Shown in pieces: positions 1-64,000 of a stretch of 64,000 nucleotides of DNA; position 1 is the first letter of the stretch, and each line of letters begins with the position of its first letter. The DNA comes from Pseudonocardia lacus (lineage in GTDB: Bacteria > Actinomycetota > Actinomycetes > Mycobacteriales > Pseudonocardiaceae), in the NCBI RefSeq assembly GCF_018531445.1, contig NZ_JAHDTH010000016.1, positions 1 through 64,000 of the forward strand, given 5' to 3'. The translations under genes and the position numbers were made by a program. The notes beneath the pieces were generated by a model. It ran no database searches, was not told where the DNA came from, and was given only the letters and a program-made list of their open reading frames with translations.

Positions 1-833
1 TGCAGGGTCGCCTGCTGACCGCCGGGCTGGGGGGCGCCCGGCGCCGGGCGGCGCTGCTGCGGGGCCGCGGCGCCGTTGGGGGCCGGCCGGCGGCCGTCGC
101 CGCCCTTGCTCAGCTCGCCAGTGAGCAGGTCGGCGAGGCGGCCCAGCTCCGAGCGGATGTCGGCCTGCAGCCCCTGCAGCCGGTTGATCTCCTGGGCGGC
201 CTGGTCCTGGGCCCGCTTGGCCGCGGTCTCGGCGCGCAGCCGGATCTCCGCCGCGTTGGCCTCGGACTCCTCGCGGAGCCGGTCGGCGGCGCGGGCGGCG
301 GTGGAGTGCAGCTGCTCGGCCTGCTCGCGGGCCGCGGCCAGCTGGTCGGCGATCTGCTGCTCGCGCTCCTGCAGCTCGGTGTTGCGCTGGGCGGCCTGCT
401 GCTCCAGCTGCGACGCCCGCGCGATCAGGTTCTGCTCGACCTCGTGGCGGTGCTTCTCCGCCTCGGTGCGGGCCCGCTCGATGATCGACGCCGACTCCTT
501 GGTGGCGTGGCTGCGGGCCTCCGCCGCCTCCTGCTCGGCCAGCCGCAACAGCTTCTCGGCGCGGTAGCCGAAGCTGTCCTCCTTGGCCGCGGGCTCGCCG
601 TGCGGCGAACGGGCCCGCAGCTCCCGCAGCTCCTTCTCGGTCGCCTCGGCGTGCTCGGTGGCGAGCTTGCGCTGGCGCTGGGCCTCGGCCAGCTCCTCGC
701 GGAGCGAGGTGACCTCGGCGCGCCGCTGGGCGAGGAAGTCGTCGACCTGGCGGCGTTCGTAGCCGCGCAGGACGGTGTCGAAGCTGGGCTCGGGATGGGT
801 GGCGGGGGACGGCACGGCTGAGGGGGCGGCCAC
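1..833 (-). CDS. DivIVA-like coiled-coil protein (3' end outside window)
   Basis: The frame starts at a GTG and runs off the left edge, so the C-terminus is missing. About residues 15-35 read FDTVLRGYERRQVDDFLAQR, the aromatic-RGY-R-QVD pattern of DivIVA N-termini. The next ~200 residues are rich in Glu, Ala, Arg and Gln and look like one long coiled coil. The last visible part turns Pro/Gly/Ala-rich. DivIVA/Wag31 relatives organise polar growth or membrane-curvature scaffolds in actinobacteria, and a cytoplasmic scaffold role is inferred. It lies 44 bp downstream of a second gene of the same type on the same strand, so the two probably form an operon. Confidence 0.8.
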   Translation of the reverse strand, partial: MAAPSAVPSPATHPEPSFDTVLRGYERRQVDDFLAQRRAEVTSLREELAEAQRQRKLATEHAEATEKELRELRARSPHGEPAAKEDSFGYRAEKLLRLAEQEAAEARSHATKESASIIERARTEAEKHRHEVEQNLIARASQLEQQAAQRNTELQEREQQIADQLAAAREQAEQLHSTAARAADRLREESEANAAEIRLRAETAAKRAQDQAAQEINRLQGLQADIRSELGRLADLLTGELSKGGDGRRPAPNGAAAPQQRRPAPGAPQPGGQQATL

Positions 834-877
834 GTGGAATTCCTCTGGTCAGGGCGGGGCGGGTGGGAACGGGAGGG

Positions 878-2317
878 TCAGTTGTCCGACCGGGAGCCCG
901 CGCCGATGCGAGCCGACGGGCTCGGGCGGTCGCCGGTCGGTCTCGGCCGCGGAGTGGCGGACGGCCGGCCGCCCGGGTCCGCGTCCGGCTCCGGGGCGGC
1001 GCCATCGGCGGCCGCCGGGGCGGCGGGGCGCGGGCCGCTGGACAGCGACTCCGGCATGCCGGGCGCGTCGTCGGACAGGCTCGGCGGGCGGTGGGTGAAC
1101 AGGTCGGCCGGGTCCGACTGGGCGGGGATGTAGGGCCGGGCCAGCCCGGGACCGGCCAACTGCTCGGTCCGCTCGGCGTCGCCGAGATCGCGACCGGGCG
1201 CGCCGCCCGGATCCCGGTCCGGGACGGTGGGCGCGGAGCGCTCGGCCTCGATCACCGTGCGGCCGGTGCCCGGCCAGGACGCGTCGGCGGGCTCGTCGTC
1301 GGACCGGTCGTCGCGCGCGCCGCCCGCGGCCCAGCCCGCCGACCAGCCCGCCGCGCGGGCCGGGGCGATGGGCGTGGGCTCCACCGGCGTCGACGGCTTG
1401 GACTCGACGAGCCGCAGGTCGGGGGTGCCCTGGCTGGGCGCGATCATCCGGGGCAGCGTCCAGTCCAGCAGGGCGCGCACCGAGGTCAGCTGCTCGGAGA
1501 CCTGGTGCTGCAGCATCCGCAGCTCCTCCAGCTCGCGGTGCGCCTCGGCGACGCTCGCGGTGGCCTCGCTGCGGATCAGCTCGGCCTGCGCGGTGGCCTG
1601 CGCCAACAGCTCGCGAGCCTCCTTCGCGGCGGCGTCGCGGATGCGGATGGCCTCGGCGCGGGCCAGGGTCTCCTTCGCGCTGAGCTCGTCGAGCACGGCG
1701 CCGCGCCGCTGGGTGAGCACGTCGTCCAGCTCGGCCTCGGCCGTGGCCCGCTGCGCGTCGAGATCGGCGGCGAGCTGCTCGATGTGGCGCTCGCGTTCGG
1801 CGCGCAGCGCCTCCAGCCGGGCCCGGCCCTCCTCCAGCTCGTCGCGCAGCGCCTCGCGGGCGGCCCGCAGCTCGGTCTCGAACGCGGCCCGCTCCTGGTG
1901 GGACCGCTCCTGCAGCTCGTCGGCCTCGGCCTGGGCCATGCTCAGCACCTGGGCGGCGCCCGCGGTGGCCCGCCTGCGCATCTCGCCTGCGTCGTCCTGC
2001 GCGATCTGCACCATCTGCTGCAGGCGCTGGCTCATCCCGTCGACCGTGGACGGCACGGTGGACAGCTCGGCCACGGCCGCGGTGAGCCGCTCGATCTCGG
2101 CGCGCGCCTCGTTGGCCGCCGCCCGGGCCTCGTGCGCGTCCGCGCGGGCCTGCTCCAGCTGGGAGGCCGCCATCCGCAGGTCGTCGCGGGCGACGTCGCG
2201 GGCCAGCGTCGTCGAGTCCAGCTCGGCGCGCAGCCGGCGCAGCCCGTTCTCCACCTCGACCCGGTCGTACCCGCGGCGCACCACGGCGAAGGGGACGTCG
2301 TCGTGCTCAGGTCTCAT
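878..2317 (-). CDS. DivIVA-like coiled-coil protein
   Basis: 479 aa, ATG start with GAGGAG about 10 nt upstream. The N-terminus carries FAVVRRGYDRVEVENGLRRL, again the DivIVA-type RGYDR/V-E motif, but the usual QVD is replaced by EVEN. Residues ~20-290 are a continuous Ala/Glu/Arg-rich coiled coil. Residues ~300-479 are disordered, Pro/Asp/Arg-rich and acidic. The layout (short N-domain, long coil, charged tail) suggests a membrane- or septum-associated scaffold. Its exact role is not known to me. It precedes the partial DivIVA-like gene on the same strand, and the paired arrangement suggests hetero-assembly. Several other long frames cross this region but lack its coiled-coil composition and N-terminal motif. 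Confidence 0.82.
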   Translation of the reverse strand: MRPEHDDVPFAVVRRGYDRVEVENGLRRLRAELDSTTLARDVARDDLRMAASQLEQARADAHEARAAANEARAEIERLTAAVAELSTVPSTVDGMSQRLQQMVQIAQDDAGEMRRRATAGAAQVLSMAQAEADELQERSHQERAAFETELRAAREALRDELEEGRARLEALRAERERHIEQLAADLDAQRATAEAELDDVLTQRRGAVLDELSAKETLARAEAIRIRDAAAKEARELLAQATAQAELIRSEATASVAEAHRELEELRMLQHQVSEQLTSVRALLDWTLPRMIAPSQGTPDLRLVESKPSTPVEPTPIAPARAAGWSAGWAAGGARDDRSDDEPADASWPGTGRTVIEAERSAPTVPDRDPGGAPGRDLGDAERTEQLAGPGLARPYIPAQSDPADLFTHRPPSLSDDAPGMPESLSSGPRPAAPAAADGAAPEPDADPGGRPSATPRPRPTGDRPSPSARIGAGSRSDN

Positions 2318-2572
2318 CGGGCGGACGCTCCTCGATCATCACGCGATGCCCGCGCACCTGGTGCCGCCGAGGCGTCCGACCGGTGGGAGCGGCCGGGCCG
2401 GGGGAGCTGACGCCGGGCGACAGGTACGCAGCGTGCAGCAGACACCTTTTCAGGGGAGCAGCAGAAGAGCAATCCTCCGAACGGCATCTCGCGCTGGGTG
2501 GTCGGTCGTCACCGTGAGACGTGGGGGCGACACGCGGGCGTAACCGTCGGTGGGCTGTGGTGCACTGGTGGT

Positions 2573-2764
2573 ATGGCCTTCGTGCACGGACACGCCCGCG
2601 ACAGCGGCTGGGTCGTGGCGCACGTGCGCGCCCCCGTCGACGCGCAGGAGGGTCAGCTGTCCCTCGTCCCGGAACCGGACGAACCTGAGCCTGAGACATC
2701 CCCCGCCGGCGAGGACGAAGGCCCGGCGAGCGCGGCCGGGAACTCCGCGATCACCCACAGCTGA
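2573..2764 (+). CDS. Small hypothetical protein (63 aa)
   Basis: A 63-residue frame beginning MAFVHGHARDSGWVVAHVRA and ending in an acidic, Pro/Glu-rich tail. The opening FVHGH-x-R-x-x-x-WV-x-x-H resembles small actinobacterial proteins with FVKGHYR/YVRSHYR-type starts. That is a resemblance I recall, not a demonstrated homology. An in-frame start 75 nt upstream exists, but the ATG at 2573 gives the recognisable N-terminus. No function can be assigned. It stands alone between the DivIVA-like pair and a repeat-rich region. Confidence 0.45.
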   Translation: MAFVHGHARDSGWVVAHVRAPVDAQEGQLSLVPEPDEPEPETSPAGEDEGPASAAGNSAITHS

Positions 2765-2792
2765 TCGCCGCGCCGCACACCCCGGTGTTGCC

Positions 2793-2844
2793 GTCTTCGC
2801 AGGGGGAGCGTGAACCCAGCAGGTGCCACAGCATCTGCGAAGAC
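2793..2844. repeat. Inverted repeat of the GTCTTCGCAG family
   Basis: Perfect 10-bp arms GTCTTCGCAG (2793-2802) and CTGCGAAGAC (2835-2844) separated by 32 bp. The same arms recur near 12983-13054 and 62688-62800, and shortened relatives fill the 3.2-4.1 kb array. It could act as a terminator for the small upstream gene or be a dispersed palindromic repeat. Confidence 0.6.
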
Positions 2845-2897
2845 CCCACCGCCCCTGCGACGACGGGCCGGCGCGGCCGCCGGTCCGTCAGAGTGGA

Positions 2898-2973
2898 GGT
2901 CGGTCAGCGGGGGGTCGGTCAGCGGGGGGTCGGTCAGCGGGGGGTCGGTCAGCGGGGGAGGTCGGTCAGCGTC
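2898..2973. repeat. 15-bp tandem repeat, four perfect copies plus one degenerate
   Basis: The unit GGTCGGTCAGCGGGG occurs perfectly at 2898-2912, 2913-2927, 2928-2942 and 2943-2957. A degenerate fifth copy is at about 2960-2973. The stop codon of the broken regulator on the minus strand (2949-2951) falls inside the fourth copy, so the repeat now defines that protein's C-terminus. No function is evident; slippage-generated copy-number variation is likely. Confidence 0.9.
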
Positions 2974-3163
2974 GAGCTCGTCGGGGCCGGGTCGCTGCCC
3001 ATCCGCTGCAGCCCCACCACCCGCAGCAGCGCCAGCGCCTCGGCCGCGCGGGCGCCGGGGGCGCGGAGTAGACCAGCAGGTGCTGATCGTCGCCGCTGAC
3101 CTCCAGCGCCGTGCACTCCAGCTGCAGCACGCCCAGCTCGGGGTAACGGTTGTACTTGACGTC
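2949..3163 (-). pseudogene. C-terminal remnant of an MmyB-type XRE regulator, frameshifted
   Basis: The minus strand encodes a fragment reading DVKYNRYPELGVLQLECTAL, then DDQHLLVYSAPP, then after a one-base shift GARAAEALALLRVVG. This is the typical end of the MmyB-like ligand-binding domain of actinobacterial XRE regulators (HPELG...L.VYTA.PG..AAEAL.LL). The helix-turn-helix and most of the ligand domain are absent: upstream of Asp at 3161-3163 the sequence passes straight into the repeat array. The frame changes within a C-run near 3057-3065. The repeat array apparently replaced or deleted the 5' part. A sequencing indel could explain the shift but not the missing N-terminus. Confidence 0.7.
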
Positions 3164-4097
3164 GCCGGCGTGCTGCGAGGGGCCCACCCTGGGCTGCGCA
3201 ACCCGCCCCGTGCTGCGCGTCCGGCCCCTGGTGTCCTCGCAGGCCCAGCTGTGCCTCGCAGCGCCCGGTGGGTGTTCGCAGTCCGCCGGCGTGCTGCGAG
3301 GGCGCACCCCGGGCTGCGGGACCCGCCCCGTGCTGCGCGTCCGGCCCGACGCGCGTCCTCGCAGCTCCTGCTGCGTCTCGCAGCGTCTGGTGGGTGCTTG
3401 CAGTCCGCCGGCGCGCTGCAGCACGCACCCCGGGCTGCGGGACCCGCCCCGTGCTGCGCGTCCGGCCCTTGGCGTTCTCGCAGGCCCAGCTGCGCTTAGC
3501 AGCGTTCGGTGGGTGTTCGCAGTCCGCCGGCGTGCTGCGAGGGCGCACCCCGGGCTGCGGGACCCGCCCCGCGCTGCGACGATCCGGCCCCGTGCTGCGG
3601 GGGCCCCACCTCGAGCTGCGGGACCCGCGCCGCGCTGCGCGCCCCTGCCCGGCGGGTTCTCGCAGGCCCAGTTGCGTCTCGCAGTGTCTGGTGGGTGCTC
3701 GCAGTCCGCCGGCGCGCTGCGAGGGCCCACCCCGGGCTGCGGGACCCGCCCCGCGCTGCGCGTCCGGCCCCTGGCGTCATCGCAGGTCCGGTGGCGCCTC
3801 GCAGCGTTTGGTGGGTGCTCGCAGTCCGCCGGCGTGCTGCGAGGGCTCACCCCGTGCTGCGAGGGCGCACGCCGCGCTGCGCGCCTGGCCTGGCGCGTCC
3901 TCGCAGGCCCAGCTGCGCTTCGCAGCGTTTGGCGGGAGTTCGCAGTCCGCCGGCGCGCTGCGAGGGTGCACCCCGTGCTGCGAGGGCGCACCCCGTGCTG
4001 CGAGCGCACCCCGAGCTGCGACGACACATCCCGCGCTGCGCGCCCGGCCAGGGCGTCCTCGCAGGCCAAGTTGCGCCTCGCAGCACCCGGTGTGGGT
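3164..4097. repeat. Array of seven degenerate ~120-bp repeats
   Basis: Units begin with GCCGGCGYGCTGC at about 3164, 3285, 3407, 3526, 3708, 3828 and 3949, giving spacings of 121, 122, 119, 182, 120 and 121 bp and a longer last unit. Each holds recurring sub-motifs: GCTGCGAGGGCGCACCCC, GCTGCGGGACCCGCCCC, GCTGCGCGTCCGGCC, TCCTCGCAGGCCCAG and GTGGGTGYTCGCAGTCC. The 182-bp and final units carry extra GCTGCG blocks. Unit lengths are not constant multiples of three and long frames exist in several phases, so it is not coding. CTGCGAG and CTCGCAG are reverse complements, so every unit can form many small hairpins. No gene is seen between 3164 and 4149. Confidence 0.9.
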
Positions 4098-4149
4098 GAC
4101 CCGGGAGTTCCTGCCGCTGCTGCGGCGGTGTCCCGTCCCCTGTGAGGCG

Positions 4150-5229
4150 TCAGGACCCGAGGAACTCGGTGAAGATCCCGACCCACTTGTCGGCCGAGTC
4201 CAGGAACGGTGCGTGGCCCGACTCGGGGAACATCTCCGAGCGCACGGTGCCGCCCGCCGCAGCGTAGCGGCCCAGCACCTGCCGGATCTGGCTGACCATC
4301 GGCTGCTGCGGGTAGACCGCCGCGCCGGGCCACCCGGGGATCTGGCCGGCCGCGCCGAGCACCCCGGCCTCCAGCGGGGAGCCGTCGGCGATCACCAGGT
4401 CGGCGGCGCCGTGGGTCCAGAGGATCGGCGGCTTGGGGTCGAGGTCGAGGATGCCGGTCCAGTTGCAGTACTTCGGGGACAGGGCGTTGAGGATGCCGCG
4501 GTCGCCGGGGGCGAAGCCGGGCCAGTTCGGCGAGGTGGTCGAGTCGCCCGGGTAGTTGTCCGGGCCGGTGGAGGTCTTGAGGATCTCGGCGACCAGCATG
4601 TCCTCGCGCTCGGGCTGCTCGCGGAACGTCGGGGCCACGTAGAAGGTGCGGAACAGGCTGCGCGCGGAGAACGGGTTCTCCGCCGAGGTGTCGCCTGCCT
4701 CGATGGCCTCGACGACCCCGGGGTTGATCCCGCCCCCGCCGGAGCCGGCGAAGTCGTCGAAGCAGGGCCGCCCGTCGGGGTGCGTGCCGCCGTAGCCGTA
4801 GGGGGAGACCGGGTCGACGTAGGTCAGCGACGCGACGGGGTGCGCCATCGCGTAGGCGGAGATGGCGGCGCCGCCGGTCGACCACCCGGCCAGGTGCGGC
4901 GCGCGGGTGACGTCGAGGTGCTCCAGCACGGTGCGGATGTCGGTGGCCCAGTCGCGCAGGCCGCCGGTGGCGTCGAGGGGGACGGGGCTGGAGTCGCCGA
5001 AGCCGCGCATGTCCGGGGCGATGACCCGGTACCGCTCGCCCAGCCTGGGCATGACGTGCTCCCAGAACCGGGAGGTGGACAGGTTGCCGTGCACGAGCAC
5101 GACGGGTTCGCCGTCCGCGGGGCCGGTCTCCAGGTAGTGCAGCCGGGTGCGGTCGAGCTCGGCGGTTCCCTCGCGCACACCCGGGGGCAGCGGCAGGCGG
5201 TCGGCCCCGGCGGGCCCGGCAGTCGTCAT
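4150..5229 (-). CDS. Alpha/beta-hydrolase
   Basis: 359 aa, cytoplasmic alpha/beta-hydrolase fold. The oxyanion segment VLVHGN lies at residues 45-49, the nucleophile elbow GWSTG has Ser117, and a C-terminal ESGHAPF has the likely catalytic His339. APDMRGFGDS (71-80) is the usual strand-4 signature of epoxide hydrolase/haloalkane dehalogenase-like members. The insert between residues ~150 and 260 is long, with GGGGIN and NWPGF segments, and may form a specialised lid. Substrate is unknown. It follows the repeat array and faces the divergent secreted hydrolase gene. The ATG start gives a short N-terminal extension before the first strand. Confidence 0.85.
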   Translation of the reverse strand: MTTAGPAGADRLPLPPGVREGTAELDRTRLHYLETGPADGEPVVLVHGNLSTSRFWEHVMPRLGERYRVIAPDMRGFGDSSPVPLDATGGLRDWATDIRTVLEHLDVTRAPHLAGWSTGGAAISAYAMAHPVASLTYVDPVSPYGYGGTHPDGRPCFDDFAGSGGGGINPGVVEAIEAGDTSAENPFSARSLFRTFYVAPTFREQPEREDMLVAEILKTSTGPDNYPGDSTTSPNWPGFAPGDRGILNALSPKYCNWTGILDLDPKPPILWTHGAADLVIADGSPLEAGVLGAAGQIPGWPGAAVYPQQPMVSQIRQVLGRYAAAGGTVRSEMFPESGHAPFLDSADKWVGIFTEFLGS

Positions 5230-5453
5230 GGGCGGAATGCTCCTGCCGGGGGAAGGCGCTGGTCAAGTGGCGGGTACCGACGAGTAGATGATCACCGCCG
5301 GGCTCCGCGCGGCTACCAGGGGTGACCGCTCACCTCTGTCGTGTTCCCCCGTCAGGGACGGGGTGGCACGCTCTTGCCGGTCGACCCCGACCCAGCGATA
5401 GCTTGCCCCTCCCGGTCCCACCCGCGGCCGGAGGTGCGAAACAAGGGAGTGCA

Positions 5454-7040
5454 GTGCGCAGAATCCCGGCAGTGCTGACGACGGCGGCCCTCGTGCTCGC
5501 CGCCGCGTTCGCCGCCCCCGCGGCGGCCCAGGCCGACGAGCCGACGCCGCCCGACTTCCAGCCGGCCCCGGTCGCCTGGGCGCCGTGCACGAGCGCGGGC
5601 CTGGCCTCAGCGGGAGCCGAGTGCGGCTTCGTCGAGGTTCCCCTCGACTACGCCGACCCGGCCGGCACCAGGATCAAGCTGGCGGTCTCCCGGATCAAGG
5701 CGAGCGTGCCGGCCGACCAGTACCAGGGCGTCATGCTGGTGAACCCGGGCGGCCCCGGCGGTTCCGGGCTGGCGTACTCGCAGCTGGGCGCCGCGGTGCC
5801 GGACGGCGCGGGCGAGGCCTACGACTGGATCGGCTTCGACCCGCGCGGCGTGGGCTCCAGCGTCCCCGCGCTGAGCTGCATCCCGGACTACGCCGGCTAC
5901 AACCGGCCCGACTACCAGCCCGAGGGCGGCCAGGAGGCCGAGTGGCTGGCCAGGGCCGAGTCCTACGCGAACGCCTGCGCGGCCAACGGCGGCGAGCTCC
6001 TCGACCACCTCAGCACGGTCGACGCGGTCACCGACATCGACAGCATCCGCAAGGCGCTGGGCGCCGAGCAGATCAACTGGTACGGCTTCTCCTACGGCAC
6101 CTACCTGGGCCAGGTCTACGGCACGCTGTTCCCCGACAACGTCCGGCGCATGGTCCTCGACGGCGTCGTCGACGCCCGCGACGTCTGGTACGAGGCCAAC
6201 CTGAACCAGGACGTCGCCTTCGAGCACAACATCCAGGAGTTCTTCGACTGGGTGGCCGAGGCCGACTCCGTCTACGGCCTGGGCGCCACCGGCGACGAGG
6301 TCGAGGCGCTGTACTACAGCACCCAGGACGAGCTGCGCGCCACGCCGGCCGGCCCGATCGGCCCGTCGGAGTGGAACGACCTGTTCCTGGGCGCCGGGTA
6401 CAACGTGCTGTCCTGGCCGGGCATCGCCGACGCCTTCGCGGCGTGGGTGAACGACAAGGACGCCGCGGCGCTCAAGGACGCCTACGACGGCTCGACCGAC
6501 ACCACCGACGACAACGGCTACGCCATCTACCTGGCGGTGCAGTGCACCGACGCGCAGTGGCCGACCGACTGGGACGTCTGGCGCGCCGACAACACCCGGG
6601 TCGACGCCGAGGCGCCGTTCGAGACCTGGGCCAACGCCTGGTTCAACGCCCCGTGCGCGTTCTGGCCGGCGAAGGCGGGCGAGCCGGTGGAGATCGACGG
6701 CTCCGGGGTCGAGAGCGCGCTGCTGATCAGCGAGACCTTCGACGGCGCCACGCCGTTCAACGGTGCGCTGCACGCCAGGGAGCTGTTCCCGAACTCGGCG
6801 CTCATCGAGGGCGTCGGCGGCACCACGCACTCGTCGTCGCTGTCCGGCGTGGCCTGCACCGACGACAAGATCGCCGCCTACCTGGCCACCGGCGAGCTGC
6901 CCGAGCGGCAGCCGGGCGAGGGCTCGGACGTCCAGTGCGACCCGCTGCCCCAGCCCGAGCCGACCGCGGACGCGGAGGGCGGCGACGGGTCCGGGGCGAG
7001 CACCGGGGCCCGGGTGGCCGAGGGCCTCACCCGCAGGTAG
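5454..7040 (+). CDS. Secreted alpha/beta-hydrolase, TAP/SlpD-type peptidase family
   Basis: 528 aa from GTG 5454, chosen because it follows AAGGGAGTGCA and directly opens a signal peptide: VRRIPAV, a hydrophobic run of ~15 residues, then an APAAAQA-type cleavage site. An in-frame start at 5322 would bury this signal. The oxyanion motif NPGGPGGSG is at ~97-105, the nucleophile GFSYG has Ser213, and a TAP-like C-terminal domain carries ISETFDGATPF and GGTTHSS with the catalytic His. The family removes N-terminal tripeptides or hydrolyses related amides and esters outside the cell. The C-terminal 40 residues are Pro/Asp/Gly-rich. A strong hairpin follows the stop. Confidence 0.88.
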   Translation: MRRIPAVLTTAALVLAAAFAAPAAAQADEPTPPDFQPAPVAWAPCTSAGLASAGAECGFVEVPLDYADPAGTRIKLAVSRIKASVPADQYQGVMLVNPGGPGGSGLAYSQLGAAVPDGAGEAYDWIGFDPRGVGSSVPALSCIPDYAGYNRPDYQPEGGQEAEWLARAESYANACAANGGELLDHLSTVDAVTDIDSIRKALGAEQINWYGFSYGTYLGQVYGTLFPDNVRRMVLDGVVDARDVWYEANLNQDVAFEHNIQEFFDWVAEADSVYGLGATGDEVEALYYSTQDELRATPAGPIGPSEWNDLFLGAGYNVLSWPGIADAFAAWVNDKDAAALKDAYDGSTDTTDDNGYAIYLAVQCTDAQWPTDWDVWRADNTRVDAEAPFETWANAWFNAPCAFWPAKAGEPVEIDGSGVESALLISETFDGATPFNGALHARELFPNSALIEGVGGTTHSSSLSGVACTDDKIAAYLATGELPERQPGEGSDVQCDPLPQPEPTADAEGGDGSGASTGARVAEGLTRR

Positions 7041-7047
7041 CCCGTTG

Positions 7048-7080
7048 GCGGGTCTCCCGGTCCCGGACCGGGAGACCCGC
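7048..7080. terminator. Bidirectional hairpin terminator
   Basis: Perfect 16-bp arms, 7048-7063 and 7065-7080, with a single-base centre (effective loop of a few bases). It sits exactly between the convergent hydrolase and VOC genes and touches the VOC stop codon. There is no U-tract, as is common in high-GC actinobacteria. Confidence 0.75.
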
Positions 7081-8352
7081 TCACGCCCCCATCAGGCCGA
7101 ACGCGGTGCCCTGGTCGTCGACGCACTCGGCGAGCACGCCGTCGCGGCCCGGCGCGGGCTCGGTGGCGGTGCCCCCGGCGGCCCGGACCGCGGCCACCGC
7201 GGCCCGGATGTCGGCGACCTCGAACCACGGCACGACGACCGCCGTGTCGCCCCGCACGAGCCCGCAGGACGGCGCCGGCCACCGGCCGTCGGCGAGCGGG
7301 TGCCAGTAGCCCGGGTCGGTGCCGGGGTGGAACCGCCAGCCCAGCACCGTCGAGTAGAACGCCCGGCTGCGGGTCGGGTCGGGGCTGCGCAGCTCGTAGT
7401 AGCCCAGCTCGCCGGGCCCGTGCGGGGCGCGCGCGCCCCCGCCGAGGCCGTCGGGCGGGGTGAACACCGCGAACGGCTGGCCCTGGTCGTCGGTGCACCG
7501 CGCGGACCGGCCGTAGGGCTCGTCGGTCGGCTCCTCGGCGGTGCCCCCGGCGGCGCGCACCAGTGTGGCGGCCTCGGCCACGTCGGCCACCGCCCAGCAC
7601 GGCATGAGCGTGGGCCGCTCGCCGCCCCACAGGCCCAGGCGCGAGCCGAGTCCGGTGACCTGGCGCCCGGGCTCGGTGGGGTCGCCGGTCACGGTCCAGC
7701 CGAGCACGGCGGTGTAGAAGCGCTCCGCGGCCGCCACGTCCGGGGTCCACAGGGAGGCGTAGCCCAGGTCGCCCGAGCGCGGTCCGCCGGGCGCCGCGGA
7801 GACCATCCAGCGGTGCCCCGACGGGTCGATGACGACGCCACCGCGCCCGTGCGGCGAGTCGGTGACCGGCCGGTCCAGCTCCCCGCCCGCGGCGAGGGCC
7901 GCGGCCACCGCGGCGTCCGGGTCGGGCACCTCCAGCATCAGCGACTGGCTCGTCCCGCCGCGCGTGACCGGCGCGGCCAGGCCGAGCTCGGGGAACTCGT
8001 CGGCCAGCATGAGCACCGAGTCGCCGATGGCCACCTCGGCGTGCCCGATCCGGCCGTCCGGCATGACGATCGGCTCGCCGCGGCGCACCGCGCCGAACGC
8101 GGCGACGTAGAACTCGACGGCCCGGGCGGAGTCGGTGACGGCCAGGTACGGCGTCAGCGCGTGCAGTCGCGCGGCTGCCGGGGCCGGGACCGGGCCGGCG
8201 GCGGTTTCGGTGGTCGTGGTCATGACGTCCCCTTCCGGTGCGAGCAGCGCCCGCTCGATCCGGGCGCGCAGGGCGGCGGCGAACCCCGGGTCGGGGTCCA
8301 CCGGTGCGAGCGGGGCGCGGAGGGCGAGCAGCGGGTCGGTCGGGTCGGTCAT
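7081..8352 (-). CDS. Triple-VOC (glyoxalase-fold) protein with sigma-linked N-terminal extension
   Basis: 423 aa if started at ATG 8352, which overlaps the sigma-factor stop as ATGA. An internal ATG at 8223 would remove the N-terminal piece MTDPTDPLLALRAPLAPVDP. Three consecutive VOC modules follow: ~residues 60-190 (LTPYLAVTDSARAVEFYVAA), ~195-300 (ASLWTPDVAAAERFYTAVLG) and ~310-423 (YYELRSPDPTRSRAFYSTVL). VOC proteins bind metals or small ligands and include glyoxalases, dioxygenases and antibiotic-binding proteins. The coupling to an ECF sigma factor suggests ligand sensing or a stress-linked enzyme, but substrate is unknown. Confidence 0.82.
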   Translation of the reverse strand: MTDPTDPLLALRAPLAPVDPDPGFAAALRARIERALLAPEGDVMTTTTETAAGPVPAPAAARLHALTPYLAVTDSARAVEFYVAAFGAVRRGEPIVMPDGRIGHAEVAIGDSVLMLADEFPELGLAAPVTRGGTSQSLMLEVPDPDAAVAAALAAGGELDRPVTDSPHGRGGVVIDPSGHRWMVSAAPGGPRSGDLGYASLWTPDVAAAERFYTAVLGWTVTGDPTEPGRQVTGLGSRLGLWGGERPTLMPCWAVADVAEAATLVRAAGGTAEEPTDEPYGRSARCTDDQGQPFAVFTPPDGLGGGARAPHGPGELGYYELRSPDPTRSRAFYSTVLGWRFHPGTDPGYWHPLADGRWPAPSCGLVRGDTAVVVPWFEVADIRAAVAAVRAAGGTATEPAPGRDGVLAECVDDQGTAFGLMGA

Positions 8353-8873
8353 CGGTCCCCTCCTCCCCCGAGTGCGGCGTAGCTGCGGCGGAACGCTGCC
8401 CTGGCCCGCACGAGCAGCGCCTCGGTTGCGCCGACGGTGCGGCCCAGCGCCCTGGCGACCTCGGGGACCGGCAGCCCGTCGAGGTAGCGCAGGGTCAGGG
8501 CCGCCCGGTGCATGCCGGTCTGCTCGTCGAGGACCTGGCGGGCGAGCAGCGCGTCGAGCCGCTCGTCCCACGGGTCGTCGGGCGGGTGGGGTTCGGACCC
8601 GACGGCGCGCAGCCCGCGCCGCTCCCGCTCGGCGGCCCGCCAGTGGTCGACGAGCTTGTGCCGGGCGATCCCGACCAGCCAGCCCGTGCTCGGGGCGGGC
8701 GGGGGAGTGCGCCGGCACGCGGTCACCGCGGCCAGGAACGTCTCCGCGGTCAGGTCCTCGGCCAGCGCCCGCCGCCCGCACCGGGCCAGCAGGTAGCCGT
8801 AGACCTGGGGCAGCGCGTGGTCGTAGAGCGCCATGAGCGCCGCGCCGGCATCCGCCCGGACCTTCCGTTCCAC
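8349..8873 (-). CDS. ECF-type RNA polymerase sigma factor
   Basis: 174 aa from GTG 8873. Region 2 is recognisable as LMALYDHALPQVYGYLLARC...AEDLTAETFLAAV, and region 4 as LTLRYLDGLPVPEVARALGRTVGATEALLVRARAAFRRSY. A start further upstream (8972) would add 33 residues without sigma similarity. No anti-sigma gene is adjacent; the downstream, translationally coupled partner is the VOC protein. The pairing of ECF sigma plus VOC is recurrent in actinobacteria to my knowledge. The target promoters cannot be read from this window. Confidence 0.88.
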   Translation of the reverse strand: MERKVRADAGAALMALYDHALPQVYGYLLARCGRRALAEDLTAETFLAAVTACRRTPPPAPSTGWLVGIARHKLVDHWRAAERERRGLRAVGSEPHPPDDPWDERLDALLARQVLDEQTGMHRAALTLRYLDGLPVPEVARALGRTVGATEALLVRARAAFRRSYAALGGGGDR

Positions 8874-9001
8874 GTCCCTCCATCGTCGGGCGGGCCGGCA
8901 TCCCGACGGTGCGTCACCTGGATGGAGCAATGGGCGGATGTCCGGCCGCGGGCGCGGTGATCGGATGGTCACGCACCCGTGGGCGGGGTAGTCCGCGGGA
9001 C

Positions 9002-9805
9002 ATGGACGCTTCCCTGACCTTCGTCGGCACGGCCACGACGGTGCTGCGGCTGGGCGGGTTCACGCTGCTCACCGACCCCAACTTCGTCCGCAGGGGGCAG
9101 CGCGTGCACCTCGGCTACGGCCTGACCAGCAAGCGCCGCACCGAGCCCGCGATGCGGATCGCGGACCTGCCCGACCTGGACGCCGTGCTCCTCTCGCACC
9201 TGCACGGCGACCACTTCGACCGGGTGGCCAAGCGCGACCTGCCCCGCGAGCCGCGGGTGCTGACCACCACCCACGCCGCCCGGCGACTCGACCGGTGGGG
9301 CTTCCACCCGGTCGGCCTGGACACCTGGCAGGAGCACGTGCTGCGCCGCGGCCCGGAGGTGCTGCGGGTGACCTCGGTCCCCGGCCGGCACGGCCCGGTC
9401 GGCGTGCACCGGCTGCTGCCGCCGGTGATGGGCAGCGTGCTCGACCTGGAACGCGACGGCCGGCGGGTGCTGCGCGTCTACGTCACCGGCGACACGCTGA
9501 ACGTGCCCGAACTGCGCGCGGTCCAGGAGCGCTTCCCGGACGTCGACGTGATGGTCGCCCACCTCGGGGGAACGCGGGTCCTGGGCGTCCTGGTCACGAT
9601 GGACGGCCGGCACGGCGGCGACCTCGTCGAGCTGATCGGGCCGGGGGCGGTCGTACCGGTGCACTACGACGACTACGGCGTGTTCCACAGCCCGCTGTCG
9701 GCGTTCATCGCCGAGATGCGCGGGCGCGGGCTCGGCGGCCTGCTGCGCACGGTCACCCACGGCGACACGGTCGAGTTGCGCTCCCGGACGGCTCAGAACG
9801 CGTAG
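9002..9805 (+). CDS. MBL-fold metal-dependent hydrolase (UlaG-like)
   Basis: 267 aa starting MDASLTFVGTATTVLRLGGF. The metal motif is LLSHLHGDHFD (HxHxDH) around residues 64-73, with later ligands in SVPGRHG, VTGDT and VPVHYDDYG. The short N-terminal GTAT strand and ligand spacing match the UlaG/lactonase-like branch rather than beta-lactamases. It is probably cytoplasmic, since no signal peptide is visible. Substrate is unknown. The 3' end overlaps the convergent methyltransferase gene by 13 bp, so both stop codons lie within each other's reading frames. Confidence 0.85.
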   Translation: MDASLTFVGTATTVLRLGGFTLLTDPNFVRRGQRVHLGYGLTSKRRTEPAMRIADLPDLDAVLLSHLHGDHFDRVAKRDLPREPRVLTTTHAARRLDRWGFHPVGLDTWQEHVLRRGPEVLRVTSVPGRHGPVGVHRLLPPVMGSVLDLERDGRRVLRVYVTGDTLNVPELRAVQERFPDVDVMVAHLGGTRVLGVLVTMDGRHGGDLVELIGPGAVVPVHYDDYGVFHSPLSAFIAEMRGRGLGGLLRTVTHGDTVELRSRTAQNA

Positions 9806-10614
9806 CGCAGGTAGCGGCCGACGTCGCGCAGCCTCGGGATGCGGGCCAGTAGGCCCATCTGCAGCCGCCCCACCAGCGGGAACTCCTCGATCCCCGGTAC
9901 GGCGACCGAGCGCACGTCGTCGAGCAGCCGCAGCCGGGGGTGCCAGGCCAGCGGGGCGCGCGGGTCGTCGAGACCCCAGTGCAGCCGCGAGCCCGACGTC
10001 CGCACGGCCGTGACCCGGCGCTGCAGGCGGATGCCGATCGTGCCGTAGACGTCGAACAGCAACTGCCCGCTCGGGAACCGGCCGGCGATCCGCTGCACCA
10101 GCCGCCGGACGTCGGCCTCGTGCAGGTACATGGTCAGACCCTCGGCCACCGCGACGACGGGGCGGTCGGCGGGCACGTCGGCGAGCCGGCGCTCGTCGAG
10201 GACGGACGCGGCGACGAGCGCGTAGTCGCCGTCCGGGCGCGGCAGCAACCGCTCCCGCAGCGCGACGACGTCGGGCAGGTCGACGTCGACCCAGCGCACG
10301 GACGGGCCGTGCTCGACCCGCAGCGACCGCGCGTCGAGCCCGCAGGCGAGGTGCAGCACGGTGGCGGTGGGCTCGGCGGCGAGGAACTCCGCGGTCCAGC
10401 GGTCGAACCACCGCGAGCGCAGCGCCACGCCCGCGGCGCTGGTCGGGTTCATGCCCGCCTTGGCGACGTCGTAGTCGACCTGGTCGAGCACCCGGGCCGC
10501 CCACGGGTCGCCCAGGATCGGGTGGTCGGAGCGCGCGTCGCGGGCCTTGCCGCACAGCGTCGCCAGCATCGTCTCCGGCGGCCCGGTCAGTGCGACCCGC
10601 GCTCGTTCCGTCAC
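9793..10614 (-). CDS. LCMT-family SAM-dependent methyltransferase
   Basis: 273 aa from GTG 10614. The N-terminus TGPPETMLATLCGKARDARS and the region LHLACGLDARSLRVEHGPSVRWVDVDLPDVVALRERLLP are typical of the Ppm1/Ppm2/Tcmp leucine-carboxyl-methyltransferase-like family. There, ACGLDAR binds the SAM methionine part and VDLP the ribose. VAEGLTMYL marks the later acceptor loop. Bacterial members often methylate polyketide or other secondary-metabolite carboxylates, but no such cluster is nearby. It is divergent from a small gene, and the shared 123-bp spacer holds a clear promoter and operator-like palindrome. Confidence 0.85.
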   Translation of the reverse strand: MTERARVALTGPPETMLATLCGKARDARSDHPILGDPWAARVLDQVDYDVAKAGMNPTSAAGVALRSRWFDRWTAEFLAAEPTATVLHLACGLDARSLRVEHGPSVRWVDVDLPDVVALRERLLPRPDGDYALVAASVLDERRLADVPADRPVVAVAEGLTMYLHEADVRRLVQRIAGRFPSGQLLFDVYGTIGIRLQRRVTAVRTSGSRLHWGLDDPRAPLAWHPRLRLLDDVRSVAVPGIEEFPLVGRLQMGLLARIPRLRDVGRYLRYAF

Positions 10615-10669
10615 GGCTTCCCCCGTCCGTACGCCGGCAGTGCGGCGAGCATGCTCCTCCGGAAGTCTC

Positions 10670-10723
10670 TTGACCGCTATAGAGAGCGGACGTACTGTAG
10701 CGCTAAAGTTCTGGAGCGCTACA
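10670..10723 (+). promoter_or_regulatory. Promoter with overlapping palindromic operator
   Basis: TTGACC (10670-10675) and TACTGT (10693-10698) are spaced 17 bp, a good vegetative promoter for the small gene at 10738. Perfect 9-bp arms TGTAGCGCT (10696-10704) and AGCGCTACA (10715-10723) overlap the -10 and expected start site. A weaker CCGCT/AGCGG pair (10674-10689) lies between the boxes. This geometry is typical of a repressor operator (TetR-, MarR- or GntR-like). No regulator of that type is encoded next to it. Confidence 0.6.
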
Positions 10724-10737
10724 GAAGGAGACCCGCT

Positions 10738-10935
10738 GTGTACGAGCTGCCGATCGCCACCCACATCGCCACCGACGCCGTCCGCCGCCAGTTCGACCCG
10801 GCGGCGCCCGCGGAGCCCGACCGCCCGCCGCGCGCGTTCCGCCCGGTCCGACGCGTCCGGGCCGCCACCGCCGTCGCGCTGCAGCGCGTGGCCTCCGCCG
10901 TCGAGCCCCGGCCCGAATGCAACCCGGCACGCTGA
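10738..10935 (+). CDS. Small basic hypothetical protein (65 aa)
   Basis: A GTG start preceded by GAAGGAGA at a good distance opens MYELPIATHIATDAVRRQFD, followed by an Arg/Pro/Ala-rich basic tail (RPPRAFRPVRRVRAATAVAL). No domain is recognised. The strong promoter, clear ribosome-binding site and operator-like palindrome upstream support real expression. The basic C-terminal helix could bind nucleic acid or membrane, which is speculation. It ends just before the palindrome over the LacI-family start. Confidence 0.55.
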   Translation: MYELPIATHIATDAVRRQFDPAAPAEPDRPPRAFRPVRRVRAATAVALQRVASAVEPRPECNPAR

Positions 10936-10940
10936 CACCT

Positions 10941-10963
10941 ACCCTCGGCACCGTGCCGAGGGT
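10941..10963 (+). promoter_or_regulatory. Perfect palindrome over the LacI-family start codon
   Basis: Arms ACCCTCGGCAC (10941-10951) and GTGCCGAGGGT (10953-10963) flank one central base. The proposed GTG start at 10953 is the first triplet of the right arm. LacI regulators commonly bind such palindromes, so this is a candidate autoregulatory operator. It could also be an mRNA hairpin hiding the start. Confidence 0.5.
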
Positions 10964-11999
10964 GACCCTGAAGACCGTCGCCGACCGGGTCGGGGTCAGC
11001 GCGATGACCGTGTCGAACGCGTTCTCCCGGCCCGACCAGCTCTCCGCGGCGCTGCGCGAGCGCATCCTCACCGTCGCGGCGGAGCTGGGCTACGTCGGGC
11101 CCGACCCGGCCGCGCGCACCCTGGCCCGCGGCGCCACCGGCACCGTGGGCATCCTGCTCACCGAGTCGCCGCAGCACGCCTTCTACGACGAGTACACGAT
11201 CGCCTTCCTGGCCGCGATCACCCAGGAGCTGGCCGGCGCGGGCCTGGCGCTCACCCTGCTGCCCAGCGGCCGGGCGGGCGACGTCGTCCCGGCCCGCGAC
11301 GTCGCCATGGACGGCGCCATCGCCTACTCCTGCCGACCCGGCGTCGACGGCGTCGACTGGCTGCGCAAGCGCAGGCTGCCCCTGGTGTTCGTCGACCAGC
11401 AGCCCGAGCGCGGCCACACGTCGATCAACGTCGACGACCGGGCCGCGGCCGCGGCCGCCGCGCGGCACGTCGTCGACCTCGGGCACCGGCGGGTCGCGCT
11501 GGTAACGGTCGGCCGCGAGGTGACCGACCCGGACACGGCCCCCAGCGACTACATGGTCGCCCGGCAGCGGATGCGCGGCTGGCTGGACGTGCTCGAGCCG
11601 GCCGGGATCGAGCCGGTGGTGCGGCGGTCGGACTACGACAACCCGGAGGCGGGTGCCGCGGCCCTGCGCGACCTGCTCGACGGCCCCGACCGGCCGACGG
11701 CCGCCCTGTGCTTCTCCGACGCGCTCGCGTCCGCCGTCGTGCGGGTCGCCGAGGACGCCGGGCTGCGGGTGCCCCACGACCTGTCGGTCGTCGGCTTCGA
11801 CGACACCCCGCTGGCCCGGCGGATGCGCCCGGCGCTGACCACCGTCCACCAGGACGCCGGCGAGAAGGGCAGGCTGGCCGCCGCCGAGCTGGCCGCCGCC
11901 GTCGCCCGCCACCGGGCCGGGGAGGAGCCCGTGGTGCGCAGGCTGGAGCTGCCGACCGAGCTGGTCGTCCGGGAGAGCACGGCGCCGCCGCCGGCCTGA
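10953..11999 (+). CDS. LacI-family transcriptional regulator
   Basis: 348 aa from GTG 10953; GTG 10962 is an alternative three codons later. The N-terminal headpiece VTLKTVADRVGVSAMTVSNA and the hinge helix region LGYVGPDPAARTLARG are textbook LacI/GalR. Residues ~65-345 form the periplasmic-binding-protein-like sensor domain, with VFVDQQPERGHTSINVDDR and SVVGFDDTPLARRMRPALTT. It probably senses a sugar or nucleoside and represses a metabolic operon, but no transporter or sugar gene lies beside it. The palindrome spanning its start suggests autoregulation. Confidence 0.92.
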   Translation: MPRVTLKTVADRVGVSAMTVSNAFSRPDQLSAALRERILTVAAELGYVGPDPAARTLARGATGTVGILLTESPQHAFYDEYTIAFLAAITQELAGAGLALTLLPSGRAGDVVPARDVAMDGAIAYSCRPGVDGVDWLRKRRLPLVFVDQQPERGHTSINVDDRAAAAAAARHVVDLGHRRVALVTVGREVTDPDTAPSDYMVARQRMRGWLDVLEPAGIEPVVRRSDYDNPEAGAAALRDLLDGPDRPTAALCFSDALASAVVRVAEDAGLRVPHDLSVVGFDDTPLARRMRPALTTVHQDAGEKGRLAAAELAAAVARHRAGEEPVVRRLELPTELVVRESTAPPPA

Positions 12000-12003
12000 T
12001 CCC

Positions 12004-12255
12004 TCAGCAGGCCTCCAGGGCCGCCGGGGCCGCGAGGATCTCGTCCACCAGCCGCGGCACGAGCCGATCGGTGTCGAACCGGTAGCCGAACTCGGCGTAG
12101 GCGGACAGCTCGCGCTGCAGCAGTGCGCCGACCGGGCCGGGGTGCACCCGCCGGGCGTGGAACGCGGCGGCGCGCACCCGCGACCGCTCGTGCGCGGTGA
12201 ACTCGCGGGCATCGCCGCGCAGCTTCGGGCCGGTCGGGCTCGGGTTGGGGATCAT
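12004..12255 (-). CDS. Small hypothetical protein (83 aa)
   Basis: 83 residues, starting MIPNPSPTGPKLRGDAREFT, ending in EILAAPAALEAC. The middle (HERSRVRAAAFHARRVHPGP, then LLQRELSAYAEFGYRF) predicts two or three amphipathic helices. It ends four bases past the LacI-family stop on the other strand. Codon bias fits the neighbourhood, and AAGGAGGGC sits just upstream of the ATG. No domain is recognised. A role with the neighbouring SpoU methylase, transcribed in the same direction 69 bp upstream, is possible but unproven. Confidence 0.6.
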   Translation of the reverse strand: MIPNPSPTGPKLRGDAREFTAHERSRVRAAAFHARRVHPGPVGALLQRELSAYAEFGYRFDTDRLVPRLVDEILAAPAALEAC

Positions 12256-12324
12256 CGGTTCGCCCTCCTTCTCGTCGACCCGACACGGGAGCAGGAGGTG
12301 GCGAGGGTGCCCGCAGATACGCGG

Positions 12325-12843
12325 TCAGATCATCCCGGCGAGCCGGTAGGCGACCAGCGACCCGGCCACGGCGACGTTCAGGCTGAGCCCGGTGCCGATC
12401 ATCGGGATCTCCACGGCGCCGTCGGCCATCGCCATCGCCTCGTCGGGCACACCGTCGCGCTCGTGCCCGAGCAGCACGACCGTGCGCTCGCGGGCCGCGG
12501 GCAGGTCGCCCAGCCGCACGGCCCCGTCGGCCAGCTCGACGGCGAGGACGCGCGTGCCCAGGCCGCGCTGGTGGGCCAGCCACCGCAGCGGGTCGGCGGC
12601 CCGGTGCACGCAGGACCTGCGGCGCAGGGTGTCGCCGCGGGCCAGCGGCGCGTCCCATCGGCGCCCCCGGGGGACGACGAGGCAGGCGCCGACCGCGTCG
12701 CAGGTGCGCAACAGCGTGCCCAGGTTGGCCTCGTGCATCGGCCACAGCGGGGCGATGAAGAGGTGGTCCCAGCACGGGTGCGTGCGCGGCCGGCGCTGGC
12801 GGCGCAGCTCGGCCCGGCTGCGGACGTGCGGGTGGCCGGTCAC
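12325..12843 (-). CDS. SpoU/TrmH-family RNA 2'-O-methyltransferase
   Basis: 172 aa, SPOUT knot fold. Motif 1 is HEANLGTLLRTCDAVG (~residues 37-52), motif 2 is VVLLGHERDGVPDEAM (~120-136), motif 3 is IPMIGTGLSLNVAVAGSLVAYRL. The Arg of motif 1 and the N-V-A-V of motif 3 are the conserved SAM/RNA-binding elements. It probably methylates tRNA or 23S rRNA; the substrate cannot be told from sequence. The basic N-terminus (RSRAELRRQRRPRTHP) may contact RNA. Length is typical of short TrmL/TrmH-like members. Confidence 0.85.
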   Translation of the reverse strand: MTGHPHVRSRAELRRQRRPRTHPCWDHLFIAPLWPMHEANLGTLLRTCDAVGACLVVPRGRRWDAPLARGDTLRRRSCVHRAADPLRWLAHQRGLGTRVLAVELADGAVRLGDLPAARERTVVLLGHERDGVPDEAMAMADGAVEIPMIGTGLSLNVAVAGSLVAYRLAGMI

Positions 12844-12982
12844 CGGCCCGAGGGGGGTCGCCCTTCCATCGCAGCGGCGCTTCGCGGTGCGCCGGGACCA
12901 TCGACGGGGATGTGTCCGCCCACGGTACCGCGCGCGACACCGGGTCAGCCCTCCTCGCCGCGGGCCCGGCGCAGCACGAGCC

Positions 12983-13054
12983 GTCTTCGCAGAGGCCGTG
13001 TCCTCCTAGCAGGCTTCAGGGAGCCTGCTAGGAAGACAGAAACCCTGCGAGGAC
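12983..13054. terminator. Nested hairpins downstream of boxB, GTCTTCGCAG family
   Basis: A perfect 12-bp stem TCCTAGCAGGCT (13004-13015) / AGCCTGCTAGGA (13022-13033) with a 6-base loop lies directly after the boxB stop on the minus strand. It is nested inside GTCTTCGCAG (12983-12992) / CTGCGAGGAC (13045-13054), one mismatch from perfect. It is well placed as the terminator of the boxCB operon, and its outer arms belong to the dispersed repeat family seen at 2.8 and 62.7 kb. Confidence 0.7.
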
Positions 13055-13068
13055 AACACCAATCCTGA

Positions 13069-14481
13069 TTACGCCAGGTGGACGTACTCGTAGTCGACGG
13101 GCTTGTCGTTGATCCCGTTCGTCGGCGGCGCGATCCAGCCGGCGATCTTGCCGGGCTCGTACACCGGCCGCATCAGCGAGCGCACGTGGGTCTTGTCGGC
13201 CTCGGTGGGCAGCCACTGGTCCTTCTTCGCCGCCCACGCGTCGGGCCCGACGACGTCGCCCTTCGGCGTGACGTGGTGCTCCCGGAACTGCCCGACCTCC
13301 CGGTTGAACCCGACGTGGGGCAGGTAGAGCCGGTGGGTCAGGCCCGACTTCTCCAGGATCCGGTTCCAGCGCTTGAGCCCGGTCTGGCAGTCGGCGATGT
13401 ACTCGCGGCGCAGGTCGTGGTTCAGCGCGAGCAGCGCGGAGATCTCCTCGGTGGCCACCTGGTTGTCGCGCACGACGTCGATGAGGGCGGCGTCCTCGGT
13501 GAGCCGGTGGTCGTCCTTGCGCCGCTCCTCCTGCCAGCGGCCCTTGAGCCCGGCGGTGAAGTAGTTGGCCGCGTTCGTGGAGCGCTCGGAGCCGAAGAGG
13601 TCGAGCGAGACCGAGTAGTGGAAGTTGACGTACTTCTGGATCACGTCCAGCGGGATGCCGCCGTGCGGGGCGATGTCCTCGGTGTCGTGCTCGCGCATCA
13701 GCTCCACGGTCCGCGTCACCACCCGGTCGATGCCGGTGGTGCCCACGAACATGTGGTGGGCCTCCTCCTTGAGCATGAACTCGCAGGTGCGGCTCAGCGG
13801 GTCGAAGGCGCTCTCCTTCAGCGACCCGAGCTGGTACTTGCCGTCTCGGTCGGTGAAGTAGGTGAACATGAAGAACGACAGCCAGTCGGGCGTCTCCTCG
13901 TTGAACGCGCCGAGCATGCGCGGGGAGTCGAGGTCGCCGGAGTTGCGCTGCAGCAGCGCCTCGGCCTCGTCGCGGCCGTTGCGCCCGAAGTAGGCGTGCA
14001 GGAGGTAGACCATCGCCCAGAGGTGGCGCCCCTCCTCCACGTTCACCTGGAACAGGTTGCGCAGGTCGTAGAGCGAGGGGGCCGTCTCGCCGAGGCGGCG
14101 CTGCTGCTCGACCGAGGCGGGCTCGGTGTCGCCCTGGATCACGATCAGGCGCTGCAGGTCGGCGCGGTACTCACCGGGCACCTGCTGCCAGACCGGCTCG
14201 CCCTTCTGCTCGCCGAAGGCGATGCGGCGGTCGTGGTTGCGCTCGGCCAGGAACACGCCCCAGCGGTACTCGTCCATGGCGACGTGCCCGAAGTGCGCCC
14301 AGCCCTCGCGGCCTACCGCGACGGCGGTGCGCAGGTAGACGTCCTCGGTGGGGACGGCCGGGCCCATCGTCTTCCACCAGGTCAGGAAGTTGGGCTGCCA
14401 GGACTCCAGCGCCCGCTGCAGCTTGCGGTCACCGGCGAGGTCGACGTTGTTCGGGATCTTCTCGCTGTAGTCGATGCTCAT
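13069..14481 (-). CDS. boxB: Benzoyl-CoA 2,3-epoxidase, oxygenase component BoxB
   Basis: 470 aa starting MSIDYSEKIPNNVDLAGDRK, the usual length and N-terminus of BoxB. It is the di-iron monooxygenase of the aerobic hybrid pathway that converts benzoyl-CoA, O2 and reductant to 2,3-epoxybenzoyl-CoA. Two carboxylate/His clusters are visible, NVEEGRHLWAMVYLL and LKEEAHHMFVGTTG, fitting the ferritin-like four-helix di-iron site. The reductase partner BoxA is not in the window. It lies 8 bp downstream of boxC on the same strand, so the order boxC-boxB is one operon. The frame stays open far upstream inside boxC, but the ATG at 14481 gives the family N-terminus. Confidence 0.95.
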   Translation of the reverse strand: MSIDYSEKIPNNVDLAGDRKLQRALESWQPNFLTWWKTMGPAVPTEDVYLRTAVAVGREGWAHFGHVAMDEYRWGVFLAERNHDRRIAFGEQKGEPVWQQVPGEYRADLQRLIVIQGDTEPASVEQQRRLGETAPSLYDLRNLFQVNVEEGRHLWAMVYLLHAYFGRNGRDEAEALLQRNSGDLDSPRMLGAFNEETPDWLSFFMFTYFTDRDGKYQLGSLKESAFDPLSRTCEFMLKEEAHHMFVGTTGIDRVVTRTVELMREHDTEDIAPHGGIPLDVIQKYVNFHYSVSLDLFGSERSTNAANYFTAGLKGRWQEERRKDDHRLTEDAALIDVVRDNQVATEEISALLALNHDLRREYIADCQTGLKRWNRILEKSGLTHRLYLPHVGFNREVGQFREHHVTPKGDVVGPDAWAAKKDQWLPTEADKTHVRSLMRPVYEPGKIAGWIAPPTNGINDKPVDYEYVHLA

Positions 14482-14489
14482 TTCTTCCC

Positions 14490-16199
14490 TCACACCCGCC
14501 TGCGGTCGAATTCGGCCCGTCGTCCCGTTCCGTAGCGGCGCAGCGCGCCGTCGGGCCCCGATGCGTTCGGTCTGATGAAGATCCAGTTCTGCCACGCGGT
14601 GAGCCGGGCGAAGATCCGCGTCTCCATGGTCTCCGGGCCGACGAACCGGTGGTTGGCCTCCATGCCGGTCAGCGCGTCCGGCGACAGCGACGCCCGCTCC
14701 TCCAGCATGATCCGGATCTCGTCGTCCCAGTCGATGTCGTCCAGCGCCTCGGTGACCAGGCCCAGCTCCATGGCCTCGACGGCGTCGATGCGGCGCCCGG
14801 TCTCCTGCTGCAGCTTCGCGACGTGGTCGTCGTCCCCGTAGAAGCGGCTGGCCAGCCGGGACAGCCCGTTGCCCATCGGGAATGCGCCGAAGTTGGACCC
14901 GGTGAGCACGATCTGGGCCGGCTCGCCCTCCTGGCTGTCCTCCTCCAGGAAGCCGTCGAGCATGTACTGCCGGTCGCAGGCCAGCGCCAGCTCCAGCAGC
15001 GCCCCGGCGAAGCACGAACCCGGCTCGATCAGCGCGACGAGGCTGCGCGAGGTGACGTCCAGGCGCTTGAGGACCCGCTTGAAGTAGTGCCGGATCTCGT
15101 TGACCAGCCAGTCGTCGCGGCTGTGCTCGGCGATCACCCGCTCGAAGGCCAGCGCGTCCTCGACGTCGCCCCTCGTCCGGATGACCCAGGTGCCCAGCTC
15201 CAGCTCGTTGGCCCGCAGCCGCAGCACGAGGTCGTCGAGCTCGCGGGTCATGGCCAGCGGCCAGAACGCCGCGCCGAGTTCGTGGACGCGCTCGACGGTG
15301 TCCGGGACGTCGCCCTCCGGGCCCAGGACGGTGATCTCGACGAGCCCGCGGTCGCGGTCGAAGGCGGCCCGCACGTGCTGGTAGCTGATGCCGTCGGGGG
15401 TCTCGGTGCGCTGCAGCGGCGGCAGGTCGATGCCGGTGGCGCCGGTGGGGCGGCTCGACCGGGCGGCGGCCTCGGCGGCCCGCCCGGCCACCTTCTCGTC
15501 CCACTGGCGCTTGGGGACGACCTCGTCGACCAGGCGCCACTCGACGGCCTGCTTGCCCCGCACGCCCTCGGACCTGGTGGCGAAGACGTCGGCGCGGTCC
15601 TTGCGGACGCGGCGCTTGTCGGTCACCCGGGTGAGCCCGCCGGTGCCGGGCAGCACGCCCAGCAGCGGCACCTCGGGCAGCGCGACGGTGGAGGAGTTGT
15701 CGTCGATGAGCATGATGTGGTCGCAGGCCAGCGCCATCTCGTAGCCGCCGCCGGCTGCGGTGCCGTTCACCGCCGCGATCCAGGTCTGGCCGGAGTTCTC
15801 GGTGGCGTCCTCGATGCCGTTGCGCGTCTCGTTGGTGAACCGGCAGAAGTTGACCTTCCACGGGTGCGGCGAGCCGGCCAGCATGCGGATGTTCGCGCCG
15901 GCGCAGAAGTTGCGCTCCCGGGCGCTGGTCAGCACGACCGCGCGGACCTCGGGGTGGGAGAAGCGCAGCCGCTGGGTGGCGTCGTAGAGCTCGATGTCGA
16001 CGCCCAGGTCGTAGCTGTTCATCTTCAGCTCGTAGCCGGGGACGAGCCCGCCGTCCTCGGCGACGTCGAGCCGGAGGTGGGCGACGCCCGTGTCGGCCGC
16101 GCCGTCGAGGTCGAGGTGCCAGTGCCGGTACGAGCCGGGTTCGGCGTCGAAGGACACCTTCGGGACGGCCTCGCGGTCCGGATCGACGGTGCTCGTCAT
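14490..16199 (-). CDS. boxC: 2,3-epoxybenzoyl-CoA dihydrolase BoxC
   Basis: 569 aa, the long crotonase-superfamily enzyme that opens the epoxide ring and releases formate, giving 3,4-dehydroadipyl-CoA semialdehyde. The first crotonase half shows LTSARERNFCAGANIRMLAG and GTAAGGGYEMALACDHIMLI (oxyanion-hole glycines). ALPEVPLLGVLPGTGGLTRV is the Glu-bearing loop. A second, degenerate crotonase-like half follows (FAGALLELALACDRQYMLDG and LTGSNFGAFPMGNGLSRLAS). Length and duplicated architecture match BoxC rather than ordinary enoyl-CoA hydratases. It is first gene of the boxCB operon. The 173-bp spacer upstream holds two palindromes and a direct repeat. The dehydrogenase that normally follows (BoxD-type) is not here. 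Confidence 0.95.
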   Translation of the reverse strand: MTSTVDPDREAVPKVSFDAEPGSYRHWHLDLDGAADTGVAHLRLDVAEDGGLVPGYELKMNSYDLGVDIELYDATQRLRFSHPEVRAVVLTSARERNFCAGANIRMLAGSPHPWKVNFCRFTNETRNGIEDATENSGQTWIAAVNGTAAGGGYEMALACDHIMLIDDNSSTVALPEVPLLGVLPGTGGLTRVTDKRRVRKDRADVFATRSEGVRGKQAVEWRLVDEVVPKRQWDEKVAGRAAEAAARSSRPTGATGIDLPPLQRTETPDGISYQHVRAAFDRDRGLVEITVLGPEGDVPDTVERVHELGAAFWPLAMTRELDDLVLRLRANELELGTWVIRTRGDVEDALAFERVIAEHSRDDWLVNEIRHYFKRVLKRLDVTSRSLVALIEPGSCFAGALLELALACDRQYMLDGFLEEDSQEGEPAQIVLTGSNFGAFPMGNGLSRLASRFYGDDDHVAKLQQETGRRIDAVEAMELGLVTEALDDIDWDDEIRIMLEERASLSPDALTGMEANHRFVGPETMETRIFARLTAWQNWIFIRPNASGPDGALRRYGTGRRAEFDRRRV

Positions 16200-16247
16200 C
16201 GGGCTCCTCCAGGCGCGGCGGGGCGGACGGCCGAAACTCTACAGGTC

Positions 16248-16353
16248 GCTGTCGAATCGCGCTAATGCTGTCGAACGATTAATGTGCAGAGCAGTGCTCT
16301 TGACAGTGAGCGGCTGTCTCGGCAACATTGCACTCATCAGAGAGCACCGCTCT
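16248..16353. promoter_or_regulatory. Divergent boxC / membrane-protein control region
   Basis: Two operator-like palindromes, AGAGCAGTGCTCT (16288-16300) and GAGAGCACCGCTCTC (16340-16354), have centres ~53 bp apart, about five helical turns. The first overlaps a TTGACA -35 (16300-16305) with AACATT at 16324-16329 as possible -10, directed at the gene at 16373. Nearer boxC, GCTGTCGAA is directly repeated at 16248-16256 and 16267-16275 (19-bp period). The pair looks like TetR-type binding sites; the direct repeat may be a separate site for boxC. No regulator gene is adjacent. Confidence 0.6.
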
Positions 16354-16372
16354 CAAACAGGAGGATCCGCCC

Positions 16373-16981
16373 GTGTCCACGATCACCGCCCCCGCGCCGA
16401 CCGCCCGCGTGTCCGCCGGCACCGTGCCCTTCGCGGCGGCCGGTCTGCTCTTCGTCGCCTACCCAGTGCTGCGCCCCTGGGCCGACCAGGCCCCCGAGGG
16501 CATGCCGGAGGCGTTCGCCTCGCCCGCGTGGCTCGCCGGGCACCTGGCGGCCGCGGCCGGGTTCCTGCTGGTCGGCCTCGGCCTGCTCGCCCTGCGCGAC
16601 CGGCTCGGCACCGCGACGGCGCGCGCCGCGCTCGTCGTGTGGTGGACCGGCGCCGCCATGACCCTCACCTACTACGGCGCCGAGACGTTCGCGCTCAACG
16701 CGCTCAGCGACCGGCCCGACCTGCCGGCGATGGCCGAGGCCATCCGGATGGGCCCGACGCAGGTCGCGGTGTTCGGCGTCGGGCTGGTGCTGCTGGCCGT
16801 CGCGGGCGTCCTGACCGCGCTGGCGCTGCGCCCGGGCTGGGTCGGGGTGCCGTTCGCGCTCGGGATGGTGCTGTTCCTGCCGCAGTTCTTCACCGGGCCC
16901 GAGCTGCGCATCGCCCACGGCGTGCTGCTGGGGGCGGGCTGCCTGCTCATCGCGGTGCGGGCAGCGCGGACCCACCGCTGA
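16373..16981 (+). CDS. Small multi-pass membrane protein
   Basis: 202 aa from GTG 16373, preceded by AGGAGGATCC. An upstream start at 16328 would run through the operator and is less likely. About six hydrophobic segments are visible: VPFAAAGLLFVAYPVL, LAGHLAAAAGFLLVGLGLLA, AALVVWWTGAAMTLTYYGA, VAVFGVGLVLLAVAGVLTAL, WVGVPFALGMVLFLPQFF and GVLLGAGCLLIAV. No transporter signature is recognised. The paired palindromes in its promoter suggest tight repression, and its place inside the benzoate island hints at aromatic stress or uptake. That is inference only. Confidence 0.75.
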   Translation: MSTITAPAPTARVSAGTVPFAAAGLLFVAYPVLRPWADQAPEGMPEAFASPAWLAGHLAAAAGFLLVGLGLLALRDRLGTATARAALVVWWTGAAMTLTYYGAETFALNALSDRPDLPAMAEAIRMGPTQVAVFGVGLVLLAVAGVLTALALRPGWVGVPFALGMVLFLPQFFTGPELRIAHGVLLGAGCLLIAVRAARTHR

Positions 16982-16987
16982 CGACGG

Positions 16988-18580
16988 TCAGGCCTGGGCC
17001 TCGGCGACGTCGGTGGGCAGGGACGGGGGAGGGGCGACCTGGGCCGCCAGGGCCCGCAGCCGGAAGCGCTGGATCTTGCCGGTGCCGGTCTTGGGCAGCT
17101 CGTCGATCTCGATCACCCGGCGGGGGCGCTTGAACGCCGCCATCCCGGCCCGGCAGAACGCGATCACCTCGGCCTCGTCGACGTGCCGGCCGGGCCGCGG
17201 CACGATGTAGGCGACCGGCTTGTCCAGGCCGTCCTCGTCGGGCACGCCCACGACCACGGCCTCGGCCACGTCCGGGTGCTCCAGCAGCCGGGTCTCCACC
17301 TCGGCCGGGCTCACCCAGATCCCGCCCACCTTCAACACGTCGTCGGCGCGGCCCAGGCACGTGTAGCTGCCGTCCTCGCCGAGCACGTACTGGTCGCCGG
17401 TGCGCATCCACTCGCCCTGGAACACCGCCCGGTTCACCGCGGTGCGGCACCAGTAGCCGGTGCAGACCGACTCGCCGGCGACGAACAGCATCCCCGGCTC
17501 GCCGGGCCGGTCGATCACCGAGCCGTCCGGGCGGCGCAGCTCGACCCGGTAGCCCGGGACCGGGAAGCCCGAGCTGCCCGGCACGACCTTGCCGGCGACG
17601 TTGGAGATGAAGATGTGCAGCGCCTCGGTGGAGCCGATGCCGTCGAGGATCTCGAAGCCGTACTGCTCCAGGACGCCGTGGTACATCCGGGCGGGCAGCG
17701 CCTCGCCGGCGGAGATCCCGTTGCGGACGGTCGCGAACGTCTCGCGGGGGAAGTCGGCGGCCATCAGCGGCCCCCAGAAGCTGGGCCCGCCGAAGAACAG
17801 CGTCACCCCGTGCTCGGCGATCCGGTCGGCGTAGAGCCGCGGGTTCGGCCGCGAGGGCTCCAGCACCGCGCTCGCCCCGGCCGCGAGCGGGAAGAACAGC
17901 GAGTTGCCGATGCCGTAGGCGAAGAACAGCTTGGCCGCCGACAGGCAGACGTCGTCGGGGCGGACGCCGAGCACCTGCGCGCCGTAGGTCTCGGCGACGA
18001 ACCGGATGTCGGTGTGGCGGTGCATCGCGCCCTTGGGGGTGCCGGTGGTGCCCGACGTGTAGAGCCACAGCGCGGGCGACTCGTCCCAGGTGGCGTAGGC
18101 CGCCTCGACGGGCGCGGCCTCGCGCAGCCGGTCCCAGGTCAGCGTGGTCACGCCGGGCACGTCGGGCGCGGTGTCGCCGGTGAGCACCAGGTGGCCGAGG
18201 TCGGGGGCGCCCTGTGCGGCGGCCACGACCGAGCCGGCGAACTCCCGGCTGCCCAGCAGCACCCGGGCCCGCGAGTCGACCACCAGCTTGGCCAGCTCGC
18301 CGCCGGTGAGCATGGTCGATGTCGGCACCGCGACGGCGCCGAGGTACATCGCGGCCAGGATCCCGGTGGCCAGCTCGACGTCGTCGGTCATGCACAGCAT
18401 GACCCGCTCCTCGGGCCGTACACCGAGCGCGGCGAGCCCGCCGGCGACGCGGCGCACCTCGGCGGAGAGCTGTTCGTACGTGTGCGAGCCACGCGGATGA
18501 CGCAGCGCTATCCGCTGTCCGTCGCCCTCCGCAACCCGTCGTTCGGTGAGGTACACAGCGGCGTTGAACAGCTCCGTCAC
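16988..18580 (-). CDS. Benzoate-CoA ligase
   Basis: 530 aa from GTG 18580, which starts VTELFNAAVYLTERRVAEGD as in benzoate/4-hydroxybenzoate-CoA ligases. The AMP-forming ligase motif A5-like LWLYTSGTTGTPKGAMHRHT lies at ~residues 165-185. Motif A7 is GEWMRTGDQYVLGED, and the swivel region ends with PKTGTGKIQRFRLR, whose Lys is the adenylation lysine. KLFFAYGIGNSLFFPLAAGA is characteristic of the benzoate-CoA ligase branch. It activates benzoate with ATP and CoA, supplying BoxB. It is convergent with the membrane protein gene (6 bp between stops) and divergent from the alcohol dehydrogenase. Confidence 0.92.
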   Translation of the reverse strand: MTELFNAAVYLTERRVAEGDGQRIALRHPRGSHTYEQLSAEVRRVAGGLAALGVRPEERVMLCMTDDVELATGILAAMYLGAVAVPTSTMLTGGELAKLVVDSRARVLLGSREFAGSVVAAAQGAPDLGHLVLTGDTAPDVPGVTTLTWDRLREAAPVEAAYATWDESPALWLYTSGTTGTPKGAMHRHTDIRFVAETYGAQVLGVRPDDVCLSAAKLFFAYGIGNSLFFPLAAGASAVLEPSRPNPRLYADRIAEHGVTLFFGGPSFWGPLMAADFPRETFATVRNGISAGEALPARMYHGVLEQYGFEILDGIGSTEALHIFISNVAGKVVPGSSGFPVPGYRVELRRPDGSVIDRPGEPGMLFVAGESVCTGYWCRTAVNRAVFQGEWMRTGDQYVLGEDGSYTCLGRADDVLKVGGIWVSPAEVETRLLEHPDVAEAVVVGVPDEDGLDKPVAYIVPRPGRHVDEAEVIAFCRAGMAAFKRPRRVIEIDELPKTGTGKIQRFRLRALAAQVAPPPSLPTDVAEAQA

Positions 18581-18660
18581 GACGGCCCTCCTATGGTGGG
18601 GATGCGCGGCGCACTCTACTGCGTGACCTCCGGCGGGCCACGTTTCGTAGACCTTCCCAA

Positions 18661-18672
18661 CGCATGCATGCG
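18661..18672 (+). promoter_or_regulatory. Palindrome in the dehydrogenase promoter
   Basis: CGCATGCATGCG is a perfect 12-bp palindrome 42 bp before the dehydrogenase start. A possible -10 TATGAA follows at 18677-18682, which would place the palindrome in the spacer between -35 and -10. This is a possible operator site; support is positional only. Confidence 0.35.
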
Positions 18673-18713
18673 CTGCTATGAACGGCGATGACGTCGATCG
18701 AAGGAGATCAGAG

Positions 18714-19850
18714 ATGGCAAAGCTGTCGACCCGCGGAGCGGTGATCCGCCAGGCCCCCGGCAAGTACGAGGTGGTCGATCTCGAGGTCGACGACCCGCAG
18801 GACAACGAGATCCAGGTCCAGCTGGTGGCCTCCGGCATGTGCCACTCCGACGACCACGTCGCCACCGGCGACATCCCGGTCGGCAAGTACCCGTTCGCCG
18901 GTGGCCACGAGGGCGCCGGCATCGTCACCAAGGCCGGGCGCAACAACAAGGGCCTCAAGGAAGGCGACCACGTCGTCTTCTCGTTCCTGCCCTCCTGCGG
19001 GCACTGCCGCTGGTGCGCCTCCGGCCAGCAGAACCTGTGCGACCTGGGCGCCACCCTGCTGACCGGTTCGCGCTGGGGCGACCCGAACGACTACCGCATC
19101 CACCTGGCCGAGGGCGGCGACCCGGTCGGCCAGATGTGCGGCATCTCCACGTTCCTGCAGGTGACCACGACGTCCGCCGACTCGGCGGTCAAGGTCCCCG
19201 ACGACATCCCGCTGGACAAGGCCTGCCTGGTCGGCTGCGGCGTCGGCACCGGCTGGGGCTCGGCGGTCAACTCCGCCGAGGTCAAGCCCGGCCACACCAC
19301 GATCGTCATGGGCATCGGCGGCATCGGCATCAACGCCGTGCAGGGCGCCGCGCACGCCGGGGCGTCGAACATCATCGCCGTGGACCCGATCGCGTTCAAG
19401 CGCGAGAAGGCCCAGGAGCTGGGCGCCACGCACGCCGTGGAGTCCATGGAGGAGGCCACCGAGCTGGCCAAGCAGTTCACCAACGGGCAGGGCGCCGACT
19501 CGGCGATCGTGACCGTCGGCGTGGTGAAGGGCGAGCACGTCGGGCAGGCCATGGCCTCGATCCGCAAGGCCGGCACCGTGGTCGTCACCGGCCTGGGCGA
19601 CATCACCGAGGTCGGCGTGCCGATCGCGCTGTCCGACATCACCCTGATGCAGAAGCGGCTGCAGGGCGCGCTGTTCGGGCACTCCAACCCGAACTGGGAC
19701 ATCCTGCGCCAGCTGCAGCTCTACCGCGAGGGCGTGCTCAAGCTCGACGAGCTGATCACCAAGACCTACAGCCTCGACGAGGTCGCGCAGGGCTACCAGG
19801 ACATGCACGACGGCAAGAACATCCGCGGCGTCATCATGTACGACAGCTGA
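18714..19850 (+). CDS. NDMA-dependent-type zinc alcohol dehydrogenase
   Basis: 378 aa from ATG 18714 (AAGGAGATCAGAG upstream). It is a medium-chain dehydrogenase: catalytic zinc ligands C43 and H65 with E66 (GGHEGAG), structural zinc cysteines C95, C98, C101 and C109, and the Rossmann motif GIGGIGINAVQGA. Features such as SGMCHSDDHVATGDIPVGKY and CGISTFLQVTTTSADSAVKV match the actinobacterial nicotinoprotein/NDMA-dependent family. Its tightly bound NAD is re-oxidised in place by an unknown electron acceptor in vivo. Substrate is probably an alcohol or aldehyde, possibly an aromatic one given the neighbouring benzoate genes. A hairpin terminator follows. Confidence 0.9.
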   Translation: MAKLSTRGAVIRQAPGKYEVVDLEVDDPQDNEIQVQLVASGMCHSDDHVATGDIPVGKYPFAGGHEGAGIVTKAGRNNKGLKEGDHVVFSFLPSCGHCRWCASGQQNLCDLGATLLTGSRWGDPNDYRIHLAEGGDPVGQMCGISTFLQVTTTSADSAVKVPDDIPLDKACLVGCGVGTGWGSAVNSAEVKPGHTTIVMGIGGIGINAVQGAAHAGASNIIAVDPIAFKREKAQELGATHAVESMEEATELAKQFTNGQGADSAIVTVGVVKGEHVGQAMASIRKAGTVVVTGLGDITEVGVPIALSDITLMQKRLQGALFGHSNPNWDILRQLQLYREGVLKLDELITKTYSLDEVAQGYQDMHDGKNIRGVIMYDS

Positions 19851-19871
19851 CCTTCCGCACAGCAACGTCAC

Positions 19872-19913
19872 GAAAGCCACCGTCGGACACCTGGTGCTCC
19901 GGCGGTGGCTTTC
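19872..19913 (+). terminator. Hairpin terminator after the dehydrogenase gene
   Basis: Perfect 11-bp arms GAAAGCCACCG (19872-19882) and CGGTGGCTTTC (19903-19913) with a 20-base loop, 22 bp after the stop. The GAAAGCCAC/GTGGCTTTC core recurs in the longer hairpin at 47073-47127. Confidence 0.75.
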
Positions 19914-19966
19914 CTGATACTGAATCCGGTGTCCGAGGCGGACGCCGGCGCGGACGAGGAGGTTCG

Positions 19967-21808
19967 GTGGCAGAAGCAGTGGTCGGTTTGCGGCGGGAGC
20001 GGGAGGTGCTCACCGTCGCGCTGGCGACCGGGCGGCACGTCGTGCTGGAGGGGCCGCCGGGCACCGGGAAGTCGACGCTGCTGCGGTCGATCGCCGGCGA
20101 GAGCGGCCGGCAGATGGTGTTCGTGGAGGGCAACGCCGAGCTGACCCCGGCCCGGCTGGTCGGCCAGTTCGACCCGGCCCAGGTGCTGGCCGAGGGCTAC
20201 CACCCCGGGGCGTTCGTGGACGGCCCCCTGCTCACCGCGATGCGCGAAGGCGGGCTGCTCTACCTCGAGGAGCTCAACCGCATCCCGGAGGAGACCCTCA
20301 ACGTCCTGATCACGGTGCTCACCGAGGGTGAGATCGTGGTCCCGCGGTTGGGCCACGTGCACGCCGACAAGGGCTTCCGGCTGATCGCGGCGATGAACCC
20401 GTTCGACGCGGTGGGCACCGCCCGGGTCAGCCAGGCCATCGCCGACCGCATGTGCCGGGTCGTGCTGGGCTACCAGGACGAGCCGGCCGAGCGCACGATC
20501 ACCGGCTCGGTCACCGGCCTCGACGGCCGGGCCGTCGAGCTGGCCGTGGCGCTCACCCGGGCCACCCGCGAGCACCGCGACGTGCGGATGGGCTCGTCGG
20601 TGCGCGGCTCGATCGACCTGGCCACGATGCTGGTCGGCCTGTCCGACCTGCGCGGCGAGGGCATGCTCCGCAAGGAGACCGGCCGCGACGCCGCGCACGC
20701 CGCGCTGTCCGGGCGCATCCGGATCGCCGACGGCGTCGACCGCACCCCCGAGTCGGTGATCGACGAGCTGCTGGACAGGTTCTGGCCCGACGAGGACGGC
20801 GAACCCGGCCAGGAGTCCGACAGCGACACCTCCTCGGACGGCCAGGGAAAAGCTGACGGCCTGCCGGAACCCCCGGCAGGCTTCCAGCCCCGCTCGCGGC
20901 CCGGTCGGGAGCGGGCCGGGCGCACGACGAGCCGCCAGCAGCTGAGCGCCCGGCACGAGGGCTTCGAGGAGGTGTCGCCGGAGCTGGGCGAGCTCGACGA
21001 GCAGGCGTTCGAGGCGCTCGCCCAGCAGGACCCCGACGCCGCCGCCGCGATGCTCGCCGACCTGGCCGTGGCCACCGACGAGCAGCTGCGCGCCGCGGCG
21101 CGCCGGCTGGCCGGGCGCGTCTACCTGCGGATGGCCCGGATCGGGCCGAGCCGCTCGCGCGGCACCCGCAAGCTGGGCGCCTCCCGCAGGCTCGACGGCG
21201 ACCTGGACCTCGACCGCACCCTGGACGCCTGGGACCCGGCCGGGACGCGCCGGCCCGGGGTCGACGACGTCGTCACCCGCACCTGGACCGCGCACCGGCG
21301 GGCGGTCTGCCTCGCGGTGGACATGTCCGGCTCGATGCAGGGCCTGGCGGTCGCGCTGGCCTCGGTGGCCGCCGCCGGCGTCGTGCTGGCCGACGACGCG
21401 ATGGGCGGCAAGCTGGAGTCCTCGGTGCTGGCCTTCGGCCAGGACGTGCGGGTCCTGCAGGCCCGCGGGGTGCGCCGCGCGCCCCAGGAGCTGGTGGCCG
21501 AGCTGGTCGGGCTGCGCGGGCACGGCACCACCGACCTGGCCGCCGCCCTGCGGGCCGCGTCGGTGCAGCTGTCCGGCGCGGTGGCCGAGGAGAAGCTCGT
21601 GCTGCTGCTGTCGGACTGCCTGCACACCAGCGGCGACGAGCCGGCCAGCGCGCTGGCCGGGATCGACCGGCTGCACGTGCTGGTCCCGGTGGGCGGCGCG
21701 GAGGCCGAGGCGGCCGCGGCCGGCCTGGTCGGGCGCCTGGGCGGCACCAGCGGCGTCGTCCGCCGCCCGGCCGACATCGGCCCGGCCCTCACCCGCATCC
21801 TCGGCTGA
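19967..21808 (+). CDS. Fused MoxR-type AAA ATPase and VWA protein
   Basis: 613 aa from GTG 19967 behind GACGAGGAGG. The N-terminal half is a MoxR/NorQ-like AAA+ domain: Walker A GPPGTGKST (~residues 27-35), Walker B LLYLEELNRIPEE and the sensor AAMNPFD. A Ser/Asp/Glu-rich linker follows (~280-330). The C-terminal half is a CoxE/NorD-like VWA domain with MIDAS motif DMSGSMQG and later GHGTTDL. MoxR-VWA pairs act as chaperones that insert metals or cofactors into enzymes, and normally they are two genes. The fusion sits right after the alcohol dehydrogenase terminator, so a maturation role for that or another metalloenzyme is plausible but unproved. Confidence 0.88.
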   Translation: MAEAVVGLRREREVLTVALATGRHVVLEGPPGTGKSTLLRSIAGESGRQMVFVEGNAELTPARLVGQFDPAQVLAEGYHPGAFVDGPLLTAMREGGLLYLEELNRIPEETLNVLITVLTEGEIVVPRLGHVHADKGFRLIAAMNPFDAVGTARVSQAIADRMCRVVLGYQDEPAERTITGSVTGLDGRAVELAVALTRATREHRDVRMGSSVRGSIDLATMLVGLSDLRGEGMLRKETGRDAAHAALSGRIRIADGVDRTPESVIDELLDRFWPDEDGEPGQESDSDTSSDGQGKADGLPEPPAGFQPRSRPGRERAGRTTSRQQLSARHEGFEEVSPELGELDEQAFEALAQQDPDAAAAMLADLAVATDEQLRAAARRLAGRVYLRMARIGPSRSRGTRKLGASRRLDGDLDLDRTLDAWDPAGTRRPGVDDVVTRTWTAHRRAVCLAVDMSGSMQGLAVALASVAAAGVVLADDAMGGKLESSVLAFGQDVRVLQARGVRRAPQELVAELVGLRGHGTTDLAAALRAASVQLSGAVAEEKLVLLLSDCLHTSGDEPASALAGIDRLHVLVPVGGAEAEAAAAGLVGRLGGTSGVVRRPADIGPALTRILG

Positions 21809-21829
21809 CCGGCCCTCGTCCGGCGGCTG

Positions 21830-22513
21830 TCAGGCGTGGGTGACGGCGTGGAAGCCGTCCGGGCCGACCGTGCGGGTCAGGGTGCGGACCACCCGCGCCG
21901 GGTCGTCGTCCGGGCCCGAGATGTAGGTGGGGACGCCGTCGCGGCCGAAGGTCAGCACGCTCCCGCCGGGCAGCTCACCCAGGTGCCCGGCCACCGCCGC
22001 GAAGTCGGGGTGCGGCTGGAAGCCGAGCGTGCGGGCGTACTCCACGGCGCCGAGGACGAGGTGGCGGGCCAGCTCCGCCGGCGCCTCCACCGGCTCCATG
22101 GCCTGGAAGAACATCGGGCGGAAGTCGGCCAGCTCCCGGTCGCCCATCACCATCGGGCCGAGCGCGTTCTTGACGCCGAGGCAGTACGTGTCGACCAGGT
22201 AGCCGCACACCGACAGCCGCTGCGGTCGGTCGCGCCGGGCGAGCAGCACCGAGACCAGCCCCTCCATGCCGGCGTCGGGGTCGTCGTCCCAGTCGGGGTG
22301 GTCGTCGGGGACCCCCAGCCCGGCGCTCCACCCCCGGCTGACCCACACGCCGACCAGGGTGCCGGCTTCGGCGCGGTGGGCGTCGCGACCCAGCTCGCGC
22401 ACGATCCGGGTGACCTCGGCCGGACGGGCACCGGTGGCCCGGGCGATGTCCTTGGGTGAGCGTCCCTGCGACCGCAGCGCGCGGACCCGCTCGACCAGTT
22501 CGTCGTCAGCCAT
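21830..22513 (-). CDS. Helix-turn-helix domain protein of unknown function
   Basis: 227 aa from ATG 22513. Residues 1-45 form a resolvase/HTH-like motif (VRALRSQGRSPKDIARATGA, then RPAEVTRIVRELGRD). The rest, with GTLVGVWVSRGWSAGLGV, LSVCGYLVDTYCLGVKNALGP and YARTLGFQPHPDF, is a conserved actinobacterial domain I recognise by pattern but cannot name functionally. An SEC-C or catalytic motif is not seen. It may be a DNA-binding regulator with a ligand-binding C-domain. It is convergent with the MoxR-VWA gene and divergent from the PIG-L deacetylase. Confidence 0.75.
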   Translation of the reverse strand: MADDELVERVRALRSQGRSPKDIARATGARPAEVTRIVRELGRDAHRAEAGTLVGVWVSRGWSAGLGVPDDHPDWDDDPDAGMEGLVSVLLARRDRPQRLSVCGYLVDTYCLGVKNALGPMVMGDRELADFRPMFFQAMEPVEAPAELARHLVLGAVEYARTLGFQPHPDFAAVAGHLGELPGGSVLTFGRDGVPTYISGPDDDPARVVRTLTRTVGPDGFHAVTHA

Positions 22514-22583
22514 GACCCACAGTGGACCAGGGCGGCCGGTGCTGCCCTCGGTCGCCCCCGGCTCCGCCGGATAGCCTCCCGCC

Positions 22584-23384
22584 GTGGGCACCATCGTCTC
22601 CTTCCAGGCGCACCCCGACGACGAATCGATCACCGTGGCCGGCACGCTGGCCCGGGCCGCGGCGGCCGGGCACCGGGTCGTGCTCGTCTTCGCCACCCGC
22701 GGCGAGCTGGGCGAGCCGGTCCCGGGGGTGCTCGCACCGGGGGAGAACCTCTCGGTGCGCCGCGCCGCGGAGTGCTACGCGGCCGCCGCGGCGATCGGGG
22801 CGAAGCGGGTGGAGTTCCTCGGCTACACCGACTCCGGGATGAAGGGCGAGGCCACCAACGACGCGCCGCACTGCTTCTGGCGGGCCGACGTCGACCACGC
22901 CGCGCGCATGCTGTCGGTCATCCTCGACGAGGAGGAGCCCGACGTCCTGACGATCTACGACGACAACGGCGGCTACGGCCACCCCGACCACATCCAGGTG
23001 CACCGCGTCGGCAAGCGCGCCGGCGAGCTGTCGGCGGTGCCGGTGATCGCCCAGAACACCACCAACCGCGACTGGCTCACCCGCGGCATGCGGGGGATGG
23101 CGCAGGAGGAGGGCCGGGAGTTCACGCCCCCCGAGGAGCTCCCCGAGGTCGGCAAGCCGGAGGCGGAGATCACCCACCGGGTCGAGGCCGTCGACTTCGC
23201 CGACGAGAAGCGGGCCGCGATGCGCGCGCACGCCAGCCAGATCGCCCCCGACCACTTCCTGCTGGCCATGCCCGACGCGGTGTTCGCGATGGGGCTGGGC
23301 ACCGAGTTCTACATCGTCGACCCGCCGGTCAACCCGGCCGCGGCCCCGGAGCTGTTCGAGGAGCTGTTCACCCCGATGCGCTGA
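22584..23384 (+). CDS. PIG-L/LmbE-family deacetylase
   Basis: 266 aa, GTG start giving MGTIVSFQAHPDDESITVAG. AHPDDE (residues 9-14) carries two zinc ligands and the catalytic Asp, and GHPDHIQVHR supplies the third zinc His. The family removes N-acetyl groups from GlcNAc derivatives, including MshB in mycothiol biosynthesis and Mca in mycothiol-conjugate cleavage. The length and EFLGYTDSGMKG region resemble Mca/MshB-like actinobacterial enzymes, but I cannot decide between them. Neighbouring genes are unrelated. Confidence 0.85.
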   Translation: MGTIVSFQAHPDDESITVAGTLARAAAAGHRVVLVFATRGELGEPVPGVLAPGENLSVRRAAECYAAAAAIGAKRVEFLGYTDSGMKGEATNDAPHCFWRADVDHAARMLSVILDEEEPDVLTIYDDNGGYGHPDHIQVHRVGKRAGELSAVPVIAQNTTNRDWLTRGMRGMAQEEGREFTPPEELPEVGKPEAEITHRVEAVDFADEKRAAMRAHASQIAPDHFLLAMPDAVFAMGLGTEFYIVDPPVNPAAAPELFEELFTPMR

Positions 23385-24128
23385 TCAGCGCGGCCGGTGC
23401 AGCGCGGCCGTCAGGTCGGCGAGGAAGCCCTCCTCGACCGGGTCGAGCCGCGCGCCGGCCAGGTGCGTCACGACCCGGTCGAGCACGCGCGCCGGCACGC
23501 TGCCCCGCTCGGCCAGCACGAGCAGCGCAGACAGCAGCACCGGCCGGGCCGGACGACGTTCCAGCTCGACGGCCCACGCCAGGACCGTCGCGACGGTCGA
23601 GGACTCCCCGGCGTCCAGGTCGCCGGCCGCGGCGTGGCCGGCGACCGCGGTCGCGGCCGCCCTGCGGTCGGCGTCGACCCCGCTGGCCAGGCCCCGCACC
23701 AGCGCCAGGCAGCGCTGGGCGCCGAGCGGGCGCCCGCTGCCGCCCGGGCTCGCGGGGCCGGGGCGGGCCAGCGCCTCGACGAGGCCGTCGTAGAAGTCGA
23801 GTTCGGCGGGGGAGACGTCCGCCCGGTCGAGCGCGGTGGTCACCAACCGCAGCGCGGCCGCCGGCGCGCGGTCGTCGGCCGCCAGGCTCTCCAGCGAGTC
23901 CAGCATGTCGGCGCGGACCAGCCCGCCCGGCGGCTCCCGGACCGCGGCCCAGGCCAGGACCCACGCGGCCGTGACGTCCTCGGTGTAGTCGAGGCCGCCA
24001 CCGCCGAACCAGTCGCCGGCGACCACGGCCGCACCCAGCCGCTCCTCCCGGTCACTGCTGGTGAGCCCGCGCACCAGGGCCAGGCAGTCCGCCGCGCCGA
24101 TCGTGTCGCCCTCGATGATGCGGGTCAT
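23385..24128 (-). CDS. Candidate immunity protein with internal duplication
   Basis: 247 aa, predicted all-helical. Its ATG overlaps the stop of the upstream toxin gene (ATGA), so translation is coupled. The two halves repeat each other: CLALVRGLTSSDREERLGAA (~residues 15-34) against CLALVRGLASGVDADRRAAA (~135-154), then AAWVLAWAAVREPPGGLVRA against ATVLAWAVELERRPARPVLL. The fold is probably HEAT-like. No known domain is recognised. Position and coupling directly after a polymorphic toxin make it the likely cognate immunity protein, which would bind the C-terminal toxin domain. That is inference. Confidence 0.7.
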   Translation of the reverse strand: MTRIIEGDTIGAADCLALVRGLTSSDREERLGAAVVAGDWFGGGGLDYTEDVTAAWVLAWAAVREPPGGLVRADMLDSLESLAADDRAPAAALRLVTTALDRADVSPAELDFYDGLVEALARPGPASPGGSGRPLGAQRCLALVRGLASGVDADRRAAATAVAGHAAAGDLDAGESSTVATVLAWAVELERRPARPVLLSALLVLAERGSVPARVLDRVVTHLAGARLDPVEEGFLADLTAALHRPR

Positions 24129-25369
24129 CCGCCGTCCCCTCCCGGACCGGCCAGGTCGGCCGCGTCGGGCGCCAGCGCGGCGACGTTCGGCACCACGACG
24201 CGGTGCGACCCGGGCGCGGGCAGGCCCTGTGGGTAGGGGATGTGGGTCGCGTTCGCGGCTTCCTCCCTGTAGGCCGACGAGTTCGGGTTCTCCACCGAGT
24301 TCTTGGTGTGCTTGCCGCCCTGCGCGTCGAGGTAGTGGTTGCCGACCTTCTCCCGGTAGATCGGACCGGCGCCCGCGTTCTCGGTCGGCGGGCGGGACGG
24401 GTCGCGGCCGTGCGCCTCCCAGCGCACCTTCTTGCCGTCCGCCGGATTGATCCACTCGTAGCGCTCGCCCTTGTACCTCGGGTTTCCGAACGGCAGCCGC
24501 GTGGCGCCGTCGGGCACCATCGGCGGCTTGCCGCGGACGAACATGCGCGCGTCGTCCAGGGTGCGCACCGCCTTGTACCCCTTGACCGCGAACTTCCCCC
24601 CGGTCGCCACCCACCCGGCGACCGGCACCATCGCCGCGGCCGACAGCGCGGCGTTGAGCTCGTCGCCCTCGGCCAGGTACCAGAGGGCGTTCGCGCCGTC
24701 GGCCACCTCGCCGATGACCGGCACCAGCCCGACCACGTCCAGCACGGTGTGACCGATCGTGGACAGCAGGCCGTGGTCCTCCTCGGGAGGTGCCTCCTGG
24801 GCGCCCCATGGCAGCGCGCCGCCCCGGGCGGCGGCGTCCAGGTCCGCCGCCGTGCTGCCGAACTCGCCGGGGTCGAGGCGGCCGTCGCCGTCGTCGGCCC
24901 GGTAGGTCGTGCCCCCGTACAGCGCGTTGATCGCGTTGGCGCACCGGCGCTGCGCGTCGTCGAAGTCCGCGACGGCCGCGTTGACCTGCGACAGCATCGC
25001 GTTGCTTCGGTCCGCCTCCTCGGCGGTGGGCTCGTCGGTGACGCCGGCGACGAACGCCGAGGCATCGGCCCGCAGGGCGTCGAGCCGGTCCTGGATCACG
25101 CGCACCTCGGACGCGTAGCCGGCCAGGATCCGGCCCACCGTGGAGACGTCCTCGCCCATCGACGCGGCCGTCCGCTGCACCGGCGCCGTGCTGAGCAGCA
25201 GCCGACCGACCTCGGGTGCGTCGTACACGGGAGCGAGCTGCTGCCAGGTCGAGTGCACGCGGGCCCCGGTGTCCGCGATGCCGGCACCCGCGGAGACCAG
25301 GTCGTCGGCGTGCCGGGCGAGCGCGTCCATGTCGCCGTCGATCACCGGGATCCCGGTCGGGTCGATCAT
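24125..25369 (-). CDS. Polymorphic toxin with WXG-like N-terminus and type-30-like C-terminal domain
   Basis: 414 aa from ATG 25369. Residues 1-150 are helical, with the look of a WXG100/ESX-exported N-domain (MDALARHADDLVSAGAGIAD, TW at 41-42, and long paired helices). An EF-hand-like acidic loop DDGDGRLDPGEF spans 159-170. Residues ~200-268 are the hydrophobic pre-toxin segment common in such proteins (VLDVVGLVPVIGEVADGANA). The C-terminal domain, ~295-385, with YEWINPADGKKVRWEAHGRD, YREKVGNHYLD and THIPYPQG, resembles polymorphic toxin type 30, predicted to be an RNase. Candidate catalytic residues are H320, H345, H354 and H376. Family assignment is from memory of the motif. Delivery is likely by a type VII system not in this window. 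Confidence 0.75.
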   Translation of the reverse strand: MIDPTGIPVIDGDMDALARHADDLVSAGAGIADTGARVHSTWQQLAPVYDAPEVGRLLLSTAPVQRTAASMGEDVSTVGRILAGYASEVRVIQDRLDALRADASAFVAGVTDEPTAEEADRSNAMLSQVNAAVADFDDAQRRCANAINALYGGTTYRADDGDGRLDPGEFGSTAADLDAAARGGALPWGAQEAPPEEDHGLLSTIGHTVLDVVGLVPVIGEVADGANALWYLAEGDELNAALSAAAMVPVAGWVATGGKFAVKGYKAVRTLDDARMFVRGKPPMVPDGATRLPFGNPRYKGERYEWINPADGKKVRWEAHGRDPSRPPTENAGAGPIYREKVGNHYLDAQGGKHTKNSVENPNSSAYREEAANATHIPYPQGLPAPGSHRVVVPNVAALAPDAADLAGPGGDGG

Positions 25370-25498
25370 GGTTCCCCCGCTCGGCTCGTGAGCTGCGTTC
25401 CCGTCACACGGTGATCGGACGGCCACAGGTTCAGGGCCGGTCGGCGGACCGCCCAAATGGACGAAGGTCGAGAACCGCCCGCGCTCTACGGTCGCCCC

Positions 25499-26023
25499 AT
25501 GAGCGCAGACCCCGCCCGCGAGCCGCGGGCCGAGCGCCCCCACATGCCCGACTACGGCGTCGACACGGCGGCCTGGGTGCCGCTGTCGTGGTCGTGGGCC
25601 GCGGAGAAGCTGCGCTCCGGGCGCAACTACTGGGTCGTCACGGTCTCGGGGGCGGGCCGGCCGCACGCGCTGCCGGTGTGGGGCGTCTGGGACGACACCG
25701 AGCAGCGCTTCGCCTTCTCCTGCGGCCCGCGTTCGCGGAAGGCGGCCGACCTGGCGGCCAATCCGTGGGTGTCGGTGGCCGCGGACGACACCGTCGAATG
25801 CCTGTCGGTCGAGGGCCGGGCCTCGGTGCTCGCCGATCCGGCCCGCCGGCGGGCCTGGGTGGAGCGCTACCTCGCCAAGTACGTGCCGATCGCCCCCGAC
25901 CTGACCGCGGAGTTCCTCGATGCCAACCTGCTCGTGGAGATCGCCCCGCGGCGCGCGTTCGGGATCGTGGAGCGCGCGGACGAGTTCGCCGAGCGGGCCA
26001 CGCGCTGGAGCTGGCCGGGGTGA
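25499..26023 (+). CDS. Pyridoxamine-phosphate-oxidase-fold flavoprotein (possibly F420-dependent)
   Basis: 174 aa from ATG 25499; an in-frame ATG 42 nt upstream would add 14 residues of little character. The split-barrel fold is shown by GRNYWVVTVSGAGRPHALPVWGVWDD and FSCGPRSRKAADLAANPWVSV. These match actinobacterial FDOR-B/PPOX proteins that bind F420, FMN or heme. GRASVLADPARRRAWVERYL precedes the last strands. It probably reduces or binds an unknown small molecule in the cytoplasm. It is divergent from the toxin operon. Confidence 0.82.
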   Translation: MSADPAREPRAERPHMPDYGVDTAAWVPLSWSWAAEKLRSGRNYWVVTVSGAGRPHALPVWGVWDDTEQRFAFSCGPRSRKAADLAANPWVSVAADDTVECLSVEGRASVLADPARRRAWVERYLAKYVPIAPDLTAEFLDANLLVEIAPRRAFGIVERADEFAERATRWSWPG

Positions 26024-26151
26024 CGGTGACCGGGCGTGTGACGCCCGTCCCGACGGGTGGGTCCCGGCCCCCGGCCCGCGCCTTCGACGGCCAGTAGAGC
26101 TACGATCCACGCAGCTCCACCCGACCCCGCAAGGCCAGTGCAGGAGGCTCT

Positions 26152-29875
<3,724 letters not shown>

Positions 29876-29896
29876 CCCGCCTGGCATGCTGCCCCG

Positions 29897-31075
29897 GTGA
29901 TCCGCCGCATCGACGTCGCCGAGCGTCGGGCCCGGCTGGCGGTGCGGCAGCGGCACGTGGCCGCCGCCCGCACCGACGACGTCGTCGCGATCGCCGACGG
30001 GCTCGTCGCGCTGCACTCCAGCGACCCGGTCAGCGTCTACCTGTCGGCTGCGGCGCGGATGGTCCGGCCCGACCTGACCACGCTGGAGGCCGCGCTCTAC
30101 GACGAGCGCACCCTGCTTCGCCACCACGCCATGCGCCGCACGCTGTGGGTGTTCGGGCACGCGGCGGCCCGCACCGCGCACCACGCCGCGACCGTGAAGA
30201 TCGCGGCGGTGCAGCGGCGCCAACTGCTCACGATGCTGGAGGCGGGGGGCGTGGCCCGGCCGGCGGAGTGGTTCGCCGACGCCGCCGTGCAGGTCGGCGA
30301 GCTGCTCGCGGCGAGCGGTCCGCTCACCGCCCGCGAGGTGGGCGCGACGCTGCCCGGGATCGCGCTGCCGGTGCCGGTGGGCAGCGGGACGTTCGCGACC
30401 ACCCAGGCCGCGCACACCCGGGTGCTGCTGGTGCTCGGCTTCCAGGGCCGCGTGCTGCGGGCCCGGCCCACCGGCTCGTGGATCAACGGCCAGTACCGCT
30501 GGGCGTCCGCGGACGCCTGGTTCCCCGACGGCTTCGACGCCGACGGCGCCGACCAGCGAGGGCACGCGGCCGAGCTGGCCCGCCGCTGGCTGCGGGTGTT
30601 CGGCCCGGGCCTGGCGACCGACCTGCAGTGGTGGGCGGGGTGGACGGTCGCGACCACGAAGCGGGCGCTCGCCGACGTCGGGGCGGTCGCCGTGGAGGTC
30701 GACGAGGGCACCGGCCACGTCCTGCCCGACGACGTCGACCCGGTGGGCCCGGTCGAACCGTCCGCGGTCCTGCTGCCCGGCCTCGACCCGTCGACGATGG
30801 GCTGGAAGAACCGCGCCTTCCACCTCGATCCCGGGCACGTGCCGGTGATGTTCGACCGCAACGGCAACGGTGGCCCCGCGGTGTGGGTGGACGGGCGCAT
30901 CGCCGGCGGCTGGACCCAGCGCAAGGACGGCACGATCGCCGTGCGGATGCTCACGGACGTCGGCGTCGAAGCCACCGCCGAGATCGAGGCCCGAGCGCAT
31001 GCGCTCGAAGCGCTGCTGGGCCCCGTCCGCTTCACCACCCGCTTCCCGGCCCCCTTCCAGTCCGAGCTCGCGTGA
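29897..31075 (+). CDS. Winged-helix DNA-binding / AlkZ-like (HTH_42) protein
   Basis: 392 aa, GTG start. The opening RRIDVAERRARLAVRQRHVA, then VVAIADGLVALHSSDPVSVY, and the central LLPGLDPSTMGWKNRAFHLD plus the C-terminal VWVDGRIAGGWTQRKDGTIA are hallmarks of the YcaQ/AlkZ-like HTH_42 family. Tandem winged helices embrace DNA; characterised members remove crosslinked or bulky alkylated bases. Whether this one is a glycosylase or only a DNA-binding homologue cannot be decided. Several family members are self-resistance factors of genotoxin producers, but no toxin cluster is in view. Confidence 0.85.
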   Translation: MIRRIDVAERRARLAVRQRHVAAARTDDVVAIADGLVALHSSDPVSVYLSAAARMVRPDLTTLEAALYDERTLLRHHAMRRTLWVFGHAAARTAHHAATVKIAAVQRRQLLTMLEAGGVARPAEWFADAAVQVGELLAASGPLTAREVGATLPGIALPVPVGSGTFATTQAAHTRVLLVLGFQGRVLRARPTGSWINGQYRWASADAWFPDGFDADGADQRGHAAELARRWLRVFGPGLATDLQWWAGWTVATTKRALADVGAVAVEVDEGTGHVLPDDVDPVGPVEPSAVLLPGLDPSTMGWKNRAFHLDPGHVPVMFDRNGNGGPAVWVDGRIAGGWTQRKDGTIAVRMLTDVGVEATAEIEARAHALEALLGPVRFTTRFPAPFQSELA

Positions 31076-31091
31076 CCCGGGACGGGGTGGG

Positions 31092-33113
31092 TCAGGTGGC
31101 GCCGCGGAGGCGGCGCAGGGCCGCGTGGACCTTGTCGCGGTCGTCGGTGGTCCAGAACGGCGGCAGGCTCGCCCGCAGGAAGGCGCCGTAGCGCGCGGTG
31201 GCCAGGCGCGGGTCGAGGATCGCCACGACGCCGCGGTCGTCCATCCCGCGCAGCAGCCGCCCGGCGCCCTGGGCCAGCAGCAGCGCGGCGTGCGTGGCCG
31301 ACACCGACAGGAAGCCGTTGCCGCCGCGGGAGTCGGTGGCCCGCTGCCGGGCCGCCACCAACGGGTCGTCCGGGCGGGGGAACGGGATCCGGTCGATGAT
31401 CACGCACGACAGCGACGGGCCGGGCACGTCGACCCCCTGCCACAGCGACAGGGTGCCGAACAGCGAGGTCTCCTCGTCCTCGGCGAACTTCTTGACCAGC
31501 TGCATCGTCGAGTCCTCGCCCTGGCACAGCAGCGGGGTGTCCAGCCGGCCGCGCAGCGCCTCGGTGGCCTGCTTGGCCGCCCGCATCGACGAGAACAGCC
31601 CCAGCGTGCGCCCGCCCGCCGCCTCCACCAGCCCGGCGATCTCGTCCAGGTACGACGGCGGCAGGCCGTCGCGCCCGGGCGGGGGAAGCCGCTTGGCCAT
31701 GTAGAGGATGCCGCTGCGGGCGTGCGCGAACGGGGAGCCGACGTCCAGGCCCGACCACTTCGGCGCGGACGGGTCGGGCACGGGGTCGTCGCCCGCCGCG
31801 GCGACCGCGGTCGACGGCGGCAGCCCCCACTGCCGGGCCAGCGCGTCGAAGTTGCCGCCGAGCGCGAGCGTCGCCGAGGTCAGCACGATGGTCGAGCGCC
31901 CGAACAGCCGCTCGCGCAGCAGCCCGCCCACCCACAACGGGGCAGCCCGCAGCACTTTGTGCCGGGAGCCGTCGGGGCCCTGCTCGGCCAGCCAGACGAC
32001 GTCGCGGCGCTTGGCCGGGTCGGGTTCGTCGAATGCGCCGAGCAGTCGCACGGCCGTGTCGGCGACCTCCTCAAGCGCCGCCTGGGCCTGCTTGCGCCCG
32101 CCCGCGGCCTCCGGGTCCTCGCGCCGCTCCCCGCCCAGCGACGCCTTGCAGGACGCGGCCGCGTCGCGCACCGCCGACAGCGCACCCACCACCGCCTTCG
32201 GCAGCGACTCCCAGCGCCCGGGCGGCAGGTCCTCCAGCACCATGCCCAGGCCCTCGCCCGCCTCCAGGAGCCGGTCGGCCACGTCCTGGTCGACGAGCTT
32301 GCCGACCCGGCGGGCGGCGGTGACCACGATGCCCGAGGTCAGCTCGGCGGTGGCCACCCCGGTGACCCGGTCGACCAGCTCGTGGGCCTCGTCGACGACC
32401 ACGACGTCGTGCTCGGGCAGCACCGGGCGCCCGTCCATGGCGTCGATGGCCAGCAGGGCGTGGTTGGTGACCACGATGTCGGACTTGCCGGCCTCGCCGC
32501 GGGCCTTCTCGGCGAAGCACTCCTCGCCGACCGGGCAGCGCGCCGCGCCGAGGCACTCCCGCGCGGTGACGCTCACCTGCCGCCAGGTGGCGTCGGTGAC
32601 ACCGGGGACGAGCTCGTCGCGGTCGCCGGTCTCGGTGGTGTCGGCCCACTCGTGCAGCCGCTTGACCGCCCGGCCCATCGCCGAGATCGCGAACGGGTCG
32701 AACAGCTCGTCGGCGGGGTCGACGTCGTCGGGGCCGTGCAGCTTGTTGAGGCAGAGGTAGTTGCGCCTGCCCTTGAGGATGGCGAACGTCGGAGCCCGCC
32801 CGAGCAGCGGTTTGAGGGCCTTGGCCAGGCGGGGCAGGTCGCGGTCGACCAGCTGGCGCTGCAGCGCGATGGTCGCGGTGGAGATCACCACCGTCTTGCC
32901 CTTGGTCACCGCGTGGTGGATGGCGGGCACCAGGTAGGCCAGCGACTTGCCGGTCCCGGTGCCGGCCTGCACGGCGACGTGCTCGCCGGTGGCGATGGCC
33001 GAGCGGACGGCCTGGGCCATCGCGTCCTGGCCCTCGCGCCGCGTCCCGCCCACCGCCTCGACCGCCGCTTCCAGGAGTTCGGCGACGCCGGGGAGCTGGG
33101 TCGTGGGAGGCAC
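31092..33113 (-). CDS. dinG: ATP-dependent DNA helicase, DinG/YoaA family
   Basis: 673 aa, superfamily 2 XPD-like helicase. Walker A is AVQAGTGTGKSLAYLVPAI (~residue 50), and the DEAH box is VVVVDEAHELVDR. Four Fe-S cysteines are suggested by YLCLNKLHG and ECLGAARCPVGEEC. Later motifs include LFSSMRAAKQATEAL, GTLSLWQGVDVPGPSLSCVI, IDRIPFPRPDDP and QGAGRLLRG. It unwinds 5'-3' and is linked to replication-fork and R-loop or G-quadruplex clearance in relatives. Gene order with pncB and clpS mirrors mycobacteria (dinG-pncB1-clpS), though five genes are inserted here. Confidence 0.95.
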   Translation of the reverse strand: MPPTTQLPGVAELLEAAVEAVGGTRREGQDAMAQAVRSAIATGEHVAVQAGTGTGKSLAYLVPAIHHAVTKGKTVVISTATIALQRQLVDRDLPRLAKALKPLLGRAPTFAILKGRRNYLCLNKLHGPDDVDPADELFDPFAISAMGRAVKRLHEWADTTETGDRDELVPGVTDATWRQVSVTARECLGAARCPVGEECFAEKARGEAGKSDIVVTNHALLAIDAMDGRPVLPEHDVVVVDEAHELVDRVTGVATAELTSGIVVTAARRVGKLVDQDVADRLLEAGEGLGMVLEDLPPGRWESLPKAVVGALSAVRDAAASCKASLGGERREDPEAAGGRKQAQAALEEVADTAVRLLGAFDEPDPAKRRDVVWLAEQGPDGSRHKVLRAAPLWVGGLLRERLFGRSTIVLTSATLALGGNFDALARQWGLPPSTAVAAAGDDPVPDPSAPKWSGLDVGSPFAHARSGILYMAKRLPPPGRDGLPPSYLDEIAGLVEAAGGRTLGLFSSMRAAKQATEALRGRLDTPLLCQGEDSTMQLVKKFAEDEETSLFGTLSLWQGVDVPGPSLSCVIIDRIPFPRPDDPLVAARQRATDSRGGNGFLSVSATHAALLLAQGAGRLLRGMDDRGVVAILDPRLATARYGAFLRASLPPFWTTDDRDKVHAALRRLRGAT

Positions 33114-33314
33114 CGGGCGAGGCTACCGGGACGCCCGCGCGGCCCGGGTCGGAACGCCGGGATCGCGGTGCGCGTCCGTCCGGTGTCACCCGGATGGCCA
33201 GCAGGTGACGGCCGCGTGACCTGCGCTTTCCGTGGGACGGGTAGCAGGTTCACCCGTGTGATCCGCGGCGGGGGCCCTTGTCAACACCCGTTCGAGGGAC
33301 GCCATCATGACGCC

Positions 33315-34202
33315 GTGACGTCCACGCAGCTCCGTCCCGCTCCGGCCGCCGCGTACCCCGTGCGGATCGAGCACGAGGCCCGCTACAGCGACCTCGACCC
33401 CAGCCGTCGCATCGGCCGCGACGCGCTCGTGCGCTGGTTCGAGGACGCCCGGGTCGCCGTCGAGCGCGACGCCTTCGGCGCCGATCTGGTCACGCGCATG
33501 CGCAGCGAGGTCCGGCTGCTGCTGGCGTCCGTGCGGGTGGAGGTGCTGGCGCCGCTGCGGGTCACCGGCCGCTACCGGATCGCGGTGGGGGTCACCCGCA
33601 TCGGCACGTCCTCGTTCAGCTACGCCTACGGCGTCTTCGCCGGCGACGAGTGCGTGGCCACCGGCGAGTCGACGAGCGTGCACGTCGTGCGCGGCGAGTC
33701 GGCCCCGCTGCCCGACGAGATCCGCGCCGCACTGTCCGCCCTGCGGATGCCCGGGCCCGAGCCGGTGCGCCCGGAGCGCTCCCCGGCGCTGCTGGTCCGC
33801 GAGAACTACCCGTTCCGCCTCGACGTCCGCACCCGCTTCGGCGACCTGGACACCAACCGCCACGTCAACAACGTCGCGCTCGCCGGCTGGTACCTCGACG
33901 GGCTCGCCGAGCTGCACCTGGACGTGCTCGGCTACCCGACCGGCGGCCCGCTGGACGGCCTGTCGCCCAGCTCGCTGCGCGTCGACTACCTCGCCCAGGT
34001 GCACTACCCGGGCATCCACCAGCTGCGGGTCGGCGTGCTGGAGCTCGACGAGACGTCGGTGCGCTACGCGTGCGGGCTGTTCGACGGCCCCCGCTGCATC
34101 GGGCTGGCCGAGGCGCTCGGCGCGCACCACGCCCCCGGCGAGGACGGCGACCCGGTCGAGCTGGCGCGCGGCTTCGAGCCGTTCCGGATGCGGGGCCTCT
34201 GA
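33315..34202 (+). CDS. Double-hotdog acyl thioesterase-like protein
   Basis: 295 aa from GTG 33315, chosen because VTSTQLRPAPAAAYPVRIEH leads straight into the first hotdog strand. There are two hotdog domains: ~20-130 (ARYSDLDPSRRIGRDALVRW) and ~160-290 (RTRFGDLDTNRHVNNVALAG). The second carries the DxDxxxHVNN signature of acyl-CoA/ACP thioesterases, while the first has DLDPSRRIGR in the same place and may be inactive. Such tandem proteins hydrolyse acyl-CoA esters in the cytoplasm. It stands alone; a hairpin starts at its stop codon. Confidence 0.85.
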   Translation: MTSTQLRPAPAAAYPVRIEHEARYSDLDPSRRIGRDALVRWFEDARVAVERDAFGADLVTRMRSEVRLLLASVRVEVLAPLRVTGRYRIAVGVTRIGTSSFSYAYGVFAGDECVATGESTSVHVVRGESAPLPDEIRAALSALRMPGPEPVRPERSPALLVRENYPFRLDVRTRFGDLDTNRHVNNVALAGWYLDGLAELHLDVLGYPTGGPLDGLSPSSLRVDYLAQVHYPGIHQLRVGVLELDETSVRYACGLFDGPRCIGLAEALGAHHAPGEDGDPVELARGFEPFRMRGL

Positions 34203-34234
34203 CCCGATCCGGGTCCGGGCGCACCGGATCGGGT
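34202..34234 (+). terminator. Hairpin terminator after the thioesterase gene
   Basis: Perfect 11-bp arms ACCCGATCCGG (34202-34212) and CCGGATCGGGT (34224-34234) around an 11-base loop, beginning at the last base of the stop codon. Confidence 0.7.
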
Positions 34235-34343
34235 GCGGTGCGGGGCCGACGGGACGGGCCGTCCGCGGGTCTACCATCCGCACACCCCGGCCGCTCCCCG
34301 CGTCGCCGGTGGTCCCGTCCGGAGCGTTCCCCAGGAGTGCCGC

Positions 34344-34730
34344 ATGCCCGATGCCGCCGTGCCCGCCGCCGACCGTCCCGCGTGGCGGACGTCCAGCCAC
34401 AGCGCGGGCGGTGCCTGCGTCGAGGTGGCCCCCGGCCCGCGCGGGGTCCTCGTGCGCGACAGCAAGGACCGCGGCCTCGGCCCGATGCTGCAGCTCGACC
34501 ACACCGCCTGGCGGGAGCTGCTGGCCGCGGCGGCGTCGCGGCGCACCGGCGCGGTCGGCGGGCTGCGGATCGCCCAGGGCGTGCGCCGCACCCTGCACGC
34601 CGGGGCCCAGGTCGTCACGTTCTGGCACGTCAGCATGGCCGGGCTGACGCTGCACTACACCGACGCGGAGTGGGCGGCGTTCGCACTGGGCGTCCGGGAG
34701 GGCGAGTTCGAGTTCGCCCCGGCCGTCTAG
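34344..34730 (+). CDS. DUF397-domain protein
   Basis: 128 aa from ATG 34344. The first half, AWRTSSHSAGGACVEVAPGP and VLVRDSKDRGLGPMLQLDHTAWRELL, is a complete DUF397 domain. The second half ends LHYTDAEWAAFALGVREGEFEF, resembling the end of another DUF397 unit. DUF397 proteins usually pair with XRE/MmyB-type regulators in Streptomyces-like actinobacteria and are called BldB/WhiJ-associated. Here no intact partner regulator is adjacent; the nearest relative in the window is the broken MmyB-type gene near 3 kb. Its stop overlaps the convergent broken gene. Confidence 0.82.
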   Translation: MPDAAVPAADRPAWRTSSHSAGGACVEVAPGPRGVLVRDSKDRGLGPMLQLDHTAWRELLAAAASRRTGAVGGLRIAQGVRRTLHAGAQVVTFWHVSMAGLTLHYTDAEWAAFALGVREGEFEFAPAV

Positions 34731-35197
34731 TCCGGTCGGCGCCGCAGGCCTTCCGGGGTGAAGGCGAACTGCTCGGCGAACGGGCCGTCGTCGGTGCGCA
34801 CGGCCAGCAGCACGGGCTCCGCCAGGCCGGAGTCCGGCCGGTTCCACAGGTGGAAGGTCACCAGGGGCTGGCTCCGGGTCGGTCGCCGCGTAGCAGAGCG
34901 CCTTCGGCCACTCCGGGTGCGTCCCGCCGGACAGCAGCGACGGCTCCCCGAACGCGGCCTGCACGTCGGACCACGTGCGGTCCAGGGCGGTGAGCTCCGC
35001 GATCCCGTCGCGCAGCGCCCGGTACTCCTCGCCGTCGAGCTGCGGGGCCGGCAGCTCGTGGAGGAACGCGCCGACCACCCCGAGCGGGGTGAAGGCGCCC
35101 TGCTCGGACCAGCGTTGCCGCTGCTCGGACAGCAGCCCCGGTCGTGCGAGCCGTACATCCCGGGTCGGCGCAGGACGTCGCCGAGGCGCCACAGCAC
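34727..35197 (-). pseudogene. Hypothetical gene with two frameshifts
   Basis: Three blocks in different frames read as one protein: LWRLGDVLRRPGMYGSHDRG (near 35195-35140), LLSEQRQRWSEQGAFTPLGV through PEWPKALCYAATDPE (to ~34880), and QPLVTFHLWNRPDSGLAEPV to the stop at 34727. One-base shifts fall near 35140-35145 and 34870-34880. The only start in frame is GTG 35197, directly after an upstream stop. The blocks are well conserved in style, so the lesions are recent or are sequencing errors. The product is unknown; it resembles actinobacterial hypothetical proteins with an RRPGMYG segment. Confidence 0.55.
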
Positions 35198-35233
35198 GTG
35201 AGCGTGGATCTCGGCTGACGTCGGAGCGCCGCC

Positions 35234-35788
35234 CTACCGGACGGTGACGGCGGCGGCCCGCAGCTGCTCCAGGGCGCGCTCGGTGGTCTCCGGGGCGACG
35301 CCCGCGCACAAGTCCAGCAGGACGGTCGTGGCGAAGCCGGCCGCCGCGGCGTCCAGGGCGGTGGCCCGGACGCAGTGGTCGGTGGCGATGCCGACCACGT
35401 CCACGGCGTCGACGCCGCGCCCGCGCAGCCAGTCGACCAGCCGGGCCCCGTGCGGCTCGGCGCCCTCGAAGCCCGAGTAGGCGGCCTCGTACTCGCCCTT
35501 GCTGAACACCGCCTCGATGCGGGCCACGTCCAGCTCCGGGTGGAACGACGCCCCGGGCGTCCCGACGCGGCAGTGCGGCGGCCACGAGTCGACGAAGTCG
35601 GGGGTGTCGGAGAAGTGGGCGCCCGGGTCGACGTGGTGGTCGCGGGTGGCGACCACGTGGTCCCAGGGGCCGTCGGCGACGCGCAGCCGCTCGGAGATGG
35701 CGGCCGCGACGGCGGCGCCCCCGGTGACGGCGAGCGAGCCGCCCTCGCAGAAGTCGTTCTGCACGTCGACGACGATCAGCGCGCGCAT
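35234..35788 (-). CDS. pncA: Nicotinamidase
   Basis: 184 aa, isochorismatase-like fold. Catalytic Asp in LIVVDVQNDFCEGGSLAVTG, metal-site Asp/His in DHHVDPGAHFSD, and the nucleophilic Cys in VVGIATDHCVRATALDA. It hydrolyses nicotinamide to nicotinate, and also pyrazinamide in relatives. The stop-to-start gap with pncB is one base, and the two act consecutively in NAD salvage, which firmly supports the assignment. Confidence 0.93.
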   Translation of the reverse strand: MRALIVVDVQNDFCEGGSLAVTGGAAVAAAISERLRVADGPWDHVVATRDHHVDPGAHFSDTPDFVDSWPPHCRVGTPGASFHPELDVARIEAVFSKGEYEAAYSGFEGAEPHGARLVDWLRGRGVDAVDVVGIATDHCVRATALDAAAAGFATTVLLDLCAGVAPETTERALEQLRAAAVTVR

Positions 35789-35789
35789 G

Positions 35790-37094
35790 TCAGCTCATCC
35801 CCTCGAACACGGTGGGCAGGGCGGGTTCGCCGCGGGAGAGCTTGAGCCCCTCCCACGGCACGGACACCAGCGCGGCGCGCAGCCGCTGCCGGGACTGCTC
35901 CAGGGTCTCCACGCCGGGGACGGTCTTGCCGCCGCGGACCAGCGGCACCGGCATCACCCGGTCGTGCGGGCCGAGCTCGACCGGGGTGGCGGCGGGGTGC
36001 ACGACCTCCTCGATCGCGGTGCCGGTGGGCTTGTAGCGGCGCACCGCCGACTTGCGCCCGCCCCGGGACTCCTTCGACGCGCTGCGCTTGGCCACCGGCC
36101 GCCCGTCGACCTCGACCAGCTTGTAGACCATGCCCGCGGTCGGCGCGCCCGAGCCGGTGACGACGGACGTGCCGACGCCGTAGGAGTCGACGGGTTCGGC
36201 GCGCAGCGAGGCGATCGCGTACTCGTCGAGGTCACCCGACAGCACGATCCGGGTCTTCGTGGCGCCGAGGCCGTCGAGCTGCTCGCGGGCCTGGCGGGCC
36301 AGCTCGCCCAGGTCGCCGGAGTCGATCCGCACGGCGCCCAGCTCGGGCCCCGCGGCCTGCACGGCCAGCTCGATGCCGCGGCGGATGTCGTAGGTGTCGA
36401 CCAGCAGCGTCGTGCCCGGTCCCAGCGCCGCGACCTGGCTGCGGAACGCGCTCAGCTCGTCGTCGTGCAGCAGGGTGAACGCGTGCGCCGCGGTGCCGGC
36501 GGTGGGGATGCCGTGGCGGCGTTCGGCCTCCAGGTTGGACGTGGCGGAGAACCCGGCCAGGTAGGCGGCCCGCGCCGAGGCCACGGCGGCCGCCTCGTGG
36601 GTGCGCCGCGAGCCCATCTCGATCAGCGGCCGGCCGCCGGCCGCGGTGACCATGCGGGCCGCGGCGGAGGCGATCGCGCTGTCGTGGTTGAGGATCGACA
36701 GCGCCAGCGTCTCCAGCACGACGGCGTCGACGAAGGTGCCGGTGACGGTGAGGATCGGCGAGCCGGGGAAGTACAGCTCGCCCTCGGGGTAGCCGTCGAT
36801 GTCGCCGGAGAAGCGGTAATCGCCCAGCCAACGCAAGGTGTCCGGGTCGACGACGTCGGCCAGCGCGGCCAGCTCCTCGGAGCCGAACTGGAACCGCTCG
36901 ATCGACTCGAGCAGCCGCGCGGTGCCGGCCACCACGCCGTAGCGGCGGCCCTCCGGCAGGCGGCGGGCGAACACCTCGAAGGCGCAGTGGCGCGACGCGG
37001 TACCGTCCGCCAGCGCCGCGGCGAGCATCGTCAGCTCGTAGCGGTCGGTGAGCAGAGCGGTGCTGACCCCCGCGGAGGACGGACTTCCGGTCAT
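35790..37094 (-). CDS. pncB: Nicotinate phosphoribosyltransferase
   Basis: 434 aa from ATG 37094 (an upstream in-frame start adds nine residues). Family motifs: LLTDRYELTMLAAALADGTA at the N-terminus, FEVFARRLPEGRRYGVVAG, the MGSRRTHEAA segment, LLVDTYDIRRGIELAVQAAG, VRIDSGDLGELA and SYGVGTSVVTGSGAPTAGMV in the PRPP/phosphate-binding barrel. It converts nicotinate and PRPP to nicotinate mononucleotide. It is transcribed with pncA and divergent from clpS, as is common in mycobacteria. Confidence 0.95.
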   Translation of the reverse strand: MTGSPSSAGVSTALLTDRYELTMLAAALADGTASRHCAFEVFARRLPEGRRYGVVAGTARLLESIERFQFGSEELAALADVVDPDTLRWLGDYRFSGDIDGYPEGELYFPGSPILTVTGTFVDAVVLETLALSILNHDSAIASAAARMVTAAGGRPLIEMGSRRTHEAAAVASARAAYLAGFSATSNLEAERRHGIPTAGTAAHAFTLLHDDELSAFRSQVAALGPGTTLLVDTYDIRRGIELAVQAAGPELGAVRIDSGDLGELARQAREQLDGLGATKTRIVLSGDLDEYAIASLRAEPVDSYGVGTSVVTGSGAPTAGMVYKLVEVDGRPVAKRSASKESRGGRKSAVRRYKPTGTAIEEVVHPAATPVELGPHDRVMPVPLVRGGKTVPGVETLEQSRQRLRAALVSVPWEGLKLSRGEPALPTVFEGMS

Positions 37095-37150
37095 GGCCGG
37101 AAGCCTAGAGGTGGCATGCACCGTGCAGATGGGATGTACCGGGTGTCACC

Positions 37151-37456
37151 ATGGAGGGCATGACCGTGCCGCAGTCGACCCCCACCACCGTGGTGGATCC
37201 GGACGTGGATGAGGCCGGCTCCACCGATGTGCCATGGCAGGCGATCGTCTGGAACGACCCCGTCAACCTCATGTCCTACGTCACGTACGTGCTGCAGAAG
37301 ATCTTCGGCTACCCGGAGCCGAAGGCCACCGCGCTGATGCTCGACGTGCACCACAAGGGCAGGGCGGCGGTGTCGGCCGGCGACAAGGACAAGATCGAGG
37401 GCGATGTGGCCAAGCTGCACGCCGCCGGCCTCTGGGCCACGATGCAGAAGGTGTGA
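37151..37456 (+). CDS. clpS: ATP-dependent Clp protease adaptor ClpS
   Basis: 101 aa (98 if ATG 37160 is used; neither start has a convincing ribosome-binding site). [21 protein letters not shown] holds the N-degron-binding NDP motif, and [14 protein letters not shown] the second ligand-binding helix. [20 protein letters not shown] completes the fold. ClpS delivers N-end-rule substrates to ClpC/ClpA. It opens the long co-directional block that runs to 46.2 kb. Confidence 0.95.
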
Positions 37457-37460
37457 GCGG

Positions 37461-38012
37461 GTGAACGGCTGGAAGCGCGCTGGCCGCGGGTCGCGGGTCC
37501 GCCTCGTGACGACGCTGGAGGCCCAGGAGGCGGCGGTGCTGCGCGGGCTGGTCGGCGAGATCCGCCGGATGCTGGCCGGGCGCAACGAGGAGAACCCGGC
37601 CGACGAGCTCGCCGTGCTCACCGGCATGCGCACCGGCCCGTCGACCAAGCCCGACGACCACGTCCTGGCCCGGCTGCTGCCCGACTTCAGCACCGACGAC
37701 GAGGACCTCTCCGCCGGCATGCGCTCGCTGCACGAGCCCGAGCTGATCGACGCGAAGGACGGCGCCGCCCAGGTCGTCGAGCAGACGCTGCCCGAGACCG
37801 GCGGCCGCATCGAGCTCAGCCCCGAGCAGGCCGACGCCTGGCTGGCCTCGCTCAACGACGTGCGCCTCGCGCTGGGCACCGCGCTCGACGTCAGCGAGGA
37901 GATGCCCGACGAGCTCCCGCCGGACGACCCGCGCACCGCCCACCTCGGCGTCTACCACTGGCTGACGTTCGTGCAGGACGCGCTGGTCCAGGCCCGCATG
38001 CAGGTCAGGTGA
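37461..38012 (+). CDS. DUF2017-family protein
   Basis: 183 aa from GTG 37461, four bases after the clpS stop. It is a helical protein with LEAQEAAVLRGLVGEIRRML, FSTDDEDLSAGMRSLHEPEL and VYHWLTFVQDALVQARM, which together typify DUF2017, the constant neighbour of clpS in actinobacteria. Function is unknown; the linkage suggests involvement in regulated proteolysis. Its stop overlaps the next start (GTGA). Confidence 0.9.
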   Translation: MNGWKRAGRGSRVRLVTTLEAQEAAVLRGLVGEIRRMLAGRNEENPADELAVLTGMRTGPSTKPDDHVLARLLPDFSTDDEDLSAGMRSLHEPELIDAKDGAAQVVEQTLPETGGRIELSPEQADAWLASLNDVRLALGTALDVSEEMPDELPPDDPRTAHLGVYHWLTFVQDALVQARMQVR

Positions 38013-38899
38013 GGGAGCCCGCGAGCGAACCGTCGACGCGGCGCGGGACCGACCTGCCGGAGCTGCTGCGCGGGCTCGACCCGCACCTGCGCGAGGGCGT
38101 GTACGTGTTCGCCACCGTCCCGGCCGGCACCGTCCTGGACGTCGCGCCGGTGGCCACGATGGTCGAGGACGAGGGCACGACGGTCGTCGTCGCCGAGGCC
38201 GACGCGCGGCGGCTGGGCCTGACCGCCGAGTACCGCTGCGCGTGGATCACCCTGCGGGTGGCGTCGTCGCTGGCCGCGGTCGGCATGCTGGCCCGGGTGA
38301 CCGCGGCGCTGGCCCGGCGCGGCATCAGCGTCAACCCGGTGGCCGGCTTCCACCACGACCACCTGTTCGTGCCGCACGAGCGGGCCGCCGACGCGATGGC
38401 CGCGCTCGACGAACTGCGCGCCGGCTCCCGGCGGATCGTCGTCGGCGACCACGAGATCGACGACGACCCCACCCGGATCGACCGCGACGTGGTCTGGCGG
38501 TACCTGTCGACCGAGGCCTACTGGGGCCGCTGGCGCACGCGCGCGGACGTCGAGTTCCACCTCGACGAGGCGTTCCTGCTGCTCGGGGTCTACCACCGGG
38601 GCTCGGGGGAGATGGTCGGGTTCGCCCGCGGCACCGGCGACGGGCTGTCCTTCGGCTACCTGGCCGACGTGTTCGTGCTCGACTCCGCGCGCGGCGCCGG
38701 GCTGGGCAAGGCGCTGGTGGAGGCCGTCGTGCGGACCGACCCGCGGATCCGCTGGGTGCTGTTCACCGCCGACGCGCACGGCATGTACCGGCGGTACGGC
38801 TTCGCCGAGCCGGACGCCACGGCGATGGTCCGCCCCCCGGACGCGCCGACGGGTGTGAACCCGCCCGCAGACGTGCAGGGACCGGCCACGGGCCCGTAG
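38009..38899 (+). CDS. ACT-domain and GNAT-acetyltransferase fusion
   Basis: 296 aa. Residues ~15-135 form a CASTOR/ACT-like domain (GVYVFATVPAGTVLDVAPVA, YRCAWITLRVASSLAAVGML, GISVNPVAGFHHDHLFVPHE), a family that senses amino acids. Residues ~150-285 are a GNAT domain with the acetyl-CoA loop VFVLDSARGAGLGKALVEAV and MYRRYGFAEPD. The combination suggests an acetyltransferase controlled by an amino-acid ligand, or two functions merged. Its GTG start overlaps the DUF2017 stop. In mycobacteria this place between clpS and mec is occupied by a different gene, so the fusion is a lineage feature. Confidence 0.85.
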   Translation: MREPASEPSTRRGTDLPELLRGLDPHLREGVYVFATVPAGTVLDVAPVATMVEDEGTTVVVAEADARRLGLTAEYRCAWITLRVASSLAAVGMLARVTAALARRGISVNPVAGFHHDHLFVPHERAADAMAALDELRAGSRRIVVGDHEIDDDPTRIDRDVVWRYLSTEAYWGRWRTRADVEFHLDEAFLLLGVYHRGSGEMVGFARGTGDGLSFGYLADVFVLDSARGAGLGKALVEAVVRTDPRIRWVLFTADAHGMYRRYGFAEPDATAMVRPPDAPTGVNPPADVQGPATGP

Positions 38900-38908
38900 G
38901 CTGGGCCG

Positions 38909-39364
38909 GTGCTGGTGATCCGAGCTGATCTCGTCGACGAGATCGTCGCCCATGCCCGTCGGGACCACCCCGACGAGGCGTGCGGGGTCATCGCCGGGCC
39001 GGAGGGCTCCGACCGCCCCGAGCGGTTCATCCCGATGGTCAACGCCGCGCGCTCGCCGACGTTCTACGAGTTCGACTCCGGCGACCTGCTGCGCCTCTAC
39101 CGCGACATGGAGTCCCGCGACGAGGTGCCGGTGGTCATCTACCACTCGCACACCGCCACCGAGGCCTACCCGTCGCGCACCGACATCTCCTACGCCTCCG
39201 AGCCGGAGGCGCACTACGTGCTCGTGTCGACCCGCGAGCCCGACTCGCACGAGTTCCGGTCGTTCCGCATCGTGGACGGCGTGGTCACCGAGGAAGACGT
39301 GGACGTCGTCGAGAGTTACATGTTCGCGCACACCGGTGCCGACGACGTCCCCGATCACGACTGA
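38909..39364 (+). CDS. mec: JAMM/MPN metalloprotease Mec
   Basis: 151 aa, GTG 38909 would be read as Met (MLVIRADLVDEIVAHARRDH). The zinc motif is complete: the N-terminal Glu in ACGVIAGPEG or nearby, then YHSHTATEAYPSRTD (HxH-x7-S-x2-D). In mycobacteria Mec cleaves cysteine from the C-terminus of CysO-cysteine. The next two genes encode CysO and CysM, so the same pathway is encoded here. Confidence 0.93.
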   Translation: MLVIRADLVDEIVAHARRDHPDEACGVIAGPEGSDRPERFIPMVNAARSPTFYEFDSGDLLRLYRDMESRDEVPVVIYHSHTATEAYPSRTDISYASEPEAHYVLVSTREPDSHEFRSFRIVDGVVTEEDVDVVESYMFAHTGADDVPDHD

Positions 39365-39407
39365 TCGCGCCTCGCACCACCCGACCGACCCCTCCTGGAG
39401 CACCCGC

Positions 39408-40650
<1,243 letters not shown>

Positions 40651-40687
40651 CCCCGGCCGAGGTCCCGCTGGAAGCGCCGCCGGAGTG

Positions 40688-40772
40688 GCACGAGAGTGGC
40701 TCTCGTCCAACCCCGCTGCACGAGAGTGGCTCCCGTCCGACCCGGCGGCGCGAGCGTGGCCCTTCGTTCTCG
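40688..40772. repeat. 30-bp direct repeats, GAGAGnGGCTCTCG family
   Basis: Three copies spaced exactly 30 bp begin at 40688, 40718 and 40748. The first two share GCACGAGAGTGGCTC; the third is degenerate (GCGCGAGCGTGGCCC). The first contains the palindromic core CGAGAGTGGCTCTCG. A relative lies at 54521-54571. The block fills most of the cysM-rhomboid spacer, and no promoter was recognised in it. Confidence 0.75.
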
Positions 40773-40805
40773 ACGGAGTCGGGGCTGGTGCGTACGGTGG
40801 ATTAC

Positions 40806-41432
40806 ATGGTTGCGCCCGCGTCTCGCCGGTCCCTCGCCCGCGTGATACCGGCGCAGCCGGTCCTCGCCGCGGTCACCATGCTCGCGTTCACCGCGGTGCT
40901 CTACCTGAGCGAAGCGCTCGACCAGTTCACCCCGCTCGACCTCGACGACGACGGCATCCGCCCGTGGTCGCTCGACGGGCTCGACGGCATCCTCTGGGCG
41001 CCGCTGCTGCACGGCGGCTGGGGCCACCTGATCTCCAACACGGTGCCGTTCCTGGTCTTCGGCTTCCTGGCCATGGCCGGTGGCATCCGCCAGTGGCTGG
41101 CGGTCACCGCGATCGTCTGGCTGGTCGGCGGCGTCGGAGTGTGGCTCACCGGGGGCAGCCCGCTGACCAGCCACATCGGTGCCTCCGGGGTGATCTTCGG
41201 GTGGCTCGCCTTCCTGCTCGCGCGCGGGTTCTTCGCGCGCAGCGGGCGCCAGATCGCGCTGGCCGCGGTGCTGCTGTTCGTCTGGGGCGGTCTGCTGTGG
41301 GGCGTGCTGCCCGGTGCGCCCGACGTGTCCTGGCAGGCGCACCTGTTCGGCGCGCTGGCCGGCATCCTGGCCGCCCGCGTCGTCGCCCGCCCGTCCCGGC
41401 GCGAGCCGCGGCCGCTGCCCGGCGCGTTCTGA
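40806..41432 (+). CDS. Rhomboid-family intramembrane serine protease
   Basis: 208 aa from ATG 40806, six membrane segments. The luminal turn HGGWGHLISNTVPFLVFG precedes the catalytic GASGVIFGWLAF (Ser) in helix 4. The partner His lies in WQAHLFGALAGILA of helix 6. The position after cysM matches the mycobacterial rhomboid gene between cysM and murI. Substrate unknown. Both catalytic residues are present, so it is likely active. Confidence 0.9.
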   Translation: MVAPASRRSLARVIPAQPVLAAVTMLAFTAVLYLSEALDQFTPLDLDDDGIRPWSLDGLDGILWAPLLHGGWGHLISNTVPFLVFGFLAMAGGIRQWLAVTAIVWLVGGVGVWLTGGSPLTSHIGASGVIFGWLAFLLARGFFARSGRQIALAAVLLFVWGGLLWGVLPGAPDVSWQAHLFGALAGILAARVVARPSRREPRPLPGAF

Positions 41433-42260
41433 GTGGCCGAGCACGTTCCCGGCGCGGTCGGGACGGCGCTGGCGCTGCGCCGCTACCCGGTCAAGTCGAT
41501 GCTCGGCGAGGATCTCGACGAGGTCGAGCTGGGCGCCGCCGGGGTGGACGGCGACCGCGTCCTCGCCCTGATCGACCCGACGACCGGGCGGGTCGCCACC
41601 GCGAAGCACCCGCGGCTGTGGCGGGCGCTGCTGCAGTGCTCGGCGGCCCGCAACGGCGCCGGCGTCCGGATCACGCTGCCCGACGGGCGCACCGTCGCCG
41701 CCCACGACGACGGTGCCGACCGGGCCCTGTCCGACGCACTGGGCCGGGAGGTGCGGGTGGCCGCGGCCCGGCCCGAGGGCGCCGAGGTGGAGCGGCCCGA
41801 CCCGGAGGACGTGCTCGAGCACGGCGTCGAGGCCGAGGTGCCGTTCGCGACCCTGGAGATCGCCCAGGGCACGCCCGGCGGCACGTTCGTCGACTACGCC
41901 CCCGTGCACCTGATCACCACGGCCACCCTCGACCACATCGGCGCCGAGGCGCTGCGGTACCGGCCGAACCTGGTCGTCGGCACGCCCGACGGGACGCCGT
42001 TCGCGGAGAACGACTGGGTCGGGCGCGAGATCGCGGTCGGCGACGTCCTGCTGCGCGGCACCCTGCCCACCCCGCGGTGCTCGGTCCCGACCCTGGAGCA
42101 CGGCGACCTGCCCCGCGCACCGCACGCCGTCCGCACCCCGATGGCCGAGAACCGCATCGAGGTCCCCGGGTTCGGGGTGCTGCCCTGCGCGGGGCTGTAC
42201 GCCGAGGTGCTGGTGGGCGGGACGGTCCGGGTCGGCGACCCGGTCACCCTGCGCGTCTAG
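41433..42260 (+). CDS. MOSC-domain protein
   Basis: 275 aa, GTG start directly after the rhomboid stop. An N-terminal MOSC_N beta-barrel (LALRRYPVKSMLGEDLDEVE, GVDGDRVLALIDPTTGRVA) precedes the MOSC domain with LITTATLDHIGAEALRYRPN, NDWVGREIAVGDVLLRGTLP and the conserved cysteine of TPRCSVPTLEHGD, which ligates molybdenum. Relatives (YcbX/mARC) reduce N-hydroxylated compounds. No ferredoxin domain is fused. Substrate unknown. Confidence 0.88.
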   Translation: MAEHVPGAVGTALALRRYPVKSMLGEDLDEVELGAAGVDGDRVLALIDPTTGRVATAKHPRLWRALLQCSAARNGAGVRITLPDGRTVAAHDDGADRALSDALGREVRVAAARPEGAEVERPDPEDVLEHGVEAEVPFATLEIAQGTPGGTFVDYAPVHLITTATLDHIGAEALRYRPNLVVGTPDGTPFAENDWVGREIAVGDVLLRGTLPTPRCSVPTLEHGDLPRAPHAVRTPMAENRIEVPGFGVLPCAGLYAEVLVGGTVRVGDPVTLRV

Positions 42261-42269
42261 GGTGGCGGC

Positions 42270-43088
42270 GTGAGCCTCGACGCCCCGATCGGCATCTTCG
42301 ACTCCGGGGTCGGCGGTCTCACCGTGGCCCGCGCGGTCATCGACCAGCTCCCCGCGGAGCGGATCGTCTACGTCGGCGACACCGCGCACAGCCCGTACGG
42401 ACCGCTGCCCATCGCCGAGATCCGCCGCCACACCCTGGCCATCGGCGACGAGCTGATGGAGCGCGGGGTCAAGGCGCTGGTCGTGGCCTGCAACAGCGCT
42501 GCGGCGGCGTGCCTGCCCGACGTCCGCGAGCGCTACCCGGTCCCGGTCGTCGAGGTCGTGCGGCCCGCGGTGCGCCGGGCCGTGGCGGCCACCCGCAACG
42601 GCCGGATCGGGGTCATCGGCACGGTGGCGACGATCACGTCCGGGGCCTACCAGGACTCCTTCGCCGCCGCCCGCGACACCGAGATCACCGCGGTCGCCTG
42701 CCCCCGGTTCGTCGACTTCGTCGAGCGCGGGATGACCAGCGGGCGCCAGGTGCTCGGGCTCGCGCAGGGCTACCTGGAGCCGCTGCAGCGGGCCGGCGTC
42801 GACACGGTCGTGCTGGGCTGCACGCACTACCCGCTGCTGAGCGCGGTCCTGCAGATCGTCCTCGGGCCGGAGGTCACGCTGGTCTCCAGCGCCGACGAGA
42901 CCGCGAAGGACCTGGTGCGCGTGCTGATGGCCGCCGACCTCCTGCGCGACCCGGAGGGCCCGCCGCCGGCGCCGCACGAGTTCCTGGCCACCGGCGACCC
43001 CGAGCCCTTCGGCCGGCTCGGCCGCCGCTTCCTCGGCCCGGAGATCCGCTCGGTGGCCCCGCTGAGCAGTGCCGTCCCGACCGGCTGA
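42270..43088 (+). CDS. murI: Glutamate racemase
   Basis: 272 aa, GTG start. Both catalytic cysteines are visible in [15 protein letters not shown] and [16 protein letters not shown], with [17 protein letters not shown] and [13 protein letters not shown] at the N-terminus. It makes D-glutamate for peptidoglycan. Position upstream of the MBL gene and rph is as in mycobacteria, with two membrane genes inserted here. Confidence 0.96.
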
Positions 43089-43121
43089 GGGCGGCCCACC
43101 GGGTTTCGGTAGCGTCGGGGG

Positions 43122-43487
43122 GTGTTCGACGCGCTGGTCATCGTGACGCTGGTGGCGACGGGCGCGCTCGCCGTCTTCGGGCTGGTCGAGACCGCCCGCA
43201 ACCGCCCGCCCGGCAAGCCGCTGGCCTACGCCGTGTACGCCACGGTGGCGCTGCTCGTCGTACAGGCCGCGATCGCCGCCGTACGGGTCTTCGGCGGCGT
43301 CCAGGTGCCGGAGACCACCACGTTCCTGATCTACCTGCTGGTCTCGGTGTGCGTGCTGCCCATCGCCCTGCAGTGGGCCAACGCCGACCCGAACCGGTGG
43401 GGCGGGGCGATCGTCGCCGCCGGTGCCGTGGGCGTGGCCGTGGCCGTGCTGCGGCTGCAGGGGATGTGGGCGGTGGCCGGTGCCTGA
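43122..43487 (+). CDS. Four-helix membrane protein, unknown function
   Basis: 121 aa, GTG start. Four hydrophobic segments: ALVIVTLVATGALAVFGLVE, AYAVYATVALLVVQAAIAAV, FLIYLLVSVCVLPIALQWA and GGAIVAAGAVGVAVAVLRL. It overlaps the next gene by 8 bp, suggesting a two-component membrane unit. No family name can be given. Confidence 0.82.
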   Translation: MFDALVIVTLVATGALAVFGLVETARNRPPGKPLAYAVYATVALLVVQAAIAAVRVFGGVQVPETTTFLIYLLVSVCVLPIALQWANADPNRWGGAIVAAGAVGVAVAVLRLQGMWAVAGA

Positions 43488-43905
43488 GCCCGACGAGCGC
43501 CGCGCCGCGCCGCCGAAGGCCACCGCCACCGGCCCCGGCCGGGTGCTGATCGCCGTCTACGGGATCTTCGCCCTGTCCGCGACGGCCCGCGCCGGCGTGC
43601 AGATCGCCGGCCGGTTCTCCGAGGCCCCGGTGGCCTACCTGCTCTCCGGGTTCGCCGGTCTGGTCTACATCCTGGCCACGCTCGGCCTGGCCGGCAGCGG
43701 CCCGGCCGCGCGCAGGCTGGCGTGGGTCGCGGTGGGCATCGAAATGGTCGGCGTGCTGGTCGTCGGCACGATCACCGCGTTCGTGCCCGGCGAGTTCGGG
43801 CCCGACGACACGGTGTGGTCGGTCTACGGCCGGGGTTACGGGTTTATCCCCCTCATCCTCCCGATGATCGGCTTGTGGTGGTTGCGGAGGACGCGCGCGC
43901 GTTAG
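43480..43905 (+). CDS. Small membrane protein, unknown function
   Basis: 141 aa from GTG 43480. A short charged cytoplasmic N-terminus (PEPDERRAAPPKATATGPGR) is followed by four helices: VLIAVYGIFALSATARAG, VAYLLSGFAGLVYILATLGL, AWVAVGIEMVGVLVVGTITA and GFIPLILPMIGLWWL. The pattern is seen in conserved actinobacterial integral membrane proteins of unknown role. It is probably the partner of the overlapping upstream protein. Confidence 0.85.
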   Translation: MPEPDERRAAPPKATATGPGRVLIAVYGIFALSATARAGVQIAGRFSEAPVAYLLSGFAGLVYILATLGLAGSGPAARRLAWVAVGIEMVGVLVVGTITAFVPGEFGPDDTVWSVYGRGYGFIPLILPMIGLWWLRRTRAR

Positions 43906-43913
43906 CGTGCGGC

Positions 43914-44696
43914 ATGGAGCTGATCGTCCTGGGCTGTGCGGGCAGCGGCCCCGGCCCGACCTCGCCGGCCTCCGGCTACCTCGTGCGGGCCGGCGCCACG
44001 ACCGTCGCGCTCGACATGGGCAACGGCACCTTCGGCCCCCTGCAACGCCACCTCGACCCGTTCGAGCTCGACGCGGTGGCGTTCTCCCACCTGCACCCCG
44101 ACCACTGCGCGGACTTCACCGCACTGGCCGTGCACCGGCGCTACCACCCGTACAAGCCCTACGACCCGGCCGTCCGGCGGCTGCCGGTGCTGGCGCCGGA
44201 GGAGGCACCCGAGCGGTTCGCCGCGGCCTACGCGCCGTCGGCGCAGGAGCGCGCCGAGACCGACATGACCGACGTGTTCGCCTTCACCCCGCTCTCCGAC
44301 GGCGCGAGCACCGCGGTCGGCGACGTCGGCGTCGAGGCCCGCGTCGTCGACCACCTGTGCGAGGCCTACGCGCTGCGCCTGGAGCACGCCGGGCGCAGCC
44401 TCGTCTACAGCGGCGACACCGGCCCGTGCGACGCGCTCGTCGAGCTGGCCCGGGACGCCGACGTCCTGCTCGCCGAGGCGACCTGGCCGCACACCGGCGT
44501 CTGGGACGAGCCGCCGCCCGGCGTGCACCTGTCGGGCCGCCAGGCCGGGGAGCACGCGTCGAAGGCGGGCGTCGGCCGGCTGCTGATCACCCACGTGGCC
44601 GCCTGGTTCGACCGGGAGGCGATCCTGGCCGAGGCGCGGGCCGCGTTCGACGGCCCGGTGGAGCTGGTCGAGGCGGACCGCGCGTATCTGATCTGA
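43914..44696 (+). CDS. MBL-fold phosphodiesterase, likely cAMP-specific (Rv1339-like)
   Basis: 260 aa starting MELIVLGCAGSGPGPTSPAS. The metal motif SHLHPDHCADF (HxHxDH) is at ~61-71; additional ligands are in YSGDTGPCDAL and LLITHVAAWF. The gene lies between murI and rph, the position of mycobacterial Rv1339, described as an atypical class II cyclic-nucleotide phosphodiesterase. By position and sequence style this is probably its orthologue, lowering cytoplasmic cAMP. RNase Z-like activity is an alternative for this fold. Confidence 0.82.
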   Translation: MELIVLGCAGSGPGPTSPASGYLVRAGATTVALDMGNGTFGPLQRHLDPFELDAVAFSHLHPDHCADFTALAVHRRYHPYKPYDPAVRRLPVLAPEEAPERFAAAYAPSAQERAETDMTDVFAFTPLSDGASTAVGDVGVEARVVDHLCEAYALRLEHAGRSLVYSGDTGPCDALVELARDADVLLAEATWPHTGVWDEPPPGVHLSGRQAGEHASKAGVGRLLITHVAAWFDREAILAEARAAFDGPVELVEADRAYLI

Positions 44697-44810
44697 TCAG
44701 CTCGTCCGCGCGGGAGGCTCGCGACGGTCTCGTCGGGGACGACACCCGGACGTCGCCGCCGTGGCTCATCCGATCGGAAACCCGCTGGCGGGCGTGCCTA
44801 GACTCGCCCG

Positions 44811-45581
44811 GTGAGCACCGACCAGGCACCCCGACCAGACGCCCGGAAAGACGGCAGGAAAGACGACGAGCTGCGCCCGGTGAAGATCACCCGCGGCTTC
44901 CAGAAGCACCCCGCAGGCTCGGTGCTCGTCGAGTTCGGTGACACGAAGGTCCTGTGCGCGGCCAGCGCCACCGAGGGCGTGCCGCGCTGGCGCAAGGGCT
45001 CCGGGCTGGGCTGGCTGACCGCCGAGTACGCGATGCTGCCCTCGGCCACGAACACCCGCAGCGACCGCGAGTCGGTCAAGGGCCGCGTCGGCGGCCGCAC
45101 CCACGAGATCAGCCGGCTGATCGGGCGCTCGCTGCGCGCCTGCATCGACCTGGCCGCACTCGGCGAGAACACCATCGCCCTGGACTGCGACGTGCTGCAG
45201 GCCGACGGAGGCACCCGCACCGCCGCCATCACCGGCGCCTTCGTGGCCCTCGCCGACGCCGTCACCTACCTTGGCGCGCACGGCAGGCTCGCCGACCCGA
45301 AGCCGCTGTCCTGCCGGGTCGCCGCGGTCAGCGTCGGCGTCGTCGACGGGCGGGTCCGCCTCGACCTGCCCTACGAGGAGGACTCGCGCGCCGAGGTCGA
45401 CACCAACGTCGTCGCCACCGACACCGGCACCCTCATCGAGGTGCAGGGCACCGGCGAAGGCGCCACGTTCACCCGCCGCACCCTCGACGCCATGCTCGAC
45501 AGCGCGCTGGTCGGCATCCGGCAGCTCTCCGAGCTGCAGGCCGCCGCCCTGGCCGAGCCCTACCCCGGAGAGCTGCCGTGA
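44811..45581 (+). CDS. rph: Ribonuclease PH
   Basis: 256 aa, GTG start. Family landmarks are [60 protein letters not shown] and [20 protein letters not shown]. It is a phosphorolytic 3'-5' exoribonuclease that trims tRNA 3' ends. It overlaps rdgB by four bases, as in most actinobacteria. Confidence 0.97.
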
Positions 45582-46174
45582 AGCTGCTGCTGGCCTCCCG
45601 CAACGCCGGCAAGATCGCCGAGCTGGACCGCATCGTCGCCGCCGCCGAGCTGGCCAACCTGCAGATCCTCGGCCTGCGCGACGTGCCCGACTACCCCGAC
45701 GCCCCCGAGACCGGGGCGACCTTCGGGGAGAACGCCCTGGCCAAGGCCCGCGACGCCGTGGCGGCCACCGGGCTGGCCGCCGTCGCCGACGACTCCGGCC
45801 TCGCGATCGACGCCCTCAACGGCATGCCCGGCGTGCTCTCCGCGCGCTGGTCCGGCCGCCACGGCGACGACGCGGCCAACCTGCGCCTCGTCCTGGGCCA
45901 GCTCGGCGACGTCCCCGACGAGCGGCGCGGCGCGGCGTTCGTCTGCGCGGCGGCCCTCGTCGTCCCCGGCCGCCCCGACGTCGTGGTGCACGGGGAGTGG
46001 CGGGGGCGGATCATCCGCGAGCCGCGCGGGACCAACGGCTTCGGCTACGACCCGATCTTCGTCCCGGAGGGGGAGGAGCGGACCTCCGCGCAGCTGAGCG
46101 CGCAGGAGAAGGACGCCGACTCCCACCGCGGCCGCGCCCTGCGCGCCCTCCTGCCCCACCTCCGCGCCCTCTAG
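45578..46174 (+). CDS. rdgB: dITP/XTP pyrophosphatase
   Basis: 198 aa from GTG 45578 (overlap GTGA with rph). Signature segments are [37 protein letters not shown] and [15 protein letters not shown]. It removes deaminated purine nucleotides from the pool. It is the last gene of the block started at clpS. Confidence 0.96.
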
Positions 46175-46183
46175 CCCTCACCG

Positions 46184-47035
46184 TCAGGCGGGGAAGTTGA
46201 GGAGCTTGGCGATGCGGGTCGTCTCGGGGGAGGGACCGAGGGGGGTGTCGTCGAGGGTGCGGATCTCGACCAGGCCGCGGGCCGACGACGTCAGCCAGAC
46301 CCCCTCGGCGTCGACCAGTTCGGCCGGGCGCACGAGCCGTTCCCGCGCGGTCCAGCCCAGCTCGCCCACCCGGGAGAGCAGGTGCGCCGCCGTGGTGCCG
46401 GCCAGGATCCCGGTCTCGGCGGGCGGCACGGTGCACAGCTCCCCGTCGCGCAGCCAGACCAGCGACGACGTCGGTGCCTCCAGGGCGTAGCCGTCGCCGG
46501 AGACCCACAGCACGTCGTCGGCGCCGTGGGCGGTGGCCCAGCGCTGGCAGGCCATGTTCACCGCGTAGGACAGCGTCTTCGCCCCGGCGAGCAGGGCGGG
46601 CTCGGCGGTGCGCGCGGCGACCGGCAGCCCGAGCGAGAGGGTGCGCACCGCGATGCCCGAGCGCCGCTGGGCGCGCTGGTGGTCGGTGATGGGCTTGAGC
46701 GTCGCGTAGACCGTGGGCGGGCCGCCGGTCTCGCGGCCGCGGGTGCACACGATCCGCAGCGCGCCCTCGTCGGCCGAAGGCCACGCGGCGCAAGCGGTCT
46801 CGGCGAGCGCGACGAGCGCTTCCCGCGGCGGCAGGTCGATCTGCAGCGCGGCGGCCGAGCGGGCCATCCGGTCGAGGTGCGCGTCGAGCAGCCAAGGCTG
46901 CCCGCCGCGCACGTCCGCGGTCTCGAAGACGCCGTCGCCGCGCACGGCGCCGAGGTCGTCGGCGCGCAGGATCGGGGTGTCGGCGGGGGTCACGGCGGGG
47001 ACCAGGTCGGGCCCGAGGACGACAAGCAGGGTCAC
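46184..47035 (-). CDS. pabC: 4-amino-4-deoxychorismate lyase-like class IV aminotransferase
   Basis: 283 aa, GTG start. Class-IV PLP fold: ILRADDLGAVRGDGVFETAD and LDAHLDRMARSAAAL at the N-terminus, PLP lysine in AGAKTLSYAVNMACQRWATA, phosphate loop in AGTTAAHLLSRVGE. The sequence reads as PabC (releases p-aminobenzoate for folate) more than as a branched-chain aminotransferase, but D-amino-acid transaminases share the fold. Convergent with rdgB. Confidence 0.85.
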   Translation of the reverse strand: MTLLVVLGPDLVPAVTPADTPILRADDLGAVRGDGVFETADVRGGQPWLLDAHLDRMARSAAALQIDLPPREALVALAETACAAWPSADEGALRIVCTRGRETGGPPTVYATLKPITDHQRAQRRSGIAVRTLSLGLPVAARTAEPALLAGAKTLSYAVNMACQRWATAHGADDVLWVSGDGYALEAPTSSLVWLRDGELCTVPPAETGILAGTTAAHLLSRVGELGWTARERLVRPAELVDAEGVWLTSSARGLVEIRTLDDTPLGPSPETTRIAKLLNFPA

Positions 47036-47072
47036 AGGACCAGCAGCCTATGCCAGCGCGGGGGGCGGCCCG

Positions 47073-47127
47073 GTTCAGGAAAGCCACGATGCTGCCCGCA
47101 GAGGGCAGCATCGTGGCTTTCCTGAAC
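47073..47127. terminator. Perfect 25-bp-stem hairpin
   Basis: Arms 47073-47097 and 47103-47127 are perfectly complementary over 25 bp with a 5-base loop. It follows the decarboxylase gene on the minus strand and precedes pabC, so it can end the former. The stem contains GAAAGCCAC/GTGGCTTTC, as in the terminator at 19872. It is unusually long for a simple terminator. Confidence 0.75.
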
Positions 47128-47142
47128 TCCGAGGCGGCGGGG

Positions 47143-47544
47143 TCAGTCGCCGGCGAGTTGCTCCTCGGCCAGCACCCGCTGCGCGACCCGGAACGCGGAG
47201 TTGGCCGCGGGCACCCCGCAGTAGATCGCCGACTGCAGCAGCACCTCGACGATCTCGGCCCTGGTCAGGCCGTTGCGCAGGGCTCCGCGCAGGTGCAGTT
47301 CCAGCTCGGCGAAGTGGCCGTGGGCGACGAGCGCGGTGAGGGTCACCGCGCTGCGCATGCGCCGGTCGAGGCCGGGGCGGGTCCAGATGCCGCCCCACGC
47401 GTAGCGGGTGATCATCTCCTGGAACTCGGCGGTGACGTCGTCGGCGCGGCCGAGCGCCGCGTCGACGTGCTCGGGGCCGAGCACCTCGCGGCGCACGGCC
47501 AGGCCGTCGGGGTCGAGGTCGAGGGGGCGCGCGGGGTCGGTCAT
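47143..47544 (-). CDS. Carboxymuconolactone decarboxylase-family protein
   Basis: 133 aa from ATG 47544. All-helical CMD fold: REVLGPEHVDAALGRADDVT, YAWGGIWTRPGLDRRMRSAV, TALVAHGHFAELELHLRGAL and EVLLQSAIYCGVPAANSAFR. The last segments and RPGLDRRMRS match PcaC, which decarboxylates 4-carboxymuconolactone in the beta-ketoadipate pathway. No CxxC peroxidase motif is present, so an AhpD role is unlikely. No other pca gene is in the window. Confidence 0.85.
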   Translation of the reverse strand: MTDPARPLDLDPDGLAVRREVLGPEHVDAALGRADDVTAEFQEMITRYAWGGIWTRPGLDRRMRSAVTLTALVAHGHFAELELHLRGALRNGLTRAEIVEVLLQSAIYCGVPAANSAFRVAQRVLAEEQLAGD

Positions 47545-47806
47545 GGCGATCACGCTAGCCCGGCCACCCCGGCACGAGCGGCGCGTTCGACCGGATGCAG
47601 ACGTCATCGGCCCGGTGGTCGCGTAGCCGACCTGGTTCACGCGCACGCTCGGCCGGCCCGCCGCGGTCCGCGCGGCGAGGTCATGGCGGGAGCCGTAGCC
47701 GGCGCTGCGTCAATGTGACGGGAATCGCCGGTGGAACGGCCGGATCACGCCAGGGGACCACCCCCTGCGGCCGGGTCGGCCCCTCGGCGCCGGTACCGTC
47801 AACTGA

Positions 47807-48508
47807 GTGATCTGGCGACGGGTCGGCGCCGGCCTGGCGCTGCTGGCGGTGGCGGCGCTGGCCGCCTACCTCCTGCGCGACGGCATCCCCGACGTCCGGC
47901 AGACCGTCGCCGCCGCGGGTCTCTGGGCGCCGGTCGTGTTCGTCGCGCTGCACGCCGTGATCTGCGCCGGGCCGGTCCCGCGCACGGTGTTCACCGTCGC
48001 CGCGGGCGTGCTGTTCGGTCCGGTGACCGGCATCCTCGCCGCCCTCGGCGGCACCGCGGCCGCGGCTGGCCTGGCGTTCGTGCTGGCCAACGCGACCGGT
48101 GGGCGGCTGGTCGAGCGGCACGCGCACCGGGCGCCGGTGGCCTGGATCCGCCGGCGCGTGCGGCACCGGGGGCTGCTGGCGATGATCTCACTGCGGCTGT
48201 TCCCGTTCATGCCGTTCTCGGTGATGAACTACGCCTCGGCGCTGTCCGGCGTGGGCGTCGGCTCCTACCTGCTGGGCACGGTGATCGGCGTGCTGCCGGG
48301 CACCATCTCGATCGTCGTGCTCGGCGACGCCGCGGTCAGCGGCAACCCGCACCCGATCAGCTTCGTGGTCTCGGGCGTGTCCGCCGTGGTCGGCGCGGTC
48401 GGCGCCTTCGTCGTGGCCCGCCGCCCGCTGCCGACCGAGCCGGAGCCGGCCGCCGAGGTCGACGACGACCCAGGGGCCGACCCCGGCGAGTTCGGGCGGG
48501 CGGCCTGA
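47807..48508 (+). CDS. TVP38/TMEM64-family (VTT domain) membrane protein
   Basis: 233 aa. Hydrophobic helices include GLALLAVAALAAYLL, LWAPVVFVALHAVICAG and the re-entrant-like segment FTVAAGVLFGPVTGILAALG. SLRLFPFMPFSVMNYASALS is the hallmark of the VTT/DedA-related family. Members move or scramble lipids or lipid-linked substrates across membranes. The C-terminal tail is acidic. No operon partner is apparent; the next gene is convergent and 3 bp away. Confidence 0.88.
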   Translation: MIWRRVGAGLALLAVAALAAYLLRDGIPDVRQTVAAAGLWAPVVFVALHAVICAGPVPRTVFTVAAGVLFGPVTGILAALGGTAAAAGLAFVLANATGGRLVERHAHRAPVAWIRRRVRHRGLLAMISLRLFPFMPFSVMNYASALSGVGVGSYLLGTVIGVLPGTISIVVLGDAAVSGNPHPISFVVSGVSAVVGAVGAFVVARRPLPTEPEPAAEVDDDPGADPGEFGRAA

Positions 48509-48511
48509 GCG

Positions 48512-50017
48512 TCAGAGGCTGCGGACGACCAGTCCCACCCCGACGACGAGCACGAGCGCCGCGGTCAGCACGGGCATGGCGCTCGACAGGCGGGCCGAAC
48601 GACCGCGCAGGCGGACGGCCACCGCGGAGCCCTCCAACCGGTCGCGCAGCACGACCAGCAGCAGGCCGGCCGCGGTCAGGGTGGCCGCCATGCCCAGCCC
48701 GTAGGCGAGCACGAGGCCGACGCCGAACCAGGTGCGGCCCAGGCCGATGGCGCCGAGCAGGACCACCAGCGCGGTCGGGCTGGGCACCAGCCCCCCGGCG
48801 ACCCCGAGCCCCACCAGCGCGCCGCGCCCGAACCGCTCCCCGTCCCCGGGTCCGTGCCCACGCCCGTGCCCGTGCCCGTGCCCGTGCCCGTGGCCGTGCC
48901 CGTGCCCGTGGCCGTGTCCGTGGGTCACGCCGCCGGCCAGCACGAGCTCCGGCTCGGAGAAGGAGGCCCGGCGGGCCCGCAGGGCCGAGCGCAGCAGTCC
49001 GGCCCCGATCGCCGCGACCAGCACCCCGCTCGCCACCCCCAGCCACCCCAGCACCCCGGTCGGCGCGACCGCCGCCGAGACGCTGATCGCCAGCCCGAGC
49101 ACGAGGACCCCGGCCGTGTGGGTGATCGTCACCGTCGCCCCGACCACCAGCGCGTCGCGCCGGGTGCCGCGCCGCCCGGCCAGGTAGGCGGCCATCACGG
49201 TCTTGCCGTGCCCGGGCAGCAGGGCGTGCGAGGCGCCCAGCACCAGGGCCAGCAGCACGGCCAGCAGCCCGACCCAGCCGGTCAGCTCGGCGCTCCCGAC
49301 GAGATCGGTGAAGACGCCGTCGAGCTCGGCCAGCAGGCCCTCGACGGAGGGGCCACCCGCCGCGGCGACGGAGCCCGGGGCTCCAACGCCGGGCTGCGTG
49401 CCCAGCACGACCGAGCGCTGGTCGAGCGGGCTGCTCAGCAGGTCGGCGGGATAGGCGCGGAGCCGGTCGCTGACGCTGGTCGCCGGCACCGGCGGGTCGA
49501 CCAGCGCCACCCCGGAGCCGACGGCGGTGATCTCCCGCCAGCCGATCCGGTCGGCCAGGTGCGCGTCGACGAGCTCGACGGTCGCCGGCCGGTCGAGCGC
49601 GGCCGGGGCGGTGAGCGCGCATTCCACGCGGGTCGTGGGCAGGCCGGCCTCGCCCGCCGGCTGCGTCAGCGCGGCGCCGGTCACCGTCCAGGCGAGCGGC
49701 ACCCCGTCGACCGTCGCGCGGACGTCGGCGGCGAGGGCCGCGCAGTCGGCGTCGGCGCGCCGCCGGGCCTCGGCGGCGTCGACCGCGCCGCTGGCGTCCC
49801 GGTCGATCTCCGGGGTGAGCTGCAGGGTCGGGACCTCGGCGTGGTCGACGACGGCCAGCAGCTCGACCCGGTCCGGGAACAGGGTCAGCCCGTCGTGGTG
49901 GTTGACGGTCAGGTTGCCCAGCGGGTGCGCCTCGGCGGCACCACCGGGGACCAGGGCGGCCGCGCCGGCGCACAGGGCGGCGACCACGCCGATGCGGGCC
50001 GGCCAACGGGCGGTCAT
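48512..50017 (-). CDS. NicO/RcnA-type metal transporter with EF-hand-like loop and His-Gly tract
   Basis: 501 aa. Signal peptide (residues 1-30, ending GGAAEA), then an extracytoplasmic domain (31-240) starting HPLGNLTVNHHDGLTLF with an EF-hand-like loop DRDASGAVDAAE at 72-83. After that come about six membrane helices with the NicO motif SHALLPGHGKTVMAAYLAG (263-281) and TITHTAGVLVLG. A linker at ~366-389 holds eleven His in alternating His-Gly codons. The C-terminal helices follow. NicO/RcnA proteins move Ni or Co. It is translationally coupled to the TPR gene upstream (ATGA), itself behind the DUF4331 gene. Confidence 0.85.
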   Translation of the reverse strand: MTARWPARIGVVAALCAGAAALVPGGAAEAHPLGNLTVNHHDGLTLFPDRVELLAVVDHAEVPTLQLTPEIDRDASGAVDAAEARRRADADCAALAADVRATVDGVPLAWTVTGAALTQPAGEAGLPTTRVECALTAPAALDRPATVELVDAHLADRIGWREITAVGSGVALVDPPVPATSVSDRLRAYPADLLSSPLDQRSVVLGTQPGVGAPGSVAAAGGPSVEGLLAELDGVFTDLVGSAELTGWVGLLAVLLALVLGASHALLPGHGKTVMAAYLAGRRGTRRDALVVGATVTITHTAGVLVLGLAISVSAAVAPTGVLGWLGVASGVLVAAIGAGLLRSALRARRASFSEPELVLAGGVTHGHGHGHGHGHGHGHGHGHGRGHGPGDGERFGRGALVGLGVAGGLVPSPTALVVLLGAIGLGRTWFGVGLVLAYGLGMAATLTAAGLLLVVLRDRLEGSAVAVRLRGRSARLSSAMPVLTAALVLVVGVGLVVRSL

Positions 50018-51390
50018 CGCTGTCCTCGCAGGGTGTCGAGGGTCTGCCGGGCCGTCGCCGCGAGCAGCGGGGAGAAGTGCGGGTTGGTCGCCAGTGCGCC
50101 GTCGAGCACCGCGATGGCCTCGTCGGTGCGGCCGAGCCCGGCCAGCACGAGGCCGAGGTGGGCGTCGGTCGCCGCGTCCCGGCGGCCCAGCGAGGTGGCC
50201 CGCTCGGCGTAGGGGAGGGCCTCGGCGTCGAGCCCGGCGCGGTGCAGCGCCCAGGCCAGCGCGTCGGCGGTGAAGATGCTCGGGGCCTTCGCGTACTCGG
50301 CCCGGGCGAGCGCGACGGCCTCGGCCGGGTCGCCGTGGTCGGCGGCCAGCTGGGCCGCGGCCAGGCCGTCCCGCGCGCCGGACGCCTCGGCGAGGCGGTG
50401 CTGCTCGCCGAGCAGCCGGTACCGGGCCTGCGCCTCGGCCGTGCGCCCGGCCGACTCCAGCAGCTCGCCGTGCTCGAGCAGGTACTGCGGCAGCGGCACG
50501 CGCTGGGTCAGCACCCGGTAGCCCTCGATCGCCTCGTCCACCCGACCGGTCGCGGCCAGCACCTTCGCCCGGCCCTGCAGCAGGGCGGCGTGGTCGGGGT
50601 CGGCCAGCAGACCGCGCTCGTAGTGCCCGCCGGCCACCTCGACCCGCCCGTGGTTCCAGGCCAGCTCGCCCAGGTAGTACTCGCAGAAGGCGGTCTCGTC
50701 GGTGCTGGTCGCCGCGGCCAGCGCGCGTTCCAGTGCCGCGCGGGCGCCGTCGACGTCGCCGTGCAGCTCCAGCTCGTAGGAGGCGCGGGTGAAGGAGGCG
50801 ACGCCGGGACGCAGGTCCAGCATCCGCTGCACGGCGGCGGTCGCGGCGGCGGTGTCGCCCAGCTGCGTTGCGGCGTCGGCGAGCACGCCGTTGGCCTCGG
50901 CGCTGGCCGGGTTGACGGCCAGGGCCCGCTCCGCGTAGCCGCGGGCGGCGGCGAAGTCGTGCCGGGCGTTGGCCAGCGCGCCCAGCCCGACCAGGGCGGC
51001 GGCGTTGCCGTCGGGCGCCAGCTGCAGGGACCGCCCCAACGCGCCCTGCGCCTGCCCGTAGTAGGCGGGGTTGGCGGTGACCCTGGCCTGCTCGACGTAG
51101 GCGCCGCCGAGGCCGGCCCAGGTGGCCGCGTCGGTCGGCACCCGGCGCAGCCGGGCCTGGGACTGCTCGATCGTGGCGGAGAGCCGGTCGCTGACCGCGG
51201 ACGGCGTCGCAGCCGGGTCGGCGGCGCGGGTGGCCTGCAGGCCGGCGGCCAACGCGGTGGCCAGCAGGCCGGCGACGGCGACGGCCATCGCGACGAGGCG
51301 CAACCGGGAGCGGCGGGGAGCGGGCTCGGGGCGGTCGGCGGTGTCGGTGGGCTCGGGACCGGTCTCGACGGGCGGTGCGGCGGCGGCCAT
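50014..51390 (-). CDS. Membrane-anchored TPR-repeat protein
   Basis: 458 aa from ATG 51390. A short basic N-terminus and one membrane helix (LVAMAVAVAGLLATALAAGL, ~31-50) precede TPR-like repeats through the C-terminus, such as AALVGLGALANARHDFAAAR, GYAERALAVNPASAEANGVL and AHLGLVLAGLGRTDEAIAVL. The TPR part is probably extracytoplasmic if the helix is N-in. A scaffold for the DUF4331 and NicO products is inferred from the operon order. The stop overlaps the NicO start. Confidence 0.85.
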   Translation of the reverse strand: MAAAAPPVETGPEPTDTADRPEPAPRRSRLRLVAMAVAVAGLLATALAAGLQATRAADPAATPSAVSDRLSATIEQSQARLRRVPTDAATWAGLGGAYVEQARVTANPAYYGQAQGALGRSLQLAPDGNAAALVGLGALANARHDFAAARGYAERALAVNPASAEANGVLADAATQLGDTAAATAAVQRMLDLRPGVASFTRASYELELHGDVDGARAALERALAAATSTDETAFCEYYLGELAWNHGRVEVAGGHYERGLLADPDHAALLQGRAKVLAATGRVDEAIEGYRVLTQRVPLPQYLLEHGELLESAGRTAEAQARYRLLGEQHRLAEASGARDGLAAAQLAADHGDPAEAVALARAEYAKAPSIFTADALAWALHRAGLDAEALPYAERATSLGRRDAATDAHLGLVLAGLGRTDEAIAVLDGALATNPHFSPLLAATARQTLDTLRGQR

Positions 51391-51539
51391 GGCGGGTCCT
51401 GTCCGGGATGCGGTGCGGCGGTCGATGGGGAGGACCGGGAGGCGGGGCGGCACCACCGCCTCCCGGTCCGGTCGGGTGGGGGAGCGCGGCGGGGGCGATC
51501 GGCGTGGGACGCGATCGCCCCCGGCGCGGGGTCATCCGC

Positions 51540-53270
51540 TCAGCCGGTCATCGCCGGCGGAGCGCCCGGACCCTGCGGGCCGGCCGGTCCGACGCGCCCG
51601 CGGCGCCGCCGCAGCGCCAGCGCGACCACGGAACCGGCCAGGAGGGCACCGCCCAGGCTGCCGGCGGCCGCGACGGCCATCGGGCTCCAGTCGGTGCTGC
51701 TGGCGGCGGGGCGGACGGCGGCGTCCACCGTCGCGTTCTCCGACCCGCTGCCCGAACCGCTCTCGGACCCGCCGCTCGACGACGGGGTCACGCCCGAGCC
51801 GTCCTTGTCGTCGCCGCCAGCGGCGGCGCCGTCGGCGGCCGTCCGGTTGCCCGGCAGCGCGACGTACGGGAACTCGTCGAGGAACGCGACGTCGTTGGCG
51901 TCGACCTTGTCGCCCGCGGCCAGCGCGTCGACCAGCGTGCCGGTCTGCGCGGCCCCGGCCACGGCCTGCAGCGAGATGTCGATGATGTCGTCGCCGAGGC
52001 GGCGCCCGTTCGGGAAGCCCTGCAGGTCGCCGGCCAGCACGCCGAGGCGGTCGGGGTCCTTGGTCGGCTCGACGGAGGTGTTGAGCCGCAGCATCTCCGA
52101 GGGCTGGAACTGGGCCGGGTCGGCGTCGGCGTTGAGCACCTGGCTGTTCAGGTCGGCCTGGATCGGCGGCGCGGTGCCGTCGAGCGTCGGCGCGTTCTTC
52201 GCGATGCCGGTCAGGTAGATCTCGACCAGGTCGTTGCGCGGTGTGGCGGGCGCGGGCAGCCCGTAGATGCCCTCCAGCAGCCGCGCGACCTCGGGGTCGG
52301 TCACCCGGTCGACGACCTCGGGGATGGTCGCGTCCTTCACCGGCGCGAGGCCGTTGAACGCGTCCTTCAGCCCGGCCGGCAGCACGACCTCGTTGACCAG
52401 CGGGTTGCCCAGCCGGGAGACCTGCACGTCCGGGCCGGTCGGGGTGGCCATGCCGGGGGAGAGCTGCAGGGTCTTGCGCTCGGTCGCGCTCCAGGTGCCG
52501 ATCACCGGGTTGCGCTCCGGGTCGCCGTTGGCGGTGACCTCGGTCAGCGGCACCTGCAGCGCCCAGGTGTTGACGTTGGTCGCGGCCAGCGTGTCCTGCC
52601 CGGTCTCGGACAGGTCGCCGCCGTAGAGCAGGTCGAAGACCCGCAGGTCGGCGAAGAACGGGTCCTCGGCAGCGCCGACGTAGGTCTGGCCGCCCCCGGG
52701 CAGTTCGGTGATGGCCTGGTCGCGCAGCGGGGCGTAGTCCGGGATGGAGGCCGCGCCGACGTTCGACGGCGCCACCTGGCCCTCGCCGATCTTCTCCCAG
52801 CCGCCGCCCTTGCTCACCGAGACCGTGTAGTACTGCCGGAACAGCAGGTTCTCGTCGTCCAGGCTCTCGATCGGGCCGTTGTTGTAGAGGAACGTGTCGT
52901 TGCCGCGGCGGTCCTCGGTGCGGACCGTGAGCCGGTAGCTGACGTCGGACTTCGCGTTGCCGTCGTTGTCGATGTGGATGTCGTAGTTGGCGTCGGTGGC
53001 CCACGGGTAGAACGTCGGGCCGCCGTTGGGCTCCTGCAGGCCGAACCAGTTGGCCACGAAGGTGACCGTGTCGGGCTTGTCGGGGCTGACGAAGGCGTAG
53101 ACGTCGGTGTTGTCGACGGCCGGGTCGGCGGCGATGAGCGGGGCCTCGCGGTGGCTGGAGGCGCCGGCCGAGCCGGCCGAGAACGTCGCCAACGCCGTGG
53201 TGAGCGCGATGGTGCCCGCGGTCGCGAGCGCACCGGCCACCCGGCGGCGGGAGCGGTGTGAGCGAGACAT
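51540..53270 (-). CDS. DUF4331 surface protein
   Basis: 576 aa from ATG 53270 with GAAAGGGAC upstream. A signal peptide (basic SRSHRSRRR, hydrophobic ~15-35) ends before SSHREAPLIAADPAVDNTDV, the diagnostic start of DUF4331. FVANWFGLQEPNGGPTFYPW and YDIHIDNDGNAKSDVSYRLT continue the family, the latter with an acidic, calcium-loop-like run. A Gly/Ser-rich spacer (~505-535) leads to a C-terminal membrane helix (~545-565) and RRRRGR stop-transfer. So the protein is held at the outer face of the membrane. Function of DUF4331 is unknown to me. The TPR and NicO genes follow at 149 bp. Confidence 0.88.
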   Translation of the reverse strand: MSRSHRSRRRVAGALATAGTIALTTALATFSAGSAGASSHREAPLIAADPAVDNTDVYAFVSPDKPDTVTFVANWFGLQEPNGGPTFYPWATDANYDIHIDNDGNAKSDVSYRLTVRTEDRRGNDTFLYNNGPIESLDDENLLFRQYYTVSVSKGGGWEKIGEGQVAPSNVGAASIPDYAPLRDQAITELPGGGQTYVGAAEDPFFADLRVFDLLYGGDLSETGQDTLAATNVNTWALQVPLTEVTANGDPERNPVIGTWSATERKTLQLSPGMATPTGPDVQVSRLGNPLVNEVVLPAGLKDAFNGLAPVKDATIPEVVDRVTDPEVARLLEGIYGLPAPATPRNDLVEIYLTGIAKNAPTLDGTAPPIQADLNSQVLNADADPAQFQPSEMLRLNTSVEPTKDPDRLGVLAGDLQGFPNGRRLGDDIIDISLQAVAGAAQTGTLVDALAAGDKVDANDVAFLDEFPYVALPGNRTAADGAAAGGDDKDGSGVTPSSSGGSESGSGSGSENATVDAAVRPAASSTDWSPMAVAAAGSLGGALLAGSVVALALRRRRGRVGPAGPQGPGAPPAMTG

Positions 53271-53521
53271 CGTGTCCCTTTCGGAGGACAGCATGGGACG
53301 ACCGGGAAACGGGGGAACGTCTCCGGTGCATGGGCGTGCGGAACCGAGCCCGGAATACGAGTACGCCGGACGGAGTAATTGTGGGAATCGAACGGTCGTG
53401 CGTTCGCTGATGCACTGGCCCGAGCTGTGCGGGACCGAGCTGCACCAACACCTCCACTTTCGTGGGGCGTCGGGGAACGGTTCACCCGAATGTTTGATGC
53501 AACCGACTTGCAACAAGGCGG

Positions 53522-53595
53522 TGCCGGCGGCGGGATTCGAACCCGCACTGTCGGCGTTCTAAGCGCCGTCTCTCTGCCAGTTGGAGTACGCCGGC
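53522..53595 (-). tRNA. tRNA with UAG anticodon (Leu by anticodon) but short variable loop
   Basis: The minus strand folds as a complete tRNA: acceptor GCCGGCG (53595-53589) with CGCCGGC (53529-53523), D arm CTC/GAG with G18-G19, anticodon stem CGGCG/CGCCG, loop CTTAGAA, variable loop ACAGT, T arm GCGGG/CCCGC with loop TTCGAAT, discriminator A, no encoded CCA. Anticodon UAG would read CUA/CUN leucine codons. Bacterial tRNA-Leu is normally class II with a long variable arm; this one is class I, so identity is uncertain. It lies between the DUF4331 gene and bcp. Confidence 0.85.
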
Positions 53596-53644
53596 CGACC
53601 GTCCGGCCCGGCCGGGGCCGGACGGTGCGCGCTCAGGATACGGG

Positions 53645-54112
53645 TCAGACCTTCAGGTCCTTGCGCAGCTTGGCGACGTGCCCGGTGGCCCGCACGTTGT
53701 ACTGCGCCTCCTCGACGTTGCCGTCCGGGCCGACGACGAACGTCGACCGGATCACCCCGGTCACGGTCTTGCCGTACATCTTCTTCTCCCCGAACGCGCC
53801 CCACGCCGTCAGCACCTCGCGGTCGGGGTCGGACAGGAGCGGGAACGTCAGCCCCTCCTTGTCGCGGAACTTCGCCAGCTTCGCCGGCTTGTCCGGGGAC
53901 ACCCCCAGCACGGCCAGGCCGGCGTCGTTGAGCTCGGCGAGGTTGTCGCGGAAGTCGCAGGCCTGCTTCGTGCAGCCGGGCGTGCTGGCCGCCGGGTAGA
54001 AGTAGACGATGACGCGCCGGCCGCGGTAGTCCGACAGCGACACCGGCTTGTCGTCCGCGTCGTGCAGCGTGAAGTCCGGCGCGGGGTCGCCGGGGGCGAG
54101 TCGGGTGCTCAT
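53645..54112 (-). CDS. bcp: Thioredoxin-dependent thiol peroxidase (Bcp/PrxQ)
   Basis: 155 aa from ATG 54112. Opening STRLAPGDPAPDFTLHDADD, then VIVYFYPAASTPGCTKQACD, which contains the peroxidatic Cys and, five residues on, the resolving Cys of atypical 2-Cys PrxQ enzymes. IRSTFVVGPDGNVEEAQYNV closes the fold. The usual T-P-G-C-T motif is intact. It reduces hydroperoxides in the cytoplasm using thioredoxin or mycothiol-linked reductants. Located 49 bp downstream (in coordinate sense) of the tRNA. Confidence 0.94.
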   Translation of the reverse strand: MSTRLAPGDPAPDFTLHDADDKPVSLSDYRGRRVIVYFYPAASTPGCTKQACDFRDNLAELNDAGLAVLGVSPDKPAKLAKFRDKEGLTFPLLSDPDREVLTAWGAFGEKKMYGKTVTGVIRSTFVVGPDGNVEEAQYNVRATGHVAKLRKDLKV

Positions 54113-54218
54113 GGGGGTCGATCCTGGCAGACCCGGTCGGGTGCGGCGGCCCGACCGACGCCCCCGGCCCCGGCCGTCTACCGTGTGGAACCCCAACCCC
54201 GAACAACAGGAGGGCGTC

Positions 54219-54440
54219 GTGGCGCGCGACCCGGACACCATCCAGCGCGAGATCGAGAGCGCCAGGACCGCCCTGGCCGAGAGCCTGGACGAGCTCAGCG
54301 ACCGGGCCAACCCCAAGCACCTGGTGGAGTCGGGCAAGGAGAGCGTCCAGCAGAAGCTGAACGACCCGAAGATCCGCTACGCGCTGATCGGCGTGGGCGC
54401 CCTGGTCGGGCTGCTGGTCATCCGCAGCCTCTTCCGCTGA
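54219..54440 (+). CDS. DUF3618-family small membrane protein
   Basis: 73 aa from GTG 54219 with AACAGGAGGG upstream. ARDPDTIQREIESARTALAE is the DUF3618 signature, followed by a helical LDELSDRANPKHLVESGKES and a C-terminal membrane helix YALIGVGALVGLLVIRSLF. Such proteins accompany phage-holin-like or stress-related membrane proteins in actinobacteria; the role is unknown. Divergent from bcp, and a 15-bp perfect hairpin follows 12 bp after the stop. Confidence 0.85.
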   Translation: MARDPDTIQREIESARTALAESLDELSDRANPKHLVESGKESVQQKLNDPKIRYALIGVGALVGLLVIRSLFR

Positions 54441-54452
54441 CACCACCCGCTG

Positions 54453-54486
54453 TCGCCGTGCATACGTGAGGACGTATGCACGGCGA
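54453..54486 (+). terminator. Perfect 15-bp-stem hairpin
   Basis: Arms TCGCCGTGCATACGT (54453-54467) and ACGTATGCACGGCGA (54472-54486), loop GAGG. It is placed as terminator of the DUF3618 gene; its AT-bearing top (ATACGT/ACGTAT) is unusual for this window and could also be an operator. Confidence 0.65.
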
Positions 54487-54520
54487 CCCGGGACCGCCGG
54501 GGGATGCGCTCTGCGGCGGT

Positions 54521-54571
54521 GGGCGAGAGCGGCTCTCGTCCAATCTGGTTGGACGAAAGTCCCTCTCGTGC
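54521..54571. repeat. Imperfect inverted repeat, GAGAGnGGCTCTCG family
   Basis: Left arm 54521-54543 contains CGAGAGCGGCTCTCGTCCAA, nearly identical to the first 30-bp repeat at 40688. Right arm 54549-54571 is its imperfect reverse complement (TTGGACGAAAGTCCCTCTCG). It lies between the convergent DUF3618 and reductase genes. Confidence 0.65.
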
Positions 54572-54613
54572 GCGCGGCGCCGGAATCGCGCTCGTGGGCG
54601 AGGGCGCTGTTGC

Positions 54614-55834
54614 TCAGGCGAGGGTGGTGGCGTGGGCCAGCGTCTCCGCCCGGGTGGCGCCGGTGGTCAGCAGCTGCCGGTACCGCACGATGCGCCGGGC
54701 GGCGCCGAAGCCGGCCACCGCGACCAGCTGGTCGCCGGCGAGGTAGGCCGCGACGGTGCCCCGGATCGGGCCGCCGCTGAGGCCGTCGCCGTGCAGGGGG
54801 ACGACCTCGTCGGCGTGGTCCGGCCGCCCGAGCAGCTGGATCTTCAGGCCGAACTGGTCGGACCAGAAGTAGGGCACGGCGGGCGGCGGGGGGTCGGCGC
54901 CGAGGATGTCGCGGGCGACGACGGCGGCCTGGTCGCCCGCGCTGGTCCAGTGCTCGTGGCGGTGGTGGCCGCCGCGGGTCGGGTCCTCCCACAGCGCGAC
55001 GTCGCCGACGGCCCAGGTGGCGTCGAGGCCGGCGACGCGGCCGGTGGGGCCGCAGGTGAGGCCGCCGGCGACGGTGGCGCCGGAGCCGGCCACCCAGTCG
55101 AGGCGCGGTTCGCCGCCGATCCCGACCACCGCCGCGTCGGCGACGACCTCGGTGCCGTCGGCGAGCTGGACCGTCACGCCGGTGGGCTCGGCCGGGCCCG
55201 CGGTCATGGCGGTGATCTTGACCTCGGTGCGGAGGTCGACGCCGCCCTCGGTGAGCAGCCGGCCGGCGAGCGCGCCCAGCTCGGTGCCGAGCGCGCGGAC
55301 GGACGGGACCGGGAGCGCCTCCAGGACGGTGACGGCGATGCCGCGCTCGCGGGCGGTGCTGGCCACCTCGGCGCCGATGAACCCGGCCCCGACGACCAGC
55401 AGGGAGCCGATCCGGTCGAGGGTGGCGCGCAGGGCGAGCGAGTCGTCGAGGGTGCGCAGGGTGTGCACGCGGTCGGGCTGGCCGGGCAGGGTCCGCGCGG
55501 CGAGGCCGGTGGCGATGACCACGGCGTCGCCGTGCAGGGCCGAGCCGTCGGACAGCTCGACGACGCCCGGGCGCAGGCCGACCGCAGTGAGGCCCAGGTG
55601 CGTGCGCACGCCCAGCTCGGTGAGCGCGTCGACGGTGCTGAGCACGATCCGGTCGGGTTCCCACGCGCCGCTGAGCACCTGCTTGGACAGCGGGGGGCGG
55701 TCGTAGGGCGGGTGGGTCTCGGAGCCCACCAGGCTGATGCGGCCCTGGAAGCCGGCGGCCCGCAGCTGCTCGGCGGTGCGCAACCCGCCCAGCCCGGCCC
55801 CGATCACCAGCACGTGCTCCGGCTGCGTGCTCAT
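54614..55834 (-). CDS. FAD-dependent ferredoxin/rubredoxin reductase-like oxidoreductase
   Basis: 406 aa from ATG 55834 (GTG 55840 is an alternative two codons earlier). FAD motif VLVIGAGLGGLRTAEQLRAA at the N-terminus, PPYDRPPLSKQVLSG typical of dioxygenase ferredoxin reductases, NAD motif LLVVGAGFIGAEVASTARER, second FAD motif TWAVGDVALWEDP. The C-terminal domain with YFWSDQFGLKIQLLGRP completes the family. It would pass electrons from NAD(P)H to a ferredoxin. A link to the BoxA-less BoxB system 40 kb away is possible but only a guess. Confidence 0.9.
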   Translation of the reverse strand: MSTQPEHVLVIGAGLGGLRTAEQLRAAGFQGRISLVGSETHPPYDRPPLSKQVLSGAWEPDRIVLSTVDALTELGVRTHLGLTAVGLRPGVVELSDGSALHGDAVVIATGLAARTLPGQPDRVHTLRTLDDSLALRATLDRIGSLLVVGAGFIGAEVASTARERGIAVTVLEALPVPSVRALGTELGALAGRLLTEGGVDLRTEVKITAMTAGPAEPTGVTVQLADGTEVVADAAVVGIGGEPRLDWVAGSGATVAGGLTCGPTGRVAGLDATWAVGDVALWEDPTRGGHHRHEHWTSAGDQAAVVARDILGADPPPPAVPYFWSDQFGLKIQLLGRPDHADEVVPLHGDGLSGGPIRGTVAAYLAGDQLVAVAGFGAARRIVRYRQLLTTGATRAETLAHATTLA

Positions 55835-55877
55835 CTGCACCCCGACTCCGTCATCCGACCGACAGCTCCCCGCGTGC

Positions 55878-56657
55878 TCAGCCCGCCCGGGTCTCGGGGT
55901 CCAGGCGGTTGCGCATCCGGTCGAGGGTCTGCGCGAGCAGCCGGGAGACGTGCATCTGCGAGATGCCGACCTCCTCGGCGATCTGCGTCTGGGTCATGTT
56001 CCCGAAGAACCGCAGCAGCACGATCGTGCGCTCGCGCTCGGGCAGCTCGGCCAGCACCGGGCGCAGGGCCTGGCGGAAGTCGACGCGGTCGAGCTCGGCG
56101 TCGGCCTCGCCAACCAGTTCGCCGACCGTGGCGCTGCCCTGCTCGGAGGACAGCATCTCGTCCAGCGAGGAGCTGCGGTACGCCTCGGAGGCCTCCAGGC
56201 CCTCCAGCACCTCGGCCACCGGGATGCCGAGCTTGTCGGCGATCTCGCTCGGGCGCGGCGCGCGTCCCAGGTTCTGCGACAGCTCCGAGACCGTGCTGTT
56301 GATCGAGACGTGCAGGTCCTTCAGTCGCCGCGGCACCCGCATCGACCAGCCCAGGTCGCGGAAGTGCCGGCGCACCTCGCCGCTGATCGTGGGCACCGCG
56401 AAGGAGAAGAACTCGTGGCCGCGCTCGGGGGAGAACCGGTCGATGGCGTTGATCAGCCCGACCGTGGCGACCTGGACGAGGTCGTCGAGCGGCTCACCAC
56501 GGTTGGAGAAGCGCCGCGCGATGTGCTGGGCCACCGGCAGGTAGCCGCGCACGAGCTGTTCGCGCAGCGGCTCCCGACCGGGGTCGTCCGCGGGGAGCGC
56601 CGCGTAGCGCTCCAGCAGGGGGACGAGGTGGCCGTACTCGGGATCTGTCCTGGTCAC
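55878..56657 (-). CDS. sigF: SigF/SigB-type alternative sigma factor
   Basis: 259 aa from GTG 56657, overlapping the RsbW stop (GTGA). Region 2 is LVRGYLPVAQHIARRFSNRG, LDDLVQVATVGLINAIDRFS and FAVPTISGEVRRHFRDLGW. Region 3 is SRRL-like RVPRRLKDLHVSINSTVSEL. Region 4 is LRPVLAELPERERTIVLLRF and MTQTQIAEEVGISQMHVSRL. This is the group-3 SigF/SigB/SigG branch controlling general stress or development. It is held inactive by the RsbW-type protein encoded just upstream. Confidence 0.93.
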   Translation of the reverse strand: MTRTDPEYGHLVPLLERYAALPADDPGREPLREQLVRGYLPVAQHIARRFSNRGEPLDDLVQVATVGLINAIDRFSPERGHEFFSFAVPTISGEVRRHFRDLGWSMRVPRRLKDLHVSINSTVSELSQNLGRAPRPSEIADKLGIPVAEVLEGLEASEAYRSSSLDEMLSSEQGSATVGELVGEADAELDRVDFRQALRPVLAELPERERTIVLLRFFGNMTQTQIAEEVGISQMHVSRLLAQTLDRMRNRLDPETRAG

Positions 56658-57091
56658 CGGGGTAGGTCGCCGGCGTGCTTGGTCAGCGTGATGCCGACCG
56701 TGGAGCCGGTGCCGTCCTCGTTCCCGCCGTGCTCGAGGGCGACGTCGTCGGCCAGGGTCTGCAGCACCCGCCAGCCGAAGGTGTCGGTCGAGACCTTCGT
56801 GTCGGCGCTGTCGGTCTGCACGACCGCGTGCACCTCGATGCGGTCCGCGCGGACCAGGAAGGTGCACAGCAGGCTCGACTCGGCGGCGGCGACGTCGACG
56901 AGGGTGGCGCAGGCTTCGTCGACGGCCATGCGCAGGTCGGAGATGGCGTCGAGGTCGAAGTCGGCCCTCGCGGCCAGGTCGGAGGCGACGGCGCGGATCG
57001 TCGGGATCAGCGCGGGGCTCGCTGACGTCCTGAGCTCGACGCTGGATGCCCCGTCCAGGTCGGGCACGGAGGGGGAGTCCAGGTCGGACAC
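56654..57091 (-). CDS. rsbW: Anti-sigma factor / serine kinase RsbW
   Basis: 145 aa, GTG start. HATPase_c fold: RAVASDLAARADFDLDAISD then LRMAVDEACATLVDVAAAES (the N-box, with Glu and Asp), and GTGSTVGITLTKHAGD at the C-terminus. RsbW-type proteins bind SigF and phosphorylate the STAS antagonist. The central segment SSLLCTFLVRADRIEVHAV is as in mycobacterial RsbW/UsfX. The order rsbW-sigF with overlapping codons ensures stoichiometric synthesis. Confidence 0.9.
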   Translation of the reverse strand: MSDLDSPSVPDLDGASSVELRTSASPALIPTIRAVASDLAARADFDLDAISDLRMAVDEACATLVDVAAAESSLLCTFLVRADRIEVHAVVQTDSADTKVSTDTFGWRVLQTLADDVALEHGGNEDGTGSTVGITLTKHAGDLPR

Positions 57092-57180
57092 GCTGGCGTT
57101 CTCCTTCGGCTCGGGGTTGTCAGCCTAGTGGGGTGGGGCGGGTCGCGCGGGGGCGGGCTCGAAGTCCGCGCCGCGCGCGG

Positions 57181-57570
57181 TCAACCGCGCAGCGCGGTGG
57201 TGATGTCGGAGTGCAGGGTGAAGAGCTGCTCCGAGCCGGTGATCTCGATGGGGCGCCGCACCGCACGCGCGGTCACCACCAGGTGCAGCGCGCGGTCGCT
57301 GTCCTCGGCGCGGTGCGCGGCCTGGATGAGCGCGGCCAGCCCGCTGGAGGCCAGGAACGTCACCCCGGTCAGGTCGACGACGAGCAGCGGATGGGGCCCG
57401 GCGACGAGCTCGCGCAGCGCCGTGTCCAGCTCGGGCGCGGTGAGCGTGTCCAGCTCGCCGGTGACCGCCAGCAGCGCGGCGTCCGGGCGGGGGTGGGAGA
57501 CCTCGGTGCCGAGCGCTCCGGCCGTCCGGGGCGGGCTCGCGTCGGGGCCCTGCGTGGCGGGCTCGGCCAT
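57181..57570 (-). CDS. rsbV: STAS-domain anti-sigma factor antagonist (RsbV-like)
   Basis: 129 aa from ATG 57570. The STAS motif VVDLTGVTFLASSGLAAL contains the phosphorylatable Ser. N-terminal 25 residues are disordered. In the unphosphorylated form it should bind RsbW and free SigF. It lies 89 bp upstream of rsbW on the same strand, and the PP2C phosphatase that would dephosphorylate it is divergently encoded 192 bp away. A SigF-like promoter is seen 67 bp upstream of the start. Confidence 0.88.
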   Translation of the reverse strand: MAEPATQGPDASPPRTAGALGTEVSHPRPDAALLAVTGELDTLTAPELDTALRELVAGPHPLLVVDLTGVTFLASSGLAALIQAAHRAEDSDRALHLVVTARAVRRPIEITGSEQLFTLHSDITTALRG

Positions 57571-57636
57571 CGATCTTGCCTCCGGCGCAGTCAGGTCGGC
57601 TCGGGCTGCGACGGTACCCGGGTACGACCCGGCCGG

Positions 57637-57662
57637 GTACTCCGGTCAGCCCGGACTGGAAC
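57637..57662 (-). promoter_or_regulatory. Candidate SigF-dependent promoter upstream of rsbV
   Basis: On the minus strand, GTTC (57662-57659) and GAGTAC (57642-57637) are separated by 16 bp. SigF promoters in actinobacteria look like GTTT/GTTC-N15-17-GGGTAT. One mismatch in the -10 makes this tentative. It would give autoregulation of rsbV-rsbW-sigF. Confidence 0.35.
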
Positions 57663-57762
57663 GGCTGCTCTCTGAACCGTGTCGGCGTCCGATCCTACCG
57701 ACGAGTTCGCCTCCCGCGGTCGTGGGGGCGCGGCGGCGTCGAACGAGCCCTAGGCTGATGGG

Positions 57763-59994
57763 GTGGTGGACGGCGGACCCGTCGCGGCCCCGGTGGACGG
57801 GCCCGGCCTCGCGGAGATGGTGCTGGACAACGCGGCCCGCACCGCAGGCTCCGATCTGCCCCGGGTGCTGCACGGGGCGCCGGCCGCGGTGCTGGTGATC
57901 GACCTCGACAGCCGCAGCGTCGTCTACGCCAACGCCGCCGCGATGGAGCTCGCCGGCGACCGCGTCCGGCTGCCGGTCGACATCGACGACTGGGGCGACG
58001 CGGCGGGCCTGACCGACCTGGGCGGCCGGCGGATGAGCCAGACGCGCTCGCCGCTCTCGCTGGTGGCCCGCGGCGTGCCGGTGGCGGGCGAGCCGGTGGC
58101 CGTGCGCGACGCCGCCCGCCGCGGGTCCACGGCTACGAGTGAGCAGCGCGAGGCCAGCGAGGGCAGGCTGCTGTGGGCGACCGGTTTCGCGCTGTCCGGG
58201 GTGGCCGACGACCCCCCCGCCGTGGGCGCGGCGAGCCTGTCGCGGCTGGCGCTGGTGGTGTTCCTGCAGCTCGCCGGGACCGAGCACGGCGACCGCCGGC
58301 ACCTGGAGGTGCTGCGCGACCGGGCCGTCGTGGCGACCGACATGTCGTTCACCATCACCGACCCCCGCCAGGACGACGACCCCCTCATCTGGGTCAACCC
58401 GTCGTTCACCAAGCTCACCGGCTACACCCACGACGACGTCGTGGGCCGCAACTGCCGGCTGCTGCAGGGCCCGAACACCGACCGCGGCACGGTCCTGCGG
58501 ATCGCCGACGCGCTGCGCCGCCGCGAGCCGATCACCGAGGTGCTGCTGAACTACCGCAAGGACGGCACCGCCTACTGGAACCAGGTCTCGATCACTCCGG
58601 TGTTCGACGGCAACGGCCGGCTGGTGAACTTCGTCGGCGTGCAGAGCGACGTCACCGAGCGGGTGACCGTCGAGCAGGAGCGGCGGGCCGCGCTGGCCGA
58701 GGCCGAGCAGGCGCGCAGCCAGCTGCGCCTGCTCGCCGAGGCCACCACCCAGATGACCGGGGCCCTCGACGTCTCCGACGCGTGCGCCCGGCTGGCCCAC
58801 GCGCTGGTGCCCCAGCTGGCCGACCTGTGCGCCGTCGACGTGCTGGAGCGCCCCGGCGCCGGGGGCGCGCAGCGGCTGGCGGTGGCCGGGCGGGAGAACG
58901 GCGACGAGTCGGCGCTGCGCGAGCTGGGTCAGCTGGGCGAGCCGCCCGGCGCGGACACCGGCGCCGACCCGGTGCTGCTGGCGGAGCTGCCCGAGCGCGG
59001 CGCCGACCGCTACCCGGACGACCCGGTCGCCGCGGCCGCCTACGACCGGCTGCGGCTCAAGTCGGTGATGGTGGTGCCGATCCGGGCCCGCGGCCGGGTG
59101 CTGGGCGCGCTCACCCTGGCCACCCAGCAGCCCTACGGCCGCCGGTACTCCGCGAGCGACCTGCACCTGGCCGCCGACATCGCCGGGCGGGCCGGGCTGA
59201 CCGTGGACAACGCCCGCCTCTACGAGGTGGAGCACGCGGCCGCGGTCACGCTGCAGCGCAGCCTGCTGCCGGTGGTGCCGCGGGTCGAGGGCATGCGCCT
59301 GGCCGCCCGCTACCTCGTCGGCGTGGACGGCAACCAGGTCGGCGGCGACTGGTACGACGCGCTCAACCTGCCCGACGGGGCGGTCGGCATCGCGGTCGGC
59401 GACGTCGTCGGCCACGACCTGCGGGCCGCGGCGGCGATGGGCCAGCTGCGCGGTGTGCTGCGCTCCTACGCCTGGGACGGCGCCCCGCCGGGGCTGGTCC
59501 TGGACCGCTGCGACCAGCTGGTGCAGGGCCTGGAGATGGCGGCCATGGCCACCGCCGTCTACGCGCGCATCGAGCCGGCCGACGAGGACGGCGTGCGGCT
59601 GCTGCGCTACGCGAACGCGGGCCACCCCACCCCGTTGTTGCTGCTGCCCGACGGGAAGCTCACCCGCCTCGACGGGCACCGCTCGCCGATGATCGGCGCC
59701 GTGCCGCGGCTGGGCACGCGCGCCGGTGTCGGCCGCGAGGACGCGGCGGTGCCGATGGCCCCGGGCTCGACGCTGTTCCTCTACACCGACGGCCTCACCG
59801 ACGCGGTGGGCGAGGACGCCGACGAGCGGACCGAGCTGCTGGAGCGCACCGTGGCCGGCATGTCGGCGGGCGCCGACGCCGAGGACGTCGTGGAGCAGGT
59901 GCTGCGGGTGTGCACGCCGGCCGAGCTGCGCGACGACGTGGCGCTGCTGGCGGTGCGCCTGGACGACCGTCCGGCCGGACGATCGGACGGATGA
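57763..59994 (+). CDS. LOV-GAF-PP2C phosphatase, candidate blue-light activator of SigF
   Basis: 743 aa, GTG start. Residues ~25-175: degenerate PAS-like domain. Residues ~180-300: a LOV domain with GRNCRLLQG (228-236), the photoactive Cys at 231, FMN contacts Q235, N263 and N273 (NYRKDGTAYWNQ) and Q294 (FVGVQSD). Then a helical linker (~300-325), a GAF domain (~325-485) and a SpoIIE-type PP2C (~500-735) with GGDWYDAL (D529, D532), VGDVVGHD (D547) and FLYTDGLTDA. Such proteins dephosphorylate STAS antagonists in partner switching. Light control is inferred from the intact LOV site. It is divergent from rsbV-rsbW-sigF. Confidence 0.9.
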   Translation: MVDGGPVAAPVDGPGLAEMVLDNAARTAGSDLPRVLHGAPAAVLVIDLDSRSVVYANAAAMELAGDRVRLPVDIDDWGDAAGLTDLGGRRMSQTRSPLSLVARGVPVAGEPVAVRDAARRGSTATSEQREASEGRLLWATGFALSGVADDPPAVGAASLSRLALVVFLQLAGTEHGDRRHLEVLRDRAVVATDMSFTITDPRQDDDPLIWVNPSFTKLTGYTHDDVVGRNCRLLQGPNTDRGTVLRIADALRRREPITEVLLNYRKDGTAYWNQVSITPVFDGNGRLVNFVGVQSDVTERVTVEQERRAALAEAEQARSQLRLLAEATTQMTGALDVSDACARLAHALVPQLADLCAVDVLERPGAGGAQRLAVAGRENGDESALRELGQLGEPPGADTGADPVLLAELPERGADRYPDDPVAAAAYDRLRLKSVMVVPIRARGRVLGALTLATQQPYGRRYSASDLHLAADIAGRAGLTVDNARLYEVEHAAAVTLQRSLLPVVPRVEGMRLAARYLVGVDGNQVGGDWYDALNLPDGAVGIAVGDVVGHDLRAAAAMGQLRGVLRSYAWDGAPPGLVLDRCDQLVQGLEMAAMATAVYARIEPADEDGVRLLRYANAGHPTPLLLLPDGKLTRLDGHRSPMIGAVPRLGTRAGVGREDAAVPMAPGSTLFLYTDGLTDAVGEDADERTELLERTVAGMSAGADAEDVVEQVLRVCTPAELRDDVALLAVRLDDRPAGRSDG

Positions 59995-60120
59995 TCGATT
60001 CCGGCGATCGGCCGTCCACCTGAACGGGGGGTGAACGTCCGGCCACGCCCAGCTGGCCGGGTCCGCTCGGCCGTACGACATCTACCGGATGTCGCTACAC
60101 GGTGGTGACCTGCGCCGATG

Positions 60121-60194
60121 CCGTGAGCGGCGTTCCACGGTGGACGGACTGTACGACCGAATGGAGCCCACCGTGAGCTGATCGCCGCTCACGG
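60121..60194. other. Nested hairpins in the 59995-60321 intergenic region
   Basis: Perfect 12-bp arms CCGTGAGCGGCG (60121-60132) and CGCCGCTCACGG (60183-60194) enclose a second pair ACGGTGG (60137-60143) / CCACCGT (60168-60174). It may be the terminator of the LOV phosphatase gene, though it begins 126 bp past the stop. The rest of the 327-bp gap shows no gene. Confidence 0.45.
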
Positions 60195-60321
60195 ATGGTC
60201 CCCGCCCGCTCGGCGTTCGAGGGCCCCGGTTGGGGATCACCATCGTCTCCAGCCGGTTCACTGTTACATGGAGCCGAAACGGCCAGGGGGCCCGGCTTGC
60301 GCGTTGTGGGGGACGTTGACG

Positions 60322-60996
60322 ATGTCCGCAGTACCGACCGAGTTCACCGCCGACACCCCGGACCGCCGGGAGCCGGGTCGCGGCCCGACCGGTGATCCGG
60401 CGAGCGGCCGGGTCCGGATGCCCGTGCCGGTGCCGGCCACGGTGCCGGTCCCGCCGCCTCCGGTCGCCACCGCAGACGGCCGGCGCCTCGTGGCCGTGGC
60501 GTTCAGCGCCGAGGAGCTGCTCCGGCCCGACTCCGACCTGGCCCGGATCCTGCGCACGGTCCCGGTCGCCGACCTGCTGCTGGCGACCGACGAGCCGCGG
60601 CTCACGCCCGTGCGCATCCCGGTGCCGCCGCCCGTCCACGTCGACGACCTGCCGCCGGTCGAGCTCGACCAGCTCGCCGTCGCCGAGCAGGAGTTGGAGA
60701 TCCCCACCTCGGTGGTGATCGACGACCTGGACGTGCCGGGGCTGCGCGTGCACCGGCTCGACCTGGCCCTGCCGCTGCACGCGGGCGCGGAGGACGACCT
60801 GGTCGCCGCGCTCAGCGAGTTGGTCGGGTTCGACCCGGAGCCGGGAGTGGTGTGCCTGGCGCCCGCCGCGGACGACGACGCCGGCGGGGCCGCGGCCGTC
60901 AGCCGGGCGGCGCAGCGGGTGGCGCGGGTCTACGGGCTGCCGCTGCTGCGGTTCCGCTCGCGCGATCTGGCCGCGACGGCGGCGGTCACCGGCTGA
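60322..60996 (+). CDS. Hypothetical Pro/Val/Asp-rich protein
   Basis: 224 aa from ATG 60322; an upstream in-frame ATG at 60268 would add 18 residues. The N-terminal 75 residues are low-complexity (RMPVPVPATVPVPPPPVATA). The rest, with RLVAVAFSAEELLRPDSDLA, VAEQELEIPTSVVIDDLDVP and SRAAQRVARVYGLPLLRFRS, has alternating strand and helix character but no recognised domain. A competing long frame exists on the other strand; this one is preferred for its third-position G/C bias and sensible C-terminus. It lies between the LOV phosphatase and a WhiB gene. Confidence 0.5.
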   Translation: MSAVPTEFTADTPDRREPGRGPTGDPASGRVRMPVPVPATVPVPPPPVATADGRRLVAVAFSAEELLRPDSDLARILRTVPVADLLLATDEPRLTPVRIPVPPPVHVDDLPPVELDQLAVAEQELEIPTSVVIDDLDVPGLRVHRLDLALPLHAGAEDDLVAALSELVGFDPEPGVVCLAPAADDDAGGAAAVSRAAQRVARVYGLPLLRFRSRDLAATAAVTG

Positions 60997-61023
60997 CACC
61001 CCCCCGCGTCGGTACGGTCCGGC

Positions 61024-61317
61024 TCAGCTGGCCATCGGGACGCCGCGCTGCTCCAGGATGACGCGGCGCTCGGCCTCGGCCAGCCCGCCCCAGACGCCGA
61101 AGGGCTCGCGGGTCTGCAGGGCGAACTCGCGGCACATGTCCATCACCGGGCAGCGCCGGCAGACCTCCTTGGCCTGCGCGGTGCGGCGCGCGCGTGACGG
61201 GTTGCGCTCACCGTCGGGGTGGAAGAAGACGGCGCTGTCCATGCCGCGGCACGCGCCGAGACGCTGCCACTGCCACGCGTGATCCATCGGCCCGGGAAGC
61301 CGCGAAACGTCGCTCAT
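61024..61317 (-). CDS. WhiB-family iron-sulfur regulator (WhiB3/WhiD-like)
   Basis: 97 aa from ATG 61317 (GTG 61323 is an alternative). Numbering from the GTG start, the four Fe-S cysteines are C25, C55, C58 and C64 (CxxC and C-x5-C spacing), followed by GVWGG. WQWQRLGACRGMDSAVFFHP and DGERNPSRARR place it with WhiB3/WhiD rather than WhiB1 or WhiB4. These proteins bind region 4 of the principal sigma factor and respond to oxygen, NO or redox state. Neighbours are STAS and SigF-linked regulators. Confidence 0.9.
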   Translation of the reverse strand: MSDVSRLPGPMDHAWQWQRLGACRGMDSAVFFHPDGERNPSRARRTAQAKEVCRRCPVMDMCREFALQTREPFGVWGGLAEAERRVILEQRGVPMAS

Positions 61318-61449
61318 CGTCACCCCTAGTTCTTTCGTGCCCGGTCGAGCGGGCGGTCGAGGTGCTGATTCCCAGGGGGTCGGAGCGCCAAACTAGGAGC
61401 CGTCCGGCAATCACGCCGACCGGTCGACCCGGCCCCGCCGTGCGGACAG

Positions 61450-61498
61450 GACGACGCCCCCACCGGTGCGCCACTGGCGCGGTGGTGGGGGCGTCGTC
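61450..61498 (-). terminator. Hairpin terminator of the second STAS gene
   Basis: Perfect 15-bp arms GACGACGCCCCCACC (61450-61464) and GGTGGGGGCGTCGTC (61484-61498); after three unpaired positions the stem continues with GCGCC/GGCGC. It lies 95 bp after the minus-strand STAS gene. Confidence 0.72.
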
Positions 61499-61592
61499 AC
61501 TGGTCAGAGCGGGGGTGGTGCGGGGAGTGAACCCGCCGGTCGGCCCGGCACGGCGAGTAGCCCGAACGCCGCGCTGTGACGTACGTCACATA

Positions 61593-62003
61593 TCAGTCGG
61601 CGGACAGGGCCTGCTCGAGGCTCTCGTGCACGTTGAACAGCGGCACCAGGCCGGCGATCGTCAGCGGCCGCAGCACGCGCCGGGCCGTGCAGACGAGCCG
61701 CAGGTCGACCCCGGAGGTCTGGGCGGCCTCCCGGACCTCGATGAGCACGGCCAGGCCGCTGGTGCCCAGGAACGTGACGCCGTCCAGGTCGAGGACGACG
61801 GTGCCGACGCCTTCGGTCTCGAACTGCTCCAGCACTGCGGCCCGCAACTGCGGGGAGGTGAGCATGTCGACCTCGCCGCCGACCTCGAGCACGACCTTCC
61901 CCGGCGACGGGGTGCTGGTCGCGAGCGTGATCTGGTCGTCGACGTCGCTCCCGCGCCGGATCGACGACGGCTCGGGCTGCGGGGTCTCGCGGGTCTCGGA
62001 CAT
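61593..62003 (-). CDS. STAS-domain anti-sigma factor antagonist
   Basis: 136 aa from ATG 62003. KVVLEVGGEVDMLTSPQLRA and VVLDLDGVTFLGTSGLAVLI hold the STAS fold with the phospho-acceptor Ser in GTSG. It is a second RsbV-like protein, 4 kb from the SigF module, with a different N-terminus (SETRETPQPEPSSIRRGSDV). It might be an extra substrate of the same RsbW or of another kinase. No partner kinase is adjacent. Confidence 0.88.
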   Translation of the reverse strand: MSETRETPQPEPSSIRRGSDVDDQITLATSTPSPGKVVLEVGGEVDMLTSPQLRAAVLEQFETEGVGTVVLDLDGVTFLGTSGLAVLIEVREAAQTSGVDLRLVCTARRVLRPLTIAGLVPLFNVHESLEQALSAD

Positions 62004-62231
62004 CGACGCACACGGTAGGGCCTGGCCCACGGCCCTGCCACTCCAGGCCCCGGCTGTCGCCGAGAGGGGTGCACGGGCGCCCGACGGTGCCGCCATCCGG
62101 CGTACCGACCTGGGCCGACGGTGCGGAGTCGCCGCTCGTCGGACGGAGCAGCGCGCCTACGGCGACGGGGCGTCCCTGGTCGGCGACTGCGTCCCGGCCC
62201 ACTTCACCGCCCCGTGAGGACGAGTTGTCGA

Positions 62232-62627
62232 TCACTCGGGGGCGACGCGGGCGACCAGCGCCGACCGGCGGGCCATCTCGCCCCGGTACCACTCCAGCTT
62301 CTCCCGCAGCCGGGCCTGCTGCCCGCGCAGCTCGTCGATCGCCGCCCGGACCGCCACCTCGTGCTCCTCCAGCAGCGCCACCCGCTCGGACAGCGTCGAC
62401 TCGTCGAGCGAGAGCTCGCCGTAGCGGCGCAGCTGGGCGATGGGCATGCCGGTGTCGCGCAGGCAGCGCAGGAAGCTGAGCCGGCCCAGGTCGTCCTCGC
62501 TGTAGCGGCGCCGCCCGCCGACCGTGCGGGCGACCGGGGACAGGATGCCCTCGCGCTCGTAGTAGCGGAGCGTGTCGATGCTGAACCCGGACAGCCGGGC
62601 GGCCTCGGCCGGTGAGTACGTCGTCAC
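62232..62627 (-). CDS. MerR-family transcriptional regulator
   Basis: 131 aa from GTG 62627. The HTH is TYSPAEAARLSGFSIDTLRY then YEREGILSPVARTVGGRRRY, the second helical unit LSFLRCLRDTGMPIAQLRRY, followed by a coiled-coil dimer helix (ALLEEHEVAVRAAIDELRGQ). No cysteine metal motif is seen at the C-terminus, so it probably senses an organic or redox signal. Divergent from an aldo/keto reductase whose promoter has MerR geometry. Confidence 0.9.
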   Translation of the reverse strand: MTTYSPAEAARLSGFSIDTLRYYEREGILSPVARTVGGRRRYSEDDLGRLSFLRCLRDTGMPIAQLRRYGELSLDESTLSERVALLEEHEVAVRAAIDELRGQQARLREKLEWYRGEMARRSALVARVAPE

Positions 62628-62687
62628 GGCCCGATAGTGCCGGACCGGGGCTCCGGAGTGGAGTGGCCGCGTCACGCCGGCGGGGCC

Positions 62688-62800
62688 GTCCTCGCAGCGC
62701 CGGGCGGGTGTCGCGGCACCTGTTGGTCGTCTTCGCAGGGTCACCGTGGTCTTCGCAGGGTCCACAGCACCTGCGAAGACCATGGCGCCCCTGCGAAGAC
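62688..62800. repeat. Cluster of GTCTTCGCAG-family palindromic repeats
   Basis: Forward copies at 62688-62697 (GTCCTCGCAG), 62729-62738 and 62749-62758 (GTCTTCGCAG); reverse copies CTGCGAAGAC at 62771-62780 and 62791-62800. Adjacent same-orientation perfect copies are exactly 20 bp apart. It fills much of the 272-bp MerR/reductase spacer. Confidence 0.75.
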
Positions 62801-62861
62801 CACCTGACCCCGGCCCGGGACCGAACGGGAAGCCCGGAGGCCTGAACGCCGAAGGCGGCGC

Positions 62862-62892
62862 TTGACCTGGAGCGCGCTCCAGATCGCAGGGT
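62862..62892 (+). promoter_or_regulatory. MerR-type promoter for the aldo/keto reductase gene
   Basis: -35 TTGACC (62862-62867), perfect 16-bp palindrome CTGGAGCGCGCTCCAG (62867-62882), and a weak -10 CAGGGT (62887-62892) at a 19-bp spacer. Long spacers with a palindrome inside are diagnostic of MerR-activated promoters. The start codon at 62900 lies where transcription should begin, suggesting a leaderless mRNA. Confidence 0.7.
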
Positions 62893-62899
62893 TGGGTAC

Positions 62900-63838
62900 A
62901 TGACGAATTCACCGCTGGTGCTCGGCGCCATGATGTTCGGGACGACGATCGACGAGGAGACCTCCTTCGCCCTGCTCGACCGCTTCGTCGAATCCGGCGG
63001 CGTCTGGATCGACACCGCCGACTGCTACTCGTTCTGGGCCAGCGAATCGGGCCACGGCGGCGACAGCGAGGCCGTGCTGGGGCGCTGGCTGGCAGCACGC
63101 CCCGGCGTCCGCGAGCGGGTGCGCATCGCCACCAAGGCCGGGGCCGAGCCGCGGTGGCCGGGTAGCTGGCCGGCGCAGCGGGCGGGGCTGTCGCGGCGGG
63201 CGATCCGCGACGCCTTCGCCGGCAGCTTGCGCAGGCTCGGCGTCGACCACGTCGACATGCTCTGGTTGCACCAGGAGGACCGCACCGTGCCGATCGAGCG
63301 GACGGTCGACGCGGTGGCGGAGCTGGTGGCCGACGGCAGCGTGGGTCGCGTCGGCGCCTCCAACCACCCCGCGTGGCGGGTCGAGCGGGCCCGCCGGCAC
63401 GCGCTCGACACCGGCACGGTCCCGATCGACGCGTTCCAGCTCAGCGCGACCTACCTGCGGCCCCGGCCGGGGACGCAGCCGCCCGGCAACGTGCACCCGT
63501 TCGGCGTGCTGAGCGACGAGCAGCGCGACTACGCCGTCGAGCACGGCATCGAGGTCTGGGCGTACACACCGCTGCTGAGCGGGGCGTACGACAACCCCGA
63601 CAAGGAGCTCCCGCAGGTCTACGACCACCCCGCCACCACCGCCCGGCTGGCCGAGCTGGACAAGGCCGCCGCCGACCTCGGCGTACCGAGGGGGCAGGTC
63701 GTGCTGGCCTGGCTGCTCGCCCACGGCATCCGCCCGATCCTCGGCGGCAGCAAGCTCCACCAGCTCGACAGCGCACTGGCCGGGGTGGGCCTGGAGCTGC
63801 CGGCGGAGCTGCTCGCCCGGCTCGACGCGCCGGTGTGA
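62900..63838 (+). CDS. Aldo/keto reductase
   Basis: 312 aa from ATG 62900. TIM-barrel AKR: MMFGTTIDEETSFALLDRFV then SGGVWIDTADCYSFWASESG (catalytic Asp and Tyr), IATKAGAEPRWPG (Lys), LGVDHVDMLWLHQEDRTVPI (His), and a C-terminal NADPH site VLAWLLAHGIRPILGGSKLH. It reduces carbonyls in the cytoplasm. Controlled by the divergent MerR protein. The substrate is unknown; sugars, methylglyoxal or toxic aldehydes are possible. Confidence 0.93.
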   Translation: MTNSPLVLGAMMFGTTIDEETSFALLDRFVESGGVWIDTADCYSFWASESGHGGDSEAVLGRWLAARPGVRERVRIATKAGAEPRWPGSWPAQRAGLSRRAIRDAFAGSLRRLGVDHVDMLWLHQEDRTVPIERTVDAVAELVADGSVGRVGASNHPAWRVERARRHALDTGTVPIDAFQLSATYLRPRPGTQPPGNVHPFGVLSDEQRDYAVEHGIEVWAYTPLLSGAYDNPDKELPQVYDHPATTARLAELDKAAADLGVPRGQVVLAWLLAHGIRPILGGSKLHQLDSALAGVGLELPAELLARLDAPV

Positions 63839-63868
63839 GGCCCCCGGCGCGACCGCTAGCGTGGACGC

Positions 63869-64000
63869 GTGGACGGGGGGAAGACGCGCGACTGGGTGAT
63901 CGAGGCGATCCGACGGGTCGAGGCCGACGCCACCCGCTCCGCCGACACCCACCTGCACGCCTACCCGCTGCCCGAGGAGTGGGGCGTGCAGGTCTACCTG
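63869..64000 (+). CDS. PLP-dependent cysteine desulfhydrase-like protein (Cds1-type), 5' part
   Basis: 44 residues are visible from GTG 63869 before the window ends: [20 protein letters not shown] and [19 protein letters not shown]. This N-terminus matches the actinobacterial Cds1 family, fold-type II PLP enzymes related to cysteine synthase that release sulfide from cysteine. The PLP lysine and the rest lie outside. GTG 63861 is out of frame. Confidence 0.75.

Follow-up and report, generated by a model that had tools for sequence, protein, structure and literature searches.

Does the divergent arrangement of a large PP2C phosphatase gene and the rsbV-rsbW-sigF genes in Pseudonocardia lacus place a stress sigma factor under direct control of blue light? 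The window examined here is a stretch of 64,000 nucleotides (contig NZ_JAHDTH010000016.1, positions 1 to 64,000), in which open reading frames and Pfam and NCBIfam searches gave the gene order proposed from the bare sequence, with the phosphatase gene divergent from the three switch genes (Table 1). The 242-aa protein encoded downstream of it matched no Pfam or NCBIfam model at 0.001, and its gene is kept at the locus throughout Pseudonocardia. An Rfam scan of positions 50000-64000 returned one tRNA.

Table 1. Features of the locus and of the LOV-GAF-PP2C protein, in window positions
Feature	Position	Strand	Basis
sigF, SigB/SigF/SigG-family sigma factor, 259 aa from GTG	55878..56657	-	TIGR02980; start from GTGA overlap
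rsbW, anti-sigma factor, 145-aa HATPase_c_2, Thr for N-box Asn	56654..57091	-	Pfam, PDB matches, alignment
rsbV, STAS anti-sigma antagonist, Ser75, 129 aa	57181..57570	-	Pfam, NCBIfam, alignment
Divergent intergenic region (rsbV / LOV gene)	57571..57762	.	Between rsbV and LOV gene
LOV-GAF-PP2C gene, 743 aa, GTG start	57763..59994	+	ORF, Pfam, NCBIfam, PDB searches
N-terminal PAS-like region, ~residues 40-170	57880..58272	+	AlphaFold2 model
LOV domain with Cys231, residues 186-300	58318..58662	+	Profiles, PDB, residue alignment
Long helix 298-332, LOV to GAF	58654..58758	+	AlphaFold2 model
GAF domain, ~residues 337-478	58771..59196	+	AlphaFold2 model; Pfam GAF 1.2e-7 at 398-480
Long helix 464-501, leading into PP2C	59152..59265	+	AlphaFold2 model
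PP2C (SpoIIE-type) phosphatase domain, ~residues 511-733	59293..59961	+	Pfam SpoIIE, 3ke6
242-aa protein, unknown family	60268..60996	+	Downstream of LOV gene; genus-wide locus conservation
whiB3-like gene	61024..61323	-	Pfam Whib; PDB match WhiB3 8.9e-34
SigB/SigF-type promoter motif GTTTG-N15-GGGAA, before whiB3	61369..61393	-	Pattern search
Second STAS protein, 167 aa, Thr112 at phospho-acceptor place	61593..62096	-	Pfam, NCBIfam, alignment

The original prediction held that the phosphatase carries an intact LOV domain rather than an ordinary PAS domain. LOV-type models scored 142.5, 141.7 and 129.7 bits on this segment, about twice the 64.7 bits of the general PAS S-box model, so that the refuting outcome named with the prediction, parity with general PAS profiles, did not occur, and all 60 listed of 159 PDB matches to the protein align in the LOV part, the leading ones among those 60 being LOV photoreceptors or LOV-derived constructs. 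The five named residues, C231, which we take to be the photoactive cysteine, and Q235, N263, N273 and Q294, which we take to be flavin contacts, lie at the predicted positions and are invariant in 43/43 LOV copies (39 loci in 38 Pseudonocardia genomes plus 4 in other genera). General PAS models match the segment as well (PAS_9 at 5.4e-23), but given the twofold LOV-type scores, the LOV identity of the leading PDB matches and the invariant residue set, we rejected an ordinary PAS domain as hardly conceivable. By its sequence the segment is a true LOV blue-light domain, with predicted flavin chemistry.

The GAF domain expected between LOV and PP2C was likewise borne out, by Pfam GAF at residues 398-480 and Pfam SpoIIE at 537-733 (8.5e-42, 143.7 bits against a cut-off of 25), while a PAS_8 match at residues 35-72 is weak and sub-threshold on its own. 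The four conserved PP2C Asp motifs are all found (VGGDWYD at 526, VGDVVGHD at 545, TDGLTD at 675 and RDDVALL at 723), so that the phosphatase looks intact, and the best PDB match of the domain by both sequence and fold is Rv1364c (3ke6). The presence of two further putative sensory domains in the Pfam and AlphaFold2 results leaves room for a LOV domain that is intact and yet acts chiefly in redox or dark sensing, or is dominated by the GAF and N-terminal domains, so that SigF would not be light-gated in the cell; light-independent effects of YtvA and LovK-LovR are on record in the portion of a review available to us (PMC4844311). A purely light-independent role, however, would not need Cys231, which is invariant in 43/43 copies, and we consider this reading rather improbable.

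The sigma factor belongs to the SigB/SigF family as predicted, scoring 287.3 bits against the TIGR02980 cut-off of 234.35, and does not reach the cut-off of the narrower SigF model PRK07122 (339.1 versus 372); its start is probably the GTG at 56657, whose GTGA is shared with the rsbW stop. The antagonist expected beside the phosphatase is also there, a STAS protein matching TIGR00377 with 65.8 bits (cut-off 53.45), in which Ser75 lines up with the acceptor Ser of RsfB, and the acceptor Ser is present in at least 47 of 48 RsbV copies. RsbV occurs in 38/38 genomes with the LOV gene versus 10/23 LOV-less genomes, an association with a Fisher probability of 1.7e-7 that was reached in 44 of 18,453 tree simulations (0.002); an independent-pairs test was not significant, RsbV changing only four times. 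This co-occurrence moderately supports RsbV as the substrate of the phosphatase.

The phosphatase might instead act mainly on the second STAS protein, or on a STAS protein encoded elsewhere, and so feed another switch. In favour of this, the LOV gene keeps the second STAS gene, whiB3 and the 242-aa gene as neighbours even where rsbV-rsbW-sigF is separated from it, and several STAS proteins in each genome match RsbV. LOV-less genomes, however, also retain the second STAS gene (with whiB3 in 19/23 loci), which thus shows no dependence on LOV, whereas RsbV does; the acceptor place of the second STAS protein is moreover occupied by Thr, with TSG in 20/56 copies by pattern and 4 more seen, although Thr could still serve. 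We regard a main target other than RsbV as unlikely.

A complete cascade within the locus, from light sensor to sigma factor, had also been proposed, and here the result was divided: the sensor-phosphatase, the antagonist and the sigma factor are present, but a recognizable kinase is not. RsbW finds mycobacterial RsbW in the PDB over nearly its full length (8ih8, 3.8e-18; 8jzt, 2.3e-17) and falls below the NCBIfam RsbW equivalog cut-offs, and alignment of the Bacillus RsbW motif EACTNAV with the local EACATLV puts Thr at the place of the N-box Asn, a replacement found in 61/61 genomes, on which grounds a cascade including its kinase inside the locus was rejected. For the Mycobacterium smegmatis counterpart RsbW1, the accessible text of PMC7693655 likewise shows no kinase activity. 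Without the kinase Asn, the RsbW of this locus resembles the kinase-less RsbW1, so the kinase is probably encoded elsewhere and the cascade is incomplete in the locus; by analogy with M. smegmatis, the opposing kinase would be another HATPase_c_2 protein, the candidates being those of the same genome that retain the N-box Asn. Loss of the Asn in 61/61 genomes suggests that anti-sigma factor and kinase are separate outside mycobacteria too, as they are in M. smegmatis.

Across the genus, the LOV domain was found in 38/62 Pseudonocardia genomes and is absent from 24/62, and SigF therefore works without LOV. Within the P. lacus genome the LOV segment has a single match, but there are 15 SpoIIE-type PP2C matches, at least three more SigF-like factors and a number of STAS proteins, which makes cross-talk likely. 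Among plasmid records, 500 match the LOV-GAF-PP2C protein, and none of these reaches 80% coverage of it at a single place. The LOV gene is divergent from and close to rsbV in 28/38 LOV genomes, separated from it in 9/38, and divided from it by a contig break in one. LOV-PP2C proteins of other actinobacteria have an intact Cys motif (38-59% identity), and at 35 non-Pseudonocardia intact-LOV loci no RsbW or SigF profile match was found in the available flanks (up to 7 kb), with the proviso that distantly related or remote genes could go undetected, given profiles made from Pseudonocardia copies and contigs that in some cases end early. The empty flanks would suit a chance placement of the LOV phosphatase beside sigF in an ancestor, with no functional link, but the retention of the arrangement in those 28 genomes across the genus and the fact that LOV never occurs without RsbV make mere coincidence quite improbable. 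A review (PMC4844311, in part) already lists proteins joining LOV to a SpoIIE phosphatase among the typical classes; the class is thus known, and what sets the Pseudonocardia locus apart from the 35 loci checked is its placement beside sigF. A LOV-PP2C protein acting on SigF was not found in the open-licence PubMed Central literature.

Taken together, these data lead us to lean, by a modest degree, towards a one-component route by which blue light enters the SigF partner switch of Pseudonocardia. Under blue light, FMN in the LOV domain would form an adduct with Cys231, and the change would pass from helix 298-332 by way of the GAF domain and helix 464-501 to the PP2C domain, altering its activity, probably upwards. 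The phosphatase would then strip the phosphate from Ser75 of RsbV, and dephosphorylated RsbV would bind RsbW and free SigF for its targets, probably including the neighbouring whiB3. The fuller proposal, that throughout the genus the single LOV-GAF-PP2C protein sets RsbV phosphorylation against a kinase encoded elsewhere, that light frees SigF and that whiB3 is among its targets, all with neither stressosome nor two-component relay, is put forward tentatively, as slightly less than an even chance.

The proposed circuit resembles several known ones in part. In Bacillus subtilis a SigB-type stress sigma factor also receives input from a LOV domain (PMC4844311, in part), but YtvA is a LOV-STAS protein acting via the stressosome, whereas the Pseudonocardia LOV domain is fused to the phosphatase itself; Pfam finds no STAS domain in the LOV-GAF-PP2C protein, which scores 141.7 bits against the YtvA family model over the LOV part only, short of the cut-off of 250. 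RsbP and RsbU, as excerpted from PMC12143880, share the plan of sensor domain, helical linker and PP2C dephosphorylating RsbV, predicted here from sequence; RsbP, however, carries a PAS domain and depends on RsbQ, and RsbU depends on RsbT, whereas here there are LOV, GAF and an N-terminal PAS-like sensor. The M. smegmatis SigF switch (RsbW1, RsbW2, RsfB and RsfR) likewise has a kinase-less RsbW beside SigF and a STAS antagonist under Ser phosphorylation and PP2C, but its phosphatase RsfR, whose receiver domain is controlled by a histidine kinase, is encoded at a distance from sigF (partial texts of PMC7693655 and PMC10950880), while the Pseudonocardia phosphatase has its own LOV domain and adjoins rsbV-rsbW-sigF. 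Rv1364c of Mycobacterium tuberculosis, the nearest solved PP2C, has been suggested to act on SigF (PMC7693655, in part); it is a single PAS-PP2C-kinase-STAS chain with an ordinary PAS domain, in contrast to the separate genes and LOV domain found here.

In the sections available of four sources, the inputs to described SigB/SigF-type switches are stressosomes, energy sensors or two-component relays (PMC12143880, PMC4844311, PMC7693655, PMC10950880). A photoreceptor-phosphatase gene beside stress-switch genes points to a path of few steps by which light could reach stress genes; if the proposal is true, a photoreceptor built into the phosphatase would connect blue light very directly with a stress sigma factor, offer a natural light-controlled phosphatase that lends itself to simple in vitro tests, and provide Pseudonocardia with a defined light response tied to a WhiB3-type regulator.

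The SigF-type motif before the neighbouring whiB3 is a new observation. The pattern G[TG]TT-N13-18-GGG[TA][AT] occurs in 51/51 whiB3 upstream regions versus 4/406 for eight other genes, and the exact form GTTT-N17-GGAA in 48/51; the SigF-type site given in the consulted part of PMC4694148 is GTTT-N14-19-GGGTA-like. SigF, which we infer to be the factor reading the motif, thus probably includes whiB3 among its targets. The same excerpt reports that expression of whiB1 and whiB4 was unchanged in an M. smegmatis sigF mutant despite SigF consensus sites, and the whiB3 motif may therefore mislead. A scan of the P. lacus genome for the whiB3-type motif gave 7 matches versus 3 for a control spacing, with mixed downstream genes, and we claim no regulon.

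SigF autoregulation found no support within 300 bases upstream, where the same pattern was present before rsbV in 0/45 and before the LOV gene in 0/42 cases. A looser pattern over 700 bases upstream of rsbV matched in 1/48 loci (L130), which has whiB immediately upstream of rsbV, and this match is probably the whiB site. TAGGCT at 57751-57756, directly 5' of the GTG of the LOV gene, is by eye presumably a housekeeping -10. A GATTGAT-N-GGGTAGCA-like element was given no assignment, as a housekeeping -10 could account for its right half; it precedes rsbW in some other loci, both with and without rsbV, and is absent from this window.

Searching the 743-aa LOV phosphatase against Pfam returned PAS (204-299), GAF (398-480) and SpoIIE (537-733, 8.5e-42) domains, so that the GAF domain lies between LOV and PP2C as originally predicted. 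With NCBIfam models, the PAS part scored 142.5 bits for PRK13559, a LOV family, 141.7 for YtvA and 129.7 for the blue-light histidine kinase, against 64.7 bits for the general PAS S-box model, which favours LOV; the full-length cut-off was reached by none of the three LOV-type models, as expected because the architecture differs. The 60 PDB matches listed of 159 all fell within the PAS/LOV part, with LOV domains at the head. The proposed photoactive C231 and FMN-contact residues Q235, N263, N273 and Q294 were all found in place in this protein, and were invariant in the 43 LOV copies compared (39 loci from 38 Pseudonocardia genomes, one genome being represented twice, and 4 loci from other genera). 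The LOV segment had a single match in its own genome (8.06 Mb, the window lying on contig C67).

An AlphaFold2 model built from ten sequences (mean pLDDT 73, pTM 0.46), in which parts of the LOV region have pLDDT under 50 and the relative placing of domains is unreliable, gave the order PAS-like N-terminal region (~40-170), LOV, helix 298-332, GAF, helix 464-501 and PP2C. Its top Foldseek match was the RsbU-RsbW part of Rv1364c (3ke6, 3.6e-13), which the PP2C part also hit best by sequence (4.1e-19). The long modelled helices preceding PP2C fit the linker mechanism known from RsbU and suggested for RsbP (PMC12143880).

Features in and around the sigF locus
Feature	Coordinates	Strand or orientation	Remark
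DUF4331 protein	51540-53516	-	
tRNA gene	53522-53595	-	
sigF	55878-56657	divergent from LOV gene	SigB/SigF-family sigma factor
rsbW	56654-57091	divergent from LOV gene	anti-sigma factor
rsbV	57181-57570	divergent from LOV gene	STAS anti-sigma antagonist
LOV phosphatase	57763-59994	+	743 aa
242-aa protein	60268-60996	+	
whiB3	61024-61323		top PDB match WhiB3, 8.9e-34
second STAS gene	61593-62096	-	

rsbW and sigF overlap in the bases GTGA, which hold the stop of the former and the start of the latter. Alignment of RsbW with its Bacillus counterpart set EACATLV against the N-box EACTNAV; the Asn position is Thr in RsbW of all 61 genomes carrying it, 60 of which lack DxGxG. In the complete cascade first proposed for this locus, the kinase is thus not recognisable. 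HATPase_c_2 had 65 matches in the same genome; among 30 loci fetched, the N-box pattern caught 12 and missed 18, and the Asn was kept in 11 of the 12, the window's rsbW being the one with a replacement. In M. smegmatis, RsbW1 is described as an anti-sigma factor that shows no kinase activity, RsbW2 as the kinase for RsfB (PMC7693655), and phosphate is removed by the receiver-PP2C protein RsfR (PMC10950880). The present locus fits this split, with the kinase probably encoded elsewhere.

Among 62 Pseudonocardia genomes, the LOV segment was matched in 38, RsbW in 61 and RsbV strongly (E <= 5.6e-23; beside rsbW in the loci fetched) in 48, weaker RsbV matches starting at 2.2e-21 among those listed; the 62nd genome (72% complete) had no LOV, RsbV or RsbW match. 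All 38 LOV genomes were within the 48 with RsbV, and the 23 LOV-less genomes with RsbW divided into 10 with RsbV and 13 without. Fisher's test over 61 genomes gave 1.7e-7, kinship ignored. The sigF+rsbW tree required at least 11 changes for LOV and 4 for RsbV; independent pairs never ran in the opposite direction and fell short of significance (median p 0.25 and 0.5). When RsbV loss was simulated on this tree (midpoint root, RsbV present at the root), 18,453 runs ended with 10-16 RsbV-less tips, and in 44 of these every LOV genome had kept RsbV (0.0024). Together, these counts and tree tests moderately support dependence of the LOV phosphatase on RsbV.

In 28 of the 38 LOV genomes, the LOV gene and rsbV point away from each other, and 667-927 bases separate the LOV domain from the RsbV match. 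In seven the two are wider apart on one contig (RsbW to LOV ~14-25 kb in G016, G008, G034, G022, G011 and G076, ~5 kb in G079), in G035 and G004 they lie on separate contigs with ~5 kb of sequence upstream of the LOV gene, and in G078 a contig end falls between them. Adjacency is therefore common, yet not required. Pfam annotation of the intervening genes in one genome, G008 (L111, 5.9-14.7 kb), revealed a catabolic block of dihydroxy-acid dehydratase, altronate dehydratase, PdxA, sugar-kinase-like and nickel-insertion families and one protein without a match.

With each species represented by one genome, a scan found the LOV Cys motif together with a PP2C match in 36 of the best 80 loci, 35 of them outside Pseudonocardia, in genera including Actinomycetospora, Modestobacter, Blastococcus, Klenkia, Kineococcus and Cellulomonas. 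RsbW and SigF profiles had no match in the 40 loci listed, LOV-Cys + PP2C loci included, and the STAS profile matched just two of them, Pseudonocardia sp. MH-G8 and L177, the latter a locus without the LOV Cys motif. Another four loci from the same order, L053-L056, matched LOV and PP2C, with no RsbV, RsbW or SigF match. At present sampling, the link of LOV-PP2C to sigF is peculiar to Pseudonocardia.

The route from LOV to SigB via the stressosome is already known, and a 2016 survey reportedly covered LOV architectures. In a 2014 review, proteins that join LOV to a SpoIIE phosphatase appear as a typical class (PMC4844311). No description of LOV-PP2C acting on SigF was found in the open-licence literature; the module would combine known parts in a new, simple wiring, whose decisive steps are inferred.

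Upstream of whiB3, GTTTG-N15-GGGAA ends 45 bases before the GTG. The pattern G[TG]TT-N13-18-GGG[TA][AT] occurred within 300 bases before whiB3 in 51/51 loci (mostly at 65-160 bases among 40 listed), against 4/406 for eight other genes and 9/300 shuffled stretches, and the exact GTTT-N17-GGAA pair in 48/51. GTTT-N15/16-GGGAA sites are reported at genes whose expression falls in an M. smegmatis mutant of sigF, katA among them, and the carotenoid pigment of light-grown colonies of that species requires sigF (PMC4694148). Motif conservation suggests that whiB3 is likely an output of SigF in this locus. Against this count the M. smegmatis whiB1 and whiB4, which carry SigF consensus sites, yet are unchanged in the sigF mutant (PMC4694148), and promoter cross-recognition among Streptomyces SigB homologues (PMC8346170); the own genome encodes three further SigF-like factors (53-67% identity). 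As the motif is also present in LOV-less genomes, whiB3 would at most be driven by the sigma factor and not by light alone.

In a region of contig C465 of the own genome (L225, L229; ~27.1-29.3 kb), one of the seven exact whiB3-type motifs of this genome lies before an HATPase_c_2 protein that keeps the Asn of its N-box, and a SpoIIE PP2C match follows at some distance; possibly these are a kinase and phosphatase working as a pair under a sigma factor of the same kind. A conserved GATTGAT-N-CGGGTAGCA precedes rsbW in several RsbV-less genomes (L093, L097, L099, L100, L101, L103, L105) and in some RsbV-bearing loci, and is absent from the window. In LOV-less G021 (L130), another PP2C match (32% identity) lies beside the second STAS gene in the sigF locus.

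The 242-aa protein 3' of the LOV gene had no Pfam or NCBIfam match. Since three Actinomycetospora genomes (L139, L140, L164) carry a related ORF directly before the gene for LOV-PP2C, the 242-aa protein may have a link with the LOV protein, despite being kept in LOV-less Pseudonocardia also. Elsewhere in the window, the tRNA gene sits immediately upstream of the DUF4331 gene and touches the start of the longest ORF for that protein.
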